Source of the DNA: Ornatilinea apprima
GTDB taxonomy: Bacteria > Chloroflexota > Anaerolineae > Anaerolineales > Anaerolineaceae
DNA length: 64,000 nt
Direction of reading: 5' to 3'
NCBI RefSeq assembly: GCF_001306115.1
Contig: NZ_LGCL01000039.1
Coordinates: 62,001 to 126,000 of the forward strand
Shown here: positions 1-64,000 of the stretch, piece after piece
Position numbering within the stretch: position 1 is the first letter of the stretch
Layout: each line of letters starts with the position of its first letter
Program-made: the position numbers and the translations under genes
Notes under the pieces: generated by a model
The model's input: the letters and a program-made list of their open reading frames with translations, nothing else
Database searches by the model: none
What the model was told of the DNA's origin: nothing

Positions 1-73
1 CCATAACGATGGTTTCATTGTGTTGCAGCGGTAATGGACAGGATGGACCCTCAAACGATTGGATCGTAGTCAT
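1..73 (-). CDS. hypE: HypE, hydrogenase cofactor maturation protein, N-terminus only
   Basis: The minus strand opens at an ATG (73-71) and reads MTTIQSFEGPSCPLPLQHNE, then runs off the left edge. The CPLPL..NETIV stretch is the usual start of HypE, which dehydrates the thiocarbamoyl group made by HypF to a thiocyanate that yields the CN ligands of the NiFe site. It lies 14 bases behind hypD, as the last gene seen of the hypABFCDE operon. Only 24 residues are visible, so the call rests on this motif and on position. Confidence 0.85.
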   Translation of the reverse strand, partial: MTTIQSFEGPSCPLPLQHNETIVM

Positions 74-87
74 TATGCTTGCCTTTC

Positions 88-1176
88 TCAGTTCTCTCGG
101 CGGTAGCGGTAATAGGCGGCGCAGGCGCCCTCTGAGGAGACCATGGTCGCGCCGAGCGGGTTTTCGGGTGTGCATTGTTTGCCGAAGGCCGGACATTGGT
201 TCGGTTTTTTCAGCCCTTGCAGGATCTGGCCGGCAATACAGATATCCGATTCCTGGGTCTTAATATGGCCTACATCAAAGCGTTTTTGTGCGTCAAAAGT
301 TGAAAATTCATCCCGCAAGCCCCAGCCGGATTGTGGAATAAGGCCGATGCCGCGCCAGTTGCGGTCCACGGTTTGATACACCTGGTTGATCATCGCCTGG
401 GCAGCGCGGTTGCCTTCTTGGGTAACGGCGCGCGAATAGGCGTTTTCAACGATATGGGTTCCGCGTTCCAATTGGATCACCGTCTGGTAAATACCCTGGA
501 GCAGATCCAGGGGTTCAAATCCGGTTACGGTGATGGGAATGCAGTACTGCTCAGCAATGGGCGGATATTCCCAGTATCCCATGACCGAGCAAACGTGCCC
601 GGCGGCTAAAAAGCCTTGCACGCGGTTCTGCGGCGCGCTGAGAATGGCATGCATGGCGGGCGGTACGCAGACCTGTGAGACCAGCACGGAGTAATTCTTT
701 AGGTCCAATGCGCGCGCTTGAATTACGCTGGCAATATTGGGGGGGGCGGTGGTTTCAAAGCCGATGGCAAAGAAGACCACTTCTTTGTCAGGGTTTTTGA
801 TCGCAATCTGGACGGCGTCCAGCGGTGAATAAATCACCCGAACATCGCCGCCGTTGGCGCGGACGGTGAACAGGTCGCCATGCGAGCCGGGAACGCGCAG
901 CATATCTCCAAAGGAGGTAAAGATCACATCAGGCCGGGCGGCGATTGCCAGCGCCTGGTCGATTAATTCCAGCGAGGTTACGCAAACCGGGCAGCCGGGG
1001 CCGTGCACCAGTTCAATCTCTGGCGGCAGAAGCTGGTCTAACCCATAGTGCAAAATGGAGTGGGTCTGACCGCCGCAAATTTCCATGATGTTCCAGGGAC
1101 GGGTGGTGACACGGCGGATTTTTTCTGCCAGGGCTTTGATATAATCCGCGTTGCGAAACTCTTTGGTGAGCTGCAT
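88..1176 (-). CDS. hypD: HypD, Fe(CN)2CO scaffold protein for NiFe hydrogenase
   Basis: 362 residues, normal for HypD. HypD with HypC carries the iron that receives CN and CO ligands before transfer to the hydrogenase large subunit. Diagnostic motifs are visible: CGGQTHSI near residue 34, GPGCPVCVT near 59-67, the GFETTAP stretch near 139, and a cysteine-rich C-terminal region ([16 protein letters not shown]) that ligates a [4Fe-4S] cluster. Its start lies one base after the hypC stop, so translation is probably coupled. Confidence 0.97.
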
Positions 1177-1177
1177 T

Positions 1178-1444
1178 TCAGACGGTCTCCAGCCCGGTTT
1201 CGCTACCTAATTCGGCCTCGATATCGGATAGCTCTTGGAGCAATGCCAGTGTTTCTTTGGCCTCTTCTTCGCTGAGCAAGTTGAGGGCAAACCCGGCATG
1301 CACAATGGTATAGTCTCCAATTTTGGCATCAGGCAGCGCAGCCAGGCAGGTTTCGCGGATGACACCGCCAAAATCAACTTTGCCCATTTGCATCTGGTCT
1401 TTTTCGTAAATATCAACAATTTTTCCAGGGATTCCAAGGCACAT
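1178..1444 (-). CDS. hypC: HypC, hydrogenase assembly chaperone
   Basis: 88 residues beginning [12 protein letters not shown]. The Cys at position 2, left after Met removal, is the invariant residue that binds the iron centre and the large subunit precursor. The protein forms the HypCD complex with the adjacent hypD product. Length and N-terminus are typical of the HypC/HupF family. It sits inside the hyp operon between hypF and hypD with very short gaps. Confidence 0.96.
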
Positions 1445-1455
1445 AATTTACCTCA

Positions 1456-3756
1456 TCAAATTGAATTGTAGTTGGCGGCGGCAATAACTGCCTGCCCAAG
1501 CGCGATGCCGCCGTCATTGGCGGGCACCTGGCGGTGGGTGAATACTTCAAAGCCTGATTCTTTCAGACCCGTGGTAGTTGATTCCAGAAGGAGCATATTC
1601 TGCCAGACGCCGCCGCTCAGCACCACAGCGTTGAGGCCGGTTGATTTTCGCAAGCGCTGGCAGACCTCAAGGGTCATGCTGGCAATGGCATGGTGGAACC
1701 GCGCGGAAAGCACCGGCAGCGGAACTCCGTTTGACCAGTCCGCGATGATGTCGCGCAAGAGTGGGGCCGGGTTGATTTGACCATCTTCTATGGAGAAGGA
1801 ATATACACGACGGGGCTGGTCTTGGCTGGCCAGGGCTTCAAGCTCAATGGCCGCCTGGCCTTCGTAGCTGGCGGTTTGCTGCACGCCAATCAGGGCGGAT
1901 ACGGCATCAAAGAGGCGGCCCATGCTGGAGGTTTGAGGTGTGTTAATATGGTGTTCCAGTTGGCTGCGCAGCAGGGTGCGCTCCTCATAACATAAGGCCT
2001 GACAGGCGGGCAGTTCTGGCATCCAATCGATGCCGGCCTGCCAGAGATGGGCCAGCGCCATGCGGGCTGGCTTTCGTACGCTCAGGTCGCCGCCGGGCAG
2101 CGGTGTGTATACCAGGTGATACGGCCGGATGAATGAGCGAATACTGCCAACCAGAAATTCTCCACCCCAAATTGCGTCGTCGGTGCCATAGCCAGTGCCG
2201 TCGAATATGACGCCAATAACTGTTTTTTCCGCTGGCTGCTGGTTATCAGCCAAGCAGGCGGCCAGGTGGGCGTGGTGATGCTGGACGGAAATCAGCGGAA
2301 GACCTTCCCGCTCGGCACGTTCCTGGGCGTACCGCGTGGCCAGATAATTAGGGTGAAGGTCGGCGGCGATCATTTTGGGTTGGACGCGGAAAAGGGTCTG
2401 GTAGTGCTCCACGCTGGATTGGAACGCCTGATAGGTTTCGTAGTTTTCCATATCGCCGATATGATGGCTGACGAAAGCGTATTGGTCGCGGGTGAGGCAA
2501 AAGGTGTTTTTCAGTTCAGCGCCGGTAGCCAGGACCTCTGGCAGTGATTGATTAAGGATAACCGGGTCGGGAGCGTAACCGCGCGCCCGGCGAATGGGGT
2601 ACACCTCACCCTGGTTTAACCGGACAACGGAATCGTCCACGCGAGTGTGAATCTCGCGGTTGTGCAACAAAAACCCATCGGCCAATTGATGGAGGCGGCG
2701 GTGCGCATCCTCATCGGTGTGGGCGATAGGTTCTTCGCTCAAATTTCCGCTGGTCATCACCAGCACTTCAGGAAAGCCGGGTTGCGGTTCTAACAGCAGC
2801 AGGTGGAGCGGGGTGTAGGGCAGCATGAATCCCAGGGTGTTTTGCCCGGGGGCAATTTCGCTGCTTATCGGCGCGCCGGTATGTTTTTGAAGCAAGACGA
2901 CTGGTTTTTGCGGAGAGGTCAGAAGGCTGGCTTCCTCCGGCTGGACGCGGGCGTATTTCTGAATGATTTCGAGGCTGAAAGCCATGAGCGCAAAGGGTTT
3001 CTGGCTGCGCTTTTTCCGCGAGCGCAGTTCCCGTACGGCAGCGTCGTTAGATGCGTCGCAAGTCAGGTGAAACCCCCCCAGCCCCTTAATGGCGATGATT
3101 TTGCCGGCCCGGATCCAATCTCTGGTGGTTTGGAGAGCCTCTTCCTGGTTGGAAAGGTGATGATATTGCTGGTCTTCAAACCAAATTTGCGGACCGCAAA
3201 CCGGGCAGGCAACCGGTTGGGCATGGAAACGTCGATCCAGAGGATTGGCGTATTCCGCGTGGCAGTCTGGGCACATGGGGAAACCGGCCATGGTCGTTTT
3301 CGGCCGATCGTATGGAATATCTTGAATGATGGTAAAGCGCGGGCCGCAGTTGGTGCAGTTGATAAAGGGATAGCGATAGCGACGGTTGGCAGGATCGAAA
3401 AGCTCGGCGGTGCAATCGCTGCAGATGGACATATCAGGCGAGACCGGGATGTAATCTCCGGGTTGAGACTGGCTGGGAAGTATTTCAAATTGGGTGTAAT
3501 GGTTAGGCTGGCACTCCTGAACTGTCAGCCGGTCGATGCGCGCCAGGGGAGGGAGAGAAAATTGCAAGGCGCGCAGGAAGGAGGCAACCCCATCGGCGCT
3601 GCCGTTGATTTCCATTTCAACGCCGCTGGAAATGTTGCGAATCCAACCAGTAAGATTTAGATTTGTCGCTTGCGTGTAGACAAAGGGCCTGAATCCGACT
3701 CCCTGAACAATTCCCTGAACAGAGATCCTGCGCCCTTCGGTAATTCTTTGATTCAT
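1456..3756 (-). CDS. hypF: HypF, carbamoyltransferase for hydrogenase CN ligand synthesis
   Basis: 766 residues, usual length. HypF makes a thiocarbamate on HypE from carbamoyl phosphate and ATP. Domains in order: N-terminal acylphosphatase (VQGVGFRPFVY, residues ~16-26), two Cys4 zinc fingers with paired CxxC motifs (~110-190, for example CSDC, CTNC, CPDC, CPVC), a YrdC-like domain (~200-390) and a Kae1-like carbamoyltransferase domain carrying QHHHAHLA near residue 480 and a late GGVWQN motif. It lies five bases downstream of hypB in the same operon. Confidence 0.97.
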   Translation of the reverse strand: MNQRITEGRRISVQGIVQGVGFRPFVYTQATNLNLTGWIRNISSGVEMEINGSADGVASFLRALQFSLPPLARIDRLTVQECQPNHYTQFEILPSQSQPGDYIPVSPDMSICSDCTAELFDPANRRYRYPFINCTNCGPRFTIIQDIPYDRPKTTMAGFPMCPDCHAEYANPLDRRFHAQPVACPVCGPQIWFEDQQYHHLSNQEEALQTTRDWIRAGKIIAIKGLGGFHLTCDASNDAAVRELRSRKKRSQKPFALMAFSLEIIQKYARVQPEEASLLTSPQKPVVLLQKHTGAPISSEIAPGQNTLGFMLPYTPLHLLLLEPQPGFPEVLVMTSGNLSEEPIAHTDEDAHRRLHQLADGFLLHNREIHTRVDDSVVRLNQGEVYPIRRARGYAPDPVILNQSLPEVLATGAELKNTFCLTRDQYAFVSHHIGDMENYETYQAFQSSVEHYQTLFRVQPKMIAADLHPNYLATRYAQERAEREGLPLISVQHHHAHLAACLADNQQPAEKTVIGVIFDGTGYGTDDAIWGGEFLVGSIRSFIRPYHLVYTPLPGGDLSVRKPARMALAHLWQAGIDWMPELPACQALCYEERTLLRSQLEHHINTPQTSSMGRLFDAVSALIGVQQTASYEGQAAIELEALASQDQPRRVYSFSIEDGQINPAPLLRDIIADWSNGVPLPVLSARFHHAIASMTLEVCQRLRKSTGLNAVVLSGGVWQNMLLLESTTTGLKESGFEVFTHRQVPANDGGIALGQAVIAAANYNSI

Positions 3757-3761
3757 TGGTT

Positions 3762-4424
3762 TTAGCGATTCAAAATTTTAGCCAGCAGCCAGTCTGCCCA
3801 TGCCTGAATACCCTCGCCGGTTTGACAGGAGACTTCAAAAGTGGTCAAGCCTGGGTTGAGCAGTTCAACGCCCTGGCGGAAGTAGTCCATGTTAAAGTTG
3901 ATATAGGGGAGCAGGTCAGTTTTATTGATGATCAACACATCCAGACCACGGTAGATGTTGGGGTATTTGTAGGGTTTGTCATCGCCTTCGGGGATGCTGG
4001 CAACGACCACGTTGGCGTGGTTCCCCAGTGCAAACCCGGCTGGGCAAATCAGGTTGCCTACATTTTCAATAATGAGCAGGTCAATTTCATCCAGGTTCAT
4101 GGCTTCCAGACCGCGCTTGACCATCATCGCGTCGAGATGGCAGTTGCCGCCTGTGTTGATTTGCACGGCGGGCATACCGGCTGCCATGATCTTATCGGCG
4201 TCGATGGTAACCGGGGCGGTATCACCTTCGATGACGCCGATACGCAGTTTTCCACGCAAGGCTTCAATGGTTTTAAGAATCACACTGGTTTTTCCCGAAC
4301 CTGGAGCGGCCATGATGTTAATCGCAAAAATGTTGTGATCGTCCAACATTTTTTGGTTCACGGACGCAACCTGGTCGTTGGCATCCATGATTTTTTCAAC
4401 AATCGGTACGATTTTCGTTGTCAA
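3762..4424 (-). CDS. hypB: HypB, nickel-insertion GTPase
   Basis: 220 residues. HypB is the SIMIBI GTPase that with HypA inserts nickel into the hydrogenase large subunit. The P-loop APGSGKTS is at residues 40-47, followed by switch regions with EGDTAP and the GNLICP nickel/zinc site near residue 128; NKTD, the guanine-specificity motif, is near residue 165. There is no His-rich stretch or CCxGC motif at the N-terminus, so this is the short form without a metal-storage tail. It lies three bases downstream of hypA. Confidence 0.96.
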   Translation of the reverse strand: MTTKIVPIVEKIMDANDQVASVNQKMLDDHNIFAINIMAAPGSGKTSVILKTIEALRGKLRIGVIEGDTAPVTIDADKIMAAGMPAVQINTGGNCHLDAMMVKRGLEAMNLDEIDLLIIENVGNLICPAGFALGNHANVVVASIPEGDDKPYKYPNIYRGLDVLIINKTDLLPYINFNMDYFRQGVELLNPGLTTFEVSCQTGEGIQAWADWLLAKILNR

Positions 4425-4427
4425 TTT

Positions 4428-4778
4428 CTACTCCTCTTTCTGGATCTCGATGCTATCCACCCAAAATTCTTCGCCTTGAATAACACGCAAATTCACACTT
4501 CCGCAGGAGGGGCAGGGAATAGGTCCGTGTTCGATGGTAAATTCTTGCTTGCAGTTCTGGCAGAGCATTTTGGCAGGAATTCGCGTGAAGTGCAGTTGGG
4601 CGCTCTGGCAAATGGTGTTCTCTGTGATCATATCCCAATAAAACTGAACGGAATCATCAATGATGCTGGAAAGCTCTCCAATCACAAGATGAACATCCGT
4701 TACACTTTTCGCTCCGGCCTGTTGGGCGTGTTTCAGCGTTATTTGTAAGATATTTTCTGTGACCGATAATTCATGCAT
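4428..4778 (-). CDS. hypA: HypA, nickel metallochaperone
   Basis: 116 residues from the ATG at 4778, chosen because HypA proteins begin MHELS and His2 is the nickel ligand; an upstream in-frame extension of 12 codons looks like noise. The zinc site is made of CQNC and CPSC pairs in the C-terminal half. HypA works with the neighbouring HypB. It is the promoter-proximal gene of the hyp operon and is divergent from mobA across a 65-base gap. Confidence 0.95.
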   Translation of the reverse strand: MHELSVTENILQITLKHAQQAGAKSVTDVHLVIGELSSIIDDSVQFYWDMITENTICQSAQLHFTRIPAKMLCQNCKQEFTIEHGPIPCPSCGSVNLRVIQGEEFWVDSIEIQKEE

Positions 4779-4843
4779 GTTGGCAATTATAATATGAGGG
4801 TGTTGTTTGATCAATCAAATCTACATAACTTGAGGGAAAAGGT

Positions 4844-5473
4844 ATGAATTGTTTGAGCGTGGCTATCCAGGCGGGGGGCGGGTCAAAGCGTATGGGCGTC
4901 AATAAAGCCCTCATGAGTTTTCTGGGAGAGCCTTTGATCACGCGAATTTCTCGCTTGCTTTCACCGGTTTCCGATGACCTCTTCATCATCACTCAAGAAA
5001 CAGAAGCTTATCAACATTTGGGTCTGCGAACCATTTCAGATGAAGTGCCCAATATGGGCGCTATTGGCGGTCTGCTGACAGCGATGGCACAGGCAAGATG
5101 TGATTATGTGGCTGTTGTAGCTTGTGATATGCCTTTTGTGAGTCCTGGCATTCTTAAGCATTGTCTTGAAATTCTGGTTGATAATAACGCCGATGTGGCT
5201 ATTCCGTTGACGATGGAGGGATATGAGCCTCTACACGCTGTTTATCGAAAAGCAACTTGCTTGCCCGCGATTAGGGAGGCTATGGCCGCTGGTAAAAAAC
5301 GCCTGATTTCCTGGTTTTCTGATGTGAAAGTAATGGGAATTACGGAAGATCGGTTGTCAATACTTGACCCTGACCAGTTGGCGTTTATCAACACAAATAC
5401 GATCGATGATTTCTTGCAGGCTGTTGAAATTGCAAAACAACACCCTGAAATGCTACCCCCCAACTTTGATTGA
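4844..5473 (+). CDS. mobA: MobA, molybdenum cofactor guanylyltransferase
   Basis: 209 residues. MobA attaches GMP to molybdopterin to form MGD, the cofactor needed by the formate dehydrogenase encoded downstream on the other strand. The nucleotide-binding loop AGGGSKRMGVNKAL is at residues 10-23 and the metal-binding ACDMPF near residue 91. A GGGAAAAGG-like ribosome binding site sits just before the ATG. The stop codon lies in the loop of a perfect 13-bp hairpin. Confidence 0.93.
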   Translation: MNCLSVAIQAGGGSKRMGVNKALMSFLGEPLITRISRLLSPVSDDLFIITQETEAYQHLGLRTISDEVPNMGAIGGLLTAMAQARCDYVAVVACDMPFVSPGILKHCLEILVDNNADVAIPLTMEGYEPLHAVYRKATCLPAIREAMAAGKKRLISWFSDVKVMGITEDRLSILDPDQLAFINTNTIDDFLQAVEIAKQHPEMLPPNFD

Positions 5474-5485
5474 GTTGGGGGGTAG
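5453..5485. terminator. hairpin between convergent mobA and fdhA
   Basis: Perfect 13-base stem CTACCCCCCAACT with a 7-base loop, overlapping the mobA stop. No long T-run follows on either strand, so it may act as a weak bidirectional terminator or mRNA end stabiliser between the convergent genes. Confidence 0.6.
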
Positions 5486-5514
5486 TCAGTTGTATGAATA
5501 TTGGGGGAATGGTG

Positions 5515-8277
5515 TTATGCCGCTTCAATGTTGACGGCGGTCACTTTATATTCAGGAATCTTTGAGATCGGGTCTAAAGCGGCTTTGGTGAGGATGTTCG
5601 CCGAGTTTTCGGGGAAGTGGAAGTTGGCGTAAATGAGACCCTCAGGGACGCGTTCGGTGACCCAGGCTTCGGCGGTGATGCTTCCACGGCGCGAGGTAAC
5701 TTTTACTTTGGTCACCTCTTTGTTCAATCCAAGCCGTTCAGCGTCTGATGGCGATACTTCTATCTTCGCCTGTCCATAAACCTCCATCAGGCCTTTGGCG
5801 CGGCGAGTCATTTCTCCACCATGCCAGTGATAGATAACACGTCCGGTTGTCATCACCATTGGGTAATTGTCGTCGGGCATTTCTGACGGATCCAGATGGA
5901 TGGCCGGGAGGAAGAGGCCTTTACCGCGGGTGAATTTTCCGATGTGGAGAATGGGTGTGCCGGGGTGAGAGGCATCGGGGCAGGGCCAGTGCAGAGATTC
6001 GCCTGCATTGAGGCGGTCATGTGAGATACCACCATAGCTGGGGGTCAACGCAGCTATTTCTTTCATGATTTCATCGGAATTCTGGTAATCCCAGGCAGCG
6101 TATGGCGCAGCTGCGGGTTTGCGGTTGCCCAGATCGATGATGCGTTTGGCTATTTGAGAAGTGATCCACCAATCCTGGCGGGCGTCGCCAAGTGGTTCAA
6201 CAGCTTGGCGTACCATCTGCACACGGCGCTCAGTATTGGTGAAGGTGCCGGTTTTTTCCACAAAGGTGACACCCGGGAGCAGAACGTCGGCGTAAACGGC
6301 AGTTTCTGAGGGGAAGATTTCCTGGAGAACAAAGAAATCGAGTTCTTCAAGGCAATGGCGGACATGGTTCGTATCCGGGTCGGTCATCACCGGATTTTCT
6401 CCCAGAATGTAAAGGGCTTTGGTTGAGCCATCCACCGTTGCAGGGATCATCTCGGTGACGGTGCGGCCAACTTTGTTGACCAAAGGCACACCCCAAGCAT
6501 CTTCAAACTTCTTCTGCGCGGCTTCAGCAGTAACTGCCTGATAGCCTGGATAAACGTTGGGTAAGGCACCCATATCACAGGCGCCCTGAACGTTGTTCTG
6601 GCCACGAAGCGGGTTCACTCCACCGCCCTTAATTCCAAAGTTGCCAAGCATCATTTGCAAGTCTGCGAGGGCGTAGACGTTGTGGACACCCACTGTGTGC
6701 TGGGTGATACCCATGGCCCAAAATACAGCCATCGGGGCATTCTGGACAAAGATTTCCACCGCTTCGTAAAGTTGCTCTACCGGAATGCCGGTGATTTCGG
6801 ATACACGCTCCGGTGGGTACTGGAGCACATTCTCGCGGACGGCCTCAAATCCTTCGGTTCTTTCTTCGATGAAGACTTTGTTTTCGTAGCCTTTTTCCAG
6901 GATGATGTACATCAGGCCATTGACCAAAGCAATATCTGTGCCCGGTTTTTGCTGGAGATGTAGGACGGCAAATTCGGTGATGTCAATCTTGCGCGGATCG
7001 GCAACAACCAGTTTTACTTTGCGGCGCAATACAGCCTGGCGGATTTTTGCTCCAAAGACAGGGTGCTGCTCGGTAGTGTTGGAGCCAATGATCAGCATTG
7101 AGTTGGCGTTGGCGCAGATGTCGGCAATTGGATTGGTCATTGCGCCAGAACCAAGGGTGGTCGCCAGACCAGCAACCGTGCTGGAGTGGCACAGGCGAGC
7201 GCAGTGATCCACATTGTTGGTGCCGATTACCTGGCGAGCGAATTTATTCATCAAATAGTTTTCTTCATTGGTACATTTCGCAGAGGAGAAGACACCAATG
7301 CTATCGGGTCCATATGTGTCTCGGTAGGAAACCATTTTTTGGGCAATCAGGTTCAGAGCAGTGTCCCAATCGGTTTCCACCCATTGGCCGCGATCCGATT
7401 TCGAGGGGCGTGGCTGACCTTTAAGCAGGTATTCACGCACCATGGGTTTAGTTAATCGGTCGGGGTGGTGGACGAAATCGTAGCCAAAGCGGCCTTTAAC
7501 GCAAGTGTGCATGCCATTGACAGGTGCGTTGGGGTTGGATGTGACGCGCACAACTTTGTTGTCTACAACGTTGAGGTCAAATTCGCAGCCGACACCGCAA
7601 TAGGTGCACGTGGTGGTTACTTTCTTTTCCGCTTTCGGCGCGTCAATGGAGGGTTTGAGATCCAGTGCGCCGGTTGGACAATAAGCCACACACGCACCGC
7701 ATGATTCACACCGCGCTTCGAGCATGGTTTCGTCCAGGCCAGCGACAATGTGCGATTCAAAACCACGTTCGGCCAGCCCCCAAACAAAACGGCCTTGCAC
7801 TTCGGCGCAGGCGCGGATACAACGGGTGCAGAGGATGCATTTATTCAAATCCACCCAAATAAATGGATTTGAATCGGTGTTGACCTGATAGCGCGGTTCT
7901 TTGGCCATCTCAGCTTTAGGATCAAGGCCATAATATTGTGCCCAGCGGATCAATTCGCTATTCTCAGCATCAACCTCTTTGTATCCAGCATCATAATATG
8001 CTGATAATAAGAGTTTTAATGTTGATTTTCGCGAATTGGCGAGGTCTGCATTTTCTGTCTCAATTTCCATGCCTTCATTGACCGGCGTGGTGCATGATGT
8101 TACCAAACCGCGTGCGCCCTTCACAGAGACGAGGCACATCCGGCAGCCGCCATGGGGACTCAGGTCTTTATGGTAGCAAAGGGTTGGGATGGTAATATCT
8201 GCGTGTTGCGCTGCCTCCAGTATGGTCCAGGAAGGTTCGGCTTCCACACTTTTTCCATTGATGGTTAGAGATACCAT
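5515..8277 (-). CDS. fdhA: Formate dehydrogenase catalytic subunit, Mo/W-bisMGD, cysteine form
   Basis: 920 residues. Oxidises formate to CO2 or the reverse. The N-terminal 2Fe-2S domain carries TLCYHKDLSPHGGCRMC (~31-48), followed by the His/Cys region and two ferredoxin motifs (CILCTRCIRAC ~148, CESCGACVAYCP ~190). The molybdopterin part starts with the [4Fe-4S] motif CTYCGVGC (~224). The active-site residue is Cys in ARLCHSSTVAGL, where some family members have selenocysteine. The long Fe-S N-terminus is typical of cytoplasmic NAD- or hydrogenase-linked enzymes. No signal peptide is seen. Confidence 0.95.
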   Translation of the reverse strand: MVSLTINGKSVEAEPSWTILEAAQHADITIPTLCYHKDLSPHGGCRMCLVSVKGARGLVTSCTTPVNEGMEIETENADLANSRKSTLKLLLSAYYDAGYKEVDAENSELIRWAQYYGLDPKAEMAKEPRYQVNTDSNPFIWVDLNKCILCTRCIRACAEVQGRFVWGLAERGFESHIVAGLDETMLEARCESCGACVAYCPTGALDLKPSIDAPKAEKKVTTTCTYCGVGCEFDLNVVDNKVVRVTSNPNAPVNGMHTCVKGRFGYDFVHHPDRLTKPMVREYLLKGQPRPSKSDRGQWVETDWDTALNLIAQKMVSYRDTYGPDSIGVFSSAKCTNEENYLMNKFARQVIGTNNVDHCARLCHSSTVAGLATTLGSGAMTNPIADICANANSMLIIGSNTTEQHPVFGAKIRQAVLRRKVKLVVADPRKIDITEFAVLHLQQKPGTDIALVNGLMYIILEKGYENKVFIEERTEGFEAVRENVLQYPPERVSEITGIPVEQLYEAVEIFVQNAPMAVFWAMGITQHTVGVHNVYALADLQMMLGNFGIKGGGVNPLRGQNNVQGACDMGALPNVYPGYQAVTAEAAQKKFEDAWGVPLVNKVGRTVTEMIPATVDGSTKALYILGENPVMTDPDTNHVRHCLEELDFFVLQEIFPSETAVYADVLLPGVTFVEKTGTFTNTERRVQMVRQAVEPLGDARQDWWITSQIAKRIIDLGNRKPAAAPYAAWDYQNSDEIMKEIAALTPSYGGISHDRLNAGESLHWPCPDASHPGTPILHIGKFTRGKGLFLPAIHLDPSEMPDDNYPMVMTTGRVIYHWHGGEMTRRAKGLMEVYGQAKIEVSPSDAERLGLNKEVTKVKVTSRRGSITAEAWVTERVPEGLIYANFHFPENSANILTKAALDPISKIPEYKVTAVNIEAA

Positions 8278-8336
8278 AGCTTTTTCCTTTCAAATACAGA
8301 AAGTCAAATAAGTTCTAAGAAATTCATTAACGGCGG

Positions 8337-9101
8337 TTACTCAAGAATAATTCTTTCCGGGTATGTGTATGCCGTAAAACAATCTTTTCGCATATATCCA
8401 ACCAGGGTGATATTGTTGTGATGGGCAGTTTGAACCGCATTATATGTGGGGGTTGTTCGGGACACCAAAATACAAATTCCTGATCGGATGGCTTTATGGA
8501 TCATTTCTGAGCTAACCCTGCCCGTAAGCAAGATGAGCCGGGGGATAAAGGGTCGATTTTTTAACAAGAAATGACCTGTAATTTTATCCAATGCGTTATG
8601 ACGCCCAACATCTTCAACAGCAATATTGATCTGTTTTCCATCACTCATGGCAGCACTATGGAAGCCCCCCATGGCTTGGTGCATGACTTGACCGGCGGAA
8701 AATTGCTCATAGAGTGTTATTAACCTTTCCGCAGATATTTTGAAGGAATCCTTCACTCCAGAAAAGGCGAGGGGGTTCTGGAAAGTAAGCCCTGTGGTTG
8801 TGCGGTGCCAGTGTTCTGGCCGAACCACTTGCGATTGAAGCTGGACATCGATGGTTGCCGCCTCCAAAGAGATTTGGATGTGTTGGATTTGATCAACAGA
8901 GCTGATGATATCTTCATTATACAAAAACCCTACCGCCAATGCCTCCAGGTCGAATGGCGAGCAGATAAAGCTTAACCACTGCTCGCCATTCACCTTCAAA
9001 GCGATAGATTTTTCAGTAATGATTTGTTGACGCATTTCAACCCACGCTCTGGTGCGCAGGTTGAAATGCATTTGACGAATGGTTTCGGAACCAGGAAGCA
9101 T
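8337..9101 (-). CDS. fdhD: FdhD-like sulfurtransferase for formate dehydrogenase, CxxC absent
   Basis: 254 residues. FdhD passes sulfur to the Mo-bisMGD cofactor of formate dehydrogenase. The family core is clear: GGFHSAA, then EDVGRHNALDKI near residue 155 and LTGRVSSEM near residue 185. The CxxC pair that normally carries the persulfide, expected near residue 115, is missing; the matching region reads LAFSGVKDS. Start 9101 is next to the focA stop, so the two are translated together, and fdhA follows 59 bases on. Confidence 0.85.
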   Translation of the reverse strand: MLPGSETIRQMHFNLRTRAWVEMRQQIITEKSIALKVNGEQWLSFICSPFDLEALAVGFLYNEDIISSVDQIQHIQISLEAATIDVQLQSQVVRPEHWHRTTTGLTFQNPLAFSGVKDSFKISAERLITLYEQFSAGQVMHQAMGGFHSAAMSDGKQINIAVEDVGRHNALDKITGHFLLKNRPFIPRLILLTGRVSSEMIHKAIRSGICILVSRTTPTYNAVQTAHHNNITLVGYMRKDCFTAYTYPERIILE

Positions 9102-9956
9102 TTAGTTCTTTTTACGTAGATAAATGAACCAATACACCACGCCCACAAGAACAACGCCGCCAATGATGTTTCCGATTGTGACTGGAAGCAGGTTGGCGAT
9201 GAAGAAGTTATTCACCGTGAGGTGGGGGAAATCTGCGGCGGTTTTTCCAATCGCTTCGAAGAAAGAAGGATCGCCAAAATATTTTACGAAGAGCGCAATC
9301 GGAATGAAGTACATATTTGCGACACTGTGTTCCATTCCGGCAGCAACAAAGGCTGAAATGGGGGGGATAATGGCGAGAATTTTATCTGTGGTAGTACGGG
9401 CAGAAAAAGTGAGCCATACCGCCATGCAGACCAACGCATTACACATCACACCCAAGGCAAGGGCAGGAACAAATTCCAGGGCAGTTTTTGATTCGCCAAT
9501 GTTGAGGATGGTCAGCCCAAGAGCGCCTTTTGCAAAGGTGTATTGTTTGGTGAGAAACATGAAATAGGCCGTCAAAACCGAGCCAACCAGGTTGCCAAAA
9601 TAAACAATCGCCCAATTGCGCAGCAGCTTTCCCAAGGAAACTTTACCGCTCATGAATGCCATGACAATGAGATTGTTGCCAGTAAACAGCTCTGCGCCAC
9701 CTACGATGACCATGATGAGGCCGACGGTGAATACCAGGCCCATGAGCAGTTTATTGACACCAAAGGGCAAGTCTCCACCGCCTGTACCAACCGTGGTTGC
9801 GAAAACAGCGCCCAGGGAGATGAATGCGCCTGCCAGGATTGCCAAGGCAAACATTGTCCAAAAATCCAAACTGGCTTTTTTGACGCCAACGTCTTCCGCT
9901 TTTTGGGCCATTTCAGCCGGGACAAGAGAATCGATTCGAATGTTGTTTTCGGCCAT
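9102..9956 (-). CDS. focA: Formate/nitrite transporter family channel (FocA/FdhC)
   Basis: 284 residues with six hydrophobic segments typical of the FNT family of pentameric membrane channels. Family motifs visible are GGAELFTGNN near residue 107 and NWAIVYFGNLVGS near 130. Being the first gene of a focA-fdhD-fdhA run, it most likely moves formate for the dehydrogenase. A CRP/FNR-like dyad lies about 70 bases upstream. Confidence 0.93.
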   Translation of the reverse strand: MAENNIRIDSLVPAEMAQKAEDVGVKKASLDFWTMFALAILAGAFISLGAVFATTVGTGGGDLPFGVNKLLMGLVFTVGLIMVIVGGAELFTGNNLIVMAFMSGKVSLGKLLRNWAIVYFGNLVGSVLTAYFMFLTKQYTFAKGALGLTILNIGESKTALEFVPALALGVMCNALVCMAVWLTFSARTTTDKILAIIPPISAFVAAGMEHSVANMYFIPIALFVKYFGDPSFFEAIGKTAADFPHLTVNNFFIANLLPVTIGNIIGGVVLVGVVYWFIYLRKKN

Positions 9957-10027
9957 TTTTTTCTTACCTCACGCAAAGGATATGATGATTTATTATAGAA
10001 CAAGCCGTGCTGGATGAGTAGGCTTGA

Positions 10028-10045
10028 TTGTAATAAAAATCACAA
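10028..10045. promoter_or_regulatory. CRP/FNR-family dyad upstream of focA
   Basis: TTGTAATAAAAATCACAA reads as TTGTGA-N6-TTACAA on the minus strand, one mismatch from a perfect dyad. A TATAAT lies nearer to focA on the same strand (within 9990-10000), which suits activation by a CRP/FNR-type factor. Inferred from sequence only. Confidence 0.4.
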
Positions 10046-10073
10046 ACAAACATCATTTGTTATTAATCCAGTT

Positions 10074-10556
10074 TTAATGGTCCAGCCAGACTTCGATTTT
10101 CATTACCGCTTGAGCAGCTAGTTCTGCGGTTTGGGCAGACAGTTCGCGGCTGAAGCCAAACTGATAACCGCGAACGGATACCAGCAAAGCTTGCGGTTGA
10201 GCATCATAAAGCGTTTTGGCAATTTCCAGAACCGTTTGCGGGGTCATGTGATGGGTGAGAGGTGAGTTCTGAAAACTGGGAGACAACTCTTGAATATTTA
10301 AATCATCAGGCACCGCGCCTGTGTGGGCATCAATAAAGACAACTCTCTCGTAGTTCACTAATTCTTCGGCAAGTTCTGGAAAGAGTTGCAAATCAAATTG
10401 GATGTGGGGGTATGGGCCTGGTAAGGGGACTTCATCTTCGGGGGAGTCGGGGAAATCTTGACCATATTTTTGTGCCAGCATTTTGGCAATATGCCAGGCA
10501 ACCCCATCGTCTTCCCGATCGAAATTTCCATAGGCAAAGATGAGCGTCGGTTTCAA
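10074..10556 (-). CDS. Hydrogenase maturation protease (HycI/HyaD family)
   Basis: 160 residues. It should cut the C-terminal tail of the NiFe large subunit after nickel insertion. The motif GNFDREDDGVAW near residue 9 matches the family GNxxxxDDGxG, with Asp and Glu nickel ligands; DAHTG near residue 80 fits the second metal region. I chose the TTG at 10556, preceded by GAGGAAG at good spacing, because the longer frame runs back through the terminator hairpin at 10572-10611. It lies downstream of the hydrogenase structural genes. Confidence 0.82.
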   Translation of the reverse strand: MKPTLIFAYGNFDREDDGVAWHIAKMLAQKYGQDFPDSPEDEVPLPGPYPHIQFDLQLFPELAEELVNYERVVFIDAHTGAVPDDLNIQELSPSFQNSPLTHHMTPQTVLEIAKTLYDAQPQALLVSVRGYQFGFSRELSAQTAELAAQAVMKIEVWLDH

Positions 10557-10571
10557 TTTTGCTTCCTCAAA

Positions 10572-10611
10572 AAGCAGGGTTTTGGCTCTATTTATTACCA
10601 AAACCCTGCTT
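10572..10611 (-). terminator. intrinsic terminator after NiFe large subunit
   Basis: 14-bp perfect stem AAGCAGGGTTTTGG / CCAAAACCCTGCTT with a 12-base loop; on the minus strand it is followed by TTTTT. It separates the hydrogenase operon from the protease gene. Confidence 0.85.
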
Positions 10612-10644
10612 GTTCACTTGTTACAACTTGCTAAGGCAAATCGA

Positions 10645-12075
10645 TTATGGGTTGCGGCTCAAGGTTTGGAGTAAGTGTCCTTGTGAGTCGACTATGTCAA
10701 TGACCATGGGCATTTGGCCAACGGCGTGCGTTGAGCAGGAAAGGCAGGGATCGTGGGCACGAACAGCAGCCTCCACGCGGTTGAGAAGGCCTTCGCGCAC
10801 TTCATTGCCATCAATATAAGTTTTTGCCACGCTATCTACGGCTTCGGTCATGGCCCAGTTGTTATGGCCGGTGGCAACGATCAGATTCACTTTCGTCAGT
10901 TTGCCGTCTTCGTTAGCCCAGTAATGATGGAAGAGTGTGCCACGCGGCGCTTCGATCACGCCAACGCCTTCTCCCTTATTGGTCTGGCGCGTGTTAAGCA
11001 CATCATTGGAGAGAATATCTTCATCTTCCAACAGCTCACGGGCTTTCTCAATGGCGAATAAAATTTCGATAAGGCGGGCGTAGTGGAAGTAAAGTGTGTT
11101 CTCAACAGGAGCGCCGTTATTGAGCGCCTTAAAGCGTTTATGCTCTTCATTGGCAATGGGCGTGCTGATTTGGTCTGATGCATTCAGACGGCCCAGTGGT
11201 CCGACACGATAAACCCCTTGCGGGTACCCCATCTTCTTGTAATATGGGAACTTGAGGTAAGTCCAGCTTTCGACATGTTCTGCAATGTAATCCAGGTAAT
11301 TTCGTCCATCAAATTTTTCCAACTGCTGTCTATTGCGGTCTATCAGGCGAATATCTCCATCATACAGCTCCAGGCTGTTATTGGGCGTTACCAATCCGAA
11401 GTAGCCGGTTGGGAAGACAGCAAATTTCTGAATGTCTTCAGCATTTTTCTCAGCCCAATCGCGCATGATTTGCACACCCAATTGGGTGGTAGCAATGGCT
11501 TGATCGACACCAGCCAAAATGGCGTCACGATCTTCTTGAGAAAGGGCTTTGTTGACGCCGCCAGGAATGGCGAAGACAGGGTGAATGCGGCGGCCACCCA
11601 AGCGGTAGATGATGTCTTGCCCAAATTTTCGCAGCTGAACAGCTTTTACGGCGATATCTGGTGCGGTTTGAATGAGTCCTACCACGTTGCGAACAGCCGG
11701 GTCGGCATCAAAGCCGAGGAGCAAATCGGGGCCGGCCAATTCAAAGAAATGCATGCCATGGCTCTGAATGACCTGGCCCATGTGCATGAGTTCGCGCAGC
11801 AGAGAGGCAGGGCGGGGAGGCGGGCAGCTCAACAGGTCGTCACCGGCTTTGGCGGCTGCCAGGTGATGGCTAACCGGGCAGATGCCGCAAATGCGCGGGG
11901 TAATCATTGGCATTTCAAATACCATGCGGCCTTCGCAGAATTTTTCAAATCCTCGGAATTCATTAATGTGCAAGTATGCATGGTCTACTTTGCCGTCATC
12001 CTTCATGCGGATGGTGATTTTTGCATGGCCCTCAATGCGGGTTACTGGTTCAATTGTGATTTTTTTTGCTACCAT
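10645..12075 (-). CDS. NiFe hydrogenase large (catalytic) subunit
   Basis: 476 residues. Carries the NiFe active site. L1 motif [11 protein letters not shown] is near residue 61 and L2 motif DPCLSCSTH near residue 443. About 26 residues follow the last histidine and would be removed by the protease encoded next. The size and soluble character fit cytoplasmic group 3 hydrogenases (HoxH/HydL). A strong AAAGGAGG site precedes the ATG. The small subunit gene lies 12 bases upstream. Confidence 0.95.
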
Positions 12076-12087
12076 TATGACCTCCTT

Positions 12088-12630
12088 TTAGTGCCAATGG
12101 AGTTTATCGTCTTTGATTTCAGGAATGCGTCCCTGGGCCAATTCGCTCAAAACGTAATAGATTACGTCTGGGTCTGGGGGACAACCTGGAACAAAGAGAT
12201 CTACGGGTACAACCTCGTGCAATGCGCGCACACGGGTAGGCACACATATTTCTGGGTCATCAGGGATTTTGCCTTCCGAATCGGTACTTTCAGTTTCCAC
12301 ATAAGCACGTCGCAGGGCTTCTTCCAGGGTGAAGTAGTTGCGCATGGCCGGAACGCCACCAAAGACCGCGCAATCGCCAAATGCAACCAGTAGTTTACAG
12401 CGGCTGCGCATTCGGTGGGCTTGTTCTTCGTTGGAAGTATTATTAACACCGCCTTCAAGAATACCGACATCGACACCGTCTTCATCGGGTTCCTTAAGAT
12501 CGGTTATGGGGGTGGCGCGGATATCAGCCAGTTCAGCAATTTTTATGATGCGTTCATCGATATCCAGCAGCGACATGTGGCAACCTGAACAACCAGCCAT
12601 CCAGTCAGTTGATATTTTTGGTTTTGTCAT
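12088..12630 (-). CDS. NiFe hydrogenase small subunit (HoxY/HydS-like)
   Basis: 180 residues from the ATG at 12630, which has AAGGAG at proper spacing; a start five codons upstream would place that site inside the gene. Single-cluster small subunit of the Nuo 20-kDa type: [11 protein letters not shown] near the start, GDCAVFGG near residue 90 and PGCPPDP near residue 152 give the four cysteines of the proximal [4Fe-4S] cluster. There is no Tat signal, so the enzyme is cytoplasmic. Confidence 0.93.
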
Positions 12631-12673
12631 TGCAGACTCCTTCATTTTTTCATTATTGGTTTACAACCCATAA

Positions 12674-14632
12674 TCAGGCGTGTTCGATCGATACAACCGA
12701 CTGACGGTGATGAAGTTCTGACTGCCAGGTAGTGTTCGCCTTGAAGCCCAACATGTCGGCAAGTGATTCCAGAACTTGCTGGTTGCTTTTTGCATAGGCG
12801 GGTCCAATGATGGCCGTAGCTGATTCCTGGACGTGTCCATCCATGCTGACGAAATGCCCGCTTTGTTCTGCCCAGTTGAATACGGGCAATACCACATCGG
12901 CGCGAGCGGTCAGTTTCGATATGTATGTCGCCTGAACGGCCAGGAAAGGAACAGATTCAAACAGGGCAGTGAACTTCTCGGTTGGCTCTTCATCACCAAG
13001 AGCGATATAAGCGACTTTGTGCCCGTTGACAGAGAAAGGCGTGTCGAGCTGGTATTGGGCGGCCGCCAGGCTGTTCGCTCCACCTTTCATGCTGACCAGA
13101 GAAGCGTTTACAAATTTGGCGAAGGCAACCCATTCCTCAACGCATTCTAATTTGGATATTGCGCTGCCCATAATCACTGCTGGTTTCTTGGCAGACGAGA
13201 TAGCGTAGGCGGCTTTCATGAAGACCTCGTCGGCGATTTGGGTAGCCTTGACAGCCGCTTCTAACATCGCATCGGGTTGGATGGATTCATCCACCATCAT
13301 GCCAAGTTTAACCATTGCCGCTTTCAAACCGCGCGCGATTTCTCCCAATTGCTCGGTTCTGAATACACCATCTGCCAGGGAATCCATTTCATTTACACTG
13401 TGGTCAACAACAAAGAGGGTCGCATCTTTAAGGCGAGCGCGCTTGACAAAGAAGCCGGCTACTTCATGTTCTTTCACCAGGTCTGTTCCAACAATGATGA
13501 ATAGGTCAGATTGGTCTACATCATTGAGCGTGCCTTCAAAGCTTTGTTGTTGCTTTTCGGCCACTTTAGAGAAAACGGTTGTATGCTTGCCTTCTTCAGT
13601 CGTTGTCACCGAAGATGCCTTCAACCCATCTTTGAAGATGGTTTTGAGGAGGTGTAGCGATTCGGCAGACAATCTGGTGGAACCAATCGCCACAACGCCA
13701 TCCGATTTGCCGGCAAGTGGTCTTAATTTTTCAGTTACCAGGTCAAGGGCTTCTTGCCAGGATACTTTCTTTAGCTGCCCATCTATCCGCACCATGGGGC
13801 TGGTCACGCGCTCGCGTTGGTCAGCAAGAGGTTCAAAGCGGCCGACTTTGCATATCACGCCGCCATTGATTTTTGCATCCCAATCTCCGTAAATGCGGAC
13901 GATCTGGTTGTTGCGGGTCTGGACCTCGATACCGCAACCAATTGAGCAGCCAACACAAATGGTGGGGTGCGACTCTACATCTTTTTCCAAGCCACGGTAA
14001 GCACTCCAGCGATCAATCAGCGATCCTGTTGGGCAGATCTGAACACAGGTGCCGCAAGAGATGCAAGAACTTTCTCCCAACGGGACGGCGAGATCTGCAA
14101 TTAATTGACTTTTGGCGCCGCGCTCTTCAAAGCCGAGAGTGGAGTTGCCGACCAGCTCAGTACATGCGCGGACACACCGGCGGCATAGGATACAGCGGTT
14201 CTGGTCCATGATGATGTATGGGTGCGATGCGTCTACCTGGAAGGGGATCCAGTTGGGCTGAAAGCCCCAATGGGTCATATCCTGTTCGTATGCTGCTTTC
14301 TGTAACTCGCAATCTCCACCAGAGACTTCACAATAAGGACAAAAGTGGTTGCGTTCAGAAAAGATCATGTCCAGCACAAACCGGCGTGTAGCACGAATTT
14401 CTTCTGTATTGGTCTTTATCACCATGCCGTTGCTGGCAGGCATTGTGCAGGAAGGCTGCAAAGTGCGCGCGCCTTCAATTTCTACCAGACACAGACGACA
14501 ACCACCATAAGGCGTGAGGTTTGGATGGTGACAGAGGGTGGGAATATGAATTCCGGCGGCCTTAGCGGCATCTAAAACGGTCATTCCCTCCACTGCTTCC
14601 ACTTTTTTCGCGTCAATTGTAATTGTAATCAT
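12674..14632 (-). CDS. NuoG/HydA-like iron-sulfur subunit of the hydrogenase complex
   Basis: 652 residues. N-terminal [2Fe-2S] domain (TLCHHPNLTPYGGCRLC ~32-49), His-Cys cluster motif (HFCPYCEVSGGDC ~97), two [4Fe-4S] ferredoxin motifs (CILCRRCVRAC ~148, CISCGTCVQICP ~190) and a further CVGCSIGC motif (~228) leading into a molybdopterin-oxidoreductase-like domain that looks degenerate. It links the flavin subunits to the NiFe pair. It has no H-cluster domain, so it is not an FeFe hydrogenase. Confidence 0.88.
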   Translation of the reverse strand: MITITIDAKKVEAVEGMTVLDAAKAAGIHIPTLCHHPNLTPYGGCRLCLVEIEGARTLQPSCTMPASNGMVIKTNTEEIRATRRFVLDMIFSERNHFCPYCEVSGGDCELQKAAYEQDMTHWGFQPNWIPFQVDASHPYIIMDQNRCILCRRCVRACTELVGNSTLGFEERGAKSQLIADLAVPLGESSCISCGTCVQICPTGSLIDRWSAYRGLEKDVESHPTICVGCSIGCGIEVQTRNNQIVRIYGDWDAKINGGVICKVGRFEPLADQRERVTSPMVRIDGQLKKVSWQEALDLVTEKLRPLAGKSDGVVAIGSTRLSAESLHLLKTIFKDGLKASSVTTTEEGKHTTVFSKVAEKQQQSFEGTLNDVDQSDLFIIVGTDLVKEHEVAGFFVKRARLKDATLFVVDHSVNEMDSLADGVFRTEQLGEIARGLKAAMVKLGMMVDESIQPDAMLEAAVKATQIADEVFMKAAYAISSAKKPAVIMGSAISKLECVEEWVAFAKFVNASLVSMKGGANSLAAAQYQLDTPFSVNGHKVAYIALGDEEPTEKFTALFESVPFLAVQATYISKLTARADVVLPVFNWAEQSGHFVSMDGHVQESATAIIGPAYAKSNQQVLESLADMLGFKANTTWQSELHHRQSVVSIEHA

Positions 14633-14666
14633 GCTTTGTTCTCTCTGTTTATTATAAGGTTTGGCA

Positions 14667-16289
14667 CTACTTCATTTCACATACACCGGTTGGGCAAACT
14701 CCCAGTCGAACATGTGCTTCCACCTCTGCACGAAAATATTTCAAAACATCGTGGATCGGTGTGCCAGCTGTTTGCCCCAGACCACAGTTCGACATGCTGT
14801 ACAGGTTATTGCTGATCTCATCCAAATCGTCGAGGTCTTTGAGAATTCCTTTTCCACTTGCAATTTTATTAAGAATCTCGAATGCTCGGTGCGTACCAAT
14901 TCGGCATGGACTGCATTTCCCACAGCTTTCGTTTCGGAAGAAATTCATGAGCACGATAGCCAGGTCGACCACACAGGTATCATTATCACAGATGAGGAGC
15001 GCGCCTGACCCCAAAGAGACTCCGGCTTTTTCAAAGGAGTCAAAATCCATGGGTGTATCCTGTAGAATTGCTGGAATAACCGATCCGCTGGAGCCGCCGG
15101 TTTGCGCCAGTTTTAACGTACCTCCGTTGCGCATGCCTTTGGCATAAATTGAGATGACTTCGCGCAATGTGATACCCATTGGCACTTCAATCAGACCGGT
15201 GGAGTTGACATGTCCAAGGACGGTATAAACTTTCGTTCCCGGGCTGCTGGGCGTTCCAAATTGGCGGAACCAATCTGCCCCATGGCGAATGATGGGTGGA
15301 ATGTTCGCAATTGTTTCTACGTTGTTGACGAGAGTCGGTTTTTGCCACAGTCCCACGGTGGTGGGGTAAGGCGGGCGAGAACGCGGCTCGCCGCGTTTGC
15401 CTTCAATGGATTCGATCAGCGCAGTCTCTTCTCCACAAATGTACGCTCCGGCGCCAGCATGGACATGGATTTTGAAGTTGAACTTCGATTCGAAAATGGA
15501 GTTACCGAGAAACCCGAATTCTTCAGCCTGTTGGATGGCGCGTTGCAGGCGTTTATTTGCCAATGCGTATTCACCGCGAACGTAAACATAACCTTCATCT
15601 GCGCCTACCGCGTAACCGGCAATTGCCATTGCTTCCAGGATTTTGTGAGGATCTCCTTCGAGAATGAGCCGGTCTTTGAATGTACCTGGCTCCGATTCGT
15701 CTGCGTTGCAAATGACGTATTTCTTGTTGCCAGCGGCTTTGGCCACAAACGACCATTTTAAACCGGTTGGAAAACCAGCCCCACCCCGGCCGCGCAGTCC
15801 AGACGCTTTAATCAACTCGATGACTTCTGCGGGTTTCATTTCTGAAACAACTTTGCCCAGGGCGCTGTACCCATCATGCAAAATGTAATCTTCAATGTCA
15901 TCAGGGTCAATCAAGCCCGCGTGTTCCAGAACAATGCGTTGTTCGGCCGGCATCGTATTTTTTCGGGCTGAAATCCACGCGATGCGTCCGCTGAGTTCTT
16001 TAACGGATGCCTGTAATCCTGCTGCTATTCTTCCTTTGTAAAGGTGCTCATCAACCAGGTATTCAACATCCGATGGTTTGATCGGTCCATAAATGACTGC
16101 TTCCGGGTAGATGATCACCAGCGGAGCAGCATCATTGCGGCCAATATCTCCGACCATCGAAATGGAGACTTCTTCTTGTAAGCCCTTCTTGGTAATTTCT
16201 TTTTGAAGGGTTTCAAACACTTCAGCAGCACCCAGTGACATGCTGTGTTCATCACTGGACACAAGGACCATGGAGCGGTATGTTCTCAT
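14667..16289 (-). CDS. NuoF/HydB-like NADH-binding flavoprotein, copy 1
   Basis: 540 residues. Binds FMN and NAD(H): GLRGRGGAGFPTGLKW near residue 168 and the FMN region with GAGAYICGEETALIES near residue 278. The [4Fe-4S] motif ESCGKCSPCRIGT is near residue 453. It stops soon after, without the C-terminal ferredoxin of copy 2. The N-terminal thioredoxin-like domain has no [2Fe-2S] cysteines (VLVSSDEHSMSLG, GDIGRNDAAP). The start overlaps the stop of the NuoE-like gene upstream. Confidence 0.9.
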   Translation of the reverse strand: MRTYRSMVLVSSDEHSMSLGAAEVFETLQKEITKKGLQEEVSISMVGDIGRNDAAPLVIIYPEAVIYGPIKPSDVEYLVDEHLYKGRIAAGLQASVKELSGRIAWISARKNTMPAEQRIVLEHAGLIDPDDIEDYILHDGYSALGKVVSEMKPAEVIELIKASGLRGRGGAGFPTGLKWSFVAKAAGNKKYVICNADESEPGTFKDRLILEGDPHKILEAMAIAGYAVGADEGYVYVRGEYALANKRLQRAIQQAEEFGFLGNSIFESKFNFKIHVHAGAGAYICGEETALIESIEGKRGEPRSRPPYPTTVGLWQKPTLVNNVETIANIPPIIRHGADWFRQFGTPSSPGTKVYTVLGHVNSTGLIEVPMGITLREVISIYAKGMRNGGTLKLAQTGGSSGSVIPAILQDTPMDFDSFEKAGVSLGSGALLICDNDTCVVDLAIVLMNFFRNESCGKCSPCRIGTHRAFEILNKIASGKGILKDLDDLDEISNNLYSMSNCGLGQTAGTPIHDVLKYFRAEVEAHVRLGVCPTGVCEMK

Positions 16290-16783
16290 TTTTCACCTGC
16301 CTTTGCTTGGTAGCGCGACAATATTTCGGGCAATTGATTTGGCGTGACATTGCCATAAACATCATCATCAATCACTACTACGGGGCCAATACCGCATAAG
16401 CCCAGGCAGCTGGTTGTAACCAGTGTCCACTCATTATCCGGAGTAGTCTCACCCGCCTCCAGTTGGAGGTGCGCTTTAAGCGCTAGCCACACTTCTCGGC
16501 CGCCCACAACATGACAGGGGGCGCTTTCACAAAACTGGATGACATGCCTGCCGCGCGGCTTTGTAGACAGCATGTGGTAAAAGGTGGAAACCGAAAGCAC
16601 ATTTGATTTGGGAGTCTTCACCAATTTGCTAACTTCCTCCATCGCCTGCTGTGGCAAATACCCCAGCCGGCGATTAACCTCACTCAATATGGGTATGAGT
16701 TCAGAAGGATTCGCCTCAAATTGATGGACCACCTCTTTCACCACTTCGCGAACAGTCTGCTCGTTCAGGGTTTCTATCGACAT
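16286..16783 (-). CDS. NuoE/HydC-like [2Fe-2S] subunit, copy 1
   Basis: 165 residues. Partner of the NuoF-like subunit. The thioredoxin-like fold has the four cluster cysteines in FCESAPCHV near residue 85 and CLGLCG near residue 126, so this copy is intact. It is the first gene of the E-F-G-small-large run, and its 3' end overlaps the NuoF-like start by four bases. Confidence 0.92.
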   Translation of the reverse strand: MSIETLNEQTVREVVKEVVHQFEANPSELIPILSEVNRRLGYLPQQAMEEVSKLVKTPKSNVLSVSTFYHMLSTKPRGRHVIQFCESAPCHVVGGREVWLALKAHLQLEAGETTPDNEWTLVTTSCLGLCGIGPVVVIDDDVYGNVTPNQLPEILSRYQAKAGEK

Positions 16784-16886
16784 ATTCCTCCTCCAATGTA
16801 GATCGTATGCAAAGTTGTGTGCGGATCACATTTCTAGAAGGCGGGTGAAACCATACTGCCGGTGTTTTATTTAGTTGTTGTCGTTG

Positions 16887-18674
16887 TTATCTAACCTCGA
16901 TTGCGTTGAAATTACACACTTGCGCGCAGATACCGCAGCGAATGCAGATATCAGGATCAATGTGATGTGGCTGTCGCCGTTCTCCGCTGATGCAGTTCAC
17001 CGGGCAGTTTCGTGCACAAACGGTACAACCGGTACAAGTATCTTCAACAATCACATATTGAATCAGCGCGCGGCAGACTTTGGCGGGACACCGCTTCTCG
17101 TAAATGTGAGCTTCGTACTCATCACGGAAGTGTTTAAGGGTGCTAACTACCGGGTTAGGGGCACCCTGGCCCAGGCCGCAGAGACTACCAGCTTTTACTT
17201 CGGCACATAGCGCCTCAAGGCGCTCTATGTCACCATCCTCACCTTTGCCTTCGCAGATCCGCTCCAAAATATCAAGGATACGGCGAGTTCCTACACGGCA
17301 AGGCACACATTTCCCGCAGCTTTCTTCCTGGGTAAATTCCATAAAGAAACGGGCAATGTCGACCATACAGGTGTCTTCATCGAGAATGATCATGCCTCCC
17401 GATCCCATGAAGGAACCGGCAGCTTTGAGTGTCTCGTAATCTACTTTCAGGTCAACCTGTGACGCTGGAATTGTGCCTCCGGCAGGTCCACCTGTCTGAA
17501 TGGCTTTTAATGCCTTGTCATCTTTGATGCCGCCGCCAATTTCGTAAACGATTTCGCGCAGGGTAATTCCAAAAGGAACTTCAATAAGGCCAGTTTTCTT
17601 CACATCGCCAGCCAGGGCAAAGGTCTTGGTACCTTTGGAGGTCTCGGTGCCCATCGAACCGAACCACTCTGCGCCTTTTAAGATGATTTGCGGAATATTT
17701 GCGTAGGTTTCAACATTGTTGATATTTGAGGGTTTGCCCCACAGGCCTTTAACAGCCGGGAAGGGCGGGCGAGGGCGCGGCTCACCGCGGAAGCCTTCGA
17801 TGGAGGCCATCAGTGCGGTCTCTTCGCCACAGACAAACGCACCGGCTCCCATCCGAATTTCAAGATCGAAACTGAAATCGGTGCCCAAAATGTTTTTGCC
17901 AATCAGCCCCAGTTCACGGGCTTGGTTAATGGCAACATTCAGAGTTTTAATCGCATCAGGATATTCGGCGCGGCAGTAAACATACCCCTGGCTGGATCCA
18001 ATGGCGTAAGCGGCAATCACCATGCCTTCCAGAACGGCATGCGGGTCACTCTCTAGAACGCGGCGGTTCATAAATGCACCGGGGTCGCCTTCATCCGCGT
18101 TGCAAATCAGGTATTTGGGGGTTTCTTTTGATTGCCGGGCCAACTGCCATTTTTTGCCTGTTGGGAAACCAGCTCCGCCACGACCACGCAAGCCAGAGTT
18201 CAACACTTCGTTAACCACATCTTCAGGTGTCATGCTCGTAAGGGCTTTTGCGAGCGCCTGGTAGCCATCCACGGCGATGTAATCTTCGATATTCATGGGA
18301 TCAATTCTTCCCAAGCTGTTGCGTAACACGACGCGGATTTCTTTGGCTTGGGGAGGTTTAACTTCATCATCCACTTGTGGCTTAGGCGGCGCCTGGAATT
18401 TCTCAACGATGCGGCCTTTGAGGAAATGCTCGGTAACCAGGTAGGGAATGTCATCCACACTCAGGTTTGTGTAGTGTGCGCCTTCTGGATAAACAAGAAT
18501 ATCCGGGCCTAATAATTTGGGGTCACCAATGCGTGAGGTTTCCAAGACTTGAACTTCATCGATGAGTCCCTGGGCTGAAAGTTCATCATTGAGTTTGTCG
18601 ATGATTCCAAGCGCACCTTTATTCAGGCATTCAGGATCCACCGACACCAATATATGGGAACGAAAAAAGGGCAT
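16887..18674 (-). CDS. NuoF/HydB-like flavoprotein with C-terminal ferredoxin, copy 2
   Basis: 595 residues. NAD/FMN motifs GLRGRGGAGFPTGKKW (~164) and GAGAFVCGEETALMAS (~276), NuoF cluster motif ESCGKCVPCRVGT (~451), then a C-terminal two-cluster ferredoxin (CTGCTVCARNCP ~549, CIRCGICAQVC ~578) as in HydB/HndC of bifurcating hydrogenases. As in copy 1, the N-terminal thioredoxin-like domain lacks the cysteine set (VSVDPECLNKG keeps one, SRIGDPKLLGP none). GGAAGGTG precedes the ATG. Confidence 0.92.
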   Translation of the reverse strand: MPFFRSHILVSVDPECLNKGALGIIDKLNDELSAQGLIDEVQVLETSRIGDPKLLGPDILVYPEGAHYTNLSVDDIPYLVTEHFLKGRIVEKFQAPPKPQVDDEVKPPQAKEIRVVLRNSLGRIDPMNIEDYIAVDGYQALAKALTSMTPEDVVNEVLNSGLRGRGGAGFPTGKKWQLARQSKETPKYLICNADEGDPGAFMNRRVLESDPHAVLEGMVIAAYAIGSSQGYVYCRAEYPDAIKTLNVAINQARELGLIGKNILGTDFSFDLEIRMGAGAFVCGEETALMASIEGFRGEPRPRPPFPAVKGLWGKPSNINNVETYANIPQIILKGAEWFGSMGTETSKGTKTFALAGDVKKTGLIEVPFGITLREIVYEIGGGIKDDKALKAIQTGGPAGGTIPASQVDLKVDYETLKAAGSFMGSGGMIILDEDTCMVDIARFFMEFTQEESCGKCVPCRVGTRRILDILERICEGKGEDGDIERLEALCAEVKAGSLCGLGQGAPNPVVSTLKHFRDEYEAHIYEKRCPAKVCRALIQYVIVEDTCTGCTVCARNCPVNCISGERRQPHHIDPDICIRCGICAQVCNFNAIEVR

Positions 18675-18734
18675 TTTAACACCTTCCAGAGAGAGTTTTA
18701 CATGTTGCAGTGATTAATAATCTGGTGACACAGA

Positions 18735-19103
18735 TTAAACATTGAGCATTAAGTCTTTTACGACTGACCCACCAACAATATGCTCCTGCATAATGCGCTG
18801 AGCAGATTCTGGTGATACTTTTCCATAGGTTACTTTCGGTTCGGCACCAACCGTAACCTGAACCACCGGCTCAAAGGAATCTAATCCAATATTTCCGGCC
18901 TGGCGAACCGTCACGCCAGTAAGGTTTTCCTTCTCGATGAAATCGAGGATGGCTTTTAATGTTTCTCTTGCGCCAGCCGCAATTCCAACCGTGCCCATGC
19001 CAACTACAATCTCGATCTGGCCGGCAGCAGCGCGAACCTCGCGTTTGTGCAGCGCTTCTTCGCGAATCTTTTTCAAATCCTCAAGAGATTTAATCTTATT
19101 CAT
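18735..19103 (-). CDS. Thioredoxin-like ferredoxin homologue that has lost all cluster cysteines
   Basis: 122 residues with the fold signature of the small [2Fe-2S] ferredoxins found next to HydB genes. The usual cysteine positions read VGMGTVGIAAGA and RQAGNIGLDSFEP; the protein contains no cysteine at all, so it cannot hold the cluster. The C-terminal VTYGKVSPESAQRIMQEHIVGG matches the rest of the family. It sits between the second NuoF-like gene and the GHKL ATPase. It may now be structural or regulatory. Confidence 0.75.
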   Translation of the reverse strand: MNKIKSLEDLKKIREEALHKREVRAAAGQIEIVVGMGTVGIAAGARETLKAILDFIEKENLTGVTVRQAGNIGLDSFEPVVQVTVGAEPKVTYGKVSPESAQRIMQEHIVGGSVVKDLMLNV

Positions 19104-19145
19104 TGTTTGCCTCTCCCATTCAATCTGATTGACATATTCGGTTGA

Positions 19146-19694
19146 TTAATCCTGACTTTTTACACTCTCGATACCTGATTGAATGTAATCTCTCACAAAG
19201 CTGATTACATCTGGTTCAGATAGCGGGACGCCCTGCAACTCATCTTTTATGACCACATCATCAAACAAGAATTCCTGTGAATCAATTCGATACTCAAATA
19301 ACCAGTGAACATCCGGCGTACAGATAAACAGGGTAAGAAACGTTTCTGCAAGGTTGCCAAGGGGCATTCGATCAATATGAGATCGCTTAAAGACCACTTC
19401 GACTGTGGTGCCTGCCCCAGGGGCTGAGTCAATTTTTAACCAACCTTCACAAGCTTCAGCTGCTGCCTTTAGAAGAGGAATGCCGAGTCCAACTTTACGG
19501 GTTGTGCGCGATGTAGTGAAGGGATCGATCACTTTCGCAACCAATTCTGGACTCATCCCAACGCCGTCATCAACGACCAGCATTCGCAATGTGTCCTGGC
19601 AGGTATCTTCTTCAATCGTGATTCGAATGTTTTTTGCCTGCGCAGCAACACTATTTTCCGCAATATCCAGCAGGTGAAGCGCCAGCTCTCTCAA
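19146..19694 (-). CDS. GHKL-type ATPase (anti-sigma/histidine-kinase-like) of the hydrogenase cluster
   Basis: 182 residues. N-box LLDIAENSV near residue 9, G1 DDGVGMS near residue 42 and G2 VGLGIPLLKAAAEACEG near residue 68 define a HATPase_c domain. No phosphoacceptor histidine domain is present. Such stand-alone ATPases are common beside NuoE/HydC genes in bifurcating hydrogenase clusters; their role is unproven. It starts two bases after the NuoE-like stop. Confidence 0.8.
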   Translation of the reverse strand: MRELALHLLDIAENSVAAQAKNIRITIEEDTCQDTLRMLVVDDGVGMSPELVAKVIDPFTTSRTTRKVGLGIPLLKAAAEACEGWLKIDSAPGAGTTVEVVFKRSHIDRMPLGNLAETFLTLFICTPDVHWLFEYRIDSQEFLFDDVVIKDELQGVPLSEPDVISFVRDYIQSGIESVKSQD

Positions 19695-19696
19695 GA

Positions 19697-20221
19697 TTAT
19701 GCGGTTTCCTTGGCTTCTTCTTGTAGCGGCTTAAAGATTTGGGGCAGTTTATTTGGCCGTACATGGCCAATAATTTCATCATCCACCATCAGTACGGGAG
19801 CCTGGCTGCATGCGCCAACGCAGCGGCATAGTTCGATAGTAATGGCTCCATCGGGTGTGGTTTGGCCGGGTTCGATGCTAAGCAATTGTTTTGCTTTTTC
19901 GATTAATTGGGGAATACCGCCAACATAGCAGGCAGTACCAAGACAGAATTTGACGGTATGACGACCGCGAGGTGTGGTAGTGAAGAAGGAGTAGAAAGTG
20001 ACTACGCCATGAATGACAGATACAGGGATGTGAAACCGGGTGGCAACATAGTGCTGCATGGGTTCAGAGATGAATCCAATCTGGCTTTGCAGTTCATTCA
20101 GTACCACCATTGTGTTTCCGGGCAGGTCTTTATTTTGATCAATAATTTGATCGATAATGACCTTTCTTTTTGGATCTGCCAATGGATCTGTTTCGGGGAT
20201 TTTTTCTAAGGTGAATGCCAT
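19697..20221 (-). CDS. NuoE/HydC-like [2Fe-2S] subunit, copy 2
   Basis: 174 residues. Four cluster cysteines in FCLGTACYVGG near residue 93 and CRCVGAC near residue 136. First gene of the second operon (NuoE, GHKL ATPase, cysteine-less ferredoxin, NuoF plus ferredoxin). A perfect FNR-type dyad lies about 86 bases upstream. Probably pairs with the 595-residue flavoprotein. Confidence 0.92.
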   Translation of the reverse strand: MAFTLEKIPETDPLADPKRKVIIDQIIDQNKDLPGNTMVVLNELQSQIGFISEPMQHYVATRFHIPVSVIHGVVTFYSFFTTTPRGRHTVKFCLGTACYVGGIPQLIEKAKQLLSIEPGQTTPDGAITIELCRCVGACSQAPVLMVDDEIIGHVRPNKLPQIFKPLQEEAKETA

Positions 20222-20306
20222 GCTGACTCCAAATGCTAAAGGATTTTGTTAGGACTTGACTTGTGAAAATTAACACTAAGTCACTTTCAATAGTTTACAC
20301 CGATAT

Positions 20307-20320
20307 TTGATTTTCATCAA
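20307..20320. promoter_or_regulatory. FNR-type dyad upstream of second NuoE operon
   Basis: TTGATTTTCATCAA matches TTGAT-N4-ATCAA exactly. It lies in the 163-base gap between the NuoE gene and the PHP gene, placed to control the minus-strand hydrogenase operon. The factor itself is not in the window. Confidence 0.5.
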
Positions 20321-20384
20321 TTACCAAATGTCATCCTCCGGTGTGAACAATATCAAAGGTGTGATGGAATGGAGTGAATTTGGA

Positions 20385-21194
20385 TTATTGTTCTTGAATC
20401 AATACCATTCGACCGTTTTGATTTTTAAGCGCCATGCGAAGTTCGGCAATGGTGGGGTGAGCGATTTTGAAATAGGTTGTGCCTAAGAAATCTTCCAGAT
20501 AATGAACATCTCCACTCTGGATGGTGGGTATATTTGTAATTTGGGGGTACTTCTTTTGTGCGTCTGATATTTTCATATGCCTTGATATTTCTACGGCTTC
20601 CAGATCAATATCAGGAGGGATTAATCCCAGGGTTGGCATCAGCCCGAATGCCTGGCGGTTAATGTGCGCGGGGATGAATAAGCCGCCCAATTCCAATACG
20701 CGTTGAAATGCTTGCTTTAAGGTGAGGCGCGTTGAAGTTAGCAATAAGCGATGTTCCCTGCGTATGAAATCTCCAGTGGGGTCGACTACAAATTGTTCGC
20801 CGAAAAAATCTGGCCGGTTCTCCAGCGCAGGGAGGTTTGTATCAACATCATGCTGCAGCATTTCGATCTGCTCCAAGGTGTCAAACAAGCAAAGGCAGTG
20901 AATGTCTTCAGCAGTTTGCAATTCCATGCCAGGCAGTACGGATAACCCGGTGCCTTCGGCTGCTTTTTGAACAGCCCAAATATTCGCAGAGGCATTGTGA
21001 TCCGTGATTGCGATAAGTTGAATGCCTTTTTCAATCGCTGCTTCAACAATTAATGGCGGGATCATCTCAATATCACCACATGGCGATAGAACCGTGTGGA
21101 CGTGCAGATCGGAGCGGTAAGTTTTTAACGATTCAAATTGGTTTTGCGATAGGCTGGAAGGTTGAAAGTTTTCTATCTCAAGCCCATTTCCCAT
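20385..21194 (-). CDS. PHP-domain metal-dependent phosphoesterase
   Basis: 269 residues. The N-terminal motif SDLHVHTVLSPCGD near residue 31 and ITDHNAS near residue 62 are PHP metal ligands; further His and Asp residues (PAHINR, SGDVHYLED) complete the site. Homologues are frequent beside NuoE/DRTGG genes in anaerobes, but the substrate is not known. The start overlaps the stop of the DRTGG-like gene upstream by 22 bases. Confidence 0.8.
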   Translation of the reverse strand: MGNGLEIENFQPSSLSQNQFESLKTYRSDLHVHTVLSPCGDIEMIPPLIVEAAIEKGIQLIAITDHNASANIWAVQKAAEGTGLSVLPGMELQTAEDIHCLCLFDTLEQIEMLQHDVDTNLPALENRPDFFGEQFVVDPTGDFIRREHRLLLTSTRLTLKQAFQRVLELGGLFIPAHINRQAFGLMPTLGLIPPDIDLEAVEISRHMKISDAQKKYPQITNIPTIQSGDVHYLEDFLGTTYFKIAHPTIAELRMALKNQNGRMVLIQEQ

Positions 21195-21511
21195 AATTTA
21201 CCAACCACCGAATAACTGGGTTCTTTAGTCCAAAGCAAGGTTATCTCTTCTTCGTTTGCTTTAGCGATTGTTTCTGGATCTGGTTGGGCGCCTTCAGTAA
21301 TGATGACCGCGCTTAGGTCTAAAAGAGCAGCAACGGCGACAATATTCATGTGCGCTTGCAGGGTTACCCATACCCCTTTTGAAGCCGCACCAGTCATAAC
21401 ACAGCTCAATAGATCAGATGTGTAGCCGGATGTGGGTGTGATGGATGAAAAATCTTTTGGAGTGGTAAGAACTTTCAAAGAGAGCGCATCAATCATCTTC
21501 TGCAGATTCAT
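21173..21511 (-). CDS. DRTGG-like regulatory domain protein, copy 1
   Basis: 112 residues. Resembles the short DRTGG-domain proteins of hydrogenase clusters: a conserved SGYTSDLLSCVM segment, a central LSAVIITEGAQPD and a late ITLLWTKEPSYSVVGKL. No catalytic motif is seen. It overlaps the genes on both sides, so it is made from a single transcript with the CBS-ATPase and PHP proteins. Confidence 0.68.
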   Translation of the reverse strand: MNLQKMIDALSLKVLTTPKDFSSITPTSGYTSDLLSCVMTGAASKGVWVTLQAHMNIVAVAALLDLSAVIITEGAQPDPETIAKANEEEITLLWTKEPSYSVVGKLWEMGLR

Positions 21512-22499
21512 TCTGAAGATTCTCCTTTTTCTCTTGCATCGTATCCTGGTCCAAATTGATTTTCATTTTTAGGCGAGTGCCATTTCCGGGGCTTGATTCG
21601 AGAGTCATCTCATCCACACATCTCTGGATATTCGTTAACCCCATGCCTGCGCCAAAGCCCAGTTCTCGAATTTGCTCTGTCGCCGTTGAATAGCCTGGTG
21701 TGAGGGCTTTTTGAACATCCTCAATCCCTGGGCCATCGTCAAATACCCGGATATCCATACGGTGCGGTTCAATTTCCACGCGAATAATACCGCCGTGTGT
21801 GGTGTGAATGACAAGGTTCATTTCCGCTTCATATACAGCGATGCCTACCCGCCGCGCGATTTGAGGCGTTGCTCCCAGACGGAGTAAGGCGCGCTTGATG
21901 TTGCTGGATGCTGCCCCGCCGTGACGAAAGTCTCCCGCGAGAATGTTGTACCTGAGGATGAGTGATGTGCGGTCCGATTCAATATCTTCAAACAGGTGCC
22001 GGGCGCGGTAGCGGCGCAGTTCTTCTTCCTCATTTTGGCGTTGGAGCGCGCGTAGATATCCTCGGGTGATGTCGCCTTTGGTGATGATGCCTTGTAAATG
22101 ATTTTGCGGGTCTACCACAATTAACCGGCCCACAGAAGTGGTAACGAAGTGTTTTAGCGCTTCTACCACGGGGTCGTTCAATTTAACGGTGATGGGATTT
22201 GGAGTCATGTATTTGCTGGCAGGCGCATCGATATCGTTTGCCAGCAAACAGCGAATTATATCTTCCATGCTGACGACGCCGCAAATTTGTTCACCATCTA
22301 CAACCGGGGCGCCTGAAATGCGCTCCAGTCGGAACAATTCCACTACGTCACGCATGGGCAATTGTGGTGAGATGGCTTTGGTGTCACGTGTCATCACCTC
22401 GCTTACTCGCAGTTCATAGGCGAGTTCTTCAACTTTGGTGATGCTTTCAGCCATCTGGTCTGTGATAACTTTATGCGAGCGGGAGGATTGGCCTTCCAT
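21489..22499 (-). CDS. CBS-domain plus GHKL ATPase regulatory protein
   Basis: 336 residues. A tandem CBS pair (residues ~35-150: VMTRDTKAISPQ, GVVSMEDIIR, MTPNPITVKL, GIITKGDITRG) is followed by an RsbW-like ATPase domain (N-box YEAEMNLVIHT ~225, G1 DDGPGIEDV ~255, G2 GFGAGMGLTNIQRC ~280). Adenine nucleotides probably act on the CBS part. Member of the four-gene regulatory set (DRTGG, CBS-ATPase, DRTGG, PHP). Confidence 0.82.
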   Translation of the reverse strand: MEGQSSRSHKVITDQMAESITKVEELAYELRVSEVMTRDTKAISPQLPMRDVVELFRLERISGAPVVDGEQICGVVSMEDIIRCLLANDIDAPASKYMTPNPITVKLNDPVVEALKHFVTTSVGRLIVVDPQNHLQGIITKGDITRGYLRALQRQNEEEELRRYRARHLFEDIESDRTSLILRYNILAGDFRHGGAASSNIKRALLRLGATPQIARRVGIAVYEAEMNLVIHTTHGGIIRVEIEPHRMDIRVFDDGPGIEDVQKALTPGYSTATEQIRELGFGAGMGLTNIQRCVDEMTLESSPGNGTRLKMKINLDQDTMQEKKENLQNESAEDD

Positions 22500-22514
22500 T
22501 AATTTACTCGGTAA

Positions 22515-22895
22515 TTAATAACAACCACAATCGGCGTTGGGTAAGGGTTTTTCAAACGATGGAAGGCCTGCGTTATACAGTATTGCGCATAATTCGAACA
22601 TGCCTTTTTCGGACGATATGAGTGGTATTCCTTCCTGGTTGGCAAGCTCAATAGTCTCTGAAGGGACCATTTTGCCCCTTACCAAGACGATGGCAGACAC
22701 ATCCGCTAAGGTGGCCGTGCGCACAACTTGTGGATTGCATAACCCTGTCAAGAGGACGGCTTCGGGTTCGATTGATGTCAGAACATCACTCATCAGATCA
22801 GCCCCAAAGCCTCCCTTAATCTCCATGTCAAGGTGGTTTTGATTGGTTGTAAGGAGTCTGCCCTCAATTAACTCGATCAGCTCTTGAACATTCAT
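22515..22895 (-). CDS. DRTGG-like regulatory domain protein, copy 2
   Basis: 126 residues. GGFGADLMSDVL near residue 28, NPQVVRTATLADVSAIVLVRGK near 55-76 and IPLISSEKGMFELC near 90 follow the DRTGG-type regulatory fold. The C-terminus ends in NADCGCY. It is the first gene of the regulatory set, and its promoter should lie in the 170-base gap divergent from hisS. Confidence 0.7.
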   Translation of the reverse strand: MNVQELIELIEGRLLTTNQNHLDMEIKGGFGADLMSDVLTSIEPEAVLLTGLCNPQVVRTATLADVSAIVLVRGKMVPSETIELANQEGIPLISSEKGMFELCAILYNAGLPSFEKPLPNADCGCY

Positions 22896-23065
22896 AATTC
22901 CCTGTTGTTTTGAAACCCACTAGAATTGGTATGGACGGCTTGTATATTATTTTACTAGATTTGGCCCATAAACAATACTTTTGTTTGATCAATATTGGAG
23001 CAGTTTCTTTAAGGTTATGCAGGATGTGTTAAAATTGAGCCACACTAAACGATGGGTGAGAGAAC

Positions 23066-24349
23066 ATGAAGACAACAATTCAGTCAGTCAAGGGTACTCG
23101 CGATTTTTACCCTGAAGAAATGGGTGTTCGTTCCTGGCTTTATGAGGTGATTAAAGAGGTCTCCTCTCAGTTTGGCTATCAGGAATATGATGGTCCGTTT
23201 TTGGAAAAGATTGATCTTTACGCGGCCAAATCGGGTGAAGAGCTGGTCAAGGAACAATCATTTGTGTTTCAGGATCGTTCGGGCGAAGATATAACCTTGC
23301 GCCCGGAGCTGACACCAACCTTGGCTCGGATGGTGGCACAACGCCAGAATCAATTGGTTTTCCCACTGCGATGGTGGTCATTTGGGCCGTTTTGGAGGTA
23401 TGAACGCCCTCAGAAAGGGAGAACGCGAGAGTTCTTCCAGTGGAATATCGATTTAATCGGTGAGGATTCTCCTGAAGCGGATGCGGAACTGGTATCGGTC
23501 TGCATCTACTTTTTCCAAAAAGTGGGGCTAACGCCTGATCAGGTAACCATTCTTGTGAATGACCGGAAGCTGATGGACAGCGAGTTGACCCGTTTGGATA
23601 TCACGCCGGATTTGAAACGGACTGTCTTCCGGTTGATTGACCGGAAAGAAAAGATGCCCATTCAAGATTGGCGGCAATACGGACTGGATTCGGGCTTAAG
23701 CGAAACCCAGATGCAAGGAATTGAAGCTTTGCTGGTTGACCAGGATTTATGGAAAAAATCACCCGATCTCACCCGCTTGTTTGAGATTTTGGAGGCGATG
23801 AATCTTCGCCAGTATGTGCGTTTTGACCCGCAGATTATTCGCGGGTTGGAGTATTACACCGGCATTGTGTTTGAGGCTAAAGATCAGGGCCGCGAAGGCC
23901 GCTCCATTTTGGGCGGTGGGCATTACGGTAACCTAGTGGCTGACGTGGGCGGTGATCCGCTGGCGGGTGTTGGTTTCGCGATGGGCGATGTGATGGCTGG
24001 GATTGTACTGGAAAAGTATGGATGTATGCCAAAGTTCGAGATTTCTCCAGCACCGGTGATGGTAACGGTATTTGATGATGCATTATTGCCCAAATCATTT
24101 GCACTAGCCAATTCACTGCGCTTGCAGGGCCTTCGGGCGGCGGTTTACCCGTCGGCTGGAAAATTACAAAAACAGTTTAAGTATGCTGACAGGATGGGCA
24201 TCCGCTATGTGGTAGTGATGGGCCCTGATGAAGAAGAAGTGGGCAAGGCAACGATTAAGGATTTAGCCAGCCGTGAGCAGTTCACTGTCGCTCAAGCAGA
24301 GCTGGTGTTGGAATTAAAGAAATTGCTTGCGAATGCGGGCGCTGTGTGA
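23066..24349 (+). CDS. hisS: Histidyl-tRNA synthetase
   Basis: 427 residues. Class II synthetase: motif 1 near GTRDFYPEEMGVR (~10), motif 2 RPELTPTLARMVA (~88) with WRYERPQKGRTREFFQWN (~112), histidine-A motif RGLEYYTGIVFEA (~260) and motif 3 GGGHYGNLV near 281, then the anticodon-binding domain (~325-427). It is directly followed by tRNA-His sequences, and it is the last host protein gene before the prophage. Confidence 0.97.
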   Translation: MKTTIQSVKGTRDFYPEEMGVRSWLYEVIKEVSSQFGYQEYDGPFLEKIDLYAAKSGEELVKEQSFVFQDRSGEDITLRPELTPTLARMVAQRQNQLVFPLRWWSFGPFWRYERPQKGRTREFFQWNIDLIGEDSPEADAELVSVCIYFFQKVGLTPDQVTILVNDRKLMDSELTRLDITPDLKRTVFRLIDRKEKMPIQDWRQYGLDSGLSETQMQGIEALLVDQDLWKKSPDLTRLFEILEAMNLRQYVRFDPQIIRGLEYYTGIVFEAKDQGREGRSILGGGHYGNLVADVGGDPLAGVGFAMGDVMAGIVLEKYGCMPKFEISPAPVMVTVFDDALLPKSFALANSLRLQGLRAAVYPSAGKLQKQFKYADRMGIRYVVVMGPDEEEVGKATIKDLASREQFTVAQAELVLELKKLLANAGAV

Positions 24350-24367
24350 TAAAATCTTGGACACTAT

Positions 24368-24405
24368 GGTGGCTGTAGCTCAATGGCAGAGCGCTGCACT
24401 GTGGA
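24368..24405 (+). other. attL: 5' half of the host tRNA-His, cut in the anticodon loop
   Basis: 38 bases running from the G-1 position to the end of the anticodon loop (CTGTGGA, anticodon GTG) of a tRNA-His. They match the complete tRNA-His downstream at 34 of 38 positions. After GTGGA the sequence departs: the expected complement of the anticodon stem and the T arm are absent. The shared core TGCACTGTGGA is a likely crossover site. Confidence 0.7.
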
Positions 24406-24457
24406 ATAAATTTCCACTGGCTTAAGTTAGCAGCCCATCATAGTAAAACCACCTCAT

Positions 24458-24530
24458 GGTGGGCGTAGCTCAACGGCAGAGCGGTGCACTGTGGATGCAC
24501 AGGTTGTGGGTTCGAAACCCATCGCCCACC
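24458..24530 (+). tRNA. tRNA-His (GTG), complete, probably phage-borne
   Basis: 73 bases including G-1 and C73. Acceptor GTGGGCG pairs with CGCCCAC, anticodon stem GTGCA/TGCAC holds loop CTGTGGA, and the T arm has GTTCGAAAC. CCA is not encoded. It lies downstream of the integration junction, so I infer that the phage carries it and so replaces the interrupted host gene. Confidence 0.93.
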
Positions 24531-24573
24531 CTAGATCTTTTCTTCATCGGATATTCGGTTTTTAAGGTGCGTC

Positions 24574-24888
24574 ATGGCCCTTCACGAATTCAATTCCTTC
24601 GGCCTTCTATTCATCAAAGAGGATGGTATCACCGTGAACATTTCGGCGGTGAAATCCACCGGAACCCCAATCCACAGGTCTTACGGCGAAGAATTCGATG
24701 AGCCGATTAAATTAGAGCGCCCGATCATGGTCAGTTTTGCAGCCGAGATCCTTCCAGATGGGAAAACGAAAACCGCTTTTCATGAAATTGGATCAAACGA
24801 GTATACCCCGGTTGCGGAGACCATTCCCCAGGTTGGAAAAGCATTAGCAAAGGCGTTTGACCTTATCAGGGTCGCAGCAAACATATAA
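24574..24888 (+). CDS. Hypothetical phage protein
   Basis: 104 residues, not recognised. Starts after AAGGTG; residues 10-60 alternate hydrophobic and charged positions like a beta-rich small domain, and the last 25 residues look helical. It lies alone between tRNA-His and a strong terminator, next to the attachment site, where small lysogeny-related genes are common. No function is assigned. Confidence 0.6.
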   Translation: MALHEFNSFGLLFIKEDGITVNISAVKSTGTPIHRSYGEEFDEPIKLERPIMVSFAAEILPDGKTKTAFHEIGSNEYTPVAETIPQVGKALAKAFDLIRVAANI

Positions 24889-24916
24889 CAACCTAACAGC
24901 CTTCCAAGTAGTCATT

Positions 24917-24946
24917 GTCCCGGTCATCACAACCGGGACTTTTTTT
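24917..24946. terminator. intrinsic terminator between convergent genes
   Basis: Stem GTCCCGGT / ACCGGGAC, six-base loop, then seven T on plus. It ends the 104-residue gene and faces the repressor gene from the other side. Confidence 0.88.
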
Positions 24947-24947
24947 G

Positions 24948-25202
24948 TTAATTCTGATCCACTTCCACCAGTTCAAAGAAATCACCCAAAGGCCGGGCCA
25001 AGAGCTCATCTGGCGAAAGGCCAATCCCATCTAACAGCAAATTAGCCAAAGCAGCCAGGTCAATCGACTGGACGTTCTGAGATCGGTTAATCCAGCGATC
25101 CACCGTGGGGTAAGACACCCTGGCCTTCAAAGCCAAACGATGATTATTCGCCTCCCCTGACATCTTCAAGATCTCGCTCCCCTTGATTTGCAATCGCAAC
25201 AT
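24948..25202 (-). CDS. Small HTH repressor-like protein
   Basis: 84 residues from the ATG at 25202, chosen because GGAGG lies five bases before it. Residues ~10-45 form a Cro/C1-type helix-turn-helix: LKARVSYPTVDRWINRSQ gives the turn and recognition helix, and IDLAALANLLLDGIGLSPDELL is the usual following segment. It is divergent from the early operon across a gap rich in dyads, so it is the candidate lysogeny repressor. Confidence 0.75.
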   Translation of the reverse strand: MLRLQIKGSEILKMSGEANNHRLALKARVSYPTVDRWINRSQNVQSIDLAALANLLLDGIGLSPDELLARPLGDFFELVEVDQN

Positions 25203-25224
25203 TGAAACCTCCATTGTTATCATT

Positions 25225-25345
25225 TAATTGTATTGTAGAGTGTAATCATAGCATTACAATATGACATTTATCACATGATTAATATTACGATAATGATTAC
25301 GAATTTAACTTAACAATTATACAACGTAGTATAATTACGATGTAT
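25225..25345. promoter_or_regulatory. Divergent operator/promoter region between repressor and early genes
   Basis: AT-rich gap with an inverted repeat TGTAAT-N6-ATTACA at 25241-25258, repeated TTACGA-type words around 25287-25301, and GTATAAT repeated 13 bases apart near 25329-25348. TATAAT at 25330-25335 is a plausible -10 for the rightward gene. Binding by the adjacent HTH protein is an inference. Confidence 0.5.
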
Positions 25346-25390
25346 AATGAAAGAAAAAACAGTTCACTCAAAACCACGGAGGAACCCAAA

Positions 25391-25975
25391 ATGACGAAGA
25401 AAGCCACCATCACCACCGAAGCCACCGCCAACAAAATTCAGAAGTTAGCCGCCAAACTGCGGAGTGTTGCCTATAAATTCAGCCGATCCACTGGCGTTTA
25501 CGTTGACCCCGAAGACATCTACAGCGATCTGGTAACCGCAATCCTCAACCAGGCGCAGGTTGATCCTGAGTTCATCAACCAGACGGATGCCTACATCATC
25601 CAGTTTGCGAAATTCCAGGCGAGCCACATTTGCCAAAAGGCGCAGGTTTACCTCCGATTTGTTGATGAGTTGGGAAATGTGGTGGACCCGGAAGACGAGG
25701 ACCAGGCCGAAGATCTTGAAATGACAGCCGAAGTCCGGGAAAAACTTCTCCAAAATATCCAGGCCGTGGAAACCGAGGTCCTTTATAACGAAATGGTGGA
25801 AACCTTCGTCCAGACAGCCACCTCCAATCTTAAACAGAGTGAGTTAGAGACAGTTTACATGCTTTACATGGGCTACAAGCCAGCCGAAATTGCGAGAGAG
25901 GCGAATATCTCGCGAGCGGCGGTGAGCATGCGGATCGATAAAATTGCGAAGAAATTGAAGGGGGTCGAGGAGTAA
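25391..25975 (+). CDS. Sigma-70-family-like protein with region 4 HTH
   Basis: 194 residues from the ATG at 25391 with GGAGG before it; an in-frame ATG at 25340 lacks a site. An N-terminal helical part with DPEDIYSDLVTAIL near residue 40 resembles sigma region 2, a very acidic linker (DPEDEDQAEDLEM) follows, and the last 50 residues (YMGYKPAEIAREANISRAAVSMRIDKIAKKL) are a clear region-4-like HTH. First gene of the early region, so it may direct early phage transcription. Confidence 0.68.
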   Translation: MTKKATITTEATANKIQKLAAKLRSVAYKFSRSTGVYVDPEDIYSDLVTAILNQAQVDPEFINQTDAYIIQFAKFQASHICQKAQVYLRFVDELGNVVDPEDEDQAEDLEMTAEVREKLLQNIQAVETEVLYNEMVETFVQTATSNLKQSELETVYMLYMGYKPAEIAREANISRAAVSMRIDKIAKKLKGVEE

Positions 25976-26033
25976 TCCTCATCCCCTTATTTTCATAACC
26001 CTATAAAACCAGAGATAAAAGGAGAAACCCAAA

Positions 26034-26339
26034 ATGGCAAACAGCATAGCGAAAGAAATCATGAGCAAAGCGGCGGCAAAATCCATCCAGCTTTTTGAGG
26101 TAAAACTCACCATCACCAGTGATGGAGCGGTTCACGGAATTCTGACCCTTCAATCTGGCAAGGTAGACACCATGACCAAGCTGGCCCTGATGGACATTGT
26201 GGCAGACACCTTCCGCAGGGAAATTGACGGCCATATCTCATTCTCTAAAAATTCAGTGTTCTTTTGGGATCCAGCCAAATTCCAGGCGCGGTTCAAAGAG
26301 CAAGGCGGCTTAACCACTATGCGCCTTCAACGGATCTAA
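26034..26339 (+). CDS. Hypothetical phage protein
   Basis: 101 residues, not recognised. Good AAAGGAG site 7-8 bases before the ATG, preceded by the leader motif CATAACCCTATAAAAC seen before many early genes. Amphipathic N-terminus (MANSIAKEIMSKAAAKSI) then a beta-rich middle. It closes the first early operon with the sigma-like gene and is followed by a terminator. Confidence 0.6.
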   Translation: MANSIAKEIMSKAAAKSIQLFEVKLTITSDGAVHGILTLQSGKVDTMTKLALMDIVADTFRREIDGHISFSKNSVFFWDPAKFQARFKEQGGLTTMRLQRI

Positions 26340-26366
26340 TTCAGCAGCCCTTCCACCACCTAAAGA

Positions 26367-26390
26367 AAGCCGGAGATCCCGGCTTTTTTT
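26367..26390 (+). terminator. intrinsic terminator
   Basis: AAGCCGG / CCGGCTT stem with five-base loop and seven T. Promoter P1 begins right at its T-run. Confidence 0.88.
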
Positions 26391-26421
26391 GCTTAACTTT
26401 TCCTTGCGACAGCGTTTATAT
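26391..26421 (+). promoter_or_regulatory. Phage promoter P1
   Basis: Copy of the conserved phage promoter: TTAACT (26393), 17-base spacer, TTATAT (26416), 45 bases before the 26,466 start. Confidence 0.7.
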
Positions 26422-26465
26422 CTCCATCAAACCATTTTTCTTTTCAAAGAAAGGACAAGAAAATC

Positions 26466-27338
26466 ATGATTACACTTCCCGATGATGTCAGCGCAAGCCT
26501 TAATACAGGGATGCAGGTTGGGAGCGCGATTGAGCTTCCCTTCTTCACCCCCACCTTCTGGTTTTTGAACGGAGATGCCCGGCTTCTCCAGGTTGGCGGC
26601 GCAAGCTATTTCGGCGGTTGGGCGGTTTCCAAAGAGCATTGGGACCGGGCCACCAAAGAGGAATGGTTCACCGATCCTTCCGAAAACGCAGGGTTGGTTG
26701 AAACCAATCTGGTCACCAGCGACAATAAGCCGTTGGAAACCTGCACTTCCCGATCCCTTATCGTTGCCCCGATGTGCAGTCGCCTTACCTGGACCACCCA
26801 GGACGGAGGGCGATATATCGAGTACGTTCCCGGCGGGAGACAACACCTGCAGGTGATTGCGCTGCTCGCTTCCCGCCACGAGGACGGATCTTTCAATGCT
26901 TTGGGGCCGGTTATGTTGACCGCAAAAGGCTTCCAGGCGAAAAACCTGCAAGATTCATTTGCGGCGTGGGATCGGGCAACAAAATCCATCCGGCAAAAGG
27001 TTGCCCCGAATGTACCTGCGTGGTGTTTCTACGCTGCAGTTGGCACCTTTGGTACGGAGCGTAAACAGGTGATGGTGGGCAAAACCAGCCAGAAGGCCAT
27101 TACCCCGGTGTCGTGTTACATTCCCAAACAGATCACCGAGGACACCATCACCAAACTTTTTGTGGGCCAGGATAACGCCGCGTCTATGGCAGTCTATATT
27201 GAGGCCGCGCAGGAGTGGCTTCACGCTTACGATGCGCGAAAAGCCCAACCTCAACCAAGCCAGACCCAGGCCGTTCCTCAACCGCCAACTTACGATGAGT
27301 TACCTCCATTTGACGATCACGAGCCTTTGCCATACTAA
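26466..27338 (+). CDS. Phage protein with SSB-like acidic C-terminus
   Basis: 290 residues, no family recognised with certainty. A mixed alpha/beta body (residues 20-220) is followed by a Pro/Gln-rich linker and an acidic, aromatic tail (YDELPPFDDHEPLPY). Such tails are typical of single-stranded DNA-binding proteins, where they recruit replication partners, and the gene heads the replication block. An ssDNA-binding role is therefore plausible but not shown. Confidence 0.55.
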   Translation: MITLPDDVSASLNTGMQVGSAIELPFFTPTFWFLNGDARLLQVGGASYFGGWAVSKEHWDRATKEEWFTDPSENAGLVETNLVTSDNKPLETCTSRSLIVAPMCSRLTWTTQDGGRYIEYVPGGRQHLQVIALLASRHEDGSFNALGPVMLTAKGFQAKNLQDSFAAWDRATKSIRQKVAPNVPAWCFYAAVGTFGTERKQVMVGKTSQKAITPVSCYIPKQITEDTITKLFVGQDNAASMAVYIEAAQEWLHAYDARKAQPQPSQTQAVPQPPTYDELPPFDDHEPLPY

Positions 27339-27350
27339 ACACAAACTCAA

Positions 27351-27378
27351 AAGCCCGGTGAAAACCGGGCTTTTTTTT
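27351..27378 (+). terminator. intrinsic terminator
   Basis: AAGCCCGG / CCGGGCTT stem, six-base loop, run of T, directly before promoter P2. Confidence 0.9.
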
Positions 27379-27384
27379 GTTTTT

Positions 27385-27415
27385 GCTTAACTTTTCGGCG
27401 CGACAAAGTTTGTAG
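27385..27415 (+). promoter_or_regulatory. Phage promoter P2
   Basis: TTAACT (27387), 17-base spacer with the conserved CAAAGT, then TTGTAG (27410), a weaker -10 than other copies. Confidence 0.6.
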
Positions 27416-27452
27416 TTGATAACACAACCTCATAAAGAAAGGAGCAATCCCA

Positions 27453-27674
27453 ATGCTGTTAGATCTAAAGGTCGTAAACCAAATACTTAATTCGGAGCCA
27501 GCCGGAAATGTATCTTTAATGGCAATCCCTGGCAATCGTCCGGCGGTCATTGTGCAAACGCCCAACGGCCAGAAAATCATCCTCACCCCTGATATGGCCC
27601 GGCAATTGGCAAAGCAGCTCTCGCCAATGGCAGACCTGGCACAACCCAACCTGGAGAATGGATATGGCGACTAA
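27453..27674 (+). CDS. Hypothetical phage protein
   Basis: 73 residues, not recognised. AAAGGAG site, ATG at 27453. The sequence looks like a small beta-rich domain (PAVIVQTPNGQKIILTPD) followed by a helix. It overlaps the next gene by 11 bases, so the two are translated together at the start of the replication operon. Confidence 0.6.
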   Translation: MLLDLKVVNQILNSEPAGNVSLMAIPGNRPAVIVQTPNGQKIILTPDMARQLAKQLSPMADLAQPNLENGYGD

Positions 27675-28065
27675 TAACGTTTATCGAACGATCCTTCTCA
27701 CCATGCCGCCGGGGGTTGAGCAAAGAATTATGGAGATCCTCATCCGGCATGTGGGCAGTGAGAACAGGATCAAGCGGCGAGATCTTGTCTTTGCCGTGTT
27801 TGGCCGTGTGGACCAAAAGCCAGCGCAGACTTCCACCCTGGACCGTCAGGTTCGATCAGCAATCGCAAGGATGCAAGAGCGCGGAATACCCATCCTGTCT
27901 GATAGCGGACAGGGCGGTTATTGGTTGGGAACAAAGGCAGAGTGTGTCAACTTCATCAAGGAACAACAAGATCGGCAAGCTGCGCTCGCAAGGAAAATCA
28001 ACGGAATTAAAAAACTTTGGAAAATAAGTCCAAACGATTTGCAAGCTAGGTTACCCGGAGTTTGA
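27664..28065 (+). CDS. Winged-helix-like phage protein
   Basis: 133 residues from the ATG at 27664, which has GGAG seven bases upstream and overlaps the previous stop. Residues 15-85 (EQRIMEILIRHVGSENRIKRRDLVFAV, then TLDRQVRSAIARMQERGIPILSDSGQGGYWLG) look like a winged helix with its beta-wing. It is probably a DNA-binding regulator or replication accessory ahead of the initiator gene. Confidence 0.6.
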   Translation: MATNNVYRTILLTMPPGVEQRIMEILIRHVGSENRIKRRDLVFAVFGRVDQKPAQTSTLDRQVRSAIARMQERGIPILSDSGQGGYWLGTKAECVNFIKEQQDRQAALARKINGIKKLWKISPNDLQARLPGV

Positions 28066-28067
28066 AA

Positions 28068-29033
28068 ATGGACGAGGAAATTCTCAATAACATCATGGAA
28101 GTAAACCACCATAAATACTATTTCGAGATCCCGAATATGGTGGATGATCTGGAGCTTTCCCCTTATGCTTTCCGGCTTTACGCCCACCTCAAACGTGTGG
28201 CGGGGGAAAATGGAGCGTCCTGGCAGTCCAACTCCACCCTGGCAAAAGTGTGCAAAATGTCTGCGGGTTCGGTAGTAAACGCTAAACGAGAATTACAGGA
28301 TGCCGGGCTTATTGTGGTTACGCTGGAGACCACAAAGGATAATAACAGGTATCACAACATCACCATCGTGGATATTTGGGCTAATAACTTCAAGAAATTC
28401 ACCCAAAACGGCGTGGGTCGTTCATCTGGTGAACACCCCTCTTCACCAGGTGAACACCCCCCTTCACCAGGTGAACTAAAGAATAACCCTATTAAGAATA
28501 ACCCTGTTAAGAATAACCCTAATACTTGCGCCGTTCCACGGCGCGAGAGAGTAACAGCCGCCAAGAAGCAGGGTGATCTTTTGGATGGAATTCTTTCCTT
28601 TGCGGAGAAGTCGGAAGATCCTTTGGCAAACTTCCCCGAAGCGGTGAAACCTACTCTTAAGGCGTTTCTGGATCTTTGGAAAATTGACCCGCCCAGGCCG
28701 CCACAAAGAGGGCGAGGCGGTACATTCGCCCAATGGATCAAAGAGGCGCAAGATCTCCAGTCGGCTTGCAGAGATTACCCACTCAACAAGGTTTTACAGG
28801 CGGTCTATTCTGATTGGCTTAAATCAACCTATTGCGTAGATCACCCAGGCGCAATCTTGCGGTCAGTCAGGGGAAAGGTGATCGAATTCAGGGCGAAAGG
28901 AGTTCAAGCCGAAACACCCAAAGTTGGTCTGGAAAACTACGATCCAGCCGAGGTTGCGGAATTTCAGGCCAAACTCAATCAGGCGAGACAAAATTCTTCA
29001 TCCGGCCTTTCACCTTTTCCAGGTGTTGAATAA
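28068..29033 (+). CDS. Replication initiator protein with internal origin repeats (lambda O type)
   Basis: 321 residues from the ATG at 28068, GGAG seven bases upstream. N-terminal winged HTH (residues ~25-100; LSPYAFRLYAHLKRVAG, SNSTLAKVCKMSAGSVVNAKRELQDAGLI). A low-complexity linker (~118-150) is encoded by two sets of DNA tandem repeats. The C-terminal half (~180-290) resembles replisome-organiser proteins that load helicase. The helicase-loader gene follows at once, as O and P do in lambda. Confidence 0.8.
   Translation: MDEEILNNIMEVNHHKYYFEIPNMVDDLELSPYAFRLYAHLKRVAGENGASWQSNSTLAKVCKMSAGSVVNAKRELQDAGLIVVTLETTKDNNRYHNITIVDIWANNFKKFTQNGVGRSSGEHPSSPGEHPPSPGELKNNPIKNNPVKNNPNTCAVPRRERVTAAKKQGDLLDGILSFAEKSEDPLANFPEAVKPTLKAFLDLWKIDPPRPPQRGRGGTFAQWIKEAQDLQSACRDYPLNKVLQAVYSDWLKSTYCVDHPGAILRSVRGKVIEFRAKGVQAETPKVGLENYDPAEVAEFQAKLNQARQNSSSGLSPFPGVE
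28421..28520 (+). repeat. Probable phage replication origin: iterons plus AT-rich repeats
   Basis: Three iterons at 28421, 28442 and 28463, exactly 21 bases apart, each centred on a dyad (TTCACCAGGTGAA; the first has two changes). Directly after come three copies of AAGAATAACCCT at 28479, 28494 and 28509, 15 bases apart, which would suit an unwinding element. All lie inside the initiator gene, as in lambda. Confidence 0.7.
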
Positions 29034-29082
29034 TCCCAATTCCACATTCTAAAACTCTATCGAGTTAGAAAGGTAAGTCTAT

Positions 29083-29859
29083 ATGGATACCATGAGCAAT
29101 TTAACTCGCAAAATTGCAGATAGTGTGTCAAGAGTAAACACTTCAACGCCACCTTCACCACCAAAGCCCTATACCGGCATTTGTAAGCCGGATTGTGAGA
29201 TTTGCGGTGGTATTGGGTATGTCCGGCAAGATCTCCCTGTTAGCGATCCGGGGTTTGGTAAGGCGCAATTATGCCCGAATGTAGATCTCTTTACTCATTA
29301 CAAAGGCCGGAGCGGTCTGGAAAGTGATGAGCGCGACCTATCTTGGTCCAACATCGCTGACTTCAACGGTGTGGGAAAAGCAGTCGAGGCAGTTCAGACA
29401 GTAGTGGAGCGTGGCTATGGATGGATCTTTCTTTGGGGAGATTTTGGTTTAGCCAAGAGCCTCATCCTTAAGACAGCCGTTTCCTCATACATTCGAGAGC
29501 GCAAGGAGCCAGCGTCTTATGTGCGTATGGCAGAGCTTTTGGATCATCTCCGATCAGCTTATGACAGCAGCAATCCATCCGAGGACAGCCAGGCCAGGTT
29601 GGATTTCTGGTCTACCATTCCCCTTCTTTGCATAGACGAATTTGACCGCGTGCGTGATACAGCTTACGCAAGTGAACGCCGTTTTGTCTTGATGGATCGG
29701 CGCTATGAAAAGGCCTGTGGCAGGAAAAACATAACCATCATGGCCAGCAATTCAGATCCGGCCCTCATCGATGGTTATCTGCGGGACCGCATATTTGATG
29801 GTCGGTTCAAGGTCATTAAGTTGGTTGGAAAATCGGCCAGGCCGATGATGTCCTATTGA
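29083..29859 (+). CDS. DnaC/IstB-like AAA+ helicase loader
   Basis: 258 residues. A zinc-binding-like N-terminus (CKPDCEICGGIGY near residue 34), then a AAA+ module: Walker A WGDFGLAKSLIL near residue 118, Walker B LLCIDEFDR near 185, sensor 1 IMASNSDP near 224. It should place the replicative helicase at the origin marked by the upstream initiator. The helicase itself is not in the window, so the phage may use the host enzyme or encode it beyond the edge. Confidence 0.88.
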   Translation: MDTMSNLTRKIADSVSRVNTSTPPSPPKPYTGICKPDCEICGGIGYVRQDLPVSDPGFGKAQLCPNVDLFTHYKGRSGLESDERDLSWSNIADFNGVGKAVEAVQTVVERGYGWIFLWGDFGLAKSLILKTAVSSYIRERKEPASYVRMAELLDHLRSAYDSSNPSEDSQARLDFWSTIPLLCIDEFDRVRDTAYASERRFVLMDRRYEKACGRKNITIMASNSDPALIDGYLRDRIFDGRFKVIKLVGKSARPMMSY

Positions 29860-29890
29860 TTTGCTTTCACAACTTTATAAAAGAGGCAAC

Positions 29891-30475
29891 ATGCAAGAAT
29901 TACGAAATGGTGACACAGCAATTATGCTGGCACAGATGCAGAGCGGGTCCGTGGATGCGGTCATCACGGACCCGCCTTATGATGAGCTTTCCCCAAATTG
30001 GCTTGATGACCTCTTCCGGGTCGTCAAGCCGGGTGGGAATGTGATCATGTTTTGTTCTCCAGAAAATCAATTCTTCAAGCCGGATGAAATCCTTTTCTGG
30101 ATCAAAACACCGTCAACGAAAAACTTCCAAAAGCGGTGTGGTCGGTTCGTAGAAATGATCCTGGTCAAGCGTGGAGAAAAGGGCGCTTTCAATCCACTCC
30201 ATTGGTCTCAGATGACCGGGGTGTATGATGATCGATTGGTTCTTCCACCAATCCACCCTTACGAAAAGCCGTTGAGCCTTATTGAGCGCCTTATCCGCAT
30301 ATACACCAACCCAGGGGCGGTTGTTTTGGATCCATTTTGTGGTTCTGGAACAACTTTGGTTGCGTGCATGAACCTGAAACGCAAGGCAATTGGCATTGAG
30401 AAGGACCATTCCAAATACCTGTTAGCTCAGGATCGGCTTCTAGGTTTATTACCAGGTAGGCTTAAAGGTGAATAA
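29891..30475 (+). CDS. DNA adenine/cytosine-N4 methyltransferase (N4/N6 class, beta-type order)
   Basis: 194 residues from the ATG at 29891, AGAGG five bases before. Catalytic motif DPPYDEL is near residue 28 and the SAM motif DPFCGSGTT near residue 150, with catalysis before SAM binding. This short form without a target-recognition insert is common in phages and protects DNA from host restriction. No nuclease partner is present. The stop overlaps the sigma-factor ATG (TAATG). Confidence 0.92.
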   Translation: MQELRNGDTAIMLAQMQSGSVDAVITDPPYDELSPNWLDDLFRVVKPGGNVIMFCSPENQFFKPDEILFWIKTPSTKNFQKRCGRFVEMILVKRGEKGAFNPLHWSQMTGVYDDRLVLPPIHPYEKPLSLIERLIRIYTNPGAVVLDPFCGSGTTLVACMNLKRKAIGIEKDHSKYLLAQDRLLGLLPGRLKGE

Positions 30476-31269
30476 TGAAAACTTCTAATGGTTGTTTACT
30501 AGATGAGGATATAACCCGGCGTCTGTTAAAACAGGCGCAATCAGGGGATCAATCCGCGGTTGAAACACTTCTCCAGCGTAACCAACGGTTCATCCAGTCA
30601 ATTGCGCGGAAATACTATCATCCAGAGCGTATGAATGATCTGGAATTGGACGACCTGGTTCAATTGGGGTCAATAGGTTTCTGCATGGCAATCCAACGGT
30701 GGGATGATTCAAAAGAAAATCGCTTCTCCACCTATGCTTATTATTGGGTTCGCGCCTATATCCGAAGGGAGGCCCTGAAATCAGACGCGGGAACATCTGT
30801 GTCCTATCGTTTCTCCGAGAAGCTGATGGAGTTTCGGCGGGCCTATTCTAAAGTCTTCGCAGAACAAGGCAGGGAACCAACGGTAAGAGAGCTGGTGGAC
30901 GCTACCGGGATGCCGGAGGACGAAGTCGGTCTAGCAACCCTCTCCATCCAATCCGGATATTCTCACTCCCCCAGGCTTTCCGATGATGGAGAAGAACTGG
31001 ACGAAGGAGAGACAATTCCGAGTGAGGTAAACGTAGAGTCGGATGCCATCCATTCAGCCCTGTTGTCCGAGGTTGAGCTTATCGTTGCCCAAATGCCGAA
31101 GAAATACCAGACGGTTATGGCCCATCGGTTCAGCCTTTGGGGGCAGCCTGAAATGACGCAACGAGAGCTGTCAAAGAAAATGGGTGTCGCGTTTCAGCGT
31201 GTTCAAAAGATTGAAAAGAAGGCGTTGGACCATCTACGGCAACAACTTACCAACAGCCGATTGTTGTGA
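30475..31269 (+). CDS. Phage RNA polymerase sigma factor (sigma-70 family)
   Basis: 264 residues with all main regions: region 2 (residues ~35-105; ELDDLVQLGSIGFCMAIQRWD, FSTYAYYWVRAYIRRE), region 3 (~120-165; EPTVRELVDATGMPEDEV) and region 4 (~205-260; MTQRELSKKMGVAFQRVQKIEKKALDHLR). Region 1.1 is absent, as in alternative sigma factors. It is the best candidate to recognise the ten-copy phage promoter found through the element. Confidence 0.9.
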   Translation: MKTSNGCLLDEDITRRLLKQAQSGDQSAVETLLQRNQRFIQSIARKYYHPERMNDLELDDLVQLGSIGFCMAIQRWDDSKENRFSTYAYYWVRAYIRREALKSDAGTSVSYRFSEKLMEFRRAYSKVFAEQGREPTVRELVDATGMPEDEVGLATLSIQSGYSHSPRLSDDGEELDEGETIPSEVNVESDAIHSALLSEVELIVAQMPKKYQTVMAHRFSLWGQPEMTQRELSKKMGVAFQRVQKIEKKALDHLRQQLTNSRLL

Positions 31270-31280
31270 TCGAGGAATGA

Positions 31281-31311
31281 GCTTAACTTTTCTGGCCCTC
31301 AAAGTTTATAT
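31281..31311 (+). promoter_or_regulatory. Phage promoter P3
   Basis: TTAACT (31283), 17-base spacer containing CTCAAAGT, TTATAT (31306). It drives nrdG, the ParB-like gene, a hypothetical gene, the Tas-like gene and the array up to the terminator at 34254-34282. Confidence 0.78.
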
Positions 31312-31349
31312 AAACAACCTCATACCTTACCAGAAAGGAAAAGCAGCCC

Positions 31350-31988
31350 ATGATTCGAGTAAACAAAATCATCAATAGCAGTTTGGTGGACGGTCCCGGT
31401 GAGCGGACCGTTGTTTTTTTTCAAGGATGTTCAATCCGGTGTCCAGGGTGCCAGAATGTCGCCCTTTGGGATCCCAATTCTGGAGATCTCTACGATGAGC
31501 AAGATCTTGCCCGAAAACTGGCACACCTGGCCCAACCTCACGGCAACGTGACGATCTCCGGCGGTGAACCATTTAACCAGGTGCGCGGTTTGGCGTTTCT
31601 GGTTCGTGAGTTGAAACACTTGGGTGTGAAGAATATTCAGGTTTATTCCGGGTACACGTTTGAACAGTTGATAGCCGGCACAAACGGATCTTACCTTTGG
31701 GTGCGTGAAGTGTTGGATCAGATTGATGTGTTGGTGGATGGCCCTTTCATCCAGGCATTGGATGATCCCTTCATCACCTATCGGGGGAGCAGAAACCAAC
31801 GGCCTATCGATGTTCAACTCACCCTGAAATCAGCGCCGGGAAGTCCAGTCGTCTTGAATTGGGATGACGAGATCCAGATCAGTCAGGATGGAAATATCGT
31901 TCTTCCCATTGGCTTGTCAAAGCAATTCGATAGCATCGGCACCATCGAGCGGTCAAGAATGTGCGGTCAAACAACACTTGTCAGGTAA
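31350..31988 (+). CDS. nrdG: NrdG-like anaerobic ribonucleotide reductase activating enzyme
   Basis: 212 residues. Radical SAM motif CSIRCPGC at residues 27-34 (CX3CX2C), SGGEPF near residue 71 and VLVDGPF near residue 130 are NrdG features. It generates the glycyl radical on NrdD. No nrdD gene is present in the window, so either the phage carries it past 64,000 or the enzyme serves the host reductase to raise dNTP supply. The C-terminal 45 residues are longer than in most NrdG proteins. Confidence 0.88.
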   Translation: MIRVNKIINSSLVDGPGERTVVFFQGCSIRCPGCQNVALWDPNSGDLYDEQDLARKLAHLAQPHGNVTISGGEPFNQVRGLAFLVRELKHLGVKNIQVYSGYTFEQLIAGTNGSYLWVREVLDQIDVLVDGPFIQALDDPFITYRGSRNQRPIDVQLTLKSAPGSPVVLNWDDEIQISQDGNIVLPIGLSKQFDSIGTIERSRMCGQTTLVR

Positions 31989-32001
31989 AAGGAGAAAAAT
32001 T

Positions 32002-32670
32002 ATGGCGAGTCCATTTGTAGAAATTGTGCCCACCGATAGCGTGGTGATCACCGAAGAAAGCACGCGGTTGAACCTTTCCCCGGAAGATTATGCGGCGTTG
32101 AAGGCCAACGTTTCAGAGCATGGGGTAGTTTACCCGCTTACGGTGGATAAAAACCTTTGCGTTCTGGATTATGTTGAGCTGGCCCAGGCTTGTAAAGAGC
32201 TTGGCTTTCCTCATATCCCGGTTGTGGTTTATGAGAATGGAGCGCGAACCGTTCTCTCCAGAGACGAACTGAGAATGAGCGTTGCTCAAAACATCGCCCA
32301 CCAAGCAGTTGTTGGTTTTAGGGATAATGTCGAGGCTGCGTTCACACCAATTGTCAAGTCAATCAGTGCCGCGATCTCCAATTTTACACAATCGGTTTCG
32401 GGGGATATTCAGCCATTCGTGGAGGCCGTAAGCGAATATCTGGAAAGCCACCCGGAGTTATTGGATCCGGCCGTTTCTGATGATGAAGATGAGGAAATCA
32501 GCCAGGACGAGTTAGAGGATGAGGGTGTTGATCTTATCGCGTCAGGCTATGAGTGGGTTTGCCCAAAATGCGACTGGAAAAATGACGAGTTTGAGGTCAC
32601 AGAAACCGTCACCTGCAAGTCGTGCGGCGCAACCTTCAAGGTTGACGATTATAACCACGCTGTTGGTTAA
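32002..32670 (+). CDS. ParB-like N-domain protein with C-terminal zinc ribbon
   Basis: 222 residues from the ATG at 32002 (AAAGGAG upstream). Residues 1-105 follow the ParB/sulfiredoxin fold pattern (LSPEDYAALKANVSEHGVVYPLTV, IPVVVYENG), but the usual GxHR motif is replaced by LDYVEL, so nuclease or CTPase activity is doubtful. A very acidic stretch (~155-175) leads to a zinc ribbon with CPKC and CKSC. Role not known. Confidence 0.6.
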   Translation: MASPFVEIVPTDSVVITEESTRLNLSPEDYAALKANVSEHGVVYPLTVDKNLCVLDYVELAQACKELGFPHIPVVVYENGARTVLSRDELRMSVAQNIAHQAVVGFRDNVEAAFTPIVKSISAAISNFTQSVSGDIQPFVEAVSEYLESHPELLDPAVSDDEDEEISQDELEDEGVDLIASGYEWVCPKCDWKNDEFEVTETVTCKSCGATFKVDDYNHAVG

Positions 32671-32716
32671 CTCGCGCATCCATTCCACTTATTTTCATAA
32701 CAACAAAAGGTGAAAA

Positions 32717-33373
32717 ATGAGTTACGAACAGTCTGTTGACGATTATTCAGCCTGGTTTCGAGATGCAAAACTGGCATTGGTTCTTTCCAATCCCGACATT
32801 ACGGTGTTTGAAATGAAGTTGAACATTAATACCGTGATGTTGGGGTTCATGCAGAACAAAATTGTCATTTTGGGATGCCCTACAACAGAAGGAAATGGGC
32901 TGGTGTCCAGACCTGACAAGGGTTTGCCCTGGTTCTGCAGCGATCTTCCCCCATCAGAGCTTGGAGCAGCTTTTTTGAAGCAGAAATGGCAAAAAGATCT
33001 TGCGGTCAAAAGGTGGTTGGCAAGAGCCCAAGAGCTTATTGCAGATCCGACCCAGGAGGTCATTGAGTGGATTGAATTCCCGGGCAGGAAAATGACCAAA
33101 GGTGAGGCGATGGAGTTTTTGTACTGGTCAAAGCCGCAGGTATTTGAAAGCTGCGATGCCCTCCATTCAGCGCTCCCCACATTTTGGTCTGACTATGAGA
33201 ACAGGGTCCGGACCTCACCATTTGATTTTATGAGTGAGGTCTGCGTTGGTATTGGATACAGCGAGCATATGTTGTCGTGGTTGGTGGGTTTCCAAAAGAA
33301 ATTTGCCGAACTGGTCAAGACAAACCATAAACACTTATTATCACAACAGCAAAAGGAGGTGGAGAGTGTCTGA
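32717..33373 (+). CDS. Hypothetical protein preceding the Tas-like gene
   Basis: 218 residues, not recognised. AAAGGTGA site. Aromatic-rich helices in the C-terminal half (EAMEFLYWSKPQVFESCDAL, FMSEVCVGIGYSEHMLSW). Its last eight bases overlap the GTG start of the Tas-like gene, so the two are probably translationally coupled. That link makes it a candidate accessory of the putative TIGR-Tas unit, although a chance operon partner is equally possible. Confidence 0.6.
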   Translation: MSYEQSVDDYSAWFRDAKLALVLSNPDITVFEMKLNINTVMLGFMQNKIVILGCPTTEGNGLVSRPDKGLPWFCSDLPPSELGAAFLKQKWQKDLAVKRWLARAQELIADPTQEVIEWIEFPGRKMTKGEAMEFLYWSKPQVFESCDALHSALPTFWSDYENRVRTSPFDFMSEVCVGIGYSEHMLSWLVGFQKKFAELVKTNHKHLLSQQQKEVESV

Positions 33374-34073
33374 TGATGCATTGAGAGTGCTGGTTGATCT
33401 TCGAGATCTCACCATCCAAAAGATCAGGATTGGTTTTGGCAATCGGATAATGGCAATTGAGGGTGGGCGTGATCAAGCAGACGAAGCCACCATAGATATT
33501 TTGGATCGGTACAATTACCTATTCTCCGAACTGGAGGACGAGCTTAACAAAGACATCAGCAAGCTGGTTGCCAAATACCCCATCATCAACAAAATGATGG
33601 AGGTGCGGGGAATTGGACCAACTCTGGCGGCAAAACTGGTTTCGTTGATTGACATCAGAAAAGCCGACAGCGTTTCAGCGTTGTGGAGATATTGCGGATA
33701 CGGCGTTCAAGACGGTAAGCGAGAACGGCTGGTCAAGGGAGAGCGAGCTCACTTCAACCAAAGGGCGAAAACAGCATGTTATTTGATCGGGTCTTCGTTC
33801 CTTAAGTCCAGATCTCCATATCGCCGGGTGTATGACGATGCCCGGCAATATTATGAGGCTAACAGGAAAGATTGGACAAAAGCCCATATCCATAACGCGG
33901 CTTTACGGAAAATGGTCAAGGTGTTTCTTGCTCATCTTTGGAATGAGTGGAGAATTCTGGAAGGACTTCCCACAAAGCCGTTGTACGTCAATGAGAAATT
34001 GGGCCATACGACCGAGTTTCTTCCAGAAGAGTTCGGATGGAAAACGGACGAAGCCGTGTTAGAAACAGTGTGA
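33366..34073 (+). CDS. TasA-like protein: stand-alone IS110-type C-terminal/Nop-like RNA-binding domain
   Basis: 235 residues from the GTG at 33366, with AGGAGG six bases upstream. Residues ~15-70 are helical and probably coiled coil. The region ~72-115 carries the Transposase_20 signature of IS110/IS116/IS902 enzymes: VRGIGPTLAAKLVSLI, then SALWRYCGYG; a helical tail follows. The DEDD/RuvC catalytic domain of real IS110 transposases is absent, and no HNH or RuvC is fused. The stop codon lies inside the first unit of the 36-base array, matching published TIGR-Tas loci. A degraded IS110 relic is the alternative, but the well-placed RBS and conserved frame argue against it. Confidence 0.82.
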   Translation: MSDDALRVLVDLRDLTIQKIRIGFGNRIMAIEGGRDQADEATIDILDRYNYLFSELEDELNKDISKLVAKYPIINKMMEVRGIGPTLAAKLVSLIDIRKADSVSALWRYCGYGVQDGKRERLVKGERAHFNQRAKTACYLIGSSFLKSRSPYRRVYDDARQYYEANRKDWTKAHIHNAALRKMVKVFLAHLWNEWRILEGLPTKPLYVNEKLGHTTEFLPEEFGWKTDEAVLETV

Positions 34074-34256
34074 GCCAAGAACGTTTAGACGCCCATATAG
34101 ACACAGCGAGCCAACTTAAGGCAGAAACCCATTAATAATTAGCGAGCCGTTTTAAGGGAGAAACCCAGTCCAGGCAAAGCGAGCCAAATTGAAGAATTGC
34201 CCAAATTCTACAAGCGAGCCAATACTTTCAGTAAACCAAAGCAGTTGAGCGAAACC
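34070..34256 (+). repeat. Putative TIGR array (tandem interspaced guide RNA), five units
   Basis: Edge box GCGAGCC (GTGAGCC in the first) starts at 34070, 34106, 34142, 34179 and 34214, with a decayed GCGAAACC at 34249: spacing 36, 36, 37, 35, 35. Inside each unit a second box, consensus AGAAACCCA, begins 16-17 bases after the first. Between boxes lie two variable stretches of about 9 and 10-11 bases. It has no ORF, is on the same transcript as the Tas-like gene, and is ended by a terminator at once. Too short and the wrong architecture for CRISPR. Confidence 0.85.
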
Positions 34257-34282
34257 GCCCGGTAAACAGCCGGGCGGTTTTT
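34254..34282 (+). terminator. intrinsic terminator ending the array
   Basis: Nine-bp stem ACCGCCCGG / CCGGGCGGT, seven-base loop and TTTTT. It closes the P3 transcript directly after the last array unit. Confidence 0.92.
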
Positions 34283-34283
34283 C

Positions 34284-34314
34284 GTTTAACTTTCCTCATC
34301 TTCAAAGTTTATAT
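34284..34314 (+). promoter_or_regulatory. Phage promoter P4
   Basis: TTAACT (34286), 17-base spacer with TTCAAAGT, TTATAT (34309), 37 bases before the next start. Confidence 0.78.
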
Positions 34315-34350
34315 AAGCAACCCCAAATAATCACTAGAAGGAGTGAGCTT

Positions 34351-35007
34351 ATGAATTCTACGAGCAAAGAAATTATTAAACTGCTGAAGAAGGTTACGGC
34401 GACAGGCCATTCTCAATCACAGATCTTCGATGATTGGTTGGAAATTACTCACTTATCGCTGGAAGCCCTTCCCAAAATCGCCCAGGCTTATTCAAAAGGC
34501 GAGACATACACAGACCCTCCAGAGGTAGCAGAGGTGTTCAAGCGGGTTCAGTTCCGGTATGGCACATCTTTTGAGTTATTAAAGCAAGCCTTTGCAATCC
34601 TCATTCAATCTTGCAGTCGTTCGCAGGTGTTTTTCGGGAATGAGAATGGAATACCAGGAGACACCTCCCCGGATACATTAGGTGAGGTTTACATGGAGTT
34701 TGGCTTACCCTCCAAATATACCGGGCAGTTCTTCACCCCTTGGCCTATCGCTCAATTTATGGCGTTGGCTAGCATGAAGGACGTGGAAAATGAGGTCCAC
34801 GAAAGGATCAAGGAGGCGTGCAACAAAGATGTTTTCGCCCAGGCATTATTAGCAGCCTCAATGGTCATCAGAGATGGAAAAGAGGCGGGGCAGTTCTTCT
34901 TCGGAACCCTTCTTCCATACATAGCGCGGAGAACGAAGGAACAGGTGGAACCCGATCAGAAATTGAGATCTCATTACATGCGCCTAATTTGGGCGATCCG
35001 TTCTTGA
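34351..35007 (+). CDS. Truncated N-6 DNA methylase-like protein
   Basis: 218 residues. Residues ~45-165 resemble the N-terminal part of HsdM-like phage methylases: helical lead, then LGEVYMEFGLPSKYTGQFFTPWPIAQFMALASM. The SAM motif (DPxCGSG) and the catalytic NPPF/Y motif that should follow are missing; the frame ends soon after. A clamp-like fragment begins in another frame over its last 30 codons. It is therefore probably a remnant, or a short protein with a new role. Confidence 0.55.
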   Translation: MNSTSKEIIKLLKKVTATGHSQSQIFDDWLEITHLSLEALPKIAQAYSKGETYTDPPEVAEVFKRVQFRYGTSFELLKQAFAILIQSCSRSQVFFGNENGIPGDTSPDTLGEVYMEFGLPSKYTGQFFTPWPIAQFMALASMKDVENEVHERIKEACNKDVFAQALLAASMVIRDGKEAGQFFFGTLLPYIARRTKEQVEPDQKLRSHYMRLIWAIRS

Positions 35008-35168
35008 TTAGCTTCAATACCACTTTCCTATTGGATGGTTTGAGCCACATCAACAGCGAACAGGTGAGGTTGCTGTTCAACCACAATAACACGCCCGGTG
35101 AAATGGTTGCGGTTGATAGTTCGGATCCCTGGCGGTATGTGATAATGCCTATGCACTTGGGATATTAA
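34906..35168 (+). pseudogene. C-terminal fragment of a DnaN-like sliding clamp
   Basis: In the frame ending at 35168, about 87 residues read like the end of a beta clamp: SAENEGTGGTRSEIEI, ISFNTTFLLDGLSHINSEQVRL and the terminal YVIMPMHL. This is the last strand-helix part of domain III, next to the pocket that binds clamp-binding peptides. No credible start is present and the beginning overlaps the methylase-like frame, so I call it a relic; the left limit is approximate. Confidence 0.55.
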
Positions 35169-35175
35169 GATCAAA

Positions 35176-35204
35176 GCCCGGCAGAAGTCGGGGCCTATTA
35201 TTTT
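35176..35204 (+). terminator. weak terminator-like hairpin
   Basis: GCCC / GGGC pairing around GCAGAAGT followed by a T-rich stretch. Imperfect compared with the other phage terminators. Confidence 0.45.
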
Positions 35205-35258
35205 GCTTAAGTAAACCTGTTTGGAATTCTAATACCTATTCCAGGTAAGGAGCGTTTT

Positions 35259-35534
35259 ATGAAGTTGCGCGGATTTTACACAAAGAATTACCTTAACTAC
35301 CAGATTGAGAAGAGAAAGAAAGAGTTGGAAGAAACGGTCCTTTTGGATCACAACCTGGTAAAGCTTGCGAATATCGGTAACACCCCAACTGGAGATCCAG
35401 AAATGGGTGAAATGGCGAGGGTGGTCATTACAGATGTCTACCTGGTTATCAGCACTTTGGCCCAAGAAATTTTGAGGTTGCGAAATGAAAGAAAATATTG
35501 GATGGAGCGAAGGAGCCCCACAAAACGTATATGA
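35259..35534 (+). CDS. Hypothetical helical phage protein
   Basis: 91 residues, not recognised. AAGGAG site. Almost fully helical and charged (QIEKRKKELEETVLL, EILRLRNERKYWMERR), probably coiled coil and possibly DNA- or partner-binding. Its 3' end overlaps the next small zinc-ribbon gene by 50 bases. Confidence 0.55.
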   Translation: MKLRGFYTKNYLNYQIEKRKKELEETVLLDHNLVKLANIGNTPTGDPEMGEMARVVITDVYLVISTLAQEILRLRNERKYWMERRSPTKRI

Positions 35535-35700
35535 AGATTGTGAAGGTGCAGAAATTATCGTGTTCAGGCAGTGTCCCAATTGTGGGCGTTTCCTCACCAC
35601 CGGAGAAGTCCTTCAAAACAAGTTGTGCAAGGTGAAATTGCAAGGATGGATCTGCAGCAAGTGTGGCGAGGTCGAACCGGAATGGATGCGGAGTGCTTAA
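35485..35700 (+). CDS. Small zinc-ribbon protein
   Basis: 71 residues. Two CxxCG pairs (CPNCGRF near residue 30 and CSKCGE near residue 58) form a zinc ribbon. It overlaps the gene before it by 50 bases and has no strong ribosome binding site, so expression depends on coupling. The stop codon lies inside promoter P5. Role unknown; such ribbons often bind nucleic acid. Confidence 0.6.
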   Translation: MKENIGWSEGAPQNVYEDCEGAEIIVFRQCPNCGRFLTTGEVLQNKLCKVKLQGWICSKCGEVEPEWMRSA

Positions 35701-35725
35701 CTTTTGGGTTTCTCAAAGTTTATAG
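35695..35725 (+). promoter_or_regulatory. Phage promoter P5
   Basis: TTAACT (35697) overlaps the preceding stop codon; 17-base spacer with CTCAAAGT, TTATAG (35720). Confidence 0.75.
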
Positions 35726-35760
35726 AGACAACCCTATAAAACCAAAAAGGAGAAAGCATT

Positions 35761-36036
35761 ATGAGAATTCTGTTGGTTGAAGTGGAAAACTTGAAGTTGG
35801 CCCAGGAAGGACGCGCGATACAAAATAACTGGCCCAAATCCCCCACCTCAAACGGTGAGTTTATGACCTGTTTTTTGGATGAGGTGCAAATCCAGTTGGA
35901 AAATATCAACCTGGAAAACGGCAATTCGGAGGAAAACCAGTACCGGCTTTGGCAGGCTTTGGCTTATCTTCAAGGCGTGCTGGATCTTGTCGATGGCAAC
36001 ACCACCCCGGTCCCGCTGGATGAATTGGTGGGGTGA
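35761..36036 (+). CDS. Hypothetical phage protein
   Basis: 91 residues, not recognised. It follows the leader ACAACCCTATAAAACC and an AAGGAG site. N-terminal beta strand (MRILLVEVENL) and a helical second half (YRLWQALAYLQGVLDLVDG). First gene of a two-gene unit with the small zinc-ribbon gene that starts three bases after its stop. Confidence 0.55.
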   Translation: MRILLVEVENLKLAQEGRAIQNNWPKSPTSNGEFMTCFLDEVQIQLENINLENGNSEENQYRLWQALAYLQGVLDLVDGNTTPVPLDELVG

Positions 36037-36039
36037 CCG

Positions 36040-36231
36040 ATGGAGGAAACCGTTTGCCCGAATTGTAATGAGCGAGTTATTCCAAAGGAAATCACCAGCA
36101 GAGAAACGGAAGAGTACCAAGGAGCTTTGTGGTTCACTGGAGATACCTATACACAGCGCATTTGCCCGAAATGTGGTGCGAATTGCGATAAACAGTTGGT
36201 ATCGGCAGACGTGGAGGACCTGCCTTTTTAA
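36040..36231 (+). CDS. Small zinc-ribbon protein
   Basis: 63 residues. CPNC near residue 6 and CPKCGANC near residue 43 form a ribbon with a 35-residue insert. The C-terminus is acidic and aromatic (DVEDLPF), similar to SSB-type tails that contact replication proteins. No family assigned. Confidence 0.6.
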   Translation: MEETVCPNCNERVIPKEITSRETEEYQGALWFTGDTYTQRICPKCGANCDKQLVSADVEDLPF

Positions 36232-36239
36232 TTCTCACC

Positions 36240-36267
36240 AAGCCCGGTCTGAAAAGGCCGGGCTTTT
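36240..36267 (+). terminator. intrinsic terminator
   Basis: AAGCCCGG / CCGGGCTT stem with ten-base loop and TTTT, directly ahead of promoter P6. Confidence 0.88.
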
Positions 36268-36278
36268 GTAGTTTAAGT

Positions 36279-36309
36279 ACTTAACTTTCGGGGTCCTTAA
36301 AGTTTATAT
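36279..36309 (+). promoter_or_regulatory. Phage promoter P6
   Basis: TTAACT (36281), 17-base spacer with TTAAAGT, TTATAT (36304), then the ACAACCCTATAAAAC leader. Confidence 0.8.
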
Positions 36310-36350
36310 ACACAACCCTATAAAACGAAAGTGAACCGAAAGGATATGTT

Positions 36351-37595
36351 ATGGAAACCACTATCACAGATCGAAAGCAGGAAGTTGCGGCCTTAACCGG
36401 TCTGACAGTTGACCAAATTGGAGCCGTGAAATTTGAGTTGGACCACCTTCGGAAAAATGGTCTTTTAATAGATCTCAATATCAGCGGGACATCGATGTTT
36501 ATTCGATCCACCACTTGGATTGAGTTGGGAATTCAGGACATTGACGATCCTCGTACCAGTCGTTTCACAAAGGGATCGAAATTCCTCATCCCGGAGGACC
36601 AGATTAAGAAATTGCGCTCAATTGAGACGCAGATGCGCTCACTTCTTGACGGCCTTTCATTTGATGTTACTGGCTTTCGGCCCTATCGCTGGTTGCCGGT
36701 AACCGCTTATGAGAAATTCCGGGAGAAATGGGCTGAGTTGACCGAGCGTTTCAATCAGGCGAAGCAGGAGATCATAGACAATTACGATGGATATCGAGAT
36801 CTCGTTTATGCCGACTTTCGGCTTATTGCAGAGGCGGCGTGGAAACAGATTGAGAAGCAGGGCTATTCTTATGCCATTGTGAACGGCAAGGCACTGGATC
36901 GAAACGAGTTCATCCAGGCGATTATTCAGGATGCGCTGGCAAAATTCCCCTCCATCAACCAGGTTGAAAATGACCTGAAATGCGATTATGTGACCGCCTT
37001 GCTTTATGGCCAGGAAGAGTTAGAAGCGGAGAAATTGAGGACGCAGCAATTGCAAAACCTGATCTATGAGGAACGGCAAAAGCGGTTGGCCCTCGAACAC
37101 GATGAGCGATTAAGAATGGAGCGGGAGCGTGAGCAATTGCGACACGAGGCTGAAATCAATCGTTTAGCCGAAGAAGAAAAGAACGCCAAAATCATGGCCA
37201 TGTGGGAGGCAGAGTTGCAACATGCGAGAGAGCAGCTTAACCAGATCTCATCCCCACTGGATGAAGTGTTCAATGACCTGCGCCGCCGGATCTCTGGTGA
37301 TGTTGAGTCCATGCTGGAGTCGATCAAGAAAAATGGTTACTTAAAAGGAAAGGTTGCGGAGAAAGGGAAAGGCCTTTTGGATCTGTTTGACCTTATGGCA
37401 GCCCATGATGACAACCAACTCCGGGCAAAACTGGTGGAGTTGCGCCAGGCCATTGGCCCTGATAATAAAAGCCGGGCAGATGGTGATGTTCGATCCACGG
37501 AAGAGATTGTATCCATCCTCAACCAGATTGGCGACTTAACCAGCAAGGCGGTGAAGGATACCATGAATGTGAGCCGGGCGCGGTTCGTGGAGTAA
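36351..37595 (+). CDS. Large coiled-coil phage protein, DUF3150-like in character
   Basis: 414 residues. Residues ~70-200 contain the compact mixed domain; ~220-310 form a long, highly charged coiled coil (EELEAEKLRTQQLQNLIYEE and onward); the tail (~320-414) is helical. The length and layout remind me of DUF3150-type proteins that accompany AAA+ ATPases, and an AAA+ gene lies 1 kb downstream, but I cannot confirm the family by eye. No enzyme motif is seen. Confidence 0.55.
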   Translation: METTITDRKQEVAALTGLTVDQIGAVKFELDHLRKNGLLIDLNISGTSMFIRSTTWIELGIQDIDDPRTSRFTKGSKFLIPEDQIKKLRSIETQMRSLLDGLSFDVTGFRPYRWLPVTAYEKFREKWAELTERFNQAKQEIIDNYDGYRDLVYADFRLIAEAAWKQIEKQGYSYAIVNGKALDRNEFIQAIIQDALAKFPSINQVENDLKCDYVTALLYGQEELEAEKLRTQQLQNLIYEERQKRLALEHDERLRMEREREQLRHEAEINRLAEEEKNAKIMAMWEAELQHAREQLNQISSPLDEVFNDLRRRISGDVESMLESIKKNGYLKGKVAEKGKGLLDLFDLMAAHDDNQLRAKLVELRQAIGPDNKSRADGDVRSTEEIVSILNQIGDLTSKAVKDTMNVSRARFVE

Positions 37596-37601
37596 AACAA
37601 A

Positions 37602-37817
37602 ATGGAAGGGAGGACTTGGACCACCAAAGAAGGTGAGGTGATCCCGCTCGAAAAACTGGAGCCGGATCACCTCATCAATATTAAACATTTTCTGGAGCGG
37701 AAAATAAGCGAATTCCGGGAGATGCTTGAAATTTGCGAGCCAGACAGCTTACGAGGTGCGACTATTCAGGAAGGCAGAGAAAGCGAGGTGAAATCCAGGG
37801 CGAGTTTTGTAGAATGA
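37602..37817 (+). CDS. Hypothetical phage protein
   Basis: 71 residues, not recognised. Starts six bases after the coiled-coil gene, with GGAGTA-type spacing inside that gene's end. Mostly helical (LINIKHFLERKISEFREMLEI). It ends RASFVE, close to the RARFVE end of the upstream protein, which may reflect a shared terminal motif. Confidence 0.5.
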   Translation: MEGRTWTTKEGEVIPLEKLEPDHLINIKHFLERKISEFREMLEICEPDSLRGATIQEGRESEVKSRASFVE

Positions 37818-37899
37818 CCTATCGAATTGCTTTCATAATCTTATAAACACCTAGGCCCTTGGTCCAGGTGAATTTTATTTTAAGAGAAAGAGAGTTTGT

Positions 37900-38514
37900 A
37901 TGATTCAATCACCTTCAACAAGTCGGCTGTTAAACCCGGCGGTGTACAACCAGGCCATTGAAATGGCAAAAGATCTGGTGAGCTGTTCAAACGCGGTGTT
38001 TTTTGACACCGAGACAACCGGGTTCGGAATGGACGCGGAGATTGTTGAAATAACGGCGCTGGACAATGAGGGGAAAACCATGCTGGACACCCTGGTAAAG
38101 CCGCTTAAGCCCATTCCCCCGGAAGTGAGCCAAATTACCCACATCACCAACGAAATGGTTGCGTTCGCACCTTCCCTGCAGTCGCTTAAGAACGCTTTGG
38201 AGTTCACTTTTTCGCGGAAAGTTTGGGTGGCGTACAATGCTTCATTCGATGTGAGAATGTTTTACCAATCTCATCAGATCTCCGGGATCCGGTTCGCGCC
38301 AAACTTTTTCGCGGTGTATGATGCCATGCTCATCGTTTCCAACATTCTCCAAATGCCCAACCCATACGGAGGTTTCAAGTGGGTCAAGCTGGGCGAGGCC
38401 GCAAAACTATTGCAGGTCGATCTTGGAGATGCGGATTTGCACCGGGCAAAAGCAGACACCACGTTGATGCTGCAGATCCTCTATAAGATCTCCAAATTGG
38501 AGAGAGTTGAATAA
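37900..38514 (+). CDS. DnaQ-like 3'-5' exonuclease
   Basis: 204 residues. DEDDh motifs: FFDTETTGF near residue 35 (Exo I), WVAYNASFDVRMFY near residue 110 (Exo II) and HRAKADTTLML near residue 185 (Exo III). This matches the epsilon proofreading/oligoribonuclease superfamily. Likely roles are proofreading or DNA turnover during phage replication. It stands alone on its transcript, with a terminator following. Confidence 0.9.
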   Translation: MIQSPSTSRLLNPAVYNQAIEMAKDLVSCSNAVFFDTETTGFGMDAEIVEITALDNEGKTMLDTLVKPLKPIPPEVSQITHITNEMVAFAPSLQSLKNALEFTFSRKVWVAYNASFDVRMFYQSHQISGIRFAPNFFAVYDAMLIVSNILQMPNPYGGFKWVKLGEAAKLLQVDLGDADLHRAKADTTLMLQILYKISKLERVE

Positions 38515-38521
38515 TCCTCAT

Positions 38522-38558
38522 CCCTGTCGGGTGAGATCCCGGCAGGGCCCCCTTTTTA
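38522..38558 (+). terminator. intrinsic terminator
   Basis: CCCTG..CGGG / CCCG..CAGGG stem and T-run, seven bases before P7. Confidence 0.88.
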
Positions 38559-38563
38559 TTTAA

Positions 38564-38594
38564 GCTTAACTTTCGAGGTTCTCAAAGTTTATAT
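38564..38594 (+). promoter_or_regulatory. Phage promoter P7
   Basis: TTAACT (38566), 17-base spacer with CTCAAAGT, TTATAT (38589), then ACATAACCCTATAAAT leader. Confidence 0.8.
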
Positions 38595-38634
38595 ACATAA
38601 CCCTATAAATCTTTTCAGCCAAAGGAGAACCGAA

Positions 38635-40209
38635 ATGAGTGAGAGCGCAATTCAGAGTTTAGACCGTTATATCAGGGCGCGTTATCCAATCATTGGAATA
38701 GCAAGCCATGAAGAAAGCCGGGTGATGAGTTTTATCCACCAGGTTGCCGCAATCCGAAACCGCCAGATCGTGAGCTGGTCTGTTACCCAGGGCCTCAAAC
38801 AGGAGCCATCGGACACAAACAACCTCAACCCCACCGTCACGTTTGACCGAGACACAATACGGGAGATCGTAGCAGCCCTTGAAGAAATTCTGGCTTTTGA
38901 GGGAGATCCAACCCTCTTTGTTTTCAAAGATCTCCACGGAATTATTGGAAATCCGGGGCGCGGTTTTGATCCTATCATTGTGCGTTACCTGCGTGATGTG
39001 TGTGCCAGGTTTGAGCAGACCCATCATAACCTGGTTCTCTTATCACCTGCAGTGTCCATCCCCCCGGATCTGGAGAAGGTGATGGTTTCAATCGATTGGC
39101 CCTTACCTGACAAACAGGAGTTGACCGAAATTCTGGTGTGCGTGGGTAATGATCTTCCCGATAAATACCCGGTCCACCTCAACGGCAACCGAGAGAACAT
39201 TGTGCAAGCCATGACCGGATTGACCGCATTTGAGGCGGTTGGAGTTCTCAATTCCGCAACCGTGGCATGTGGCAAGTTGGACGAGAGCGCGATCCCCTTC
39301 ATCGTGAAGGAGAAAGCCCAGATCATCAAGAAAAGCGGTGTTCTGGAATTCTACGATAGTTCAGTCACCATGAGCGAGGTCGGCGGGTTGGACAACCTTA
39401 AGCGGTACGCTCAGATCAAGCGGAACGCTTTTTCAGAGAAAGCGCGAGAAGCGGGTGTTGACAGCCCAAAAGGTGTGCTGTTGGTTGGTGTACCTGGTAC
39501 AGGCAAGAGCTTGTCGGCAAAAGCAATCGCCGGAGGGCAGATGCCGTTATTGCGGTTGGATATCGGATCCCTTATGGGTGGTCTGGTAGGTCAATCCGAG
39601 AGCAACATGCGGTCGGCGCTCAAAGTAGCGGAGGCGGTTGCGCCGTGTGTGTTATGGATGGACGAGATCGAGAAAGCCATTGGCGGGGTTGATTCTTCTA
39701 ACCAATCAGATGGCGGCACCCTGGCCCGACTTTTCGGTACGATGTTGACCTGGATGCAAGAGACAAAATCCCCGGTCTATGTTGTAGCGACCGCAAACGA
39801 TGTACGGTCTTTACGACCAGAGCTTCTCCGGCGGTTCGATGACATCTTTTGGGTAGATCTTCCAGATGCAGAGGCCAGACGAGAGATCTTGCGAGTCCAC
39901 CTGGACAAGCGGGGTTATGTTCTCTCGTCTGATATTGAGAAGGTCGTGGAGGCTACCTGGTCTTTTTCTGGAGCAGAAATTGAAAAGGTGGTGAAATCTG
40001 CAGTTGAGGCGGCGTTCTTCGATGAAGCCAACCTATCCACAGAATATTTGCTACAAGCGGCACAGCAGATCATTCCGGTGGGCCAGACGATGCAAGAGCA
40101 AATTGAGAGCTTGCGGAATTGGGCTAAAGATCGCGCCAGATCTGCAGGAAAACCCTGCGAACCCAAACCACAGGTGGTGATGAGCAGAAAGGTGATGCTG
40201 GATCTCTAA
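38635..40209 (+). CDS. Ycf46-like AAA+ ATPase
   Basis: 524 residues. The N-terminal ~240 residues are the degenerate AAA-like half typical of Ycf46 (start IQSLDRYIRARYPIIGIASHEE). The active AAA+ module has Walker A GVPGTGKSLSAKAIA near residue 285, Walker B CVLWMDEIEKA near 340, sensor 1 VVATANDV near 385 and arginine finger region RPELLRRFD near 397. Its DUF1257 and DUF2997 partners lie at 42.0-42.7 kb, a pairing known from cyanobacteria, plastids and scattered bacteria; the function is not established. Confidence 0.88.
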   Translation: MSESAIQSLDRYIRARYPIIGIASHEESRVMSFIHQVAAIRNRQIVSWSVTQGLKQEPSDTNNLNPTVTFDRDTIREIVAALEEILAFEGDPTLFVFKDLHGIIGNPGRGFDPIIVRYLRDVCARFEQTHHNLVLLSPAVSIPPDLEKVMVSIDWPLPDKQELTEILVCVGNDLPDKYPVHLNGNRENIVQAMTGLTAFEAVGVLNSATVACGKLDESAIPFIVKEKAQIIKKSGVLEFYDSSVTMSEVGGLDNLKRYAQIKRNAFSEKAREAGVDSPKGVLLVGVPGTGKSLSAKAIAGGQMPLLRLDIGSLMGGLVGQSESNMRSALKVAEAVAPCVLWMDEIEKAIGGVDSSNQSDGGTLARLFGTMLTWMQETKSPVYVVATANDVRSLRPELLRRFDDIFWVDLPDAEARREILRVHLDKRGYVLSSDIEKVVEATWSFSGAEIEKVVKSAVEAAFFDEANLSTEYLLQAAQQIIPVGQTMQEQIESLRNWAKDRARSAGKPCEPKPQVVMSRKVMLDL

Positions 40210-40223
40210 TCCATCTCCACCAT

Positions 40224-40253
40224 GCCCGGTCTGAGAAGGCCGGGCCTTTTTTT
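40224..40253 (+). terminator. intrinsic terminator
   Basis: GCCCGG / CCGGGC stem with ten-base loop and seven T. Confidence 0.88.
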
Positions 40254-40270
40254 ATTTAATTCAGTGAAAC

Positions 40271-40301
40271 GCTTAACTTTTCGGTTTCTCAAAGTTTATC
40301 A
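40271..40301 (+). promoter_or_regulatory. Phage promoter P8
   Basis: TTAACT (40273), 17-base spacer with CTCAAAGT, TTATCA (40296), then the ACATAACCCCATAAAACC leader. Confidence 0.75.
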
Positions 40302-40336
40302 ACATAACCCCATAAAACCTAGAAAGGATCAAGAAA

Positions 40337-40750
40337 ATGAGCGATAGAGAAAATGTGTTGACCCAGGTTGAGAAAGTGATGTCGGGAGCGGATCCATCCG
40401 ATCTGTTCTTCGATTGGTTTTGCCGGACCAGTTCCTTGAAGGCCAAAGGATGCAAACTGGTTCGCAAGCTGGAGCAGCTGTTGAATGCAAACCAGAAGGG
40501 CAATCGTTTTGATCCCAATGCGGTGTACACCATTTTCAAGAATAATTGTCCGTTGTATGGCAAGCTCTACGATGATATTCGGATCTGCGATTTGGAAACC
40601 GGGAAAGTCCTTTACACCATCGTCCCTTCGAGTGGTTTTCAAAATGATTTTGGAACAGCGATCCTTTGGGGCAAGGACAATGATTTTTCTGGACCCATTC
40701 TGGAAGGCCAATGGAAAGATATTCTGGCCTACTTCTCAACCCGAGCGTAA
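40337..40750 (+). CDS. Hypothetical phage protein
   Basis: 137 residues, not recognised. AAAGGATC site. Residues ~65-130 look like a compact beta-rich domain with many glycine turns. Contains three cysteines without a metal-site spacing. It lies first in a two-gene unit, with a long hairpin between it and the acidic protein gene. Confidence 0.55.
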   Translation: MSDRENVLTQVEKVMSGADPSDLFFDWFCRTSSLKAKGCKLVRKLEQLLNANQKGNRFDPNAVYTIFKNNCPLYGKLYDDIRICDLETGKVLYTIVPSSGFQNDFGTAILWGKDNDFSGPILEGQWKDILAYFSTRA

Positions 40751-40756
40751 TTCAAA

Positions 40757-40791
40757 AAGTGGGCCGGATCTCCAGGTGGGCCGGCCCACTT
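40757..40791 (+). terminator. strong hairpin without T-run
   Basis: 11-bp stem AAGTGGGCCGG / CCGGCCCACTT, 13-base loop, directly before the next gene's leader. Lacking a T-run, it may be a processing or stability element rather than a terminator. Confidence 0.5.
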
Positions 40792-40818
40792 CAACCTATT
40801 CAATAAGGAGAGCGAAAA

Positions 40819-41157
40819 ATGTGTAACCTGTCTGATAGCGAGATGCAAGAGATTATTGAAGAAGCCATCTCCACCCCATTGAGCGAGCAATTGGCCGAGG
40901 CCGATCAAGTCCAAGATTATGTGGAAATCGAGGAAGATGAAATCGAGGACGAGGAAGATGCTTCACAATATGACGACATGACGGAATATGAGGTGTCAGA
41001 TCTTATCGCCAATGCAATTTATATGTGGCTTGACGAAGAGGATTGTGATGCAAGCATCTCGACCTACGAGCAAGCGGGTGTCTTAACCAATAACGAAGGT
41101 TTGGTTGTCACGATCAACGGCAAGAAATTCCAGGTTACCGTGGTTCGAGCGTCATAA
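40819..41157 (+). CDS. Acidic phage protein
   Basis: 112 residues, not recognised. AAGGAG site. Very acidic in the middle (EIEEDEIEDEEDASQYDD near residues 36-53), with helices on both sides. Extreme acidity is seen in DNA-mimic anti-restriction proteins and in chaperone-like proteins, but nothing here proves such a role. It is the last gene before the long noncoding repeat block. Confidence 0.55.
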   Translation: MCNLSDSEMQEIIEEAISTPLSEQLAEADQVQDYVEIEEDEIEDEEDASQYDDMTEYEVSDLIANAIYMWLDEEDCDASISTYEQAGVLTNNEGLVVTINGKKFQVTVVRAS

Positions 41158-41173
41158 CCCATCCTCACCAAAA

Positions 41174-41216
41174 CCGGGGCGGTTCACCGAGAAATCGGGG
41201 GCCGCCCTCTTTTTTA
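41174..41216 (+). terminator. intrinsic terminator
   Basis: GGGCGG / CCGCCC stem with an inner purine-rich loop, then TTTTTT. It separates the coding unit from the noncoding repeat block. Confidence 0.85.
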
Positions 41217-41249
41217 TTTAACTGGTTTCATGTGCGTACACCTAAAACC

Positions 41250-41935
41250 GGGTTCGCTAAAAGACGTGTAAGGGACGTAATCACACCATGACATACAAAC
41301 ATACCCTTACCTTGAAAATGAGGCTAGAGACAGCCATAGCCTCGTAGAGAAAAAACCGAAAAAAAGCCGGGGTTGCCACAAGGGTTATAAGAGAAGAAAC
41401 GCGGAAAATGATAAAAACACCCTATTTTTGAAACGACCCGGTATAGGGATGCCAGGTCACGGCAAGACCACAAAAAAAGACCTCGCTAAAGGGCGTGTAA
41501 GAGATGAAATTGGAATATGACATATCAATACACCTAATCTTTTTTAATGCTGCTCAAGCCGAGTACCGGGGAGTAGAGCAAAAATAATTTTGCCGAGAGG
41601 GGAATTGGGGTTCACCAAAAGACGTGTAAGGGACGTAAACGAGCGAACCCCCAAAAACCACTATTTATTAAAAATGATGTTTTAGACCGCCTAAGCCGAT
41701 TTAAGGGACGAAAAAAACAGCCCGCCAAAAGACGTGTAAGGGACGTATTCACACCATGACATACCAATATACCCAGATTAAAAAACATCGTAGAAGCCGA
41801 GTATCGGGGAGTAGCGCAAAATTTTTCCAGGCAAAAAAAGAATTTGGGCTCACCAAAAGGCGTATAAGAGATGTAATCAAGATACCCTCAAAACCTCGTT
41901 TTTGATAAAAAACAGCGTATTGACCCTCTAGTGGG
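41250..41935 (+). repeat. Noncoding block of degenerate repeats, function unknown
   Basis: No ORF fits here. The core ACGTGTAAGGGACGT (which can pair ACGT with ACGT around a 7-base loop) starts near 41264, 41622 and 41732, with diverged copies near 41383, 41492, 41697 and 41860. A second element, AGCCGAGTAYCGGGGAGTAG, is at 41557 and 41795. The two types alternate: core-to-second distances are 66, 63, 65 and 63 bases, giving a 128-base period. Many cores are followed about 25 bases later by GACATACCAATATACCC-like words. Confidence 0.75.
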
Positions 41936-41966
41936 CTGCACGCTTTTAACCCAATTTGGGGCGTTT

Positions 41967-41997
41967 GCTTAACTTTTCGGGATCTAAAAGTTTATAT
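41967..41997 (+). promoter_or_regulatory. Phage promoter P9
   Basis: TTAACT (41969), 17-base spacer ending TAAAAGT, TTATAT (41992), just after the repeat block. Confidence 0.78.
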
Positions 41998-42036
41998 AAC
42001 TGACCCAAAAATATTAAGACTCGAAGGGAGTAGGAA

Positions 42037-42465
42037 ATGTCGAAATACAGGGAGATTAAAACCGAGTTCAGAAATCCAACCAGCTTGAAGAAAGCGTTGG
42101 ATGAGATGGGTGTGAAATACGAGGCCAGCCTTGATGCCCGATCCAATTCCATCACCCTATGGAGCAATTGGAAAACGTGGGGTGGAGAAAGCCAGGCGGT
42201 AGCAATCGCCATTCAGAAGGATGAGGCAAGCCGAGTTGGTCTTGGTTGTTATGATGGAGTCGGTTTCCATTGGAACGGATCCTCATACGATCTGGTTGCC
42301 GATCACATGGATGAGAACCTCAACAGTGTGGTAAGCCAGATGAACAAACTTCGTCAATCGTATGCGAAGCAAGAGATCCGGCGGCAAGCATACCAACGAG
42401 GCTATGGAGTTCAAGAGGCCGTTGGTCAAGATGGAGTGATTAGAATGACGCTGGTAAGGAGATAG
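42037..42465 (+). CDS. DUF1257 (Ycf35-like) protein
   Basis: 142 residues. The start MSKYREIKTEFRNPTSLKKALDEMG and the middle GFHWNGSSYDLVADH are the DUF1257/Ycf35 signatures. Family members occur beside Ycf46-like ATPases and DUF2997 genes. Here the DUF2997 gene follows directly and the ATPase lies 1.8 kb upstream. GAAGGGAG before the ATG serves as binding site. Biochemical role unknown. Confidence 0.85.
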   Translation: MSKYREIKTEFRNPTSLKKALDEMGVKYEASLDARSNSITLWSNWKTWGGESQAVAIAIQKDEASRVGLGCYDGVGFHWNGSSYDLVADHMDENLNSVVSQMNKLRQSYAKQEIRRQAYQRGYGVQEAVGQDGVIRMTLVRR

Positions 42466-42660
42466 ATGATGAATAAGCCACACAAAATCGAGATCCAGAT
42501 TACCCCGGAGGGTAAGGTTATTGGAGAAGTGAAGGGTGTTTCCGGCCCACAATGCGGCCCACTCACCAAATGGTTGGAAGAAATTGGGAGCGTCCAGGTT
42601 GACAGGAGCACCCCGGATTACCATAAGAATTCCGATCAAAATTTGACGGTCAAACGCTAA
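42466..42660 (+). CDS. DUF2997 protein
   Basis: 64 residues. Pattern KIEIQITPEGKVIGEVKGVSG followed by CGPLTKWLEEIGSVQ and PDYHK matches DUF2997, a small partner of DUF1257. It starts directly at the end of the DUF1257 gene, so the two are co-translated. A strong terminator follows and ends the rightward early region. Confidence 0.82.
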   Translation: MMNKPHKIEIQITPEGKVIGEVKGVSGPQCGPLTKWLEEIGSVQVDRSTPDYHKNSDQNLTVKR

Positions 42661-42697
42661 TACTTCGCTGTCATGTTCTCCCCTTGCATGACAGGTA

Positions 42698-42726
42698 AAC
42701 CGCCCGGTTCGCCGGGCGGTTTTTTT
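42698..42726 (+). terminator. intrinsic terminator at early/late convergence
   Basis: Ten-bp perfect stem AACCGCCCGG / CCGGGCGGTT, TTCG loop, run of T on plus. It stops early transcription before it meets the leftward late operon. Confidence 0.92.
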
Positions 42727-42796
42727 GTTTTAACTTGCATCACCACAGTATAAGGTTGTTGGGGAAAAGATTTTATTGACTTATCTTCATAAGCGT

Positions 42797-43198
42797 TTAC
42801 TCCCGGAGTTGAGTGGATTTGGTTTGTGTATCGGGCCGGGCCGGAACGGATCGGGCAGTAGCAGGTTCAGGGATTTGATAGGTCTGCAGTTTCTCCAATA
42901 GAGAAGAAATGTCCTTCGACCCGGTTTTGATTGAAAATAGGGCGGTAATCAGATCGTTTACAAAGTTCGCGCCGCGCGCCAGAATAATTCCGGTCAGCAC
43001 AAAACCAACAAAAGGCACAATGCCAATCATGGTTAGGGCTGCAAACAGGTCAAGCTGGAAAATAACAGCGACCCCAATTCCCACGACCAGAGCGGTGATC
43101 CTGGGCCAGTTATAACCGCCTTCCAGCACCCATTTGATGTTGGTAACAACAGCCTCAATTAACAGAGACGCAGCGATAAAAATCAAGAAGCCTTCCAT
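42797..43198 (-). CDS. Holin-like membrane protein
   Basis: 133 residues. Two or three hydrophobic segments (about residues 4-22, 33-60 and 62-80) and a polar C-terminal tail rich in Thr, Pro and Arg. Its place as last late gene, next to an endolysin and another small membrane protein, supports a holin. GTGAGG site before the ATG. Confidence 0.7.
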   Translation of the reverse strand: MEGFLIFIAASLLIEAVVTNIKWVLEGGYNWPRITALVVGIGVAVIFQLDLFAALTMIGIVPFVGFVLTGIILARGANFVNDLITALFSIKTGSKDISSLLEKLQTYQIPEPATARSVPARPDTQTKSTQLRE

Positions 43199-43205
43199 AA
43201 ATACC

Positions 43206-43577
43206 TCACTTTAAGATTTGATCGAAAGCCAATATTATTTTGGGCAGGTTAGAGAGAAGTCCAAGTACAAGGGCAACCGCCACCGGGGCAGCAATTTTGT
43301 CACGGACAAAGGCCCAAAACTTATCCTCGTCTTTTTGTTCGGTCTGCTGGTTCTGTTCTTTTGGAGTGTGTCTATTTTCATCCCTGAATAGGTAATTACA
43401 GCCATTCTGATTGATGTTGTTGACAGCTTCGGTAAGCCGTTCCAGATTTTGCGACATAATGGCCATTTGAGTAAGCATTCCGGGCGTGCCATTATGACCC
43501 CGAATTGTGCGGTTTAATTCCGCAACCTGGTCCAAAACCTGGTTTAGCTTTTGTGTGTTAAGCGATGCTGGCGGCAT
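43206..43577 (-). CDS. Small membrane-anchored lysis-cassette protein
   Basis: 123 residues from the ATG at 43577; the longer frame overlaps the endolysin gene end. Helical, charged N-terminal two thirds (LNQVLDQVAELNRTIRG, MSQNLERLTEAVNNINQNG) and one hydrophobic segment near the C-terminus (APVAVALVLGLLSNLPKIIL). Between endolysin and holin, so it may be a second holin or an antiholin-like factor. Confidence 0.6.
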   Translation of the reverse strand: MPPASLNTQKLNQVLDQVAELNRTIRGHNGTPGMLTQMAIMSQNLERLTEAVNNINQNGCNYLFRDENRHTPKEQNQQTEQKDEDKFWAFVRDKIAAPVAVALVLGLLSNLPKIILAFDQILK

Positions 43578-43596
43578 AACGGCAGATCCCCAATGG

Positions 43597-44595
43597 TTAG
43601 ATCTTCTGAATATAAGAGCCGTGAACCCACCCCGAAAGATCATTCCAGGTTACGTTCTTCCACATTCCTTTTGACTTCCCGGCGTAGTCAAGGATGGATC
43701 CCGCTTTTAACACGGTAATGATTTGAGAATTCAGGTCGGGGCCTTCCCTCATCCTTAAACCAAGCGTAACCCACGGAGAAACCGAGTATTTGACGGCGAC
43801 ATCTTTTCCTTCTGGCATGGTGATGGGTGCCGTTGGCATTGTTTTCCCGGTCGCCTTTTCGAGCCATTCTTTGGAGAACAGGTTCAGGTCAATTGGCGAT
43901 AAAATGGTCGCCCTATCGTCATAGTAAGTGCCGGGGAGGGAAATTAGATCTCCAGTGAATTGCCAACCAACCATGTTTTTCAGAGTAACGCCAGGTGGCA
44001 GTAGTGGTGTTTTGCCGTAGGGCAGGTAATAGACCAGATCCTCCCACTCCAGAGTGAGCTTTTTGTTTGATTGGACGACGTAATTAGCTACCCAATTAGA
44101 ATAATCGCCCAACCATTCTGACATACCCTGCGCATACGAGGTAACAAAGCCGTAGCTGGTATAGAGAATAACTGATTTGTCTGCTCTGGAAACCAGGTAG
44201 TCCACACATTGTTTGGCATGTTTAGCGATCAGGTCTGGGCGAATTCTAGGGACAGCACTCCAAGAAATTTGCTTAATAACGGCCTTGTACCATGCGTCCC
44301 AATTATTCCACCATTGTTCAATGTCCAAAACGTAGGCGAAAATATTCCGGCCTTTATTAATGGAAAGAAAGGTGTCGATTTGCTTTTCCGGGTAATAGAT
44401 CGGATCCACCCAATGATAGGGGGCAATTGGCATTTCATCTTTTTGGCAGTCAGTGTAATGCTGGTCGAATTTTATATCTTTCGATAAACTGCCGGATGAT
44501 TTGGCGATGACCGCCCCAACCCCCTTCGAGCGAAGCAAGGCGGGTAAGATCTTCTTCTGATACCTCGAAACGTCAACAACATATGAACTTAACAT
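43597..44595 (-). CDS. Endolysin: GH25 muramidase with C-terminal SH3-like domain
   Basis: 332 residues. The GH25 lysozyme fold spans ~1-215: SYVVDVSRYQ at the start, PYHWVDP near residue 80, the acidic pair in YVLDIEQWW near residue 110 and LYTSYGF near 168. An SH3-type wall-binding domain covers ~268-332 (LGLRMREGPDLNSQII, GSILDYAGKSKGMWKNVTW). It cuts peptidoglycan for lysis. No signal peptide, consistent with holin-dependent release. Confidence 0.93.
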   Translation of the reverse strand: MLSSYVVDVSRYQKKILPALLRSKGVGAVIAKSSGSLSKDIKFDQHYTDCQKDEMPIAPYHWVDPIYYPEKQIDTFLSINKGRNIFAYVLDIEQWWNNWDAWYKAVIKQISWSAVPRIRPDLIAKHAKQCVDYLVSRADKSVILYTSYGFVTSYAQGMSEWLGDYSNWVANYVVQSNKKLTLEWEDLVYYLPYGKTPLLPPGVTLKNMVGWQFTGDLISLPGTYYDDRATILSPIDLNLFSKEWLEKATGKTMPTAPITMPEGKDVAVKYSVSPWVTLGLRMREGPDLNSQIITVLKAGSILDYAGKSKGMWKNVTWNDLSGWVHGSYIQKI

Positions 44596-44610
44596 AACAA
44601 CCTCATAAAA

Positions 44611-44904
44611 TCACAAAATTAAGGCGTAGGCGTTGATGTTGGTTTGCACCAACCAGAGAAGATCGCCGTCATCGTAAGCCCCACTTTGGACAATCGGATT
44701 GACGATGATTACAGGCAACATTTTTCTAGCGGCTTGAATTGGGTTTGAAATAACAGATCTTGCCCAACTCATCCTGAGATCGTGATTTTCGGTTGAGACA
44801 TCTTCACGGATGATGGTGTCTGCGGATTGCAGACAGGCTACCACAACCTTTTTCTCGATGTTGGCGTTTGAATAAATTTCGTTGTAAATTTCCAGGTAGT
44901 TCAT
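44611..44904 (-). CDS. Small tail-region protein
   Basis: 97 residues from the ATG at 44904 (GAGG ten bases upstream; a GTG five codons earlier would swallow that site). Helical N-terminus with an annexed MSWARSVISNPIQAARKMLPVIIV segment. Position between tail-tip proteins and endolysin is typical for a small tail or lysis accessory. Not recognised. Confidence 0.55.
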   Translation of the reverse strand: MNYLEIYNEIYSNANIEKKVVVACLQSADTIIREDVSTENHDLRMSWARSVISNPIQAARKMLPVIIVNPIVQSGAYDDGDLLWLVQTNINAYALIL

Positions 44905-44934
44905 AGAAATGATCCTCACTTGATTTGTAATACG

Positions 44935-45567
44935 CTAAAGGCCAATTGGCGCGGGCGGGATAAAAAAAAGACGGCCCAATGGCATGAATTCAAGACCAAA
45001 CAGGTATTGATCGTAAACATAGGTGGTCCAGGTGTAGGGGCCACCACTTTTTTTATAAGCAGCCCCACCCTCATACCCTGTTCCTGTCAGGTGAGAGAGA
45101 AGGGTTTGACCCGCTGTTCTTGCGTTGTCGGTGCCGGAGTTCTGTTTGTAAAACTCCAGAAATAGCTGACCAGATGCCAATGTGGGGTTAAATGAGAGGT
45201 TTCCAGGACTGGGCAACACACTTGTATACTGACTTGAAGGGTTAGTGTTCCAGCCTATCGTTTCCCAAACGCCAAGAATGATGCCCCTGTTCTCACCCGA
45301 AGCGTTCACCTCAACCAGGTAATCGCCCGGTGCGAGGTCTTTTCGGGCAAAGACCCCGAAACCAACATTGCTTCCGGAATAAGATTTAATTGTGTCTGGT
45401 GTTACGCCGCCGATCCTGACATAGTTGACCCCGCCCAAACCGCCTTTATTGAAAAGGAATAGAATAAGGCAAGCAGGTGATTTGTCCGCCGGAATGTTTA
45501 CCGTGGAGGACCAAGTACCAGTTGTGCCAGATGAGCGTGTGTCTAATAATGCAACATCAATTGCCAT
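44935..45567 (-). CDS. Tail-tip/receptor-region protein
   Basis: 210 residues. Beta-rich, glycine- and serine-rich sequence with GTTGTWSSTVNIPADKSPACLI near the start and PLGRLFFIPPAPIGL at the end. Lies after the tail-associated proteins, where side-fibre or receptor-binding proteins are encoded. No named domain recognised. GAGGTG site. Confidence 0.55.
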   Translation of the reverse strand: MAIDVALLDTRSSGTTGTWSSTVNIPADKSPACLILFLFNKGGLGGVNYVRIGGVTPDTIKSYSGSNVGFGVFARKDLAPGDYLVEVNASGENRGIILGVWETIGWNTNPSSQYTSVLPSPGNLSFNPTLASGQLFLEFYKQNSGTDNARTAGQTLLSHLTGTGYEGGAAYKKSGGPYTWTTYVYDQYLFGLEFMPLGRLFFIPPAPIGL

Positions 45568-45579
45568 ATAATCACCTCA

Positions 45580-46473
45580 TTATGAAAGAGGGGAGATGGA
45601 GCGAGCAATCCATAGCGTGACATTCACCTGCTTGATGGTTGCAACGCTATCCACATTCAAAAGGATGGCGTAAGGCCAGAAATCGGTTTCTGATGGTTTG
45701 TCAATCACATGCCCAGGCCAGTTCAGGCTTACCATGTTTGGATAGGTGGCTTCGTTCCAAACATACTTATAGCCAGATCTCGCAGATGAGAGCGAGGGCT
45801 TATTTCCAGAGGCACAGATTGATTCTGAAACAGTGGGGGGGTATGAGCTTAAAACCTTCTTCCAGACATCGATTGTGATTGATCCGGTTTGATCAGCAAC
45901 CATATCCACTCGGTAGATCTTCCCACGGACAGGCACAATAGCAGCTACAGGAACCGGGCCGGTTGTGATAACAGATTGAGCGGATCCAATCACAAAGGGG
46001 ATTGCATACACTCCCAATGCCCAGGATCGGTAATCGAGGACTTTATTTGCCGGGACATTGGTATCACCATAAGAAACCGTCAGTCTTGCGAGTGGGATTT
46101 GAAAAACGGTGCTAGATCTCGTAAGTGTAGGTAAGGATGGAGAAGATCCGGGCGTTCCTTCCACAATTTTCAGGGTCATGGATCGGGCGGTCCAGTCTAC
46201 TTCACACACAACCCAATCGTATCGGTATTGTCCGGCGGTTGTGGGGGCGGCGCTTACTGGTAAGATCGTTTCCTGATCGGAGAAGAAATAATTGCCCTTG
46301 ATGTGAGCCGCTCCAGGTTTGATTTTCACTTGCATACCAGATGCGTCAGCGTAAACAAAGAGGTCGTCATCAACGCCGCAGATAACGCCATCCTGCAACG
46401 ATTTGCCAATGGTTTTAACCCAATCAGCCTGATAGATAGGCTGGTTATCGAAGAAATAGAATGTTTCGGTCAT
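45580..46473 (-). CDS. Baseplate or tail-fibre-like protein
   Basis: 297 residues. N-terminal ~150 residues resemble baseplate proteins seen after Gp37-like tail proteins (YQADWVKTIGKSLQDGVICG, then VYADASGMQVKIKPGAAHIKGNYFF). The C-terminal ~120 residues look like a carbohydrate-binding type beta sandwich. Probably contacts the host surface. GAGGCA site before the ATG. Confidence 0.65.
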   Translation of the reverse strand: MTETFYFFDNQPIYQADWVKTIGKSLQDGVICGVDDDLFVYADASGMQVKIKPGAAHIKGNYFFSDQETILPVSAAPTTAGQYRYDWVVCEVDWTARSMTLKIVEGTPGSSPSLPTLTRSSTVFQIPLARLTVSYGDTNVPANKVLDYRSWALGVYAIPFVIGSAQSVITTGPVPVAAIVPVRGKIYRVDMVADQTGSITIDVWKKVLSSYPPTVSESICASGNKPSLSSARSGYKYVWNEATYPNMVSLNWPGHVIDKPSETDFWPYAILLNVDSVATIKQVNVTLWIARSISPLS

Positions 46474-46484
46474 CGTGCCTCACT

Positions 46485-47618
46485 TTATTGACTTGTCTCA
46501 ATCTGGTTGACCCGATCAGTTAGGTCTTCGATCCGCTCAAAGGTATTAGAAAGAGGAATGTCTTTCAGGGATCCGATAGTTGGGACGATCTTTTCTTCAC
46601 CATCCTCATCAATTGAAAATTTGACTTCCGTGACGGTTTCCTGCAGGACAACCGCTTCATCAGCAACGGACACCAGATCTCCTAGAAAATAATCCACCCC
46701 ATAAGTGAAACCCACGCCACCAAGCTCATTTGGCACGATGGTGTAACCCTCTTGCTCCTTCTTTTTCTCCAGTTCGGCTTCTCCCCAATTCTGGAGCTTT
46801 GCGCTGTCTGGTTCGTTGCGCTGGTCCTTCATCATCTCAACCAGCCCCCAGGTGCTTATAGAGTTATTATCATAAACACAAACATTTGACCTTGACGATC
46901 CTTCGCCCTGGCCTAGCACAATTGCGTAATTTGCTTTTGGAGCGCGGAGTTTATGCTTGAATGATTGCAGGTTTCCAAAATCGGCAGAGAATTTGACTTC
47001 GGTGGTTCTATCGGTAGGTTCAAACACCTCAAAGACCAGCCTGCCAAGCGTGGAGTCGTAACGAACGCGATAACCAACCCCGCCCATTTGGGCGAGGTTA
47101 TAAATGAGGGTAAGAAGGTTGTCAAAGCGAGCGTTGCCGGTTACGGTTAATCCCAGGCCAGAAGAAGCGCCAACTTGGAAATTCGGTAGTCGCCTTCGTT
47201 CAATTGCGGATGGGCCGCAGTTGTAATCCACGAATTCCAAAATAACAGCTTCGGCAAGTCCAGTCCTCGTATCGTAAGCGGCTGTTGAGAAGTTCCATCC
47301 AACCGGGTCTGGCACAGCAACGCGATCCCCAATTCTGGCAAGATCATCCTTTCCCTTGAATGTCCATGACCGTGAGAGAAAGGACTCCGCATCCATAGCC
47401 GTTTCGAGTTCTTGGACCACCCCAGAGAATACTTCAACGTCATTCCGGACGATGATAATGCCTTGATTGACGGATAGCGGGAGATCCCCTTCACCTGAAA
47501 GGGTCCAGCTTCCACCCAGGCAAAAGCGGGAAATGAATTCCAATCTTTTGTACCTGGTAATTTCGGAATTCCGAGTTAAGTCAGGGTTTCGAGAATAAAT
47601 GCGGTATTCAGCAGACAT
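46485..47618 (-). CDS. Tail-associated protein, siphovirus Gp37-like
   Basis: 377 residues. Residues 1-100 and ~190-330 match the siphovirus ReqiPepy6 Gp37-like tail family: YKRLEFISRFCLGGSWTLSG near residue 23, GYRVRYDSTLGRLVFEVFEPTDRT near 178, and late DYFLGDLVSV. Forms the tail hub/tip after the distal tail protein. The final ~30 residues are helical (FERIEDLTDRVNQIETS). Confidence 0.82.
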   Translation of the reverse strand: MSAEYRIYSRNPDLTRNSEITRYKRLEFISRFCLGGSWTLSGEGDLPLSVNQGIIIVRNDVEVFSGVVQELETAMDAESFLSRSWTFKGKDDLARIGDRVAVPDPVGWNFSTAAYDTRTGLAEAVILEFVDYNCGPSAIERRRLPNFQVGASSGLGLTVTGNARFDNLLTLIYNLAQMGGVGYRVRYDSTLGRLVFEVFEPTDRTTEVKFSADFGNLQSFKHKLRAPKANYAIVLGQGEGSSRSNVCVYDNNSISTWGLVEMMKDQRNEPDSAKLQNWGEAELEKKKEQEGYTIVPNELGGVGFTYGVDYFLGDLVSVADEAVVLQETVTEVKFSIDEDGEEKIVPTIGSLKDIPLSNTFERIEDLTDRVNQIETSQ

Positions 47619-47619
47619 C

Positions 47620-48483
47620 TTACACCGTTAAATATGCTGGAGTGTACATGACGGTAACAGAGGTGTTTCCATTTCCTCCAACGATTTCCACTTCAACCTG
47701 GTTATTGCCTTGCTTCATAGGGAAAAGAGAGCTTGCAGGTGTGAGGTAAGCGAAACGGTTAACTCCATCTCCATCACGAATGGATCTGGTTCGAGGTCTG
47801 GTATCAATAATGAGGCTTTCTCCAGTCAATAGGGTTGTGTCAACAACGATAAATTTTCCACTTGTATGGTTTGTAACGTGAAAATGAGTACCTGGCCCGG
47901 TGATCGTGATGACAGGCCATGCTTCCACGTCTCCACTATTGGTCAATGTCGCGGTCACGGTGCTTGAAGAAGCCGCAAACCTTACAGGTAAGATGGGAAA
48001 GAAATTATAGGGAGACCAATCCCCTGACACCTGCAGCGTAATTGGAGAAGCTGCGTAAAAATAAGGGTCAGATGCGTAGAAGTCAATCACTCCACGGATC
48101 CAGTTGGTGAATTGATCCGGCCCGGTACCATCAGACGAGAGGCCAGAGCGGTAGCGGCAATTCAAAACCCTTGTAACACCTTCGTTTGTGATCCTCAATT
48201 GACCATCACCTTTGCGCGGATCAAGAATGGAAAGCATGGTCCTAATTCTGGACATAACCGATCCCCGGTCAGCGTCAATCACCATGATTGGCAGAAGGTA
48301 ATCACGTTGAGAAATTCGAGCAGCGTTTACAATCGAGCCGTGAATGAGGGGAGATGAGCTTTCCTGAAATTCAAAACCCGGCATGAGATCATTCGAGATC
48401 CCAACCATTGAGTAAGTATTCACCCGGTCATTCAGGTTAATAGAGATCCCATTTGCATTCGTGAAGGCAACGTTATAACTCAT
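47620..48483 (-). CDS. Distal tail protein (Dit-like)
   Basis: 287 residues. Siphovirus distal-tail layout: residues 1-130 contain GISINLNDRVNTYSMVGIS and the RDYLLPIMVIDADRGSVMSRIR ring segment, then a galectin-like C-terminal part with PVITITGPGTHFHVTNHTSGK. It follows the tape measure gene and precedes the Gp37-like gene, the usual order. GAGGTG site. Confidence 0.8.
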   Translation of the reverse strand: MSYNVAFTNANGISINLNDRVNTYSMVGISNDLMPGFEFQESSSPLIHGSIVNAARISQRDYLLPIMVIDADRGSVMSRIRTMLSILDPRKGDGQLRITNEGVTRVLNCRYRSGLSSDGTGPDQFTNWIRGVIDFYASDPYFYAASPITLQVSGDWSPYNFFPILPVRFAASSSTVTATLTNSGDVEAWPVITITGPGTHFHVTNHTSGKFIVVDTTLLTGESLIIDTRPRTRSIRDGDGVNRFAYLTPASSLFPMKQGNNQVEVEIVGGNGNTSVTVMYTPAYLTV

Positions 48484-48492
48484 CCAGCACCT

Positions 48493-50508
48493 CTAAAATC
48501 CGTAGGCCATCTCCCAGGACGAAATAGCCCCGGCAAGTGTGTTCTCGTCCAGATCGCGCCCATTGTTATTGACAGTAATGTTTATGGTCTTGCTGTTATA
48601 AGTTGATAGATTGGCGCCCATATCAGGCAGCTTATTATTTGGGATAATGGTTCCAGTAGTGGAAGGCGTGAAAAATTCAGGTCCTTCTTCACCAACCAGG
48701 TAGGTTGTTCCAGGATAAACTGTGCCGCCCCTGGCTTTGCCGCCGGGTTTTCCTCCACCTCCACCGATCCCTAAAAGGTTGGCCGCCCAATCAGGGATAA
48801 CAGCGTCAGCAATTGCACTTAAGAACGCCTTGATTTTATCGATAGCGGTTTGAATTGCTTTTGCTATGTTGTCGAAGCGCGTTTTGATAGCGTCCAGCAC
48901 CTCAATTCCTTTATTTTTCAGGTTGGTAAACCAGTTGATAATGTCTTGAATTGCGCCATCAACAACAGCTTTCCCTTCCTCAAAGGTCATGCCAAAGAAG
49001 GTGTCCAAAACCCAGGTTGCAAAGAGTTGCATGTTTTCCCAAATATTGGTAACCAGGTCCTCAAAGATGCCCTTAACGGTTTCTGCAGCACCAGGGAAAT
49101 CCCCAGTGAATATTTGCATAATGAGCGTGCCGAGCGACAGGATGGTGTCCATCGCCCAGGTAAGCGAATTTTGAATGATGGGCCAGTAATTAAGAAAGGC
49201 TTCAACAGCAAAATTAATGGCAATACCCAGGTTGGTTAGAAAAGCCTGAATTAATGGGCCGTTGTCGTTCAACCAGGTTCCCATTTGATCCAGCAAACCT
49301 CCGAGTGTGGTGAGGTATTCTGTTACCAATGGGCCGAGAGTTTCTCCCAGGTTGCCAAAGATTTCAGTTATTACCTCACTTATGCCAGGCCCCTGTTCGG
49401 TGAAGAATTGACCGAACTTCTCAAAAGTAGAGAAGATCCCAGAGATGGTTTCTTGCAATCCATCGGGCAACCCGGCGGTCAAGGCTTCCAGAAATTCGCT
49501 GGTGAACTTCCCATCTTGCATAACTCCAGCGTCACCAATTGCGCCAAATAGGTTGCCGAAATATGAACGGATTGGGCCGGTGGCCTTATCCATTGTGGTG
49601 ATAAACCCAGTGATTGACGTGCCAAGTTGGAGGCCAAAGTCTTTAATCTTTGCCATTGTTTCAGGGCTGGAAAGCATTCCCACAAAGTCAGTGACATAGG
49701 GTTGAATGGCTTGAAAAGTCCCGGTGAAGAATCCCCTCAACCCTACCTCTTTAATGTCCTGCAGGGATGAAATTAAGCCTGAAAAGGTTGTAGCTTGCTT
49801 TTCAGCGGCCCCGCCAAAATCTTCTTCAATACTTTTGGTGATCGCTTCAATGGCTTGATCCGCAGGAACCAGGCCTTTTGAGATCATCTTTTCAAGCTCG
49901 GCGGTGGTAATGCCAAATGAGTCAGCCAAAATTTGACGGACAGGTATACCCGCTTCCGTTAATTGCATGATCTCTTGTCCAGCAAGTTTCCCTTTGGATT
50001 TTATCTGGCCAAGAGCAAGAGCAATCCGGTTCATAGTGTCGCCGCTTGCTCCAGTGGCAGAGGTGTAATCCACCATAGCGGTAGTTAACCGTTGCGCCTC
50101 ATTCGTGGTGAAACCATAAGCCATAGCCATGCGAAAACTATCGGCAATATCTTTTTGCTGGAAGGGTGATTTTATAGCGAGTTCCTGGATCCAGCCTTGA
50201 AGTTTTTGGGCTTCAAGGCCTGCAGCGCCCATAGCTTCGCCTAGCGAAGATGCCATACCAGCATTGACCATCTCACGAGCAGTAAGGGATTGAAGAGACA
50301 TTCCCAATCTCTCATAATCAGCGTAGGCCGATAAAGCAGCTTTTCCGAGATTTGAGATCCCTGAAAAGATATTTTGAATAATTGCTGCAGACAGGATCCC
50401 GCCAGCGATATTACCCAAACCGCCTAAAGCAGCCCCCACCTTACCGAGTGGGGCAGAGGCGTTGTCTTGACCATCAACCACAATAGATATTTTGTACGTT
50501 TCGCCCAT
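48493..50508 (-). CDS. Tape measure protein
   Basis: 671 residues. Starts ISIVVDGQDNASAPLGKVGAALG, as many tape measures do; the tape-measure domain (~75-270) includes TTNEAQRLTTAMVDYTSATGAS and AGQEIMQLTEAGIPVRQIL. Several hydrophobic helices lie at ~390-480. It sets tail length and may help DNA entry. A short tape measure implies a moderately short siphovirus tail. Follows the tail chaperone frameshift gene. Confidence 0.93.
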   Translation of the reverse strand: MGETYKISIVVDGQDNASAPLGKVGAALGGLGNIAGGILSAAIIQNIFSGISNLGKAALSAYADYERLGMSLQSLTAREMVNAGMASSLGEAMGAAGLEAQKLQGWIQELAIKSPFQQKDIADSFRMAMAYGFTTNEAQRLTTAMVDYTSATGASGDTMNRIALALGQIKSKGKLAGQEIMQLTEAGIPVRQILADSFGITTAELEKMISKGLVPADQAIEAITKSIEEDFGGAAEKQATTFSGLISSLQDIKEVGLRGFFTGTFQAIQPYVTDFVGMLSSPETMAKIKDFGLQLGTSITGFITTMDKATGPIRSYFGNLFGAIGDAGVMQDGKFTSEFLEALTAGLPDGLQETISGIFSTFEKFGQFFTEQGPGISEVITEIFGNLGETLGPLVTEYLTTLGGLLDQMGTWLNDNGPLIQAFLTNLGIAINFAVEAFLNYWPIIQNSLTWAMDTILSLGTLIMQIFTGDFPGAAETVKGIFEDLVTNIWENMQLFATWVLDTFFGMTFEEGKAVVDGAIQDIINWFTNLKNKGIEVLDAIKTRFDNIAKAIQTAIDKIKAFLSAIADAVIPDWAANLLGIGGGGGKPGGKARGGTVYPGTTYLVGEEGPEFFTPSTTGTIIPNNKLPDMGANLSTYNSKTINITVNNNGRDLDENTLAGAISSWEMAYGF

Positions 50509-50517
50509 CGGTTTTCC

Positions 50518-50990
50518 TCATCGTTTGCGCGGCTTGGTGCGCTTTTGGACCTGGTTTTCACACGAAATCATCTGGAGGTCTTCGGCAATATATCTCATCG
50601 GGATTTGCGAGAATGTGAGCGGGTCGCAGTGATAGACGTCTCTACAAAGTTGCAACCGGATATATTGCCAGGGTGCTGGCTTTTTGGTCCACAGGTGAGC
50701 CAGCACCCCGAGTTTTAGTTTTTTGAGTCCGTATACTCCATTACCTTTTCCAGGATCGTTTTGATGACACCTTTAAGGTCGATCAGCTTGCGATGCCGGA
50801 ACCCGCCAACAACGAGGCGGTCCAAAATGTCAAAGACCTCACCAACGGTGTGCCCTTGCGAATTTCCGGTGGTCCAATCGAGCAAGATCTCATAATCTCC
50901 GGCGGTGAATTCTTCGACATTCACTTCAATATCAATGGTGCGGGGCTTCGGTTGGGTGGATGGAGCTTTTTTTGATCGAGCTGTAGCCAT
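50518..50990 (-). CDS. Tail assembly chaperone, -1 frameshift product (gpGT-like)
   Basis: The short product (90 residues) is encoded 50990-50715. On the minus strand the slippery heptamer A_AAA_AAC at 50724-50718 sits one codon before the stop, in the correct phase. Slipping back one base continues into the frame ending at 50518 and adds 66 residues (LKLGVLAHLWTKKPAPWQYI onward). A short and a fused chaperone made this way, directly before the tape measure gene, is the classic siphovirus layout. Confidence 0.85.
50715..50990 (-). CDS. Tail assembly chaperone, short form (gpG-like)
   Basis: 91-codon frame. N-terminal basic stretch (MATARSKKAPSTQPKPRT) followed by IDIEVNVEEFTAGDYEILLDWTTG, a pattern common in gpG-like chaperones. 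It coats the tape measure protein during tail assembly. The stop TAA (50715-50717) follows the slippery site directly. AGAGA site after the leader dyad GTTGTGAAAACAAC. Confidence 0.82.
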   Translation of the reverse strand: MATARSKKAPSTQPKPRTIDIEVNVEEFTAGDYEILLDWTTGNSQGHTVGEVFDILDRLVVGGFRHRKLIDLKGVIKTILEKVMEYTDSKN

Positions 50991-51035
50991 GTTCTTGTCT
51001 CTTTTCTATTGAGTTGTTTTCACAACTTCATAAAA

Positions 51036-51491
51036 TTACGCTGAAACGGTGGTTTGAGAGATCTGGGCGGTTTTCAATGCAAATTCAGCCAGCAGAGCAT
51101 CCGGGCTAGAGGCTTCACCTCCACCAGCGTTAACCGTGGTCAGAAAGCCAAAATCGGTTTCCCACTTGTAGTGAGTTGCGGCGTTACCGCGTGGATACCA
51201 GATAAACTTGACCTTCTTCTTTGCGGCCTTTGCATCGAACAGCTTTTTGGTGGGGTCAGCGTCATTCTCCGTGTAAATCGCCTTGACGGTTACATCTCCA
51301 GGCGCGATCTTTCCGGCGGTCAGAATGGCGGTATTACCCTCGGCGGTATACGCTTCACCGATCTGCGTTTCAAAGCCGGAGATTTCGACAGACGCGGCAA
51401 AACCACTCATATCAGTGGGTGAAGCATCACCCTCGATCTGGTAAGCGACTTCGGCATCAGCGAAAGACATTCCATCAGTAGTTTGAGACAT
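51036..51491 (-). CDS. Major tail tube protein
   Basis: 151 residues. Beta-rich tube protein pattern: MSGFAASVEISGFETQIGEAYTA, then ILTAGKIAPGDVTVKAIYTENDAD and the late alternate strands (GNAATHYKWETDFGFLTTVNAG). Right length and place, between the tail completion gene and the chaperones. Strong GAGGTG site, in keeping with high expression. Confidence 0.85.
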   Translation of the reverse strand: MSQTTDGMSFADAEVAYQIEGDASPTDMSGFAASVEISGFETQIGEAYTAEGNTAILTAGKIAPGDVTVKAIYTENDADPTKKLFDAKAAKKKVKFIWYPRGNAATHYKWETDFGFLTTVNAGGGEASSPDALLAEFALKTAQISQTTVSA

Positions 51492-51503
51492 TTTTCACCT
51501 CAT

Positions 51504-51938
51504 CTAAAAACAGTTGACGTTTACAGAAATTATTTCGTGGAGATAGGTTTCTCCAGCGATTTCAGCCATACCATCAGCGTTAGATGGTTGGTCATACATG
51601 ATGGCCTTAATCAGGCTATGGTTTTTGATGTTCAAGCAAGCGGTTGCGACTTCCTGTTCCAGGTCATCCAATAGGTTTTCTGCGGTTTGTTCCGAGTAAG
51701 ACTGGTCAGGCTTTTTGGGGTACAGAACAAAGATGTGAATGTTGAGAACAAAATTTGAATTGAGCCCCAATCCGGTAAGCTTATCCCTTGCAGATCCAGA
51801 AGAGGTGATATACACCACCGGGCTTGCGCCGTTGAAGTCTGCGACCTGATATGGGTAAACTGCTTGCGCTTTTGTTACGCTTGCTTGCAAATAGGCGGCA
51901 AGCGCGGATCTAACATCTTTTCGATTGACCACCGTCAT
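51504..51938 (-). CDS. Tail terminator/completion-like protein
   Basis: 144 residues. Start VRSALAAYLQASVTKAQAVYPYQ and the middle SPVVYITSSGSARDKLTGLGLNSNFVLNIHIFVLY follow the gpU-like/tail terminator pattern. The place, between the head-tail joining proteins and the tube gene, agrees. Starts overlapping the upstream gene stop by four bases. Confidence 0.7.
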   Translation of the reverse strand: MTVVNRKDVRSALAAYLQASVTKAQAVYPYQVADFNGASPVVYITSSGSARDKLTGLGLNSNFVLNIHIFVLYPKKPDQSYSEQTAENLLDDLEQEVATACLNIKNHSLIKAIMYDQPSNADGMAEIAGETYLHEIISVNVNCF

Positions 51939-52327
51939 TGAGCAAATCCTCGTAAGAATTCTCTTGCAACCGCCCGGCTAATGCGTGGTCCGTCCTCATC
52001 CCGAACCCTGGCGTAGAAGGCGTGTTCCCCGCCGCGAGCGTGTTCAATTGGGCCATATACGGCTGTCTTTTCACCTGATCTAGGGTTTTCTGCGTTTGGA
52101 TCTATGAAGATCACCCCACGAGGTCCGGCAGCAGTAAACTCATATCTCATTCTGTGGCTAGCACGCAAAGCCCCGGTATCTACATGAGTTTTTCGTATAG
52201 CAGATTGGTGTGTCAAGATCAACCCGGCTTGCACCGCCAAGCCCAATGCGCCACCTGGTCTTAAGGCGCGGATATGAGCGGAGTTGGCTTTTTGTGCCTT
52301 TTGAATACCTCGAATAGTGGCGGTCAT
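51935..52327 (-). CDS. HK97 gp10-like head-tail connector
   Basis: 130 residues. Family pattern of gp10-type neck proteins: a basic helix at the N-terminus, then VDTGALRASHRMRY near residue 50 (VDTG is the hallmark) and the ISRAVAREFL ending. Attaches tail to head. Overlaps both neighbours by four bases. Confidence 0.75.
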   Translation of the reverse strand: MTATIRGIQKAQKANSAHIRALRPGGALGLAVQAGLILTHQSAIRKTHVDTGALRASHRMRYEFTAAGPRGVIFIDPNAENPRSGEKTAVYGPIEHARGGEHAFYARVRDEDGPRISRAVAREFLRGFAQ

Positions 52328-52662
52328 CTGTTAATCACGTCCTCTATTACAAGCTGGTAGGTGGTTTGACCTCGAAAGTCATCCCACGGAGAAACGCCCT
52401 TCACCAGGTAGGTTTCTCCATCCACCACCACCGAACAACCTTCGGAAATTGCGAGGCGCGTTTCAGATTGCAAATACACCTCATAGACTTTGGTGGGTGA
52501 TTGCAATTCCATGCGCCGGATCGTTTCTGATGAGACAGGCATTAGCGGGGTAACCATTACATCAGCCAACTTCGACCAGGCAGAGGACCGCTTTCCATCG
52601 ACAATATCTGCGGGCTTTTGAAGGACAGCACTTTTCCAGGCAAGATGAGCAAACGAGGTCAT
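52324..52662 (-). CDS. Head closure/head-tail joining protein
   Basis: 112 residues. Small beta-barrel pattern with MVTPLMPVSSETIRRMEL and SVVVDGETYLVKGVSPW, as in phage head-closure proteins of the gp16/gpFII type. Located between the first connector and the gp10-like gene. GAGGATTATGT site. Confidence 0.65.
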   Translation of the reverse strand: MTSFAHLAWKSAVLQKPADIVDGKRSSAWSKLADVMVTPLMPVSSETIRRMELQSPTKVYEVYLQSETRLAISEGCSVVVDGETYLVKGVSPWDDFRGQTTYQLVIEDVINR

Positions 52663-53102
52663 ACATAATCCTCATTCTTTTCTTGGAAATCAAGCCGGAT
52701 CGTGTCGCCTACGAGTGGCGCATCACCATAACGGAGCAAGATCTTCTTTTCGAGTCTGGCAATAGCCTTCTCCACCTGCTCAGCGAGCTGGTTGAGATCT
52801 TCCCGGCGAGGACCTAGCGCGATATTGACTGTGTCAATGTTGCCGGATATGTTTTCCAGGCACCGCCGTTCGGCCCGGTCCAGAAATTCACTGATCCGAT
52901 TACCCTCAACTATGGAAAGAACAGAGTCAGTAACCGTACCGATATCCAATTGGTAACCCATCTCGAATAAAGAGGCAGAGATTGGATCCACCAGATCCGC
53001 GTTGTTGCCATCGTGGGTTGCTCCATCAAGCCCGGCAACGGTCATTTTTCCACCGCACCGAGCGATCAAAACAGTTTCTATTTGAGCGCGTGTCAATGCC
53101 AT
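52659..53102 (-). CDS. Head-tail connector (gp6/gp15-like)
   Basis: 147 residues from the ATG at 53102; the longer frame starts in a hairpin. Helical pattern with LTRAQIETVLIARCGGKM at the start and a strongly helical C-terminal half (LNQLAEQVEKAIARLEKKIL). Position after the capsid suits a DNA-packaging connector. No clear ribosome site is seen because the hairpin lies right before it. Confidence 0.55.
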   Translation of the reverse strand: MALTRAQIETVLIARCGGKMTVAGLDGATHDGNNADLVDPISASLFEMGYQLDIGTVTDSVLSIVEGNRISEFLDRAERRCLENISGNIDTVNIALGPRREDLNQLAEQVEKAIARLEKKILLRYGDAPLVGDTIRLDFQEKNEDYV

Positions 53103-53110
53103 AAGAGAAA

Positions 53111-53133
53111 GGGGCGGGCTTTTCACCCGCCCC
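53111..53133 (-). terminator. strong hairpin upstream of connector gene
   Basis: GGGGCGGG / CCCGCCCC stem, seven-base loop; on the minus strand it is followed by TTTCTCTT and then the next ATG. Likely a partial terminator that lowers expression after the capsid gene. Confidence 0.65.
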
Positions 53134-53147
53134 ACCTTTCAACTTTT

Positions 53148-53336
53148 CTATCCGGCGGGTTCGCTTTCGTTATCGCTGCCGGGCTTTTCCTCATCCTTCT
53201 TTACGGTTTTTCCGGTTTTCGAGGACAAAGCCTTTTCCAGCCTTTCCAGGCGTTGGTCAATTGAATCGAGCCGTTCAGCGATATGCTCCAGGGCTTCGGT
53301 TTCGCGGATGTTTTTAAGGGCTTCTTTAACTCCCAT
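53148..53336 (-). CDS. Small coiled-coil head protein
   Basis: 62 residues. Residues 5-40 are a heptad-rich helix (LEHIAERLDSIDQRLERLEKAL); the rest is polar and charged. AGAGGTG site. Located right after the capsid gene. Not recognised; it may be a minor head or assembly factor. Confidence 0.6.
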   Translation of the reverse strand: MGVKEALKNIRETEALEHIAERLDSIDQRLERLEKALSSKTGKTVKKDEEKPGSDNESEPAG

Positions 53337-53349
53337 TCAACACCTCTTC

Positions 53350-54429
53350 TTATCGACCGTAAGCGGAAGGAACGGTGTAGGTTGAGCCGGAGTCGAGGAA
53401 CATGACACAACCATTGAGGCGGTTGCCAACACCAAAGCCGCGGCGCATCTGGTAGTACGCGCTTTCGAGAGGAAATTCTTCATCGCGGGCAACCAGGGTC
53501 AGGCCAGAGGGCAATCCGGTTTCAGGCGGGTCAACACGTTCAATGATCGGCTTCGGAGCGTCCATGTGAACACCGACCATGTAATTGGCCGGAACGCGGT
53601 CCCATTCCACAATCCATGCACCGCTGGAGTGGCGCCCCTTGATCCGGCCCGGCAACCCGGCAGGAAGTCCAATCACCTGCGCGGTATTAGCGCCAGGGAC
53701 GATAAACTTGTCCCCAACTTCTTCAACCATCGCAAGGGCCAGCACTTTGGCGGTCTGCGCGGAATTGATGAATACCACCAGGTTGTCGCCATAACCAAAG
53801 TGCTCGTAGATCTCCGCGACAATGGACTTGATGGGATCGTTAGTGTCCGAGATGGACGAAGCCGCATAGCCAGAAACCAGGTAATGGTTGTCCTGTGCTT
53901 CGGTGTCCGATGAGACAACGGCGGGATACAGCGTGCCGTCATTGTTGGCAAGCGGGACAACCGACAAAACACCGTGAATTTCGTCTTGGAAAGACCATGT
54001 GGTGTTGTTGAACAGGGCGCGGAGGATCTCACGGCGCACAGAATTTGCGGCACGGATTTGGAGGCTATCCAGATGGATATTCAGATCTTTTACGGACATA
54101 TAAGCCATCTGGACCCGGTTACCGCCAACAGCGTCCTGGAAGTCAAGCAGAGGCAGGGCGATATCCCACGATCCACTGGCTTTTGTGTTAGCGGGCGGGG
54201 CCTGGTTTGTTCCGGGCTGCATGTAACCAGAACCCGGCAGCTTGTATCGGCGTTTGAAGTCCGAGGTCCGCTCATCCACAAACACGGAAAGGGCGCGGTT
54301 GATTTCCTCATCAATACGAGCGATTTCCTGTTGAACCGCATCGTATACGATTTGCTGGCCCACCTGGTTTACAAAGGTGCGATCTGCAGCGTAGTCCTGC
54401 ACATTGAGCAAGCCAAAGATATTCGACAT
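53350..54429 (-). CDS. Major capsid protein, HK97 fold
   Basis: 359 residues. Capsid pattern of the phage E-like class: helical N-arm (TFVNQVGQQIVYDAVQQEIARIDEEIN), E-loop region ~55-110, long spine helix near 120-150 and the late GSTYTVPSAYGR end. NSAQTAKVLALAM near residue 225 and DRVPANYMVGVHMDAP near 285 fit the A-domain. A near-perfect GGAGGTGAA site gives high translation. No separate protease is recognised. Confidence 0.88.
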   Translation of the reverse strand: MSNIFGLLNVQDYAADRTFVNQVGQQIVYDAVQQEIARIDEEINRALSVFVDERTSDFKRRYKLPGSGYMQPGTNQAPPANTKASGSWDIALPLLDFQDAVGGNRVQMAYMSVKDLNIHLDSLQIRAANSVRREILRALFNNTTWSFQDEIHGVLSVVPLANNDGTLYPAVVSSDTEAQDNHYLVSGYAASSISDTNDPIKSIVAEIYEHFGYGDNLVVFINSAQTAKVLALAMVEEVGDKFIVPGANTAQVIGLPAGLPGRIKGRHSSGAWIVEWDRVPANYMVGVHMDAPKPIIERVDPPETGLPSGLTLVARDEEFPLESAYYQMRRGFGVGNRLNGCVMFLDSGSTYTVPSAYGR

Positions 54430-54443
54430 AATTCACCTCCAAA

Positions 54444-54839
54444 TTAGCGTCCGGCAACGTACAGGCATTTCGTGCCATCCGGCAGAGAGCCAACAAAGCC
54501 AACCACCACAGAGACAGTACCAGCGGCGGTGTCTACTTTCCCGGCATCGTCAGACAGGTAGACCGGAGCCATAGCATTTAAGCTGGACACGGTAAAACCC
54601 GATACATATCCAGCCATCAAAACCGGGCAGGCGACACCAGCCCCAACACTTTCTAACGCAATACCGATGAAGGTGTTAGCGGCGGCATCATTCGCGTCAG
54701 CAACAACGAGCAAGCCGGAAGTGTTGAGGGTCACAGCTTGGCCAGCGGTCACGGCAACAGCAGTCTTATATCCAAGAACTTCGCTCTTGCCGGGGTATAC
54801 CTGGGCAATTTTGGAAGTCGTTTTTGTAATTTCAGCCAT
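54444..54839 (-). CDS. Head decoration-like protein (DUF2190-like)
   Basis: 131 residues. Pattern KTAVAVTAGQAVTLNTSGLL, then TFIGIALESVGAGVACPVLMAGY is the DUF2190/decoration fold. It lies directly before the capsid gene, the standard position. Strong GAGG site and small, soluble beta-rich sequence. Confidence 0.8.
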   Translation of the reverse strand: MAEITKTTSKIAQVYPGKSEVLGYKTAVAVTAGQAVTLNTSGLLVVADANDAAANTFIGIALESVGAGVACPVLMAGYVSGFTVSSLNAMAPVYLSDDAGKVDTAAGTVSVVVGFVGSLPDGTKCLYVAGR

Positions 54840-54874
54840 TGTTTACCTCACTCTAAAGACTTATTTTCACAATC

Positions 54875-55558
54875 CTACAAAGTAAAGATACGATTGGGCT
54901 GGTCGTTATTCTGGTTATTGCCCTGGTTGGCTTGTGGCTTGGTCTGCAGGTTCGGTTTGGGCGTCCCTCCAGACTTCTTTTGACCGCTCGGATCTACAAG
55001 CCAGAAAGGCTTTTCTTTGGCAATCAACTCCACAGCTTCTTTTACGCCCTTAAAATCCCCGGTTTCTTCCTGGGAAATTTTTGAGCGATCAATGACCAAC
55101 CAAACATCTCCAGCGGCTTCTGGTCGGAAGCCAACCTCACCAGCAAGGCGAACAACCTCGGCCTTCAACAGCCTTTCGTTTGCTTCGGCCTTAAACTTTT
55201 CAGCATCAGCGAGGGCTTGTGCGGCCTTTTCTTCGGCTTTTTTGATGGCATCCTGGGCCTTCTCCAACTCGGATTTCTGCGCTTCGTCAGCTTGCCGCTT
55301 GGCTTCAACGAGTGCTTTCGCATCATCCAGCTTCTCAACACCTAGCGTTTTGAGAATATCTGCGATGGTGCTGCTTCTGGCTTGCTTTGCGCGATCCGCA
55401 AACATAGCGTCCAGTTCGGCCTGAGTGTAGGACTTTTTTTCATCCTTCGGCTTTTCGCCACCATTCCCACCATCTCCATTGTTACCGCCAGTTGAACCCC
55501 CGGCGTCAGGGTCATCGGAGAAATAAAATGTGGGCCGAATAAAATGCAGGTTTTTCAT
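54875..55558 (-). CDS. Scaffold-like capsid assembly protein
   Basis: 227 residues from the ATG at 55558; the frame upstream runs into the terminator hairpin. A long, charged central coil (residues ~50-145; DAKALVEAKRQADEAQKSEL, DAIKKAEEKAAQALADAEKF) with Gly/Asn-rich N-terminus is the usual make-up of phage scaffolds. The C-terminal basic part (QKKSGGTPKPNLQTKPQ) would bind the capsid shell. A protease domain is not seen. Confidence 0.82.
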   Translation of the reverse strand: MKNLHFIRPTFYFSDDPDAGGSTGGNNGDGGNGGEKPKDEKKSYTQAELDAMFADRAKQARSSTIADILKTLGVEKLDDAKALVEAKRQADEAQKSELEKAQDAIKKAEEKAAQALADAEKFKAEANERLLKAEVVRLAGEVGFRPEAAGDVWLVIDRSKISQEETGDFKGVKEAVELIAKEKPFWLVDPSGQKKSGGTPKPNLQTKPQANQGNNQNNDQPNRIFTL

Positions 55559-55613
55559 AGACCATCCCTTCATCATCCCGGTTTTTCCGCAACCGTAGCG
55601 TAGAATAAAAAAA

Positions 55614-55653
55614 CACAGAACCCGGAGCCAAAATTTTGGCTTCGGGTTCTGTG
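55614..55653 (-). terminator. intrinsic terminator between minor-head and scaffold genes
   Basis: Long stem CACAGAACCCG...CGGGTTCTGTG with an inner GGCTCC/GGAGCC-type arm; on the minus strand TTTTTTT follows. Lies inside the late operon, so probably partial. It shares a 23-base block with a region at 60519-60541. Confidence 0.85.
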
Positions 55654-55699
55654 CCTCGGTCAAGCTAATGAGATTATAGCACGTTCAAGGCGTTTGACA

Positions 55700-55855
55700 T
55701 CAATTAGGATCCTTCTTTTGACCATGCATGTAGTCGGTCTTATCGATTTTCCCCTCTTTTTGCATTTTGTAGAGCTTTTCGAGATCTTCCTGGTTTTCGG
55801 GGATATAAATTGTAACGGTCTTGCCGTTCATTCCGATTTTCTTTTGCTTCTTCAT
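55700..55855 (-). CDS. Small basic phage protein
   Basis: 51 residues, too short for many ORF callers. MKKQKKIGMNGKTVTIYIPE, then a charged helix (LEKLYKMQKEGKIDKTDY). The start overlaps the minor-head stop in ATGA, so it is translated by coupling. GAAGG lies directly before the ATG. Not recognised. Confidence 0.55.
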   Translation of the reverse strand: MKKQKKIGMNGKTVTIYIPENQEDLEKLYKMQKEGKIDKTDYMHGQKKDPN

Positions 55856-57219
55856 CCTTCAAACTCCGGGGGTAAAACGATATATTCAAACTGGTTGCCA
55901 AACTTACCGTTGACCCAATTTGGTCCAACATGGGCCATGAAAATTCGGTGGATGGGAATATCCTCAACTAAAACGGTAAACCCATCAAACCGAGCTGCAG
56001 TAGAGTAATCAGAGGTCCAGCTCTCCAAAACGGAGAACATATCAGTCGGGTTTTTCAAGCCGCGATACAGCCTAACACTGGTTACACCTTGTGAGCGAAA
56101 GAATTCCTGTGTTTGATTATACATTTGCCGGATCGTGGGCTGCAAGGCTTTTACCAGGTTCTGATCTATGGCCGTGTTCTTCGGATCCCAAACCCAGGTT
56201 TTTAATCCGAATTCTTCTTTTACGGCCCACTTCATGTGAGTGGGCGTTCTGTACCACGACCCATTACACCATGCTTTGGACAGGGCGGTTGGAGTAGGCG
56301 TTTCGATGTCTGCTCCACCTGGCTTCGCAACCCGGTAAGATCGGATCTTCTTGGGTGAAGATCTGTCAAGCGGCGATAGACCTGCCAGTTTGCGCCTCTT
56401 GTCTTCACCCCGGCGATCCTTCTCGGACCCAGCCTCTTTTTTCATCTGGTCAGTTATTCCGTCATCGTAGTCTTCGTAATAGAGGGCAATCGAGGTTCGA
56501 CAATAGTTATGAAAGGGCGACCAATCCAGATGATCCGCATAGCGGGGTGTGCCAGTGAGGTGAAAGGGTTCGTCAAACGGGACGTGCTGGCCATGCACAT
56601 TCAAACAGCAATCGGTTGTCCGTGAGTCAACAGCGACTACGGCGAGCTTCTCAATTCGGTTTTTCTGTTTGGTGCTGGTTTGTACCACGCCACCCCATGT
56701 TGTCCACATTAGAGAGGATATCCAGGTGGAAACAGAAGCAATTGGATCTCCAGGGCGCAATACCCCGATCCGTTCTTCATCACCTAAAATCAGGTCAACA
56801 TCGGAACCGACCTGCAGAATGCCTTTGGTAGTTTTCCATTGTTGTTCGACTGTGCCTACCACAGCGTCTAAAGCAGCTTCTCTTTGGGCTTGTAATCCTA
56901 ACGCCATAAAATCATCAGTGGGCTTAACTCCGTAAAATTCAAGCTGCTTTTGAGCGTCCCGCAGACCATATAATTGCGCCTTTTCCAGCAAAGGCGCAAT
57001 CTCAAAACGGATGGTGCGGATCAGGGCAGTCATTACCTCATTTGCCGCCCATATTTTGTTTCGATCCATAAGGGCTTGGCGCATACTTCGCCGGGCGTTG
57101 CGATAGGCGGTCATAATCACTCCACGCGGGTGATTGATGGTTCCAGCCTTCGCAAACAGGTCCAACTGGTAAGCATTTGCTTTCAATGCGGATTGAACAG
57201 CCAACTCTAGCGGGTTCAT
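55852..57219 (-). CDS. Minor head protein (Mu gpF/SPP1 gp7-like) fused to an ADP-ribosyltransferase-like domain
   Basis: 455 residues. N-terminal ~250 residues are the phage head morphogenesis fold, with the metal-site pattern DSRTTDCCLNVHG near residue 192, FDEPF and FHNYCRTS near 235. The C-terminal ~165 residues carry an ART-like R-S-E set: VRLYRGLK near residue 372, ESWTSDYSTAARF near 387 and FEYIVLPP near the end. The ART part could modify host proteins on DNA entry. ATGA overlap with the upstream gene. Confidence 0.8.
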   Translation of the reverse strand: MNPLELAVQSALKANAYQLDLFAKAGTINHPRGVIMTAYRNARRSMRQALMDRNKIWAANEVMTALIRTIRFEIAPLLEKAQLYGLRDAQKQLEFYGVKPTDDFMALGLQAQREAALDAVVGTVEQQWKTTKGILQVGSDVDLILGDEERIGVLRPGDPIASVSTWISSLMWTTWGGVVQTSTKQKNRIEKLAVVAVDSRTTDCCLNVHGQHVPFDEPFHLTGTPRYADHLDWSPFHNYCRTSIALYYEDYDDGITDQMKKEAGSEKDRRGEDKRRKLAGLSPLDRSSPKKIRSYRVAKPGGADIETPTPTALSKAWCNGSWYRTPTHMKWAVKEEFGLKTWVWDPKNTAIDQNLVKALQPTIRQMYNQTQEFFRSQGVTSVRLYRGLKNPTDMFSVLESWTSDYSTAARFDGFTVLVEDIPIHRIFMAHVGPNWVNGKFGNQFEYIVLPPEFEG

Positions 57220-57449
57220 TCGCCCTCATCCCTCACATATTCAACAGTGTATAGGAGGACTTCGCCAGCGAACTCCCTTGCCCGGACAATATCGGCAGCG
57301 ACATCTTCCGGTTGAGTTGCACAATCACATAGCCAGGCATGGTATTTAACGTTGCCAAACACGATCAGCGTTAAGACCAGCTCACTTCCACAAACAGGGC
57401 AGATTGGGCGGTTATTGATTGGATTAATCTTCTTCTGATTGAGATCCAT
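57216..57449 (-). CDS. Small CxxC protein between portal and minor head genes
   Basis: 77 residues from the ATG at 57449, which overlaps the portal 3' end by 26 bases; the longer frame is the portal shadow. PICPVCGSEL near residue 15 and LCDCAT near residue 40 suggest a small metal-binding fold. Overlaps the next gene in ATGA. Role unknown. Confidence 0.6.
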   Translation of the reverse strand: MDLNQKKINPINNRPICPVCGSELVLTLIVFGNVKYHAWLCDCATQPEDVAADIVRAREFAGEVLLYTVEYVRDEGE

Positions 57450-59016
57450 CACCAGCTTGTCCCACTTCCCCGATTTCGGTTTCACCTTCTTCGGACCCCT
57501 CCGATAACGCGGCAATTTGCTTGAATGCTTCGAGCCTTGCCTTGTATTCTTCTGAGTTGGTGATTTTGAGAATATCCTCATCAGACCATCCATGCCGTTC
57601 GAGAAATAACGGAAGGGGCATACCATTAGATTTTGCAGACTTCGCCACATTCCAGAAAGTTTGTTCGAGTTCGAGTTCATCAGCCTTGTCCTCTTGAAAT
57701 ACCGGGCGATCTGCTATGGAATGGTCCAGATCTCCCTTATCGTAGCTTTCCAGGTCAAACCCTTCAAAGCCGTCATAATGTCGGAAGCCGCCAATAGCAA
57801 CGGCCATCATTTGTGCCCTTACCAGCGCGTCATCATAATTCACCCGGCGATCTCGGACCTTGTTTTCAGTAGGGCGTTGGTTCACCCTCAAAGCCCGGCC
57901 TGAAATATCGCCTTTCACATTGAGAAGATCGGAGTTCAATTCAGGGTAGTCCTTCTCCAGAATTTCCAGCAGATCTTTTACATAAGCCGCGGTGTCAGAA
58001 ATATTCAGGTTTGACACCAAAGGATATGCAGAAGATCCAACAGGGCCATAAAATACTGGTGTTTCTTCCCTTATTGGTAATTCGTTTTGGTCTGACGCTT
58101 CGGTATATGCTGTTCTGGCTTTTGAAGTTGGTTTACTAACACCAGAGAAAAGCCAGGGCGCGTCCACCATTTTTCGGATCTGGTCAGAGAGTTTGGATGC
58201 TACGTCATCCACTTCGCGGAATTTTGCGTGCCCACCCTGGTATTCGCTAAAACCAAAGTTGAGGCCAACGTTATTGTGCCGGATAAACACCATCGGCACG
58301 AAACCGTAGGGTTCGCTCCATGTGTGCGCTTCGTTCCCCCAGGCATAGGGCGCGTCATTCTTGAAAAGTTCGTAAACCACCTCATCCCCATTTCGTGAGG
58401 CGACTTCCCGATAAACGACAAAACGGTTCAGGTTTTCGGGGTCTTTCAATTCCTGCTCAATGACATAACCCTTCACGTTGCCCATTTTGTCCAGGTCAAC
58501 ACTTTTGATCGTGCCAGGGTGGATGATCTCGAAGAATACTTTTCTCTTCTGGACATCATCAATGACCTTGATTGCGACATCGCCCAGGACGGTTCCCCAA
58601 AGGGCGCAGATGTTTTTGTTTGTTTGCCAATTTGACCATCTCCAAACTTGCGCCAAAGCACCACGGAGATCCTCATTTTGAGTTTGGATGGGTGTTGCGG
58701 TTGATTCGTCATTTCTCGCAAACGGATCCAATGGGCCACCCCAAAGATGGGTTTTCCAAAATTCCCCCAGGCGGTAGGCCGGGTTATAAATGCCCCGAAT
58801 TGCCTTGTAGAGGCCGTAATTGGATTTGAAAATTCGCGCCCAGGCGTGGATTTTGGAGTAGGCCGTGTTCTCGTAATAAGACCAATACAGGTCGTAACGG
58901 AATTTTCTTGCTTCAAACGAGTTGAAATCGGCTTCTCCAGCCATAATATCTGCAGAGAGCCAGCCTTCACGAAATGCCCGGATCCCATTTTGCAACCGTT
59001 GAAATATTGTTGTCAT
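57424..59016 (-). CDS. Portal protein
   Basis: 530 residues from the ATG at 59016, chosen because GAGGGTGA lies just before it; a GTG two codons upstream would overlap that site. Portal pattern: helical start, NICALWGTVLGDVAIKVIDD near residue 138, EPYGFVPMVFIRHNN near 230, and a late tail with strong acidic runs (EGSEEGETEIGEVG). Forms the dodecameric DNA channel. Placed after the large terminase, as usual. Confidence 0.88.
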   Translation of the reverse strand: MTTIFQRLQNGIRAFREGWLSADIMAGEADFNSFEARKFRYDLYWSYYENTAYSKIHAWARIFKSNYGLYKAIRGIYNPAYRLGEFWKTHLWGGPLDPFARNDESTATPIQTQNEDLRGALAQVWRWSNWQTNKNICALWGTVLGDVAIKVIDDVQKRKVFFEIIHPGTIKSVDLDKMGNVKGYVIEQELKDPENLNRFVVYREVASRNGDEVVYELFKNDAPYAWGNEAHTWSEPYGFVPMVFIRHNNVGLNFGFSEYQGGHAKFREVDDVASKLSDQIRKMVDAPWLFSGVSKPTSKARTAYTEASDQNELPIREETPVFYGPVGSSAYPLVSNLNISDTAAYVKDLLEILEKDYPELNSDLLNVKGDISGRALRVNQRPTENKVRDRRVNYDDALVRAQMMAVAIGGFRHYDGFEGFDLESYDKGDLDHSIADRPVFQEDKADELELEQTFWNVAKSAKSNGMPLPLFLERHGWSDEDILKITNSEEYKARLEAFKQIAALSEGSEEGETEIGEVGQAGDGSQSEED

Positions 59017-59018
59017 AA

Positions 59019-60485
59019 TCACCCTCGGTAAGTAGATAAAACGTTATGTCCAACCTCTAATGAGCCAAATGTCTCACCTGCAGCGGCCAACGCCAGCGCC
59101 CACGCCCAAAACTTGTCTGCGTGATGGCCTTCTCCACGATCATTGTCAAACTGGATCGTTTGGGATGATGACACCAGCTTGCGGATAGAGTGGATCTGAT
59201 AGATAAAATCCCTTTCCAATGGGAGCGGGACTTCTCCACGCTCGGCCTTCAACTTCGCATCAGTGGCCCACTTCTGTTTTGATGCCCCTGAGAATGTAAC
59301 CCCTTCGCACCGGTCAGAATAACGGCGGTGTGCATCCTCGGCCAATTGCATACCAAGCCCGGTTTGATCAATCAGCATCCTGATAATAGGTAAGGTGTCC
59401 ATCAATCGGCACAAGACGGCAAACTGGTCATCAAACTCGGTGTTTGCCATAGATATATTGAGGCGAAATGGTAAGTGATCCAGCATAGTTCTTCCGGTCA
59501 ATACGATTTCCGATTTGTCTTTTGTTCGCCCCATGTCCATGCCGCCAACGAGACGATCCTCAACTTTCCCTTCAATGATCGCCCTTGCGACCTCATCAAT
59601 GACAGCCAATCCCTCATCAACGCCGTTTACAATCCTGTACCAGAGCTTTCCTTGTTGGGCTAAGATCTGGTTTCGTTTAATCAGGTCCCAAGAGATCCAA
59701 GAAATGGCTTCATCCAACCAGGCGCATTCGTATTCCTGTTGGAAATCTTCGAGGACTGAGTTCTCATAAATGGTTATAAGACGGTTTGTGCCAAACAACC
59801 TCACTCGGTCATCAGTGTTCATGTGAGGTGCCAGCTTTTTGGCGTTCTCGATGTCTTTGCAAAAGGCCCGGATCATCCACCAGGGGATGGCCTTGCGCTT
59901 ATAACCAGGAAATTTCTGTATTCTTTGGGTGAAGATTTCCCAAAAACGGCCTCTTGCGCCTAGAGGGGAAGATCCAATTCGCAGTGATCCACCTTTTGAA
60001 AGCACAGGAAGAACAGATTGATAGATCTCTTGATCGTTTGGGTAATGGGCAAACTCATCCAGGTAAATATTTGCTCGCGCCTTACCACGCAAGGGCCGGC
60101 AGGGGTGAGAAATAATGCGACTTCCATTCTCAAACTCTAGTTCAAAGCGGTTATCGATGACCAGCTTTTTCCTTACATCTGGATCGAGGGCTTCATGAAC
60201 GTGTTTGGCATAGCGGATCTTTTCAGAGGCTTCTGCCAAATTGATTGAAAGGAAAATATTCGTGGAGCGGTCGTTTATATGGCAATCAGCAACGGAACCG
60301 GCAGCCGCCAACCATGACCATCCCACCTGTCGGCTTTTCAGATCAATTGAGAGTAATGATTGGTTGTTAAGGTTCTTAAGCTGGAATTCCTCCCACCTGG
60401 CTTCTGGATCTCCAGTAGCTTCTTGCAGGTTCAGGAATTCCACCAGGAAAAACAGGCGTGATGAAAGATCATTGAGATTTGCCAT
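59019..60485 (-). CDS. Terminase large subunit
   Basis: 488 residues. ATPase part: SRQVGWSWLAAAG near residue 50 takes the Walker A place in the degenerate form common in this class, and IYLDEFAHYP near 140 is Walker B plus the catalytic acid. Nuclease part (~300-488): GGMDMGRTKD near 310 supplies the first metal Asp and LIDQTGLG near 365 the second. It packages DNA. Weak ribosome site, with a hairpin just upstream. Confidence 0.9.
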   Translation of the reverse strand: MANLNDLSSRLFFLVEFLNLQEATGDPEARWEEFQLKNLNNQSLLSIDLKSRQVGWSWLAAAGSVADCHINDRSTNIFLSINLAEASEKIRYAKHVHEALDPDVRKKLVIDNRFELEFENGSRIISHPCRPLRGKARANIYLDEFAHYPNDQEIYQSVLPVLSKGGSLRIGSSPLGARGRFWEIFTQRIQKFPGYKRKAIPWWMIRAFCKDIENAKKLAPHMNTDDRVRLFGTNRLITIYENSVLEDFQQEYECAWLDEAISWISWDLIKRNQILAQQGKLWYRIVNGVDEGLAVIDEVARAIIEGKVEDRLVGGMDMGRTKDKSEIVLTGRTMLDHLPFRLNISMANTEFDDQFAVLCRLMDTLPIIRMLIDQTGLGMQLAEDAHRRYSDRCEGVTFSGASKQKWATDAKLKAERGEVPLPLERDFIYQIHSIRKLVSSSQTIQFDNDRGEGHHADKFWAWALALAAAGETFGSLEVGHNVLSTYRG

Positions 60486-60500
60486 GCTTAAAACATAATT

Positions 60501-60521
60501 CCGGGGCGGTTATCGCCCCGG
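60501..60521 (-). terminator. hairpin before the large terminase
   Basis: CCGGGGCG / CGCCCCGG stem with a five-base loop; on the minus strand AATTATGTTTT follows. May lower terL expression as a partial terminator. Confidence 0.55.
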
Positions 60522-60782
60522 GTTCTGTATCTCGGTCAAGCCTATAGGCTTATTATTGCAACCGTTTACACTCCGCTTGGACCGAAAGCGATTACGAACT
60601 ACCACGTCAATTTCGTAGATCTCGTAATTCTGCAGGGTTATTGTTACCTCACCCCATCCGGTTTCTCCCAGGATCTTTTCAACGCACGATTTGAGTTCGA
60701 GGGTTTCTTCCTGAGATAAACTTCGTCCCTGCAGGTCAGAGGCAGGTTCAATCCGTTGGATCTGTGGTATCTGATGCGCCAT
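60510..60782 (-). CDS. Hypothetical protein between terminase subunits
   Basis: 90 residues from the ATG at 60782 with GAGG nine bases upstream. Helical first half (LSQEETLELKSCVEKILG) and beta second half (GEVTITLQNYEIYEIDVVVRNR). Overlaps the small terminase stop. The last codons run into the hairpin and shared-repeat region. Not recognised. Confidence 0.55.
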   Translation of the reverse strand: MAHQIPQIQRIEPASDLQGRSLSQEETLELKSCVEKILGETGWGEVTITLQNYEIYEIDVVVRNRFRSKRSVNGCNNKPIGLTEIQNPGR

Positions 60783-61248
60783 CTGCAAAGTCCTCTAGTT
60801 CTTCTTCTTCATCATCCAAAACAGCGTTAATAATCCCGGCTATATTCTTCCAGCGTTCTTGTCTTGCTTTCTGCAGGTCCACACCTTTTGTAACGTTGAT
60901 GTTGAAATTGGCATCGTATAAGCCGAGAAGCTTTGCGCGTTGGTCAGATATTTTGAGGATCCGATCAATGCATGATAAATCTCCATTTGTCGCCTTCGAC
61001 CATAATGTGTTCAGGAGTTGGTCAAGCCGGGCGATTTCAAGCCGCAGGGCTTGCGAAAGATCTTCAACTTGCTCTTTTTCCAGCCGTTCAGTAATCTTTT
61101 TTACGTCATTGGAGATTGTGCCAATCGAAATATTGAGGGCATCAGCAATTTGACGGTAAGACAAGCCAGCAAGGATATTGGCGGCAACCACTTTCCTGCG
61201 TTCTTCTGCGCGTAATTTTGCGGTTTTCTTTTCAACTGGTTTGCCCAT
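60748..61248 (-). CDS. Terminase small subunit-like protein
   Basis: 166 residues from the ATG at 61248 (GAGG upstream); earlier in-frame codons belong to the ParB frame shadow. N-terminal HTH: AANILAGLSYRQIADALNISIGTISNDV near residues 22-50, then a helical oligomerisation part and an acidic C-terminus (DDEEEELEDFADG). It recognises phage DNA for packaging. Located just before the large terminase. Confidence 0.8.
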   Translation of the reverse strand: MGKPVEKKTAKLRAEERRKVVAANILAGLSYRQIADALNISIGTISNDVKKITERLEKEQVEDLSQALRLEIARLDQLLNTLWSKATNGDLSCIDRILKISDQRAKLLGLYDANFNINVTKGVDLQKARQERWKNIAGIINAVLDDEEEELEDFADGASDTTDPTD

Positions 61249-61999
61249 GTTCAACCTCGTGATGTTCATTTTGGGCCAGGTATTCTTCCAGAATGTCCGC
61301 CATTTTGGCAAAGGCTGTGGCGGTGTTGATGATCCCTTCGGCCTCCTTAAACTCCAGCAGCTTATCAAAGAAACGGTCAAACTCATCAACACCAGCGATC
61401 AACCTGGTCCTATTGGATTTGCCAATGCGCTTAATCACATCGGAAACCCGCTCGATTTCGGCGGGCACAAACAAAATGGACGGCTCTTCCAGCCGGAGCG
61501 GTTCTTCATTCAGGCGAATAACATTCACCGGAGGTAATGTCTGGAGAAGGTTGTCATCCAAACCTGTGTAGATCTTGGCTTGGAGGCTATCGAGTTCATT
61601 CCATAAGTCCAAAAGAAGGGTGGGGTTATCCTGGCCCACTAGCGAATTATGGGAAAGCTGGATGGCAATTTGCCTTGACCGGGTAAGGTCCTCATCCGTG
61701 TATAACACCAGGATTTTCTGGATATTTGCTTCTTTCGCAGCTTGAACCCGGTGATTACCAGACAGTACAACAAAAGAGCCATCGGCCTTCTTCCAACAAA
61801 AGGGGAGGGTAGATAGGTTCTGGTCGTTCTTGATGTTGTCTACAAGCTGGTCAAACAGGCGTTTTGGCATGAAGTGGGCGTTCTTCTCCACTGGTTGGAT
61901 CTCGCCCGGCGACACAAAAGCCAGCTTGTAAGGCGTGTATTCTCCGATCTCGGCATTGAGTTGAGTCAGGAGGTCGTTGATCCGTGTTTCGTCAGCCAT
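61232..61999 (-). CDS. ParB/sulfiredoxin-like domain protein
   Basis: 255 residues. The ParB N-domain spans ~25-130 with the motif VVLSGNHRVQAAKEA near residue 75, which keeps the GxHR of active ParB/Srx proteins. The C-terminal half is helical. Such proteins often precede terminase genes in phages and can be DNA-binding or nuclease-like. Overlaps both neighbours. Confidence 0.8.
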   Translation of the reverse strand: MADETRINDLLTQLNAEIGEYTPYKLAFVSPGEIQPVEKNAHFMPKRLFDQLVDNIKNDQNLSTLPFCWKKADGSFVVLSGNHRVQAAKEANIQKILVLYTDEDLTRSRQIAIQLSHNSLVGQDNPTLLLDLWNELDSLQAKIYTGLDDNLLQTLPPVNVIRLNEEPLRLEEPSILFVPAEIERVSDVIKRIGKSNRTRLIAGVDEFDRFFDKLLEFKEAEGIINTATAFAKMADILEEYLAQNEHHEVEHGQTS

Positions 62000-63276
62000 T
62001 CGTGCAAAACCTCTTTCCAGGTAAGTTGATTGAATTCACCCTCATAATTGAGGTAGTGTTTGCCATCAGGCGCCACCCCTCGTTTCACCAGGTTGAGGAC
62101 CCCTCTATACTTCATCGAGACAGGCCGTTCAGTGAAAGCGGTTGTAGAAAGCGATTTCAAGCGCAGCATGTTGATGCGCTCCATCATCTTTCGGGTTTCA
62201 CCAGAGACAGCCAAAGAGACAACCAGCTTAGACAGCCTCTTATAGCGTGTGCCAGGGATGGCAAAATCAGAGTTGATATATAGGCCGGAGTGACCAAACT
62301 TCTCTTTTGCGAACTCGATAAAACCAACGGTTTGGTCATCCACCATTACTGCGAAAGCCCAGGTTCCTTGTCCGAACAGAATATTTTTCCCTAGAAATGC
62401 GTTCTTAAACCGGGCAAGATCTGAGGTTTTGATCGGCACAAGTTTGACCGTAGAATTTGCGGTTATTTCGGTGTGAAGGTTGGCTAGCCGGAGTTTTGGT
62501 AAGCCAGTCAGCAGTTTGTCTCGCAAGTAAACTGGCTTCTCGGTGATGTTGGAGTAGATATATACCGCTCTGGCACGCCCGGACTTCTGGACCATTATCG
62601 GATCCAAGCCGGGAATAATCCTATCGTCATACCAGACATATTGCCGTTTTCTCATCCAATCCAAAAGCCGATCGCGAGCGGCGTCATCAAGCATGGTATA
62701 GGATGGTTCGTCCCATTCAAAGATCTGGCCTAGCCGTTTATACATGCGCTCATAACCGCCAGCGTAGGTTGGGGCATAGCACATGAAAACGGAATCGGAA
62801 TGGTCATTCTGGCAAAAGTGATCGTAGACATCTCCAGCATAATATCCATCAATCTTGATGCGAGCCACAGAGATCCGGGCATTGGTTTTTTCAAAGAGGG
62901 TGTCAAAATTGGCGAGGTAATTTTGCCACATGCGTTTTCGGTGAATGTTGTCCAGCTTTTCAAACTGGAGCATATCGAGCAAGATCATCACCACGGAGAG
63001 TTTATCTGCAGTGGACTTCAAGTAAGGAGCAAGCCATTCAAACCCCTCATCCTTTATTTGCAAGCGGAATTCCTGGTCAGTCAGGTAAGCACCAGCACAA
63101 CCAGAATAGAGAGAAACGTCATTAGAAAAAATGCCTTTGGGCTGAACAACCTGGGTTAAAACCGCTTCGGAAGTGAAATTGCCGGAGCACCCCACGATGA
63201 TTTTCTTGTCTTTCAAAACAGGGGTTAAGCTGGCAAGAAATTTCCTGACATCAGAGTTAATGGCACCAATAAACAT
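61966..63276 (-). CDS. Putative DNA-modification protein with C-terminal GNAT-like domain
   Basis: 436 residues from the ATG at 63276; an upstream TTG frame (to 63435) crosses palindromes and I reject it. N-terminal part begins MFIGAINSDVRKFL, then IIVGCSGNFTSEAVL near residue 26 and NDVSLYSGCAGAYL near 50, a nucleotide- or SAM-binding-like pattern. The C-terminal ~150 residues (WAFAVMVDDQTVGFIEFA, LVVSLAVSGETRKMMERIN) resemble a GNAT fold as in the Mom DNA-modification family. Partner ParB-like gene follows. The exact reaction is uncertain. Confidence 0.5.
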   Translation of the reverse strand: MFIGAINSDVRKFLASLTPVLKDKKIIVGCSGNFTSEAVLTQVVQPKGIFSNDVSLYSGCAGAYLTDQEFRLQIKDEGFEWLAPYLKSTADKLSVVMILLDMLQFEKLDNIHRKRMWQNYLANFDTLFEKTNARISVARIKIDGYYAGDVYDHFCQNDHSDSVFMCYAPTYAGGYERMYKRLGQIFEWDEPSYTMLDDAARDRLLDWMRKRQYVWYDDRIIPGLDPIMVQKSGRARAVYIYSNITEKPVYLRDKLLTGLPKLRLANLHTEITANSTVKLVPIKTSDLARFKNAFLGKNILFGQGTWAFAVMVDDQTVGFIEFAKEKFGHSGLYINSDFAIPGTRYKRLSKLVVSLAVSGETRKMMERINMLRLKSLSTTAFTERPVSMKYRGVLNLVKRGVAPDGKHYLNYEGEFNQLTWKEVLHEWLTKHGSTTS

Positions 63277-63361
63277 TTGGACCCCAAAAGTTCGAGTGTA
63301 GGTTAGCGCAGAGAGGCAATAAGGCGACACCCCATACCAATAATCACAGAAGCGAGTTAAG

Positions 63362-63377
63362 ACGGTCAGGTGACCGT
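63362..63377. promoter_or_regulatory. Inverted repeat upstream of late operon
   Basis: ACGGTCA-GG-TGACCGT, seven-base arms, 86 bases before the first late gene. Fits an operator for late-gene control. Confidence 0.45.
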
Positions 63378-63385
63378 AGGTAAGA

Positions 63386-63397
63386 CCAATTAATTGG
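63386..63397. promoter_or_regulatory. Palindrome upstream of late operon
   Basis: CCAATTAATTGG, a perfect 12-base palindrome eight bases from the first dyad and next to TATAAC on the minus strand (63402 region). Candidate part of the late promoter/operator. Confidence 0.4.
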
Positions 63398-63456
63398 GTT
63401 ATAACACGGTAGGAGGGAGTTGCCACCCTGGGCAAAGCGTATTACAACGAAAGTGC

Positions 63457-63527
63457 GCGGTAATGGTGAAACGGTATCACACCTGGTTTCCAACCAGAGG
63501 TTCGGGGTTCAAGTCCCTGTTACCGCT
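63457..63527 (+). tRNA. Phage tRNA-Gly (TCC)
   Basis: 71 bases. Acceptor GCGGTAA pairs TTACCGC, anticodon loop TTTCCAA gives TCC, T loop GTTCAAGTC. One mismatch at the top of the anticodon stem. CCA is not encoded. Lies between the late operon and the next rightward unit, so it is phage-carried. Confidence 0.9.
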
Positions 63528-63528
63528 C

Positions 63529-63562
63529 AAAACGGTGAGCTTAATCGGCTTGCCGTTTTTTA
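63529..63562 (+). terminator. intrinsic terminator after tRNA-Gly
   Basis: AAAACGGTGAGC pairs GCTTGCCGTTTT (two weak positions), seven-base loop, T-run. Confidence 0.75.
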
Positions 63563-63591
63563 TTTATGACCTTATTTTCACAACTCAATAG

Positions 63592-63622
63592 GCTTAACTT
63601 TTGGGTTTCTCAAAGTTTTTAT
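63592..63622 (+). promoter_or_regulatory. Phage promoter P10
   Basis: TTAACT (63594), then CTCAAAGT and TTTTTATC; one base longer spacer than other copies. Precedes the last gene in the window. Confidence 0.7.
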
Positions 63623-63658
63623 CAACAGCCCCAAATCACATCAAAAGGAGAGAAATCC

Positions 63659-64000
63659 ATGAAAACGTGTGAATACAGAGTTGGCTTTATAGCCACCAAA
63701 CCGGAATCCGCTTACAACGAGGTCGATGTTACCAAAACGAAGTTCGTTTTAGACCTTTCCGGGAAGAATAAAAACGCAGATGTTTACCAGTCAGATATTG
63801 TGGTTCCTGAAAAGAAATACGATCTGGTAGATATGTATCTGGAGATCATCATTCCAGGTCATCCGAAAGCGGAAGTCGTGCGCGAGAATTTGCAAAGCCC
63901 TGAAATTATGGCCCTCTTACCCCGGATTTTCAAAGGACACAGCTTCAATTTTGGTGGTGGACGGTATAACAGCATCCTCAACCAGGACGCACAAAACGCG
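63659..64000 (+). CDS. Hypothetical phage protein, cut by window edge
   Basis: 114 codons seen from the ATG at 63659, AAAGGAGAG site. Beta-rich start (CEYRVGFIATKPESAYNEVDV), then EKKYDLVDMYLEIIIPGHP and a helical part. No stop before 64,000. Not recognised. It shows that another rightward unit lies to the right of the late operon. Confidence 0.6.
   Translation, partial: MKTCEYRVGFIATKPESAYNEVDVTKTKFVLDLSGKNKNADVYQSDIVVPEKKYDLVDMYLEIIIPGHPKAEVVRENLQSPEIMALLPRIFKGHSFNFGGGRYNSILNQDAQNA

What the first reader, a model, noticed from the sequence alone, without database searches (positions are those of the whole stretch)
33366..34282. Candidate TIGR-Tas RNA-guided system: TasA-like protein followed by a five-unit 36-base array
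Seen: a 235-residue protein holding only the IS110-type C-terminal signature (GIGPTLAAKLV, ALWRYCGYG) and no nuclease domain; directly behind it, GCGAGCC boxes at 34070, 34106, 34142, 34179, 34214 (decayed 34249), spaced 36, 36, 37, 35 and 35 bases; a second box AGAAACCCA at mid-unit; two variable ~9-11 base stretches per unit; a strong terminator at once after. Known: TIGR-Tas systems of phages and parasitic bacteria pair a Nop-domain Tas protein, related to IS110 transposases and box C/D snoRNPs, with arrays processed to 36-nt guides that each carry two spacers. Inference: this prophage encodes a nuclease-less (TasA) member that may bind, not cut, its target, for example to silence a rival phage or regulate host or phage genes. 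The first repeat overlaps the tas stop codon, so protein and guides share one transcript from P3.
Basis: partly seen in the sequence, partly recalled or inferred. Interest (0 to 1): 0.96.

Follow-up and report, generated by a model that had tools for sequence, protein, structure and literature searches.

The report
Prophage RNA-guided DNA-binding system (TIGR-TasA)
A virus dormant in a bacterial chromosome carries a five-guide TIGR-TasA system, a recently discovered kind of RNA-guided DNA-binding machine, and one guide exactly matches, in a related bacterium, the same histidine tRNA gene into which this virus inserts itself.

Summary
The 235-residue protein at 33366-34073 matches solved TIGR effectors: TasH at E 5e-32, TasR at 1e-29. 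Its predicted fold (pLDDT 90) has tigRNA-bound TasH and TasR as top PDB hits. The array behind it has five dual-spacer units of 35-37 nt with GCGAGCC edge and AGAAACCCA-type loop repeats. Nearly the same repeats flank tas in Salicola phage CGphi29 (the published TasH locus), a Microcystis phage and the nine closest viral loci L006-L014. It is a new member of the published TIGR-TasA kind (Faure 2025). What may be new is a candidate target. The 43.3-kb prophage sits in the anticodon loop of tRNA-His beside hisS. Guide 3 matches 18/18 bases, with a tolerated 1-bp gap, the 3' end of that tRNA-His gene in one same-family genome, 24 bp from the equivalent insertion core. About 0.15 such perfect matches were expected by chance over the four guides searched there. 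No own-genome or viral target was shown; the host's and phage's own tRNA-His do not match. The target needs testing.

The parts
33366..34073 (+). tasA, 235 aa, GTG start; solo Nop-domain TIGR effector without a nuclease domain
   Evidence: phmmer to TasH 21kl E 5.3e-32 and to 9mty E 1.1e-29; model pLDDT 90; top Foldseek hits TasH/TasR
33354..33359 (+). AGGAGG ribosome-binding site of tasA
   Evidence: read in the sequence
34069..34258 (+). TIGR array: six edge boxes (first and last degenerate) bounding five dual-spacer units
   Evidence: chance test
34078..34104 (+). unit 1: spacer A AGAACGTTT, loop AGACGCCCA, spacer B TATAGACAC
34114..34140 (+). unit 2: spacer A ACTTAAGGC, loop AGAAACCCA, spacer B TTAATAATT
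34150..34176 (+). unit 3: spacer A TTTTAAGGG, loop AGAAACCCA, spacer B GTCCAGGCA; its 18 spacer bases match the tRNA-His 3' end in a same-family genome
34187..34212 (+). unit 4: spacer A AATTGAAGA, loop ATTGCCCA, spacer B AATTCTACA
34222..34247 (+). unit 5: spacer A ATACTTTCA, loop GTAAACCA, spacer B AAGCAGTTG
34252..34284 (+). intrinsic terminator fused to the truncated last edge repeat
   Evidence: inverted repeat I6, 11/11 complementary; same arrangement in Salicola and Microcystis phages
32717..33373 (+). 218-aa protein of unknown family whose end overlaps the tasA start by 8 nt (same operon)
32002..32670 (+). ParB-like protein with a C-terminal zinc ribbon; possible but unproven counterpart of the published tasParB
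   Evidence: phrog_26377 ParB-like E 3.6e-5; Pfam ParB_N E 0.016, below the cut-off
24368..24405 (+). attL: 5' half of host tRNA-His, broken in the anticodon loop at core ACTGTGGA (24398-24405); the attR core lies at window coordinate 67659-67666 (in L066)
24459..24531 (+). complete phage-borne tRNA-His (GTG) just inside attL, replacing the broken host gene
   Evidence: ARAGORN

Best explanation
A temperate phage inserted in tRNA-His carries a dual-repeat TIGR-TasA system. The array starts within the end of tasA and runs to the terminator, so one transcript could carry both. By analogy with published systems, the array is cut within the edge repeats into five ~36-nt tigRNAs. A TasA dimer holds one tigRNA, and its two ~9-nt spacers pair with opposite strands of an ~18-bp DNA site, which is unwound and bent but not cut. 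TasA is therefore a programmable roadblock or DNA bender. Shown here: the protein family, solo-Nop architecture, array anatomy, terminator and prophage borders. Inferred from Faure 2025: RNA processing and DNA binding. Candidate, not shown: guide 3 acts at the 3' end of the host tRNA-His gene, the phage's own type of attachment locus, in hosts like the genome G116.
For: Sequence match to TasH over residues 6-226 (E 5.3e-32) and to 9mty (E 1.1e-29). Foldseek ranks 1-11 are all TasH/TasR-tigRNA complexes, then IS110-family recombinases. Arrays with the same kind of GCGAGCC edge and ACCC-type loop beside tas in 9 of 9 closest viral loci, L006-L014, and in Salicola CGphi29 and Microcystis Mvi-JY20. 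Tree: dual-array and stem-array Tas fall on two sides of one branch, 100/99 support, window among the dual ones. Guide 3: the only hit of its pattern among 147 family genomes, inside tRNA-His beside a hisS 55% identical to the window's. 0 of 126 guides of other arrays score above 13/18 at that locus, guide 3 scores 18.
Against: No RNA or binding data. Several repeats are degenerate (loops of units 1, 4, 5; edges 1 and 6), so the array could be partly decayed. L056 (50% identity) and L018 (38%) show no array in what is held. The guide-3 site occurs in 1 of 147 genomes, and the own attachment site does not match (5/9 + 6/9). Over the four guides searched in the family, the 16-letter forms gave 5 hits against 9 for reversed controls, and guide 3 with a 1-bp gap and up to 3 mismatches gave 436 against 375, so there is no clear overall enrichment. 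Guide 2 was not searched in the family.
Confidence: 0.95

Rival explanations
1. A remnant of an IS110-family transposase next to chance repeats.
For: Weak Pfam Transposase_20 match (E 0.077, below the cut-off); PHROG 4285, labelled 'transposase', matches at 5.8e-51.
Against: TasH and TasR beat all IS110 structures by sequence and fold. The protein has homologues of much the same length: ORFs of 226-258 aa in L006-L013. The array recurs in the nine closest viral loci and is beyond chance.
Confidence: 0.02
2. TIGR-TasA whose guides silence rival phages or plasmids, so that the real targets are mobile elements we do not hold.
For: Suggested as a possible role in Faure 2025. At gap 0 the five guides have no own-genome match with two or fewer mismatches, and none in the window at 16/18 or better.
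Against: Exact 9+9 scans of IMG/VR gave 0 (U1), 5 (U2), 0 (U3), 34 (U4) and 29 (U5) stretches. The U5 hits fall in 12 unrelated contexts, mostly AT-rich; the U2 and U4 contexts were not examined.
Confidence: 0.45
3. TIGR-TasA that works at the tRNA-His attachment locus: guide 3 binds next to attB in a host like G116, helping or barring integration, or turning down the host tRNA-His while the phage supplies its own.
For: 18/18 match with a 1-bp gap at the 3' end of tRNA-His in G116, 24 bp from the core; the prophage sits in the anticodon loop of the orthologous tRNA-His and carries a non-matching tRNA-His. Faure 2025 proposed TasA as an aid to integrases.
Against: One site in one genome. About 0.15 perfect matches were expected over the four guides searched, and the tRNA reading was formed after the fact. 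The other guides show no such site. 126 other guides have at best 15/18 at 32 tRNAs held.
Confidence: 0.4
4. A decayed, non-functional TIGR array.
For: Imperfect loops in three units and imperfect first and last edges.
Against: The published Salicola CGphi29 array also varies, with GCGAGTC and GCTAGCC edges and changed loops. tasA is intact with a good ribosome-binding site.
Confidence: 0.1

Closest known systems
SpTIGR-TasH of Salicola phage CGphi29 (Faure 2025, PMC12045711; TasH structures 21kl, 9w04 in the PDB)
   Same: Nop domain (35% identity by tblastn), AAGCGAGCCA-type edge repeat, AACCA loop, array behind tas, last edge fused to a terminator
   Different: SpTasH carries an N-terminal HNH nuclease and cuts (Faure 2025); the window protein has none and should only bind
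FpTIGR-TasA of Flavonifractor plautii (Faure 2025)
   Same: Solo Nop TasA with a TIGR array, reported to bind 36-nt RNAs
Microcystis phage Mvi-JY20 hypothetical protein XAI95461 and array (PP438412)
   Same: Solo Tas, 37% identity, TGCGAGCC edge and CGAAACCCA loop, terminator fused to the last edge
   Different: Longer array (nine edge boxes in one chain) in a different phage; spacers differ
IS110-family bridge-RNA recombinases (IS621, ISCro4)
   Same: Nop-like RNA-binding fold (Foldseek E 3e-4 to 8e-3)
   Different: They have a DEDD catalytic domain and a single bridge RNA (Faure 2025 and recalled), both absent here

Membership tests
TIGR-Tas (dual repeat) | Nop-domain Tas protein, closer to Tas than to IS110 | tested here: met
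TIGR-Tas (dual repeat) | Adjacent array of two alternating repeats with two ~9-nt spacers per 36-nt unit | tested here: met
   units of 36, 36, 37, 35, 35; chance test
TIGR-Tas (dual repeat) | Both repeats end in box C (CCA) and share a start motif (box D) that covaries between them | tested here: met
   edges AGCGAGCC[A/G], loops AGAAACCCA-type, both AG...CCA; two of five loops deviate at the start
TIGR-Tas (dual repeat) | Truncated first and last edge, terminator after the array | tested here: met
TIGR-Tas (dual repeat) | Array processed to 36-nt tigRNAs bound by Tas | not testable with these tools
   needs pull-down and small-RNA sequencing
TIGR-Tas (dual repeat) | Tandem-spacer DNA binding on opposite strands | not testable with these tools
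   only a candidate target found
TasA | Solo Nop, no HNH or RuvC domain | tested here: met
   235 aa; aligns to TasH only from TasH residue 71 on; no nuclease family in Pfam up to E 1
TasA with tasParB operon | ParB-like gene in one operon with tasA | tested here: inconclusive
   weak ParB-like gene two genes upstream; no ParB match among 11 neighbour genes of eight relatives (8 against Pfam; 9 against PHROGs)
IS110 transposase | N-terminal DEDD catalytic domain and C-terminal Transposase_20 domain | tested here: not met
   no catalytic domain found; Transposase_20 below cut-off
CRISPR array | Single 25-36-nt repeat with similar-sized spacers | tested here: not met
   two short repeats alternate with 8-10-nt spacers

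The most novel reading that the evidence does not exclude
TasA tigRNAs of temperate phages can be aimed at the bacterial attachment locus. Here guide 3 addresses the 3' end of tRNA-His, next to the attB core, in hosts related to the present one, so that an RNA-guided DNA-bending complex would help, block or regulate integration, or shut off the host tRNA while the phage supplies its own copy, which the guide does not match. This would be a first natural target for a TasA guide, as far as the four paper searches made here show.
Probability: 0.4. Interest if true: 0.88.

Novelty: new member of a known kind. Interest (0 to 1): 0.66.

Why it matters
The discoverers of TIGR-Tas wrote that genuine targets are hard to identify and that the functions of nuclease-less TasA are less apparent. 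This locus is a TasA system in a prophage with mapped borders and a held host genome, and it yields one concrete, testable target at an attachment-type locus. If that target is real, it would support their speculation that TasA complexes serve phage integration. The same survey shows arrays that look like stem-loop TIGR arrays in many sequenced mycobacteriophages, where guides and genomes are plentiful.

Tried and rejected
Rejected: IS110 remnant, CRISPR, chance repeats (see rivals).

Led nowhere. Guide targets in the window: best 15/18 outside the array itself. In the own genome, five of five guides, gap 0, up to 3 mismatches: no hit with 2 or fewer, 15 three-mismatch hits against 11 for reversed controls; for guide 3 with a 1-bp gap the own genome had 7 hits with up to 3 mismatches against 5 controls, not itemised in the answer. 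In 0.85 Mb of DNA held, mostly partial phage contigs, with 131 units (126 of other arrays plus the window's 5): none at 17/18 or better in either geometry; mispaired controls similar, with one control hit at 17. In 32 tRNAs held, 126 units: best 15/18; the script stopped before its mispaired control. Near matches of guide 3 with a 1-bp gap and up to 3 mismatches in 147 genomes: 436 against 375 controls; of 30 loci checked around them only the exact one holds a tRNA, and none of 9 more that I picked does. No ParB match among 11 neighbour genes of relatives. The single-protein viral scan and 100 relatives of the host gave no homologue. The genome-contig scan gave four relatives: L057 and L059 have arrays, L056 has none in its 4.8-kb contig, which begins inside tas, L058 was not examined. 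Mycobacteriophage guides (41 regex-derived pairs, some of them off-register): no perfect match in 1.6 Mb held, three with one mismatch, one of them in the published geometry. Guide 2 was not searched in family genomes, and the reverse geometry was not searched in whole genomes. The host could not be named.

Full report
Observation. The sequence at 33366-34282 is as described, with small corrections: four exact GCGAGCC boxes, degenerate first (GTGAGCC) and last (GCGAAAC) ones, and AGAAACCCA exact in two of five units. The array is far beyond chance: longest edge chain 5 in the window, at most 2 in 100 simulated windows.

Protein. phmmer against PDB sequences gives TasH (21kl and seven more entries) at 5.3e-32 and 9mty, the TIGR-TasR structure, at 1.1e-29; the next matches are above 0.6. 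An AlphaFold2 model on a 14-sequence alignment has mean pLDDT 90.1. Foldseek ranks 1-11 are TasH and TasR complexes, followed by IS621 and ISCro4 recombinases. The alignment with TasH starts at TasH residue 71, and the relatives L006-L013 have ORFs of 226-258 aa (more distant ones are longer, up to 429 aa in L020). So this is a solo Nop protein, TasA in the terms of Faure 2025 (PMC12045711; I read the abstract, parts 1-3 of 12 of the text, the discussion, the stem-loop, parB and genomic-vicinity sections, the figure legends, and passages found by terms).

Relatives. A viral scan with a five-protein alignment returned 50 loci. The nine loci L006-L014 (47-62% identity in the best segment; L014 holds only part of the gene, and L015 is the other end of its contig and was not counted) all have a 34-38-nt periodic array with GCGAGCC-type edges beside tas. 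Dual-repeat arrays were seen in at least 17 of the 50 loci (the nine plus L016, L017, L019, L020, L022, L023, L027, L053), a short one in L021, and none was found in L018 (38%). L023 has the same AGCGAGCC / AGAAACCC pair as the window, in a chain of 29 edge boxes. The published Salicola CGphi29 array and an array in Microcystis phage Mvi-JY20 have nearly the same repeats, as do two Patescibacteria contigs, L057 and L059. Against the rule, L056, a Chloroflexota fragment at 50% identity, has no array on its 4.8-kb contig, which begins inside tas. In a 28-row tree the dual-array and stem-array Tas are separated by one branch with 100/99 support, and the window groups with L006 (99/93); several long branches make other placements unsure.

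Prophage. The system lies in the early, rightward half of a siphovirus-like prophage: weakly repressor-like gene 24948-25202 (E 0.005), replication genes 28068-29859, late leftward genes with tape measure, head and terminase genes within 48493-60485. The left end breaks the host tRNA-His right behind hisS at core ACTGTGGA (24398-24405); the other half of the tRNA, with the same core, is at window coordinate 67659-67666, beside a tyrosine integrase gene (Phage_integrase E 1e-27). Core to core it is 43,261 bp. A complete tRNA-His lies just inside the left end, which should keep the host alive (inference).

Targets. From the published 8-nt 3' overhangs I derived that a target reads 5'-A, then the reverse complement of B (inference), with gaps of 1-2 bp tolerated as the paper states. 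The own genome shows no target with two or fewer mismatches at gap 0 for five of five guides. Four guides were searched as 8+8 letters with gaps 0-4 in 147 family genomes, 422 Mb: U3 1 hit, U5 1, U1 0, U4 3; reversed controls 7, 1, 1, 0. The own genome had none of these. Only the U3 hit extends to a clean 9+9: TTTTAAGGG G TGCCTGGAC in G116:C18:6933-6951. It covers the last 13 bases of tRNA-His as ARAGORN draws it (6939-7012) and six beyond; the gene stands beside a hisS 55% identical over 358 residues to the window's. The sequence around the insertion core is identical for 27 bases between the window's empty site and G116, so G116 has an intact site of the kind this phage uses; the target starts 24 bp from the core. 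The host's own site scores 5/9 + 6/9 and the phage tRNA-His 3/9 + 3/9, so neither should be hit.

How strong is this? Perfect 9+9 matches with gaps 0-2 are expected 0.037 times per guide, 0.15 for four guides, so the match alone is unremarkable. Guide 3 with a 1-bp gap and up to 3 mismatches is only slightly commoner than its reversed control, 436 against 375. That the one exact match falls in the very gene orthologous to the phage's attachment site (roughly 150 bp of 2.3 Mb) is what makes it striking; but that criterion was formed afterwards, the match is in one genome only, and no other guide shows the like. 126 guides of other arrays reach at most 13/18 at this locus. I give 0.4 that it is a real target.

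Viruses. Exact 9+9 scans of IMG/VR for the five guides gave 0, 5, 0, 34 and 29 stretches for U1 to U5, and two for a looser U3 form. The U5 hits fall in 12 unrelated contexts, mostly in AT-rich contigs; I did not examine the U2, U4 or loose U3 hits. No rival-phage target is shown.

Verdict. TIGR-TasA, new member of a known kind (0.95). Its likely mode is RNA-guided binding and bending without cutting. Paper searches for TIGR-Tas, tigRNA, 'tandem interspaced guide RNA', and TasA / TIGR array / integrase (listings only, the last showing 10 of 29) showed no study of natural TasA targets; only open-licence PMC papers were searched, and Faure's supplements were not.

Noticed in passing
L005:2617-2953 (Mycobacterium phage Euphoria, upstream of gp70 'transposase') and L024, L028-L040, L050: Consecutive hairpins with ~30-nt loops, many of the form CA-N8/9-CGAnnCCCA-N9, stand upstream of a solo Tas gene: five in L005 and in each of the 11 loci L028-L037 and L039 (L032 and L037 repeat L005), similar ones in L024, L038, L040 and L050; 21 loci were looked at, and L018, L041 and L046 show none of this form. 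They look like the stem-loop TIGR arrays of Faure 2025, and many spacers differ between phages. The paper cites a mycobacteriophage review, so it may know of them.
   Followed up: partly
L002:3911-4990 (Microcystis phage Mvi-JY20): An annotated 'hypothetical protein' is a solo Tas followed by a clear TIGR array with TGCGAGCC edges and a terminator fused to the last edge.
   Followed up: partly
window 33366-34073: PHROG 4285, named 'transposase', matches TasA at 5.8e-51; that family label probably covers Tas proteins.
   Followed up: no
L027 units at 5631 and 5703; first units of the L057 array; L059 array: Some arrays hold near-duplicate units whose spacers differ by a few bases, as if arrays grow by copying a unit and drifting rather than by acquiring new spacers.
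   Followed up: no
window 30475-31269 and 31350-31988: By eye, a phage sigma-70-like factor and a radical-SAM anaerobic ribonucleotide reductase activator lie just upstream in the same direction (no family search run on either).
   Followed up: no
window 24368-24531: The prophage breaks the host tRNA-His in its anticodon loop and carries a complete replacement tRNA-His next to the break.
   Followed up: yes
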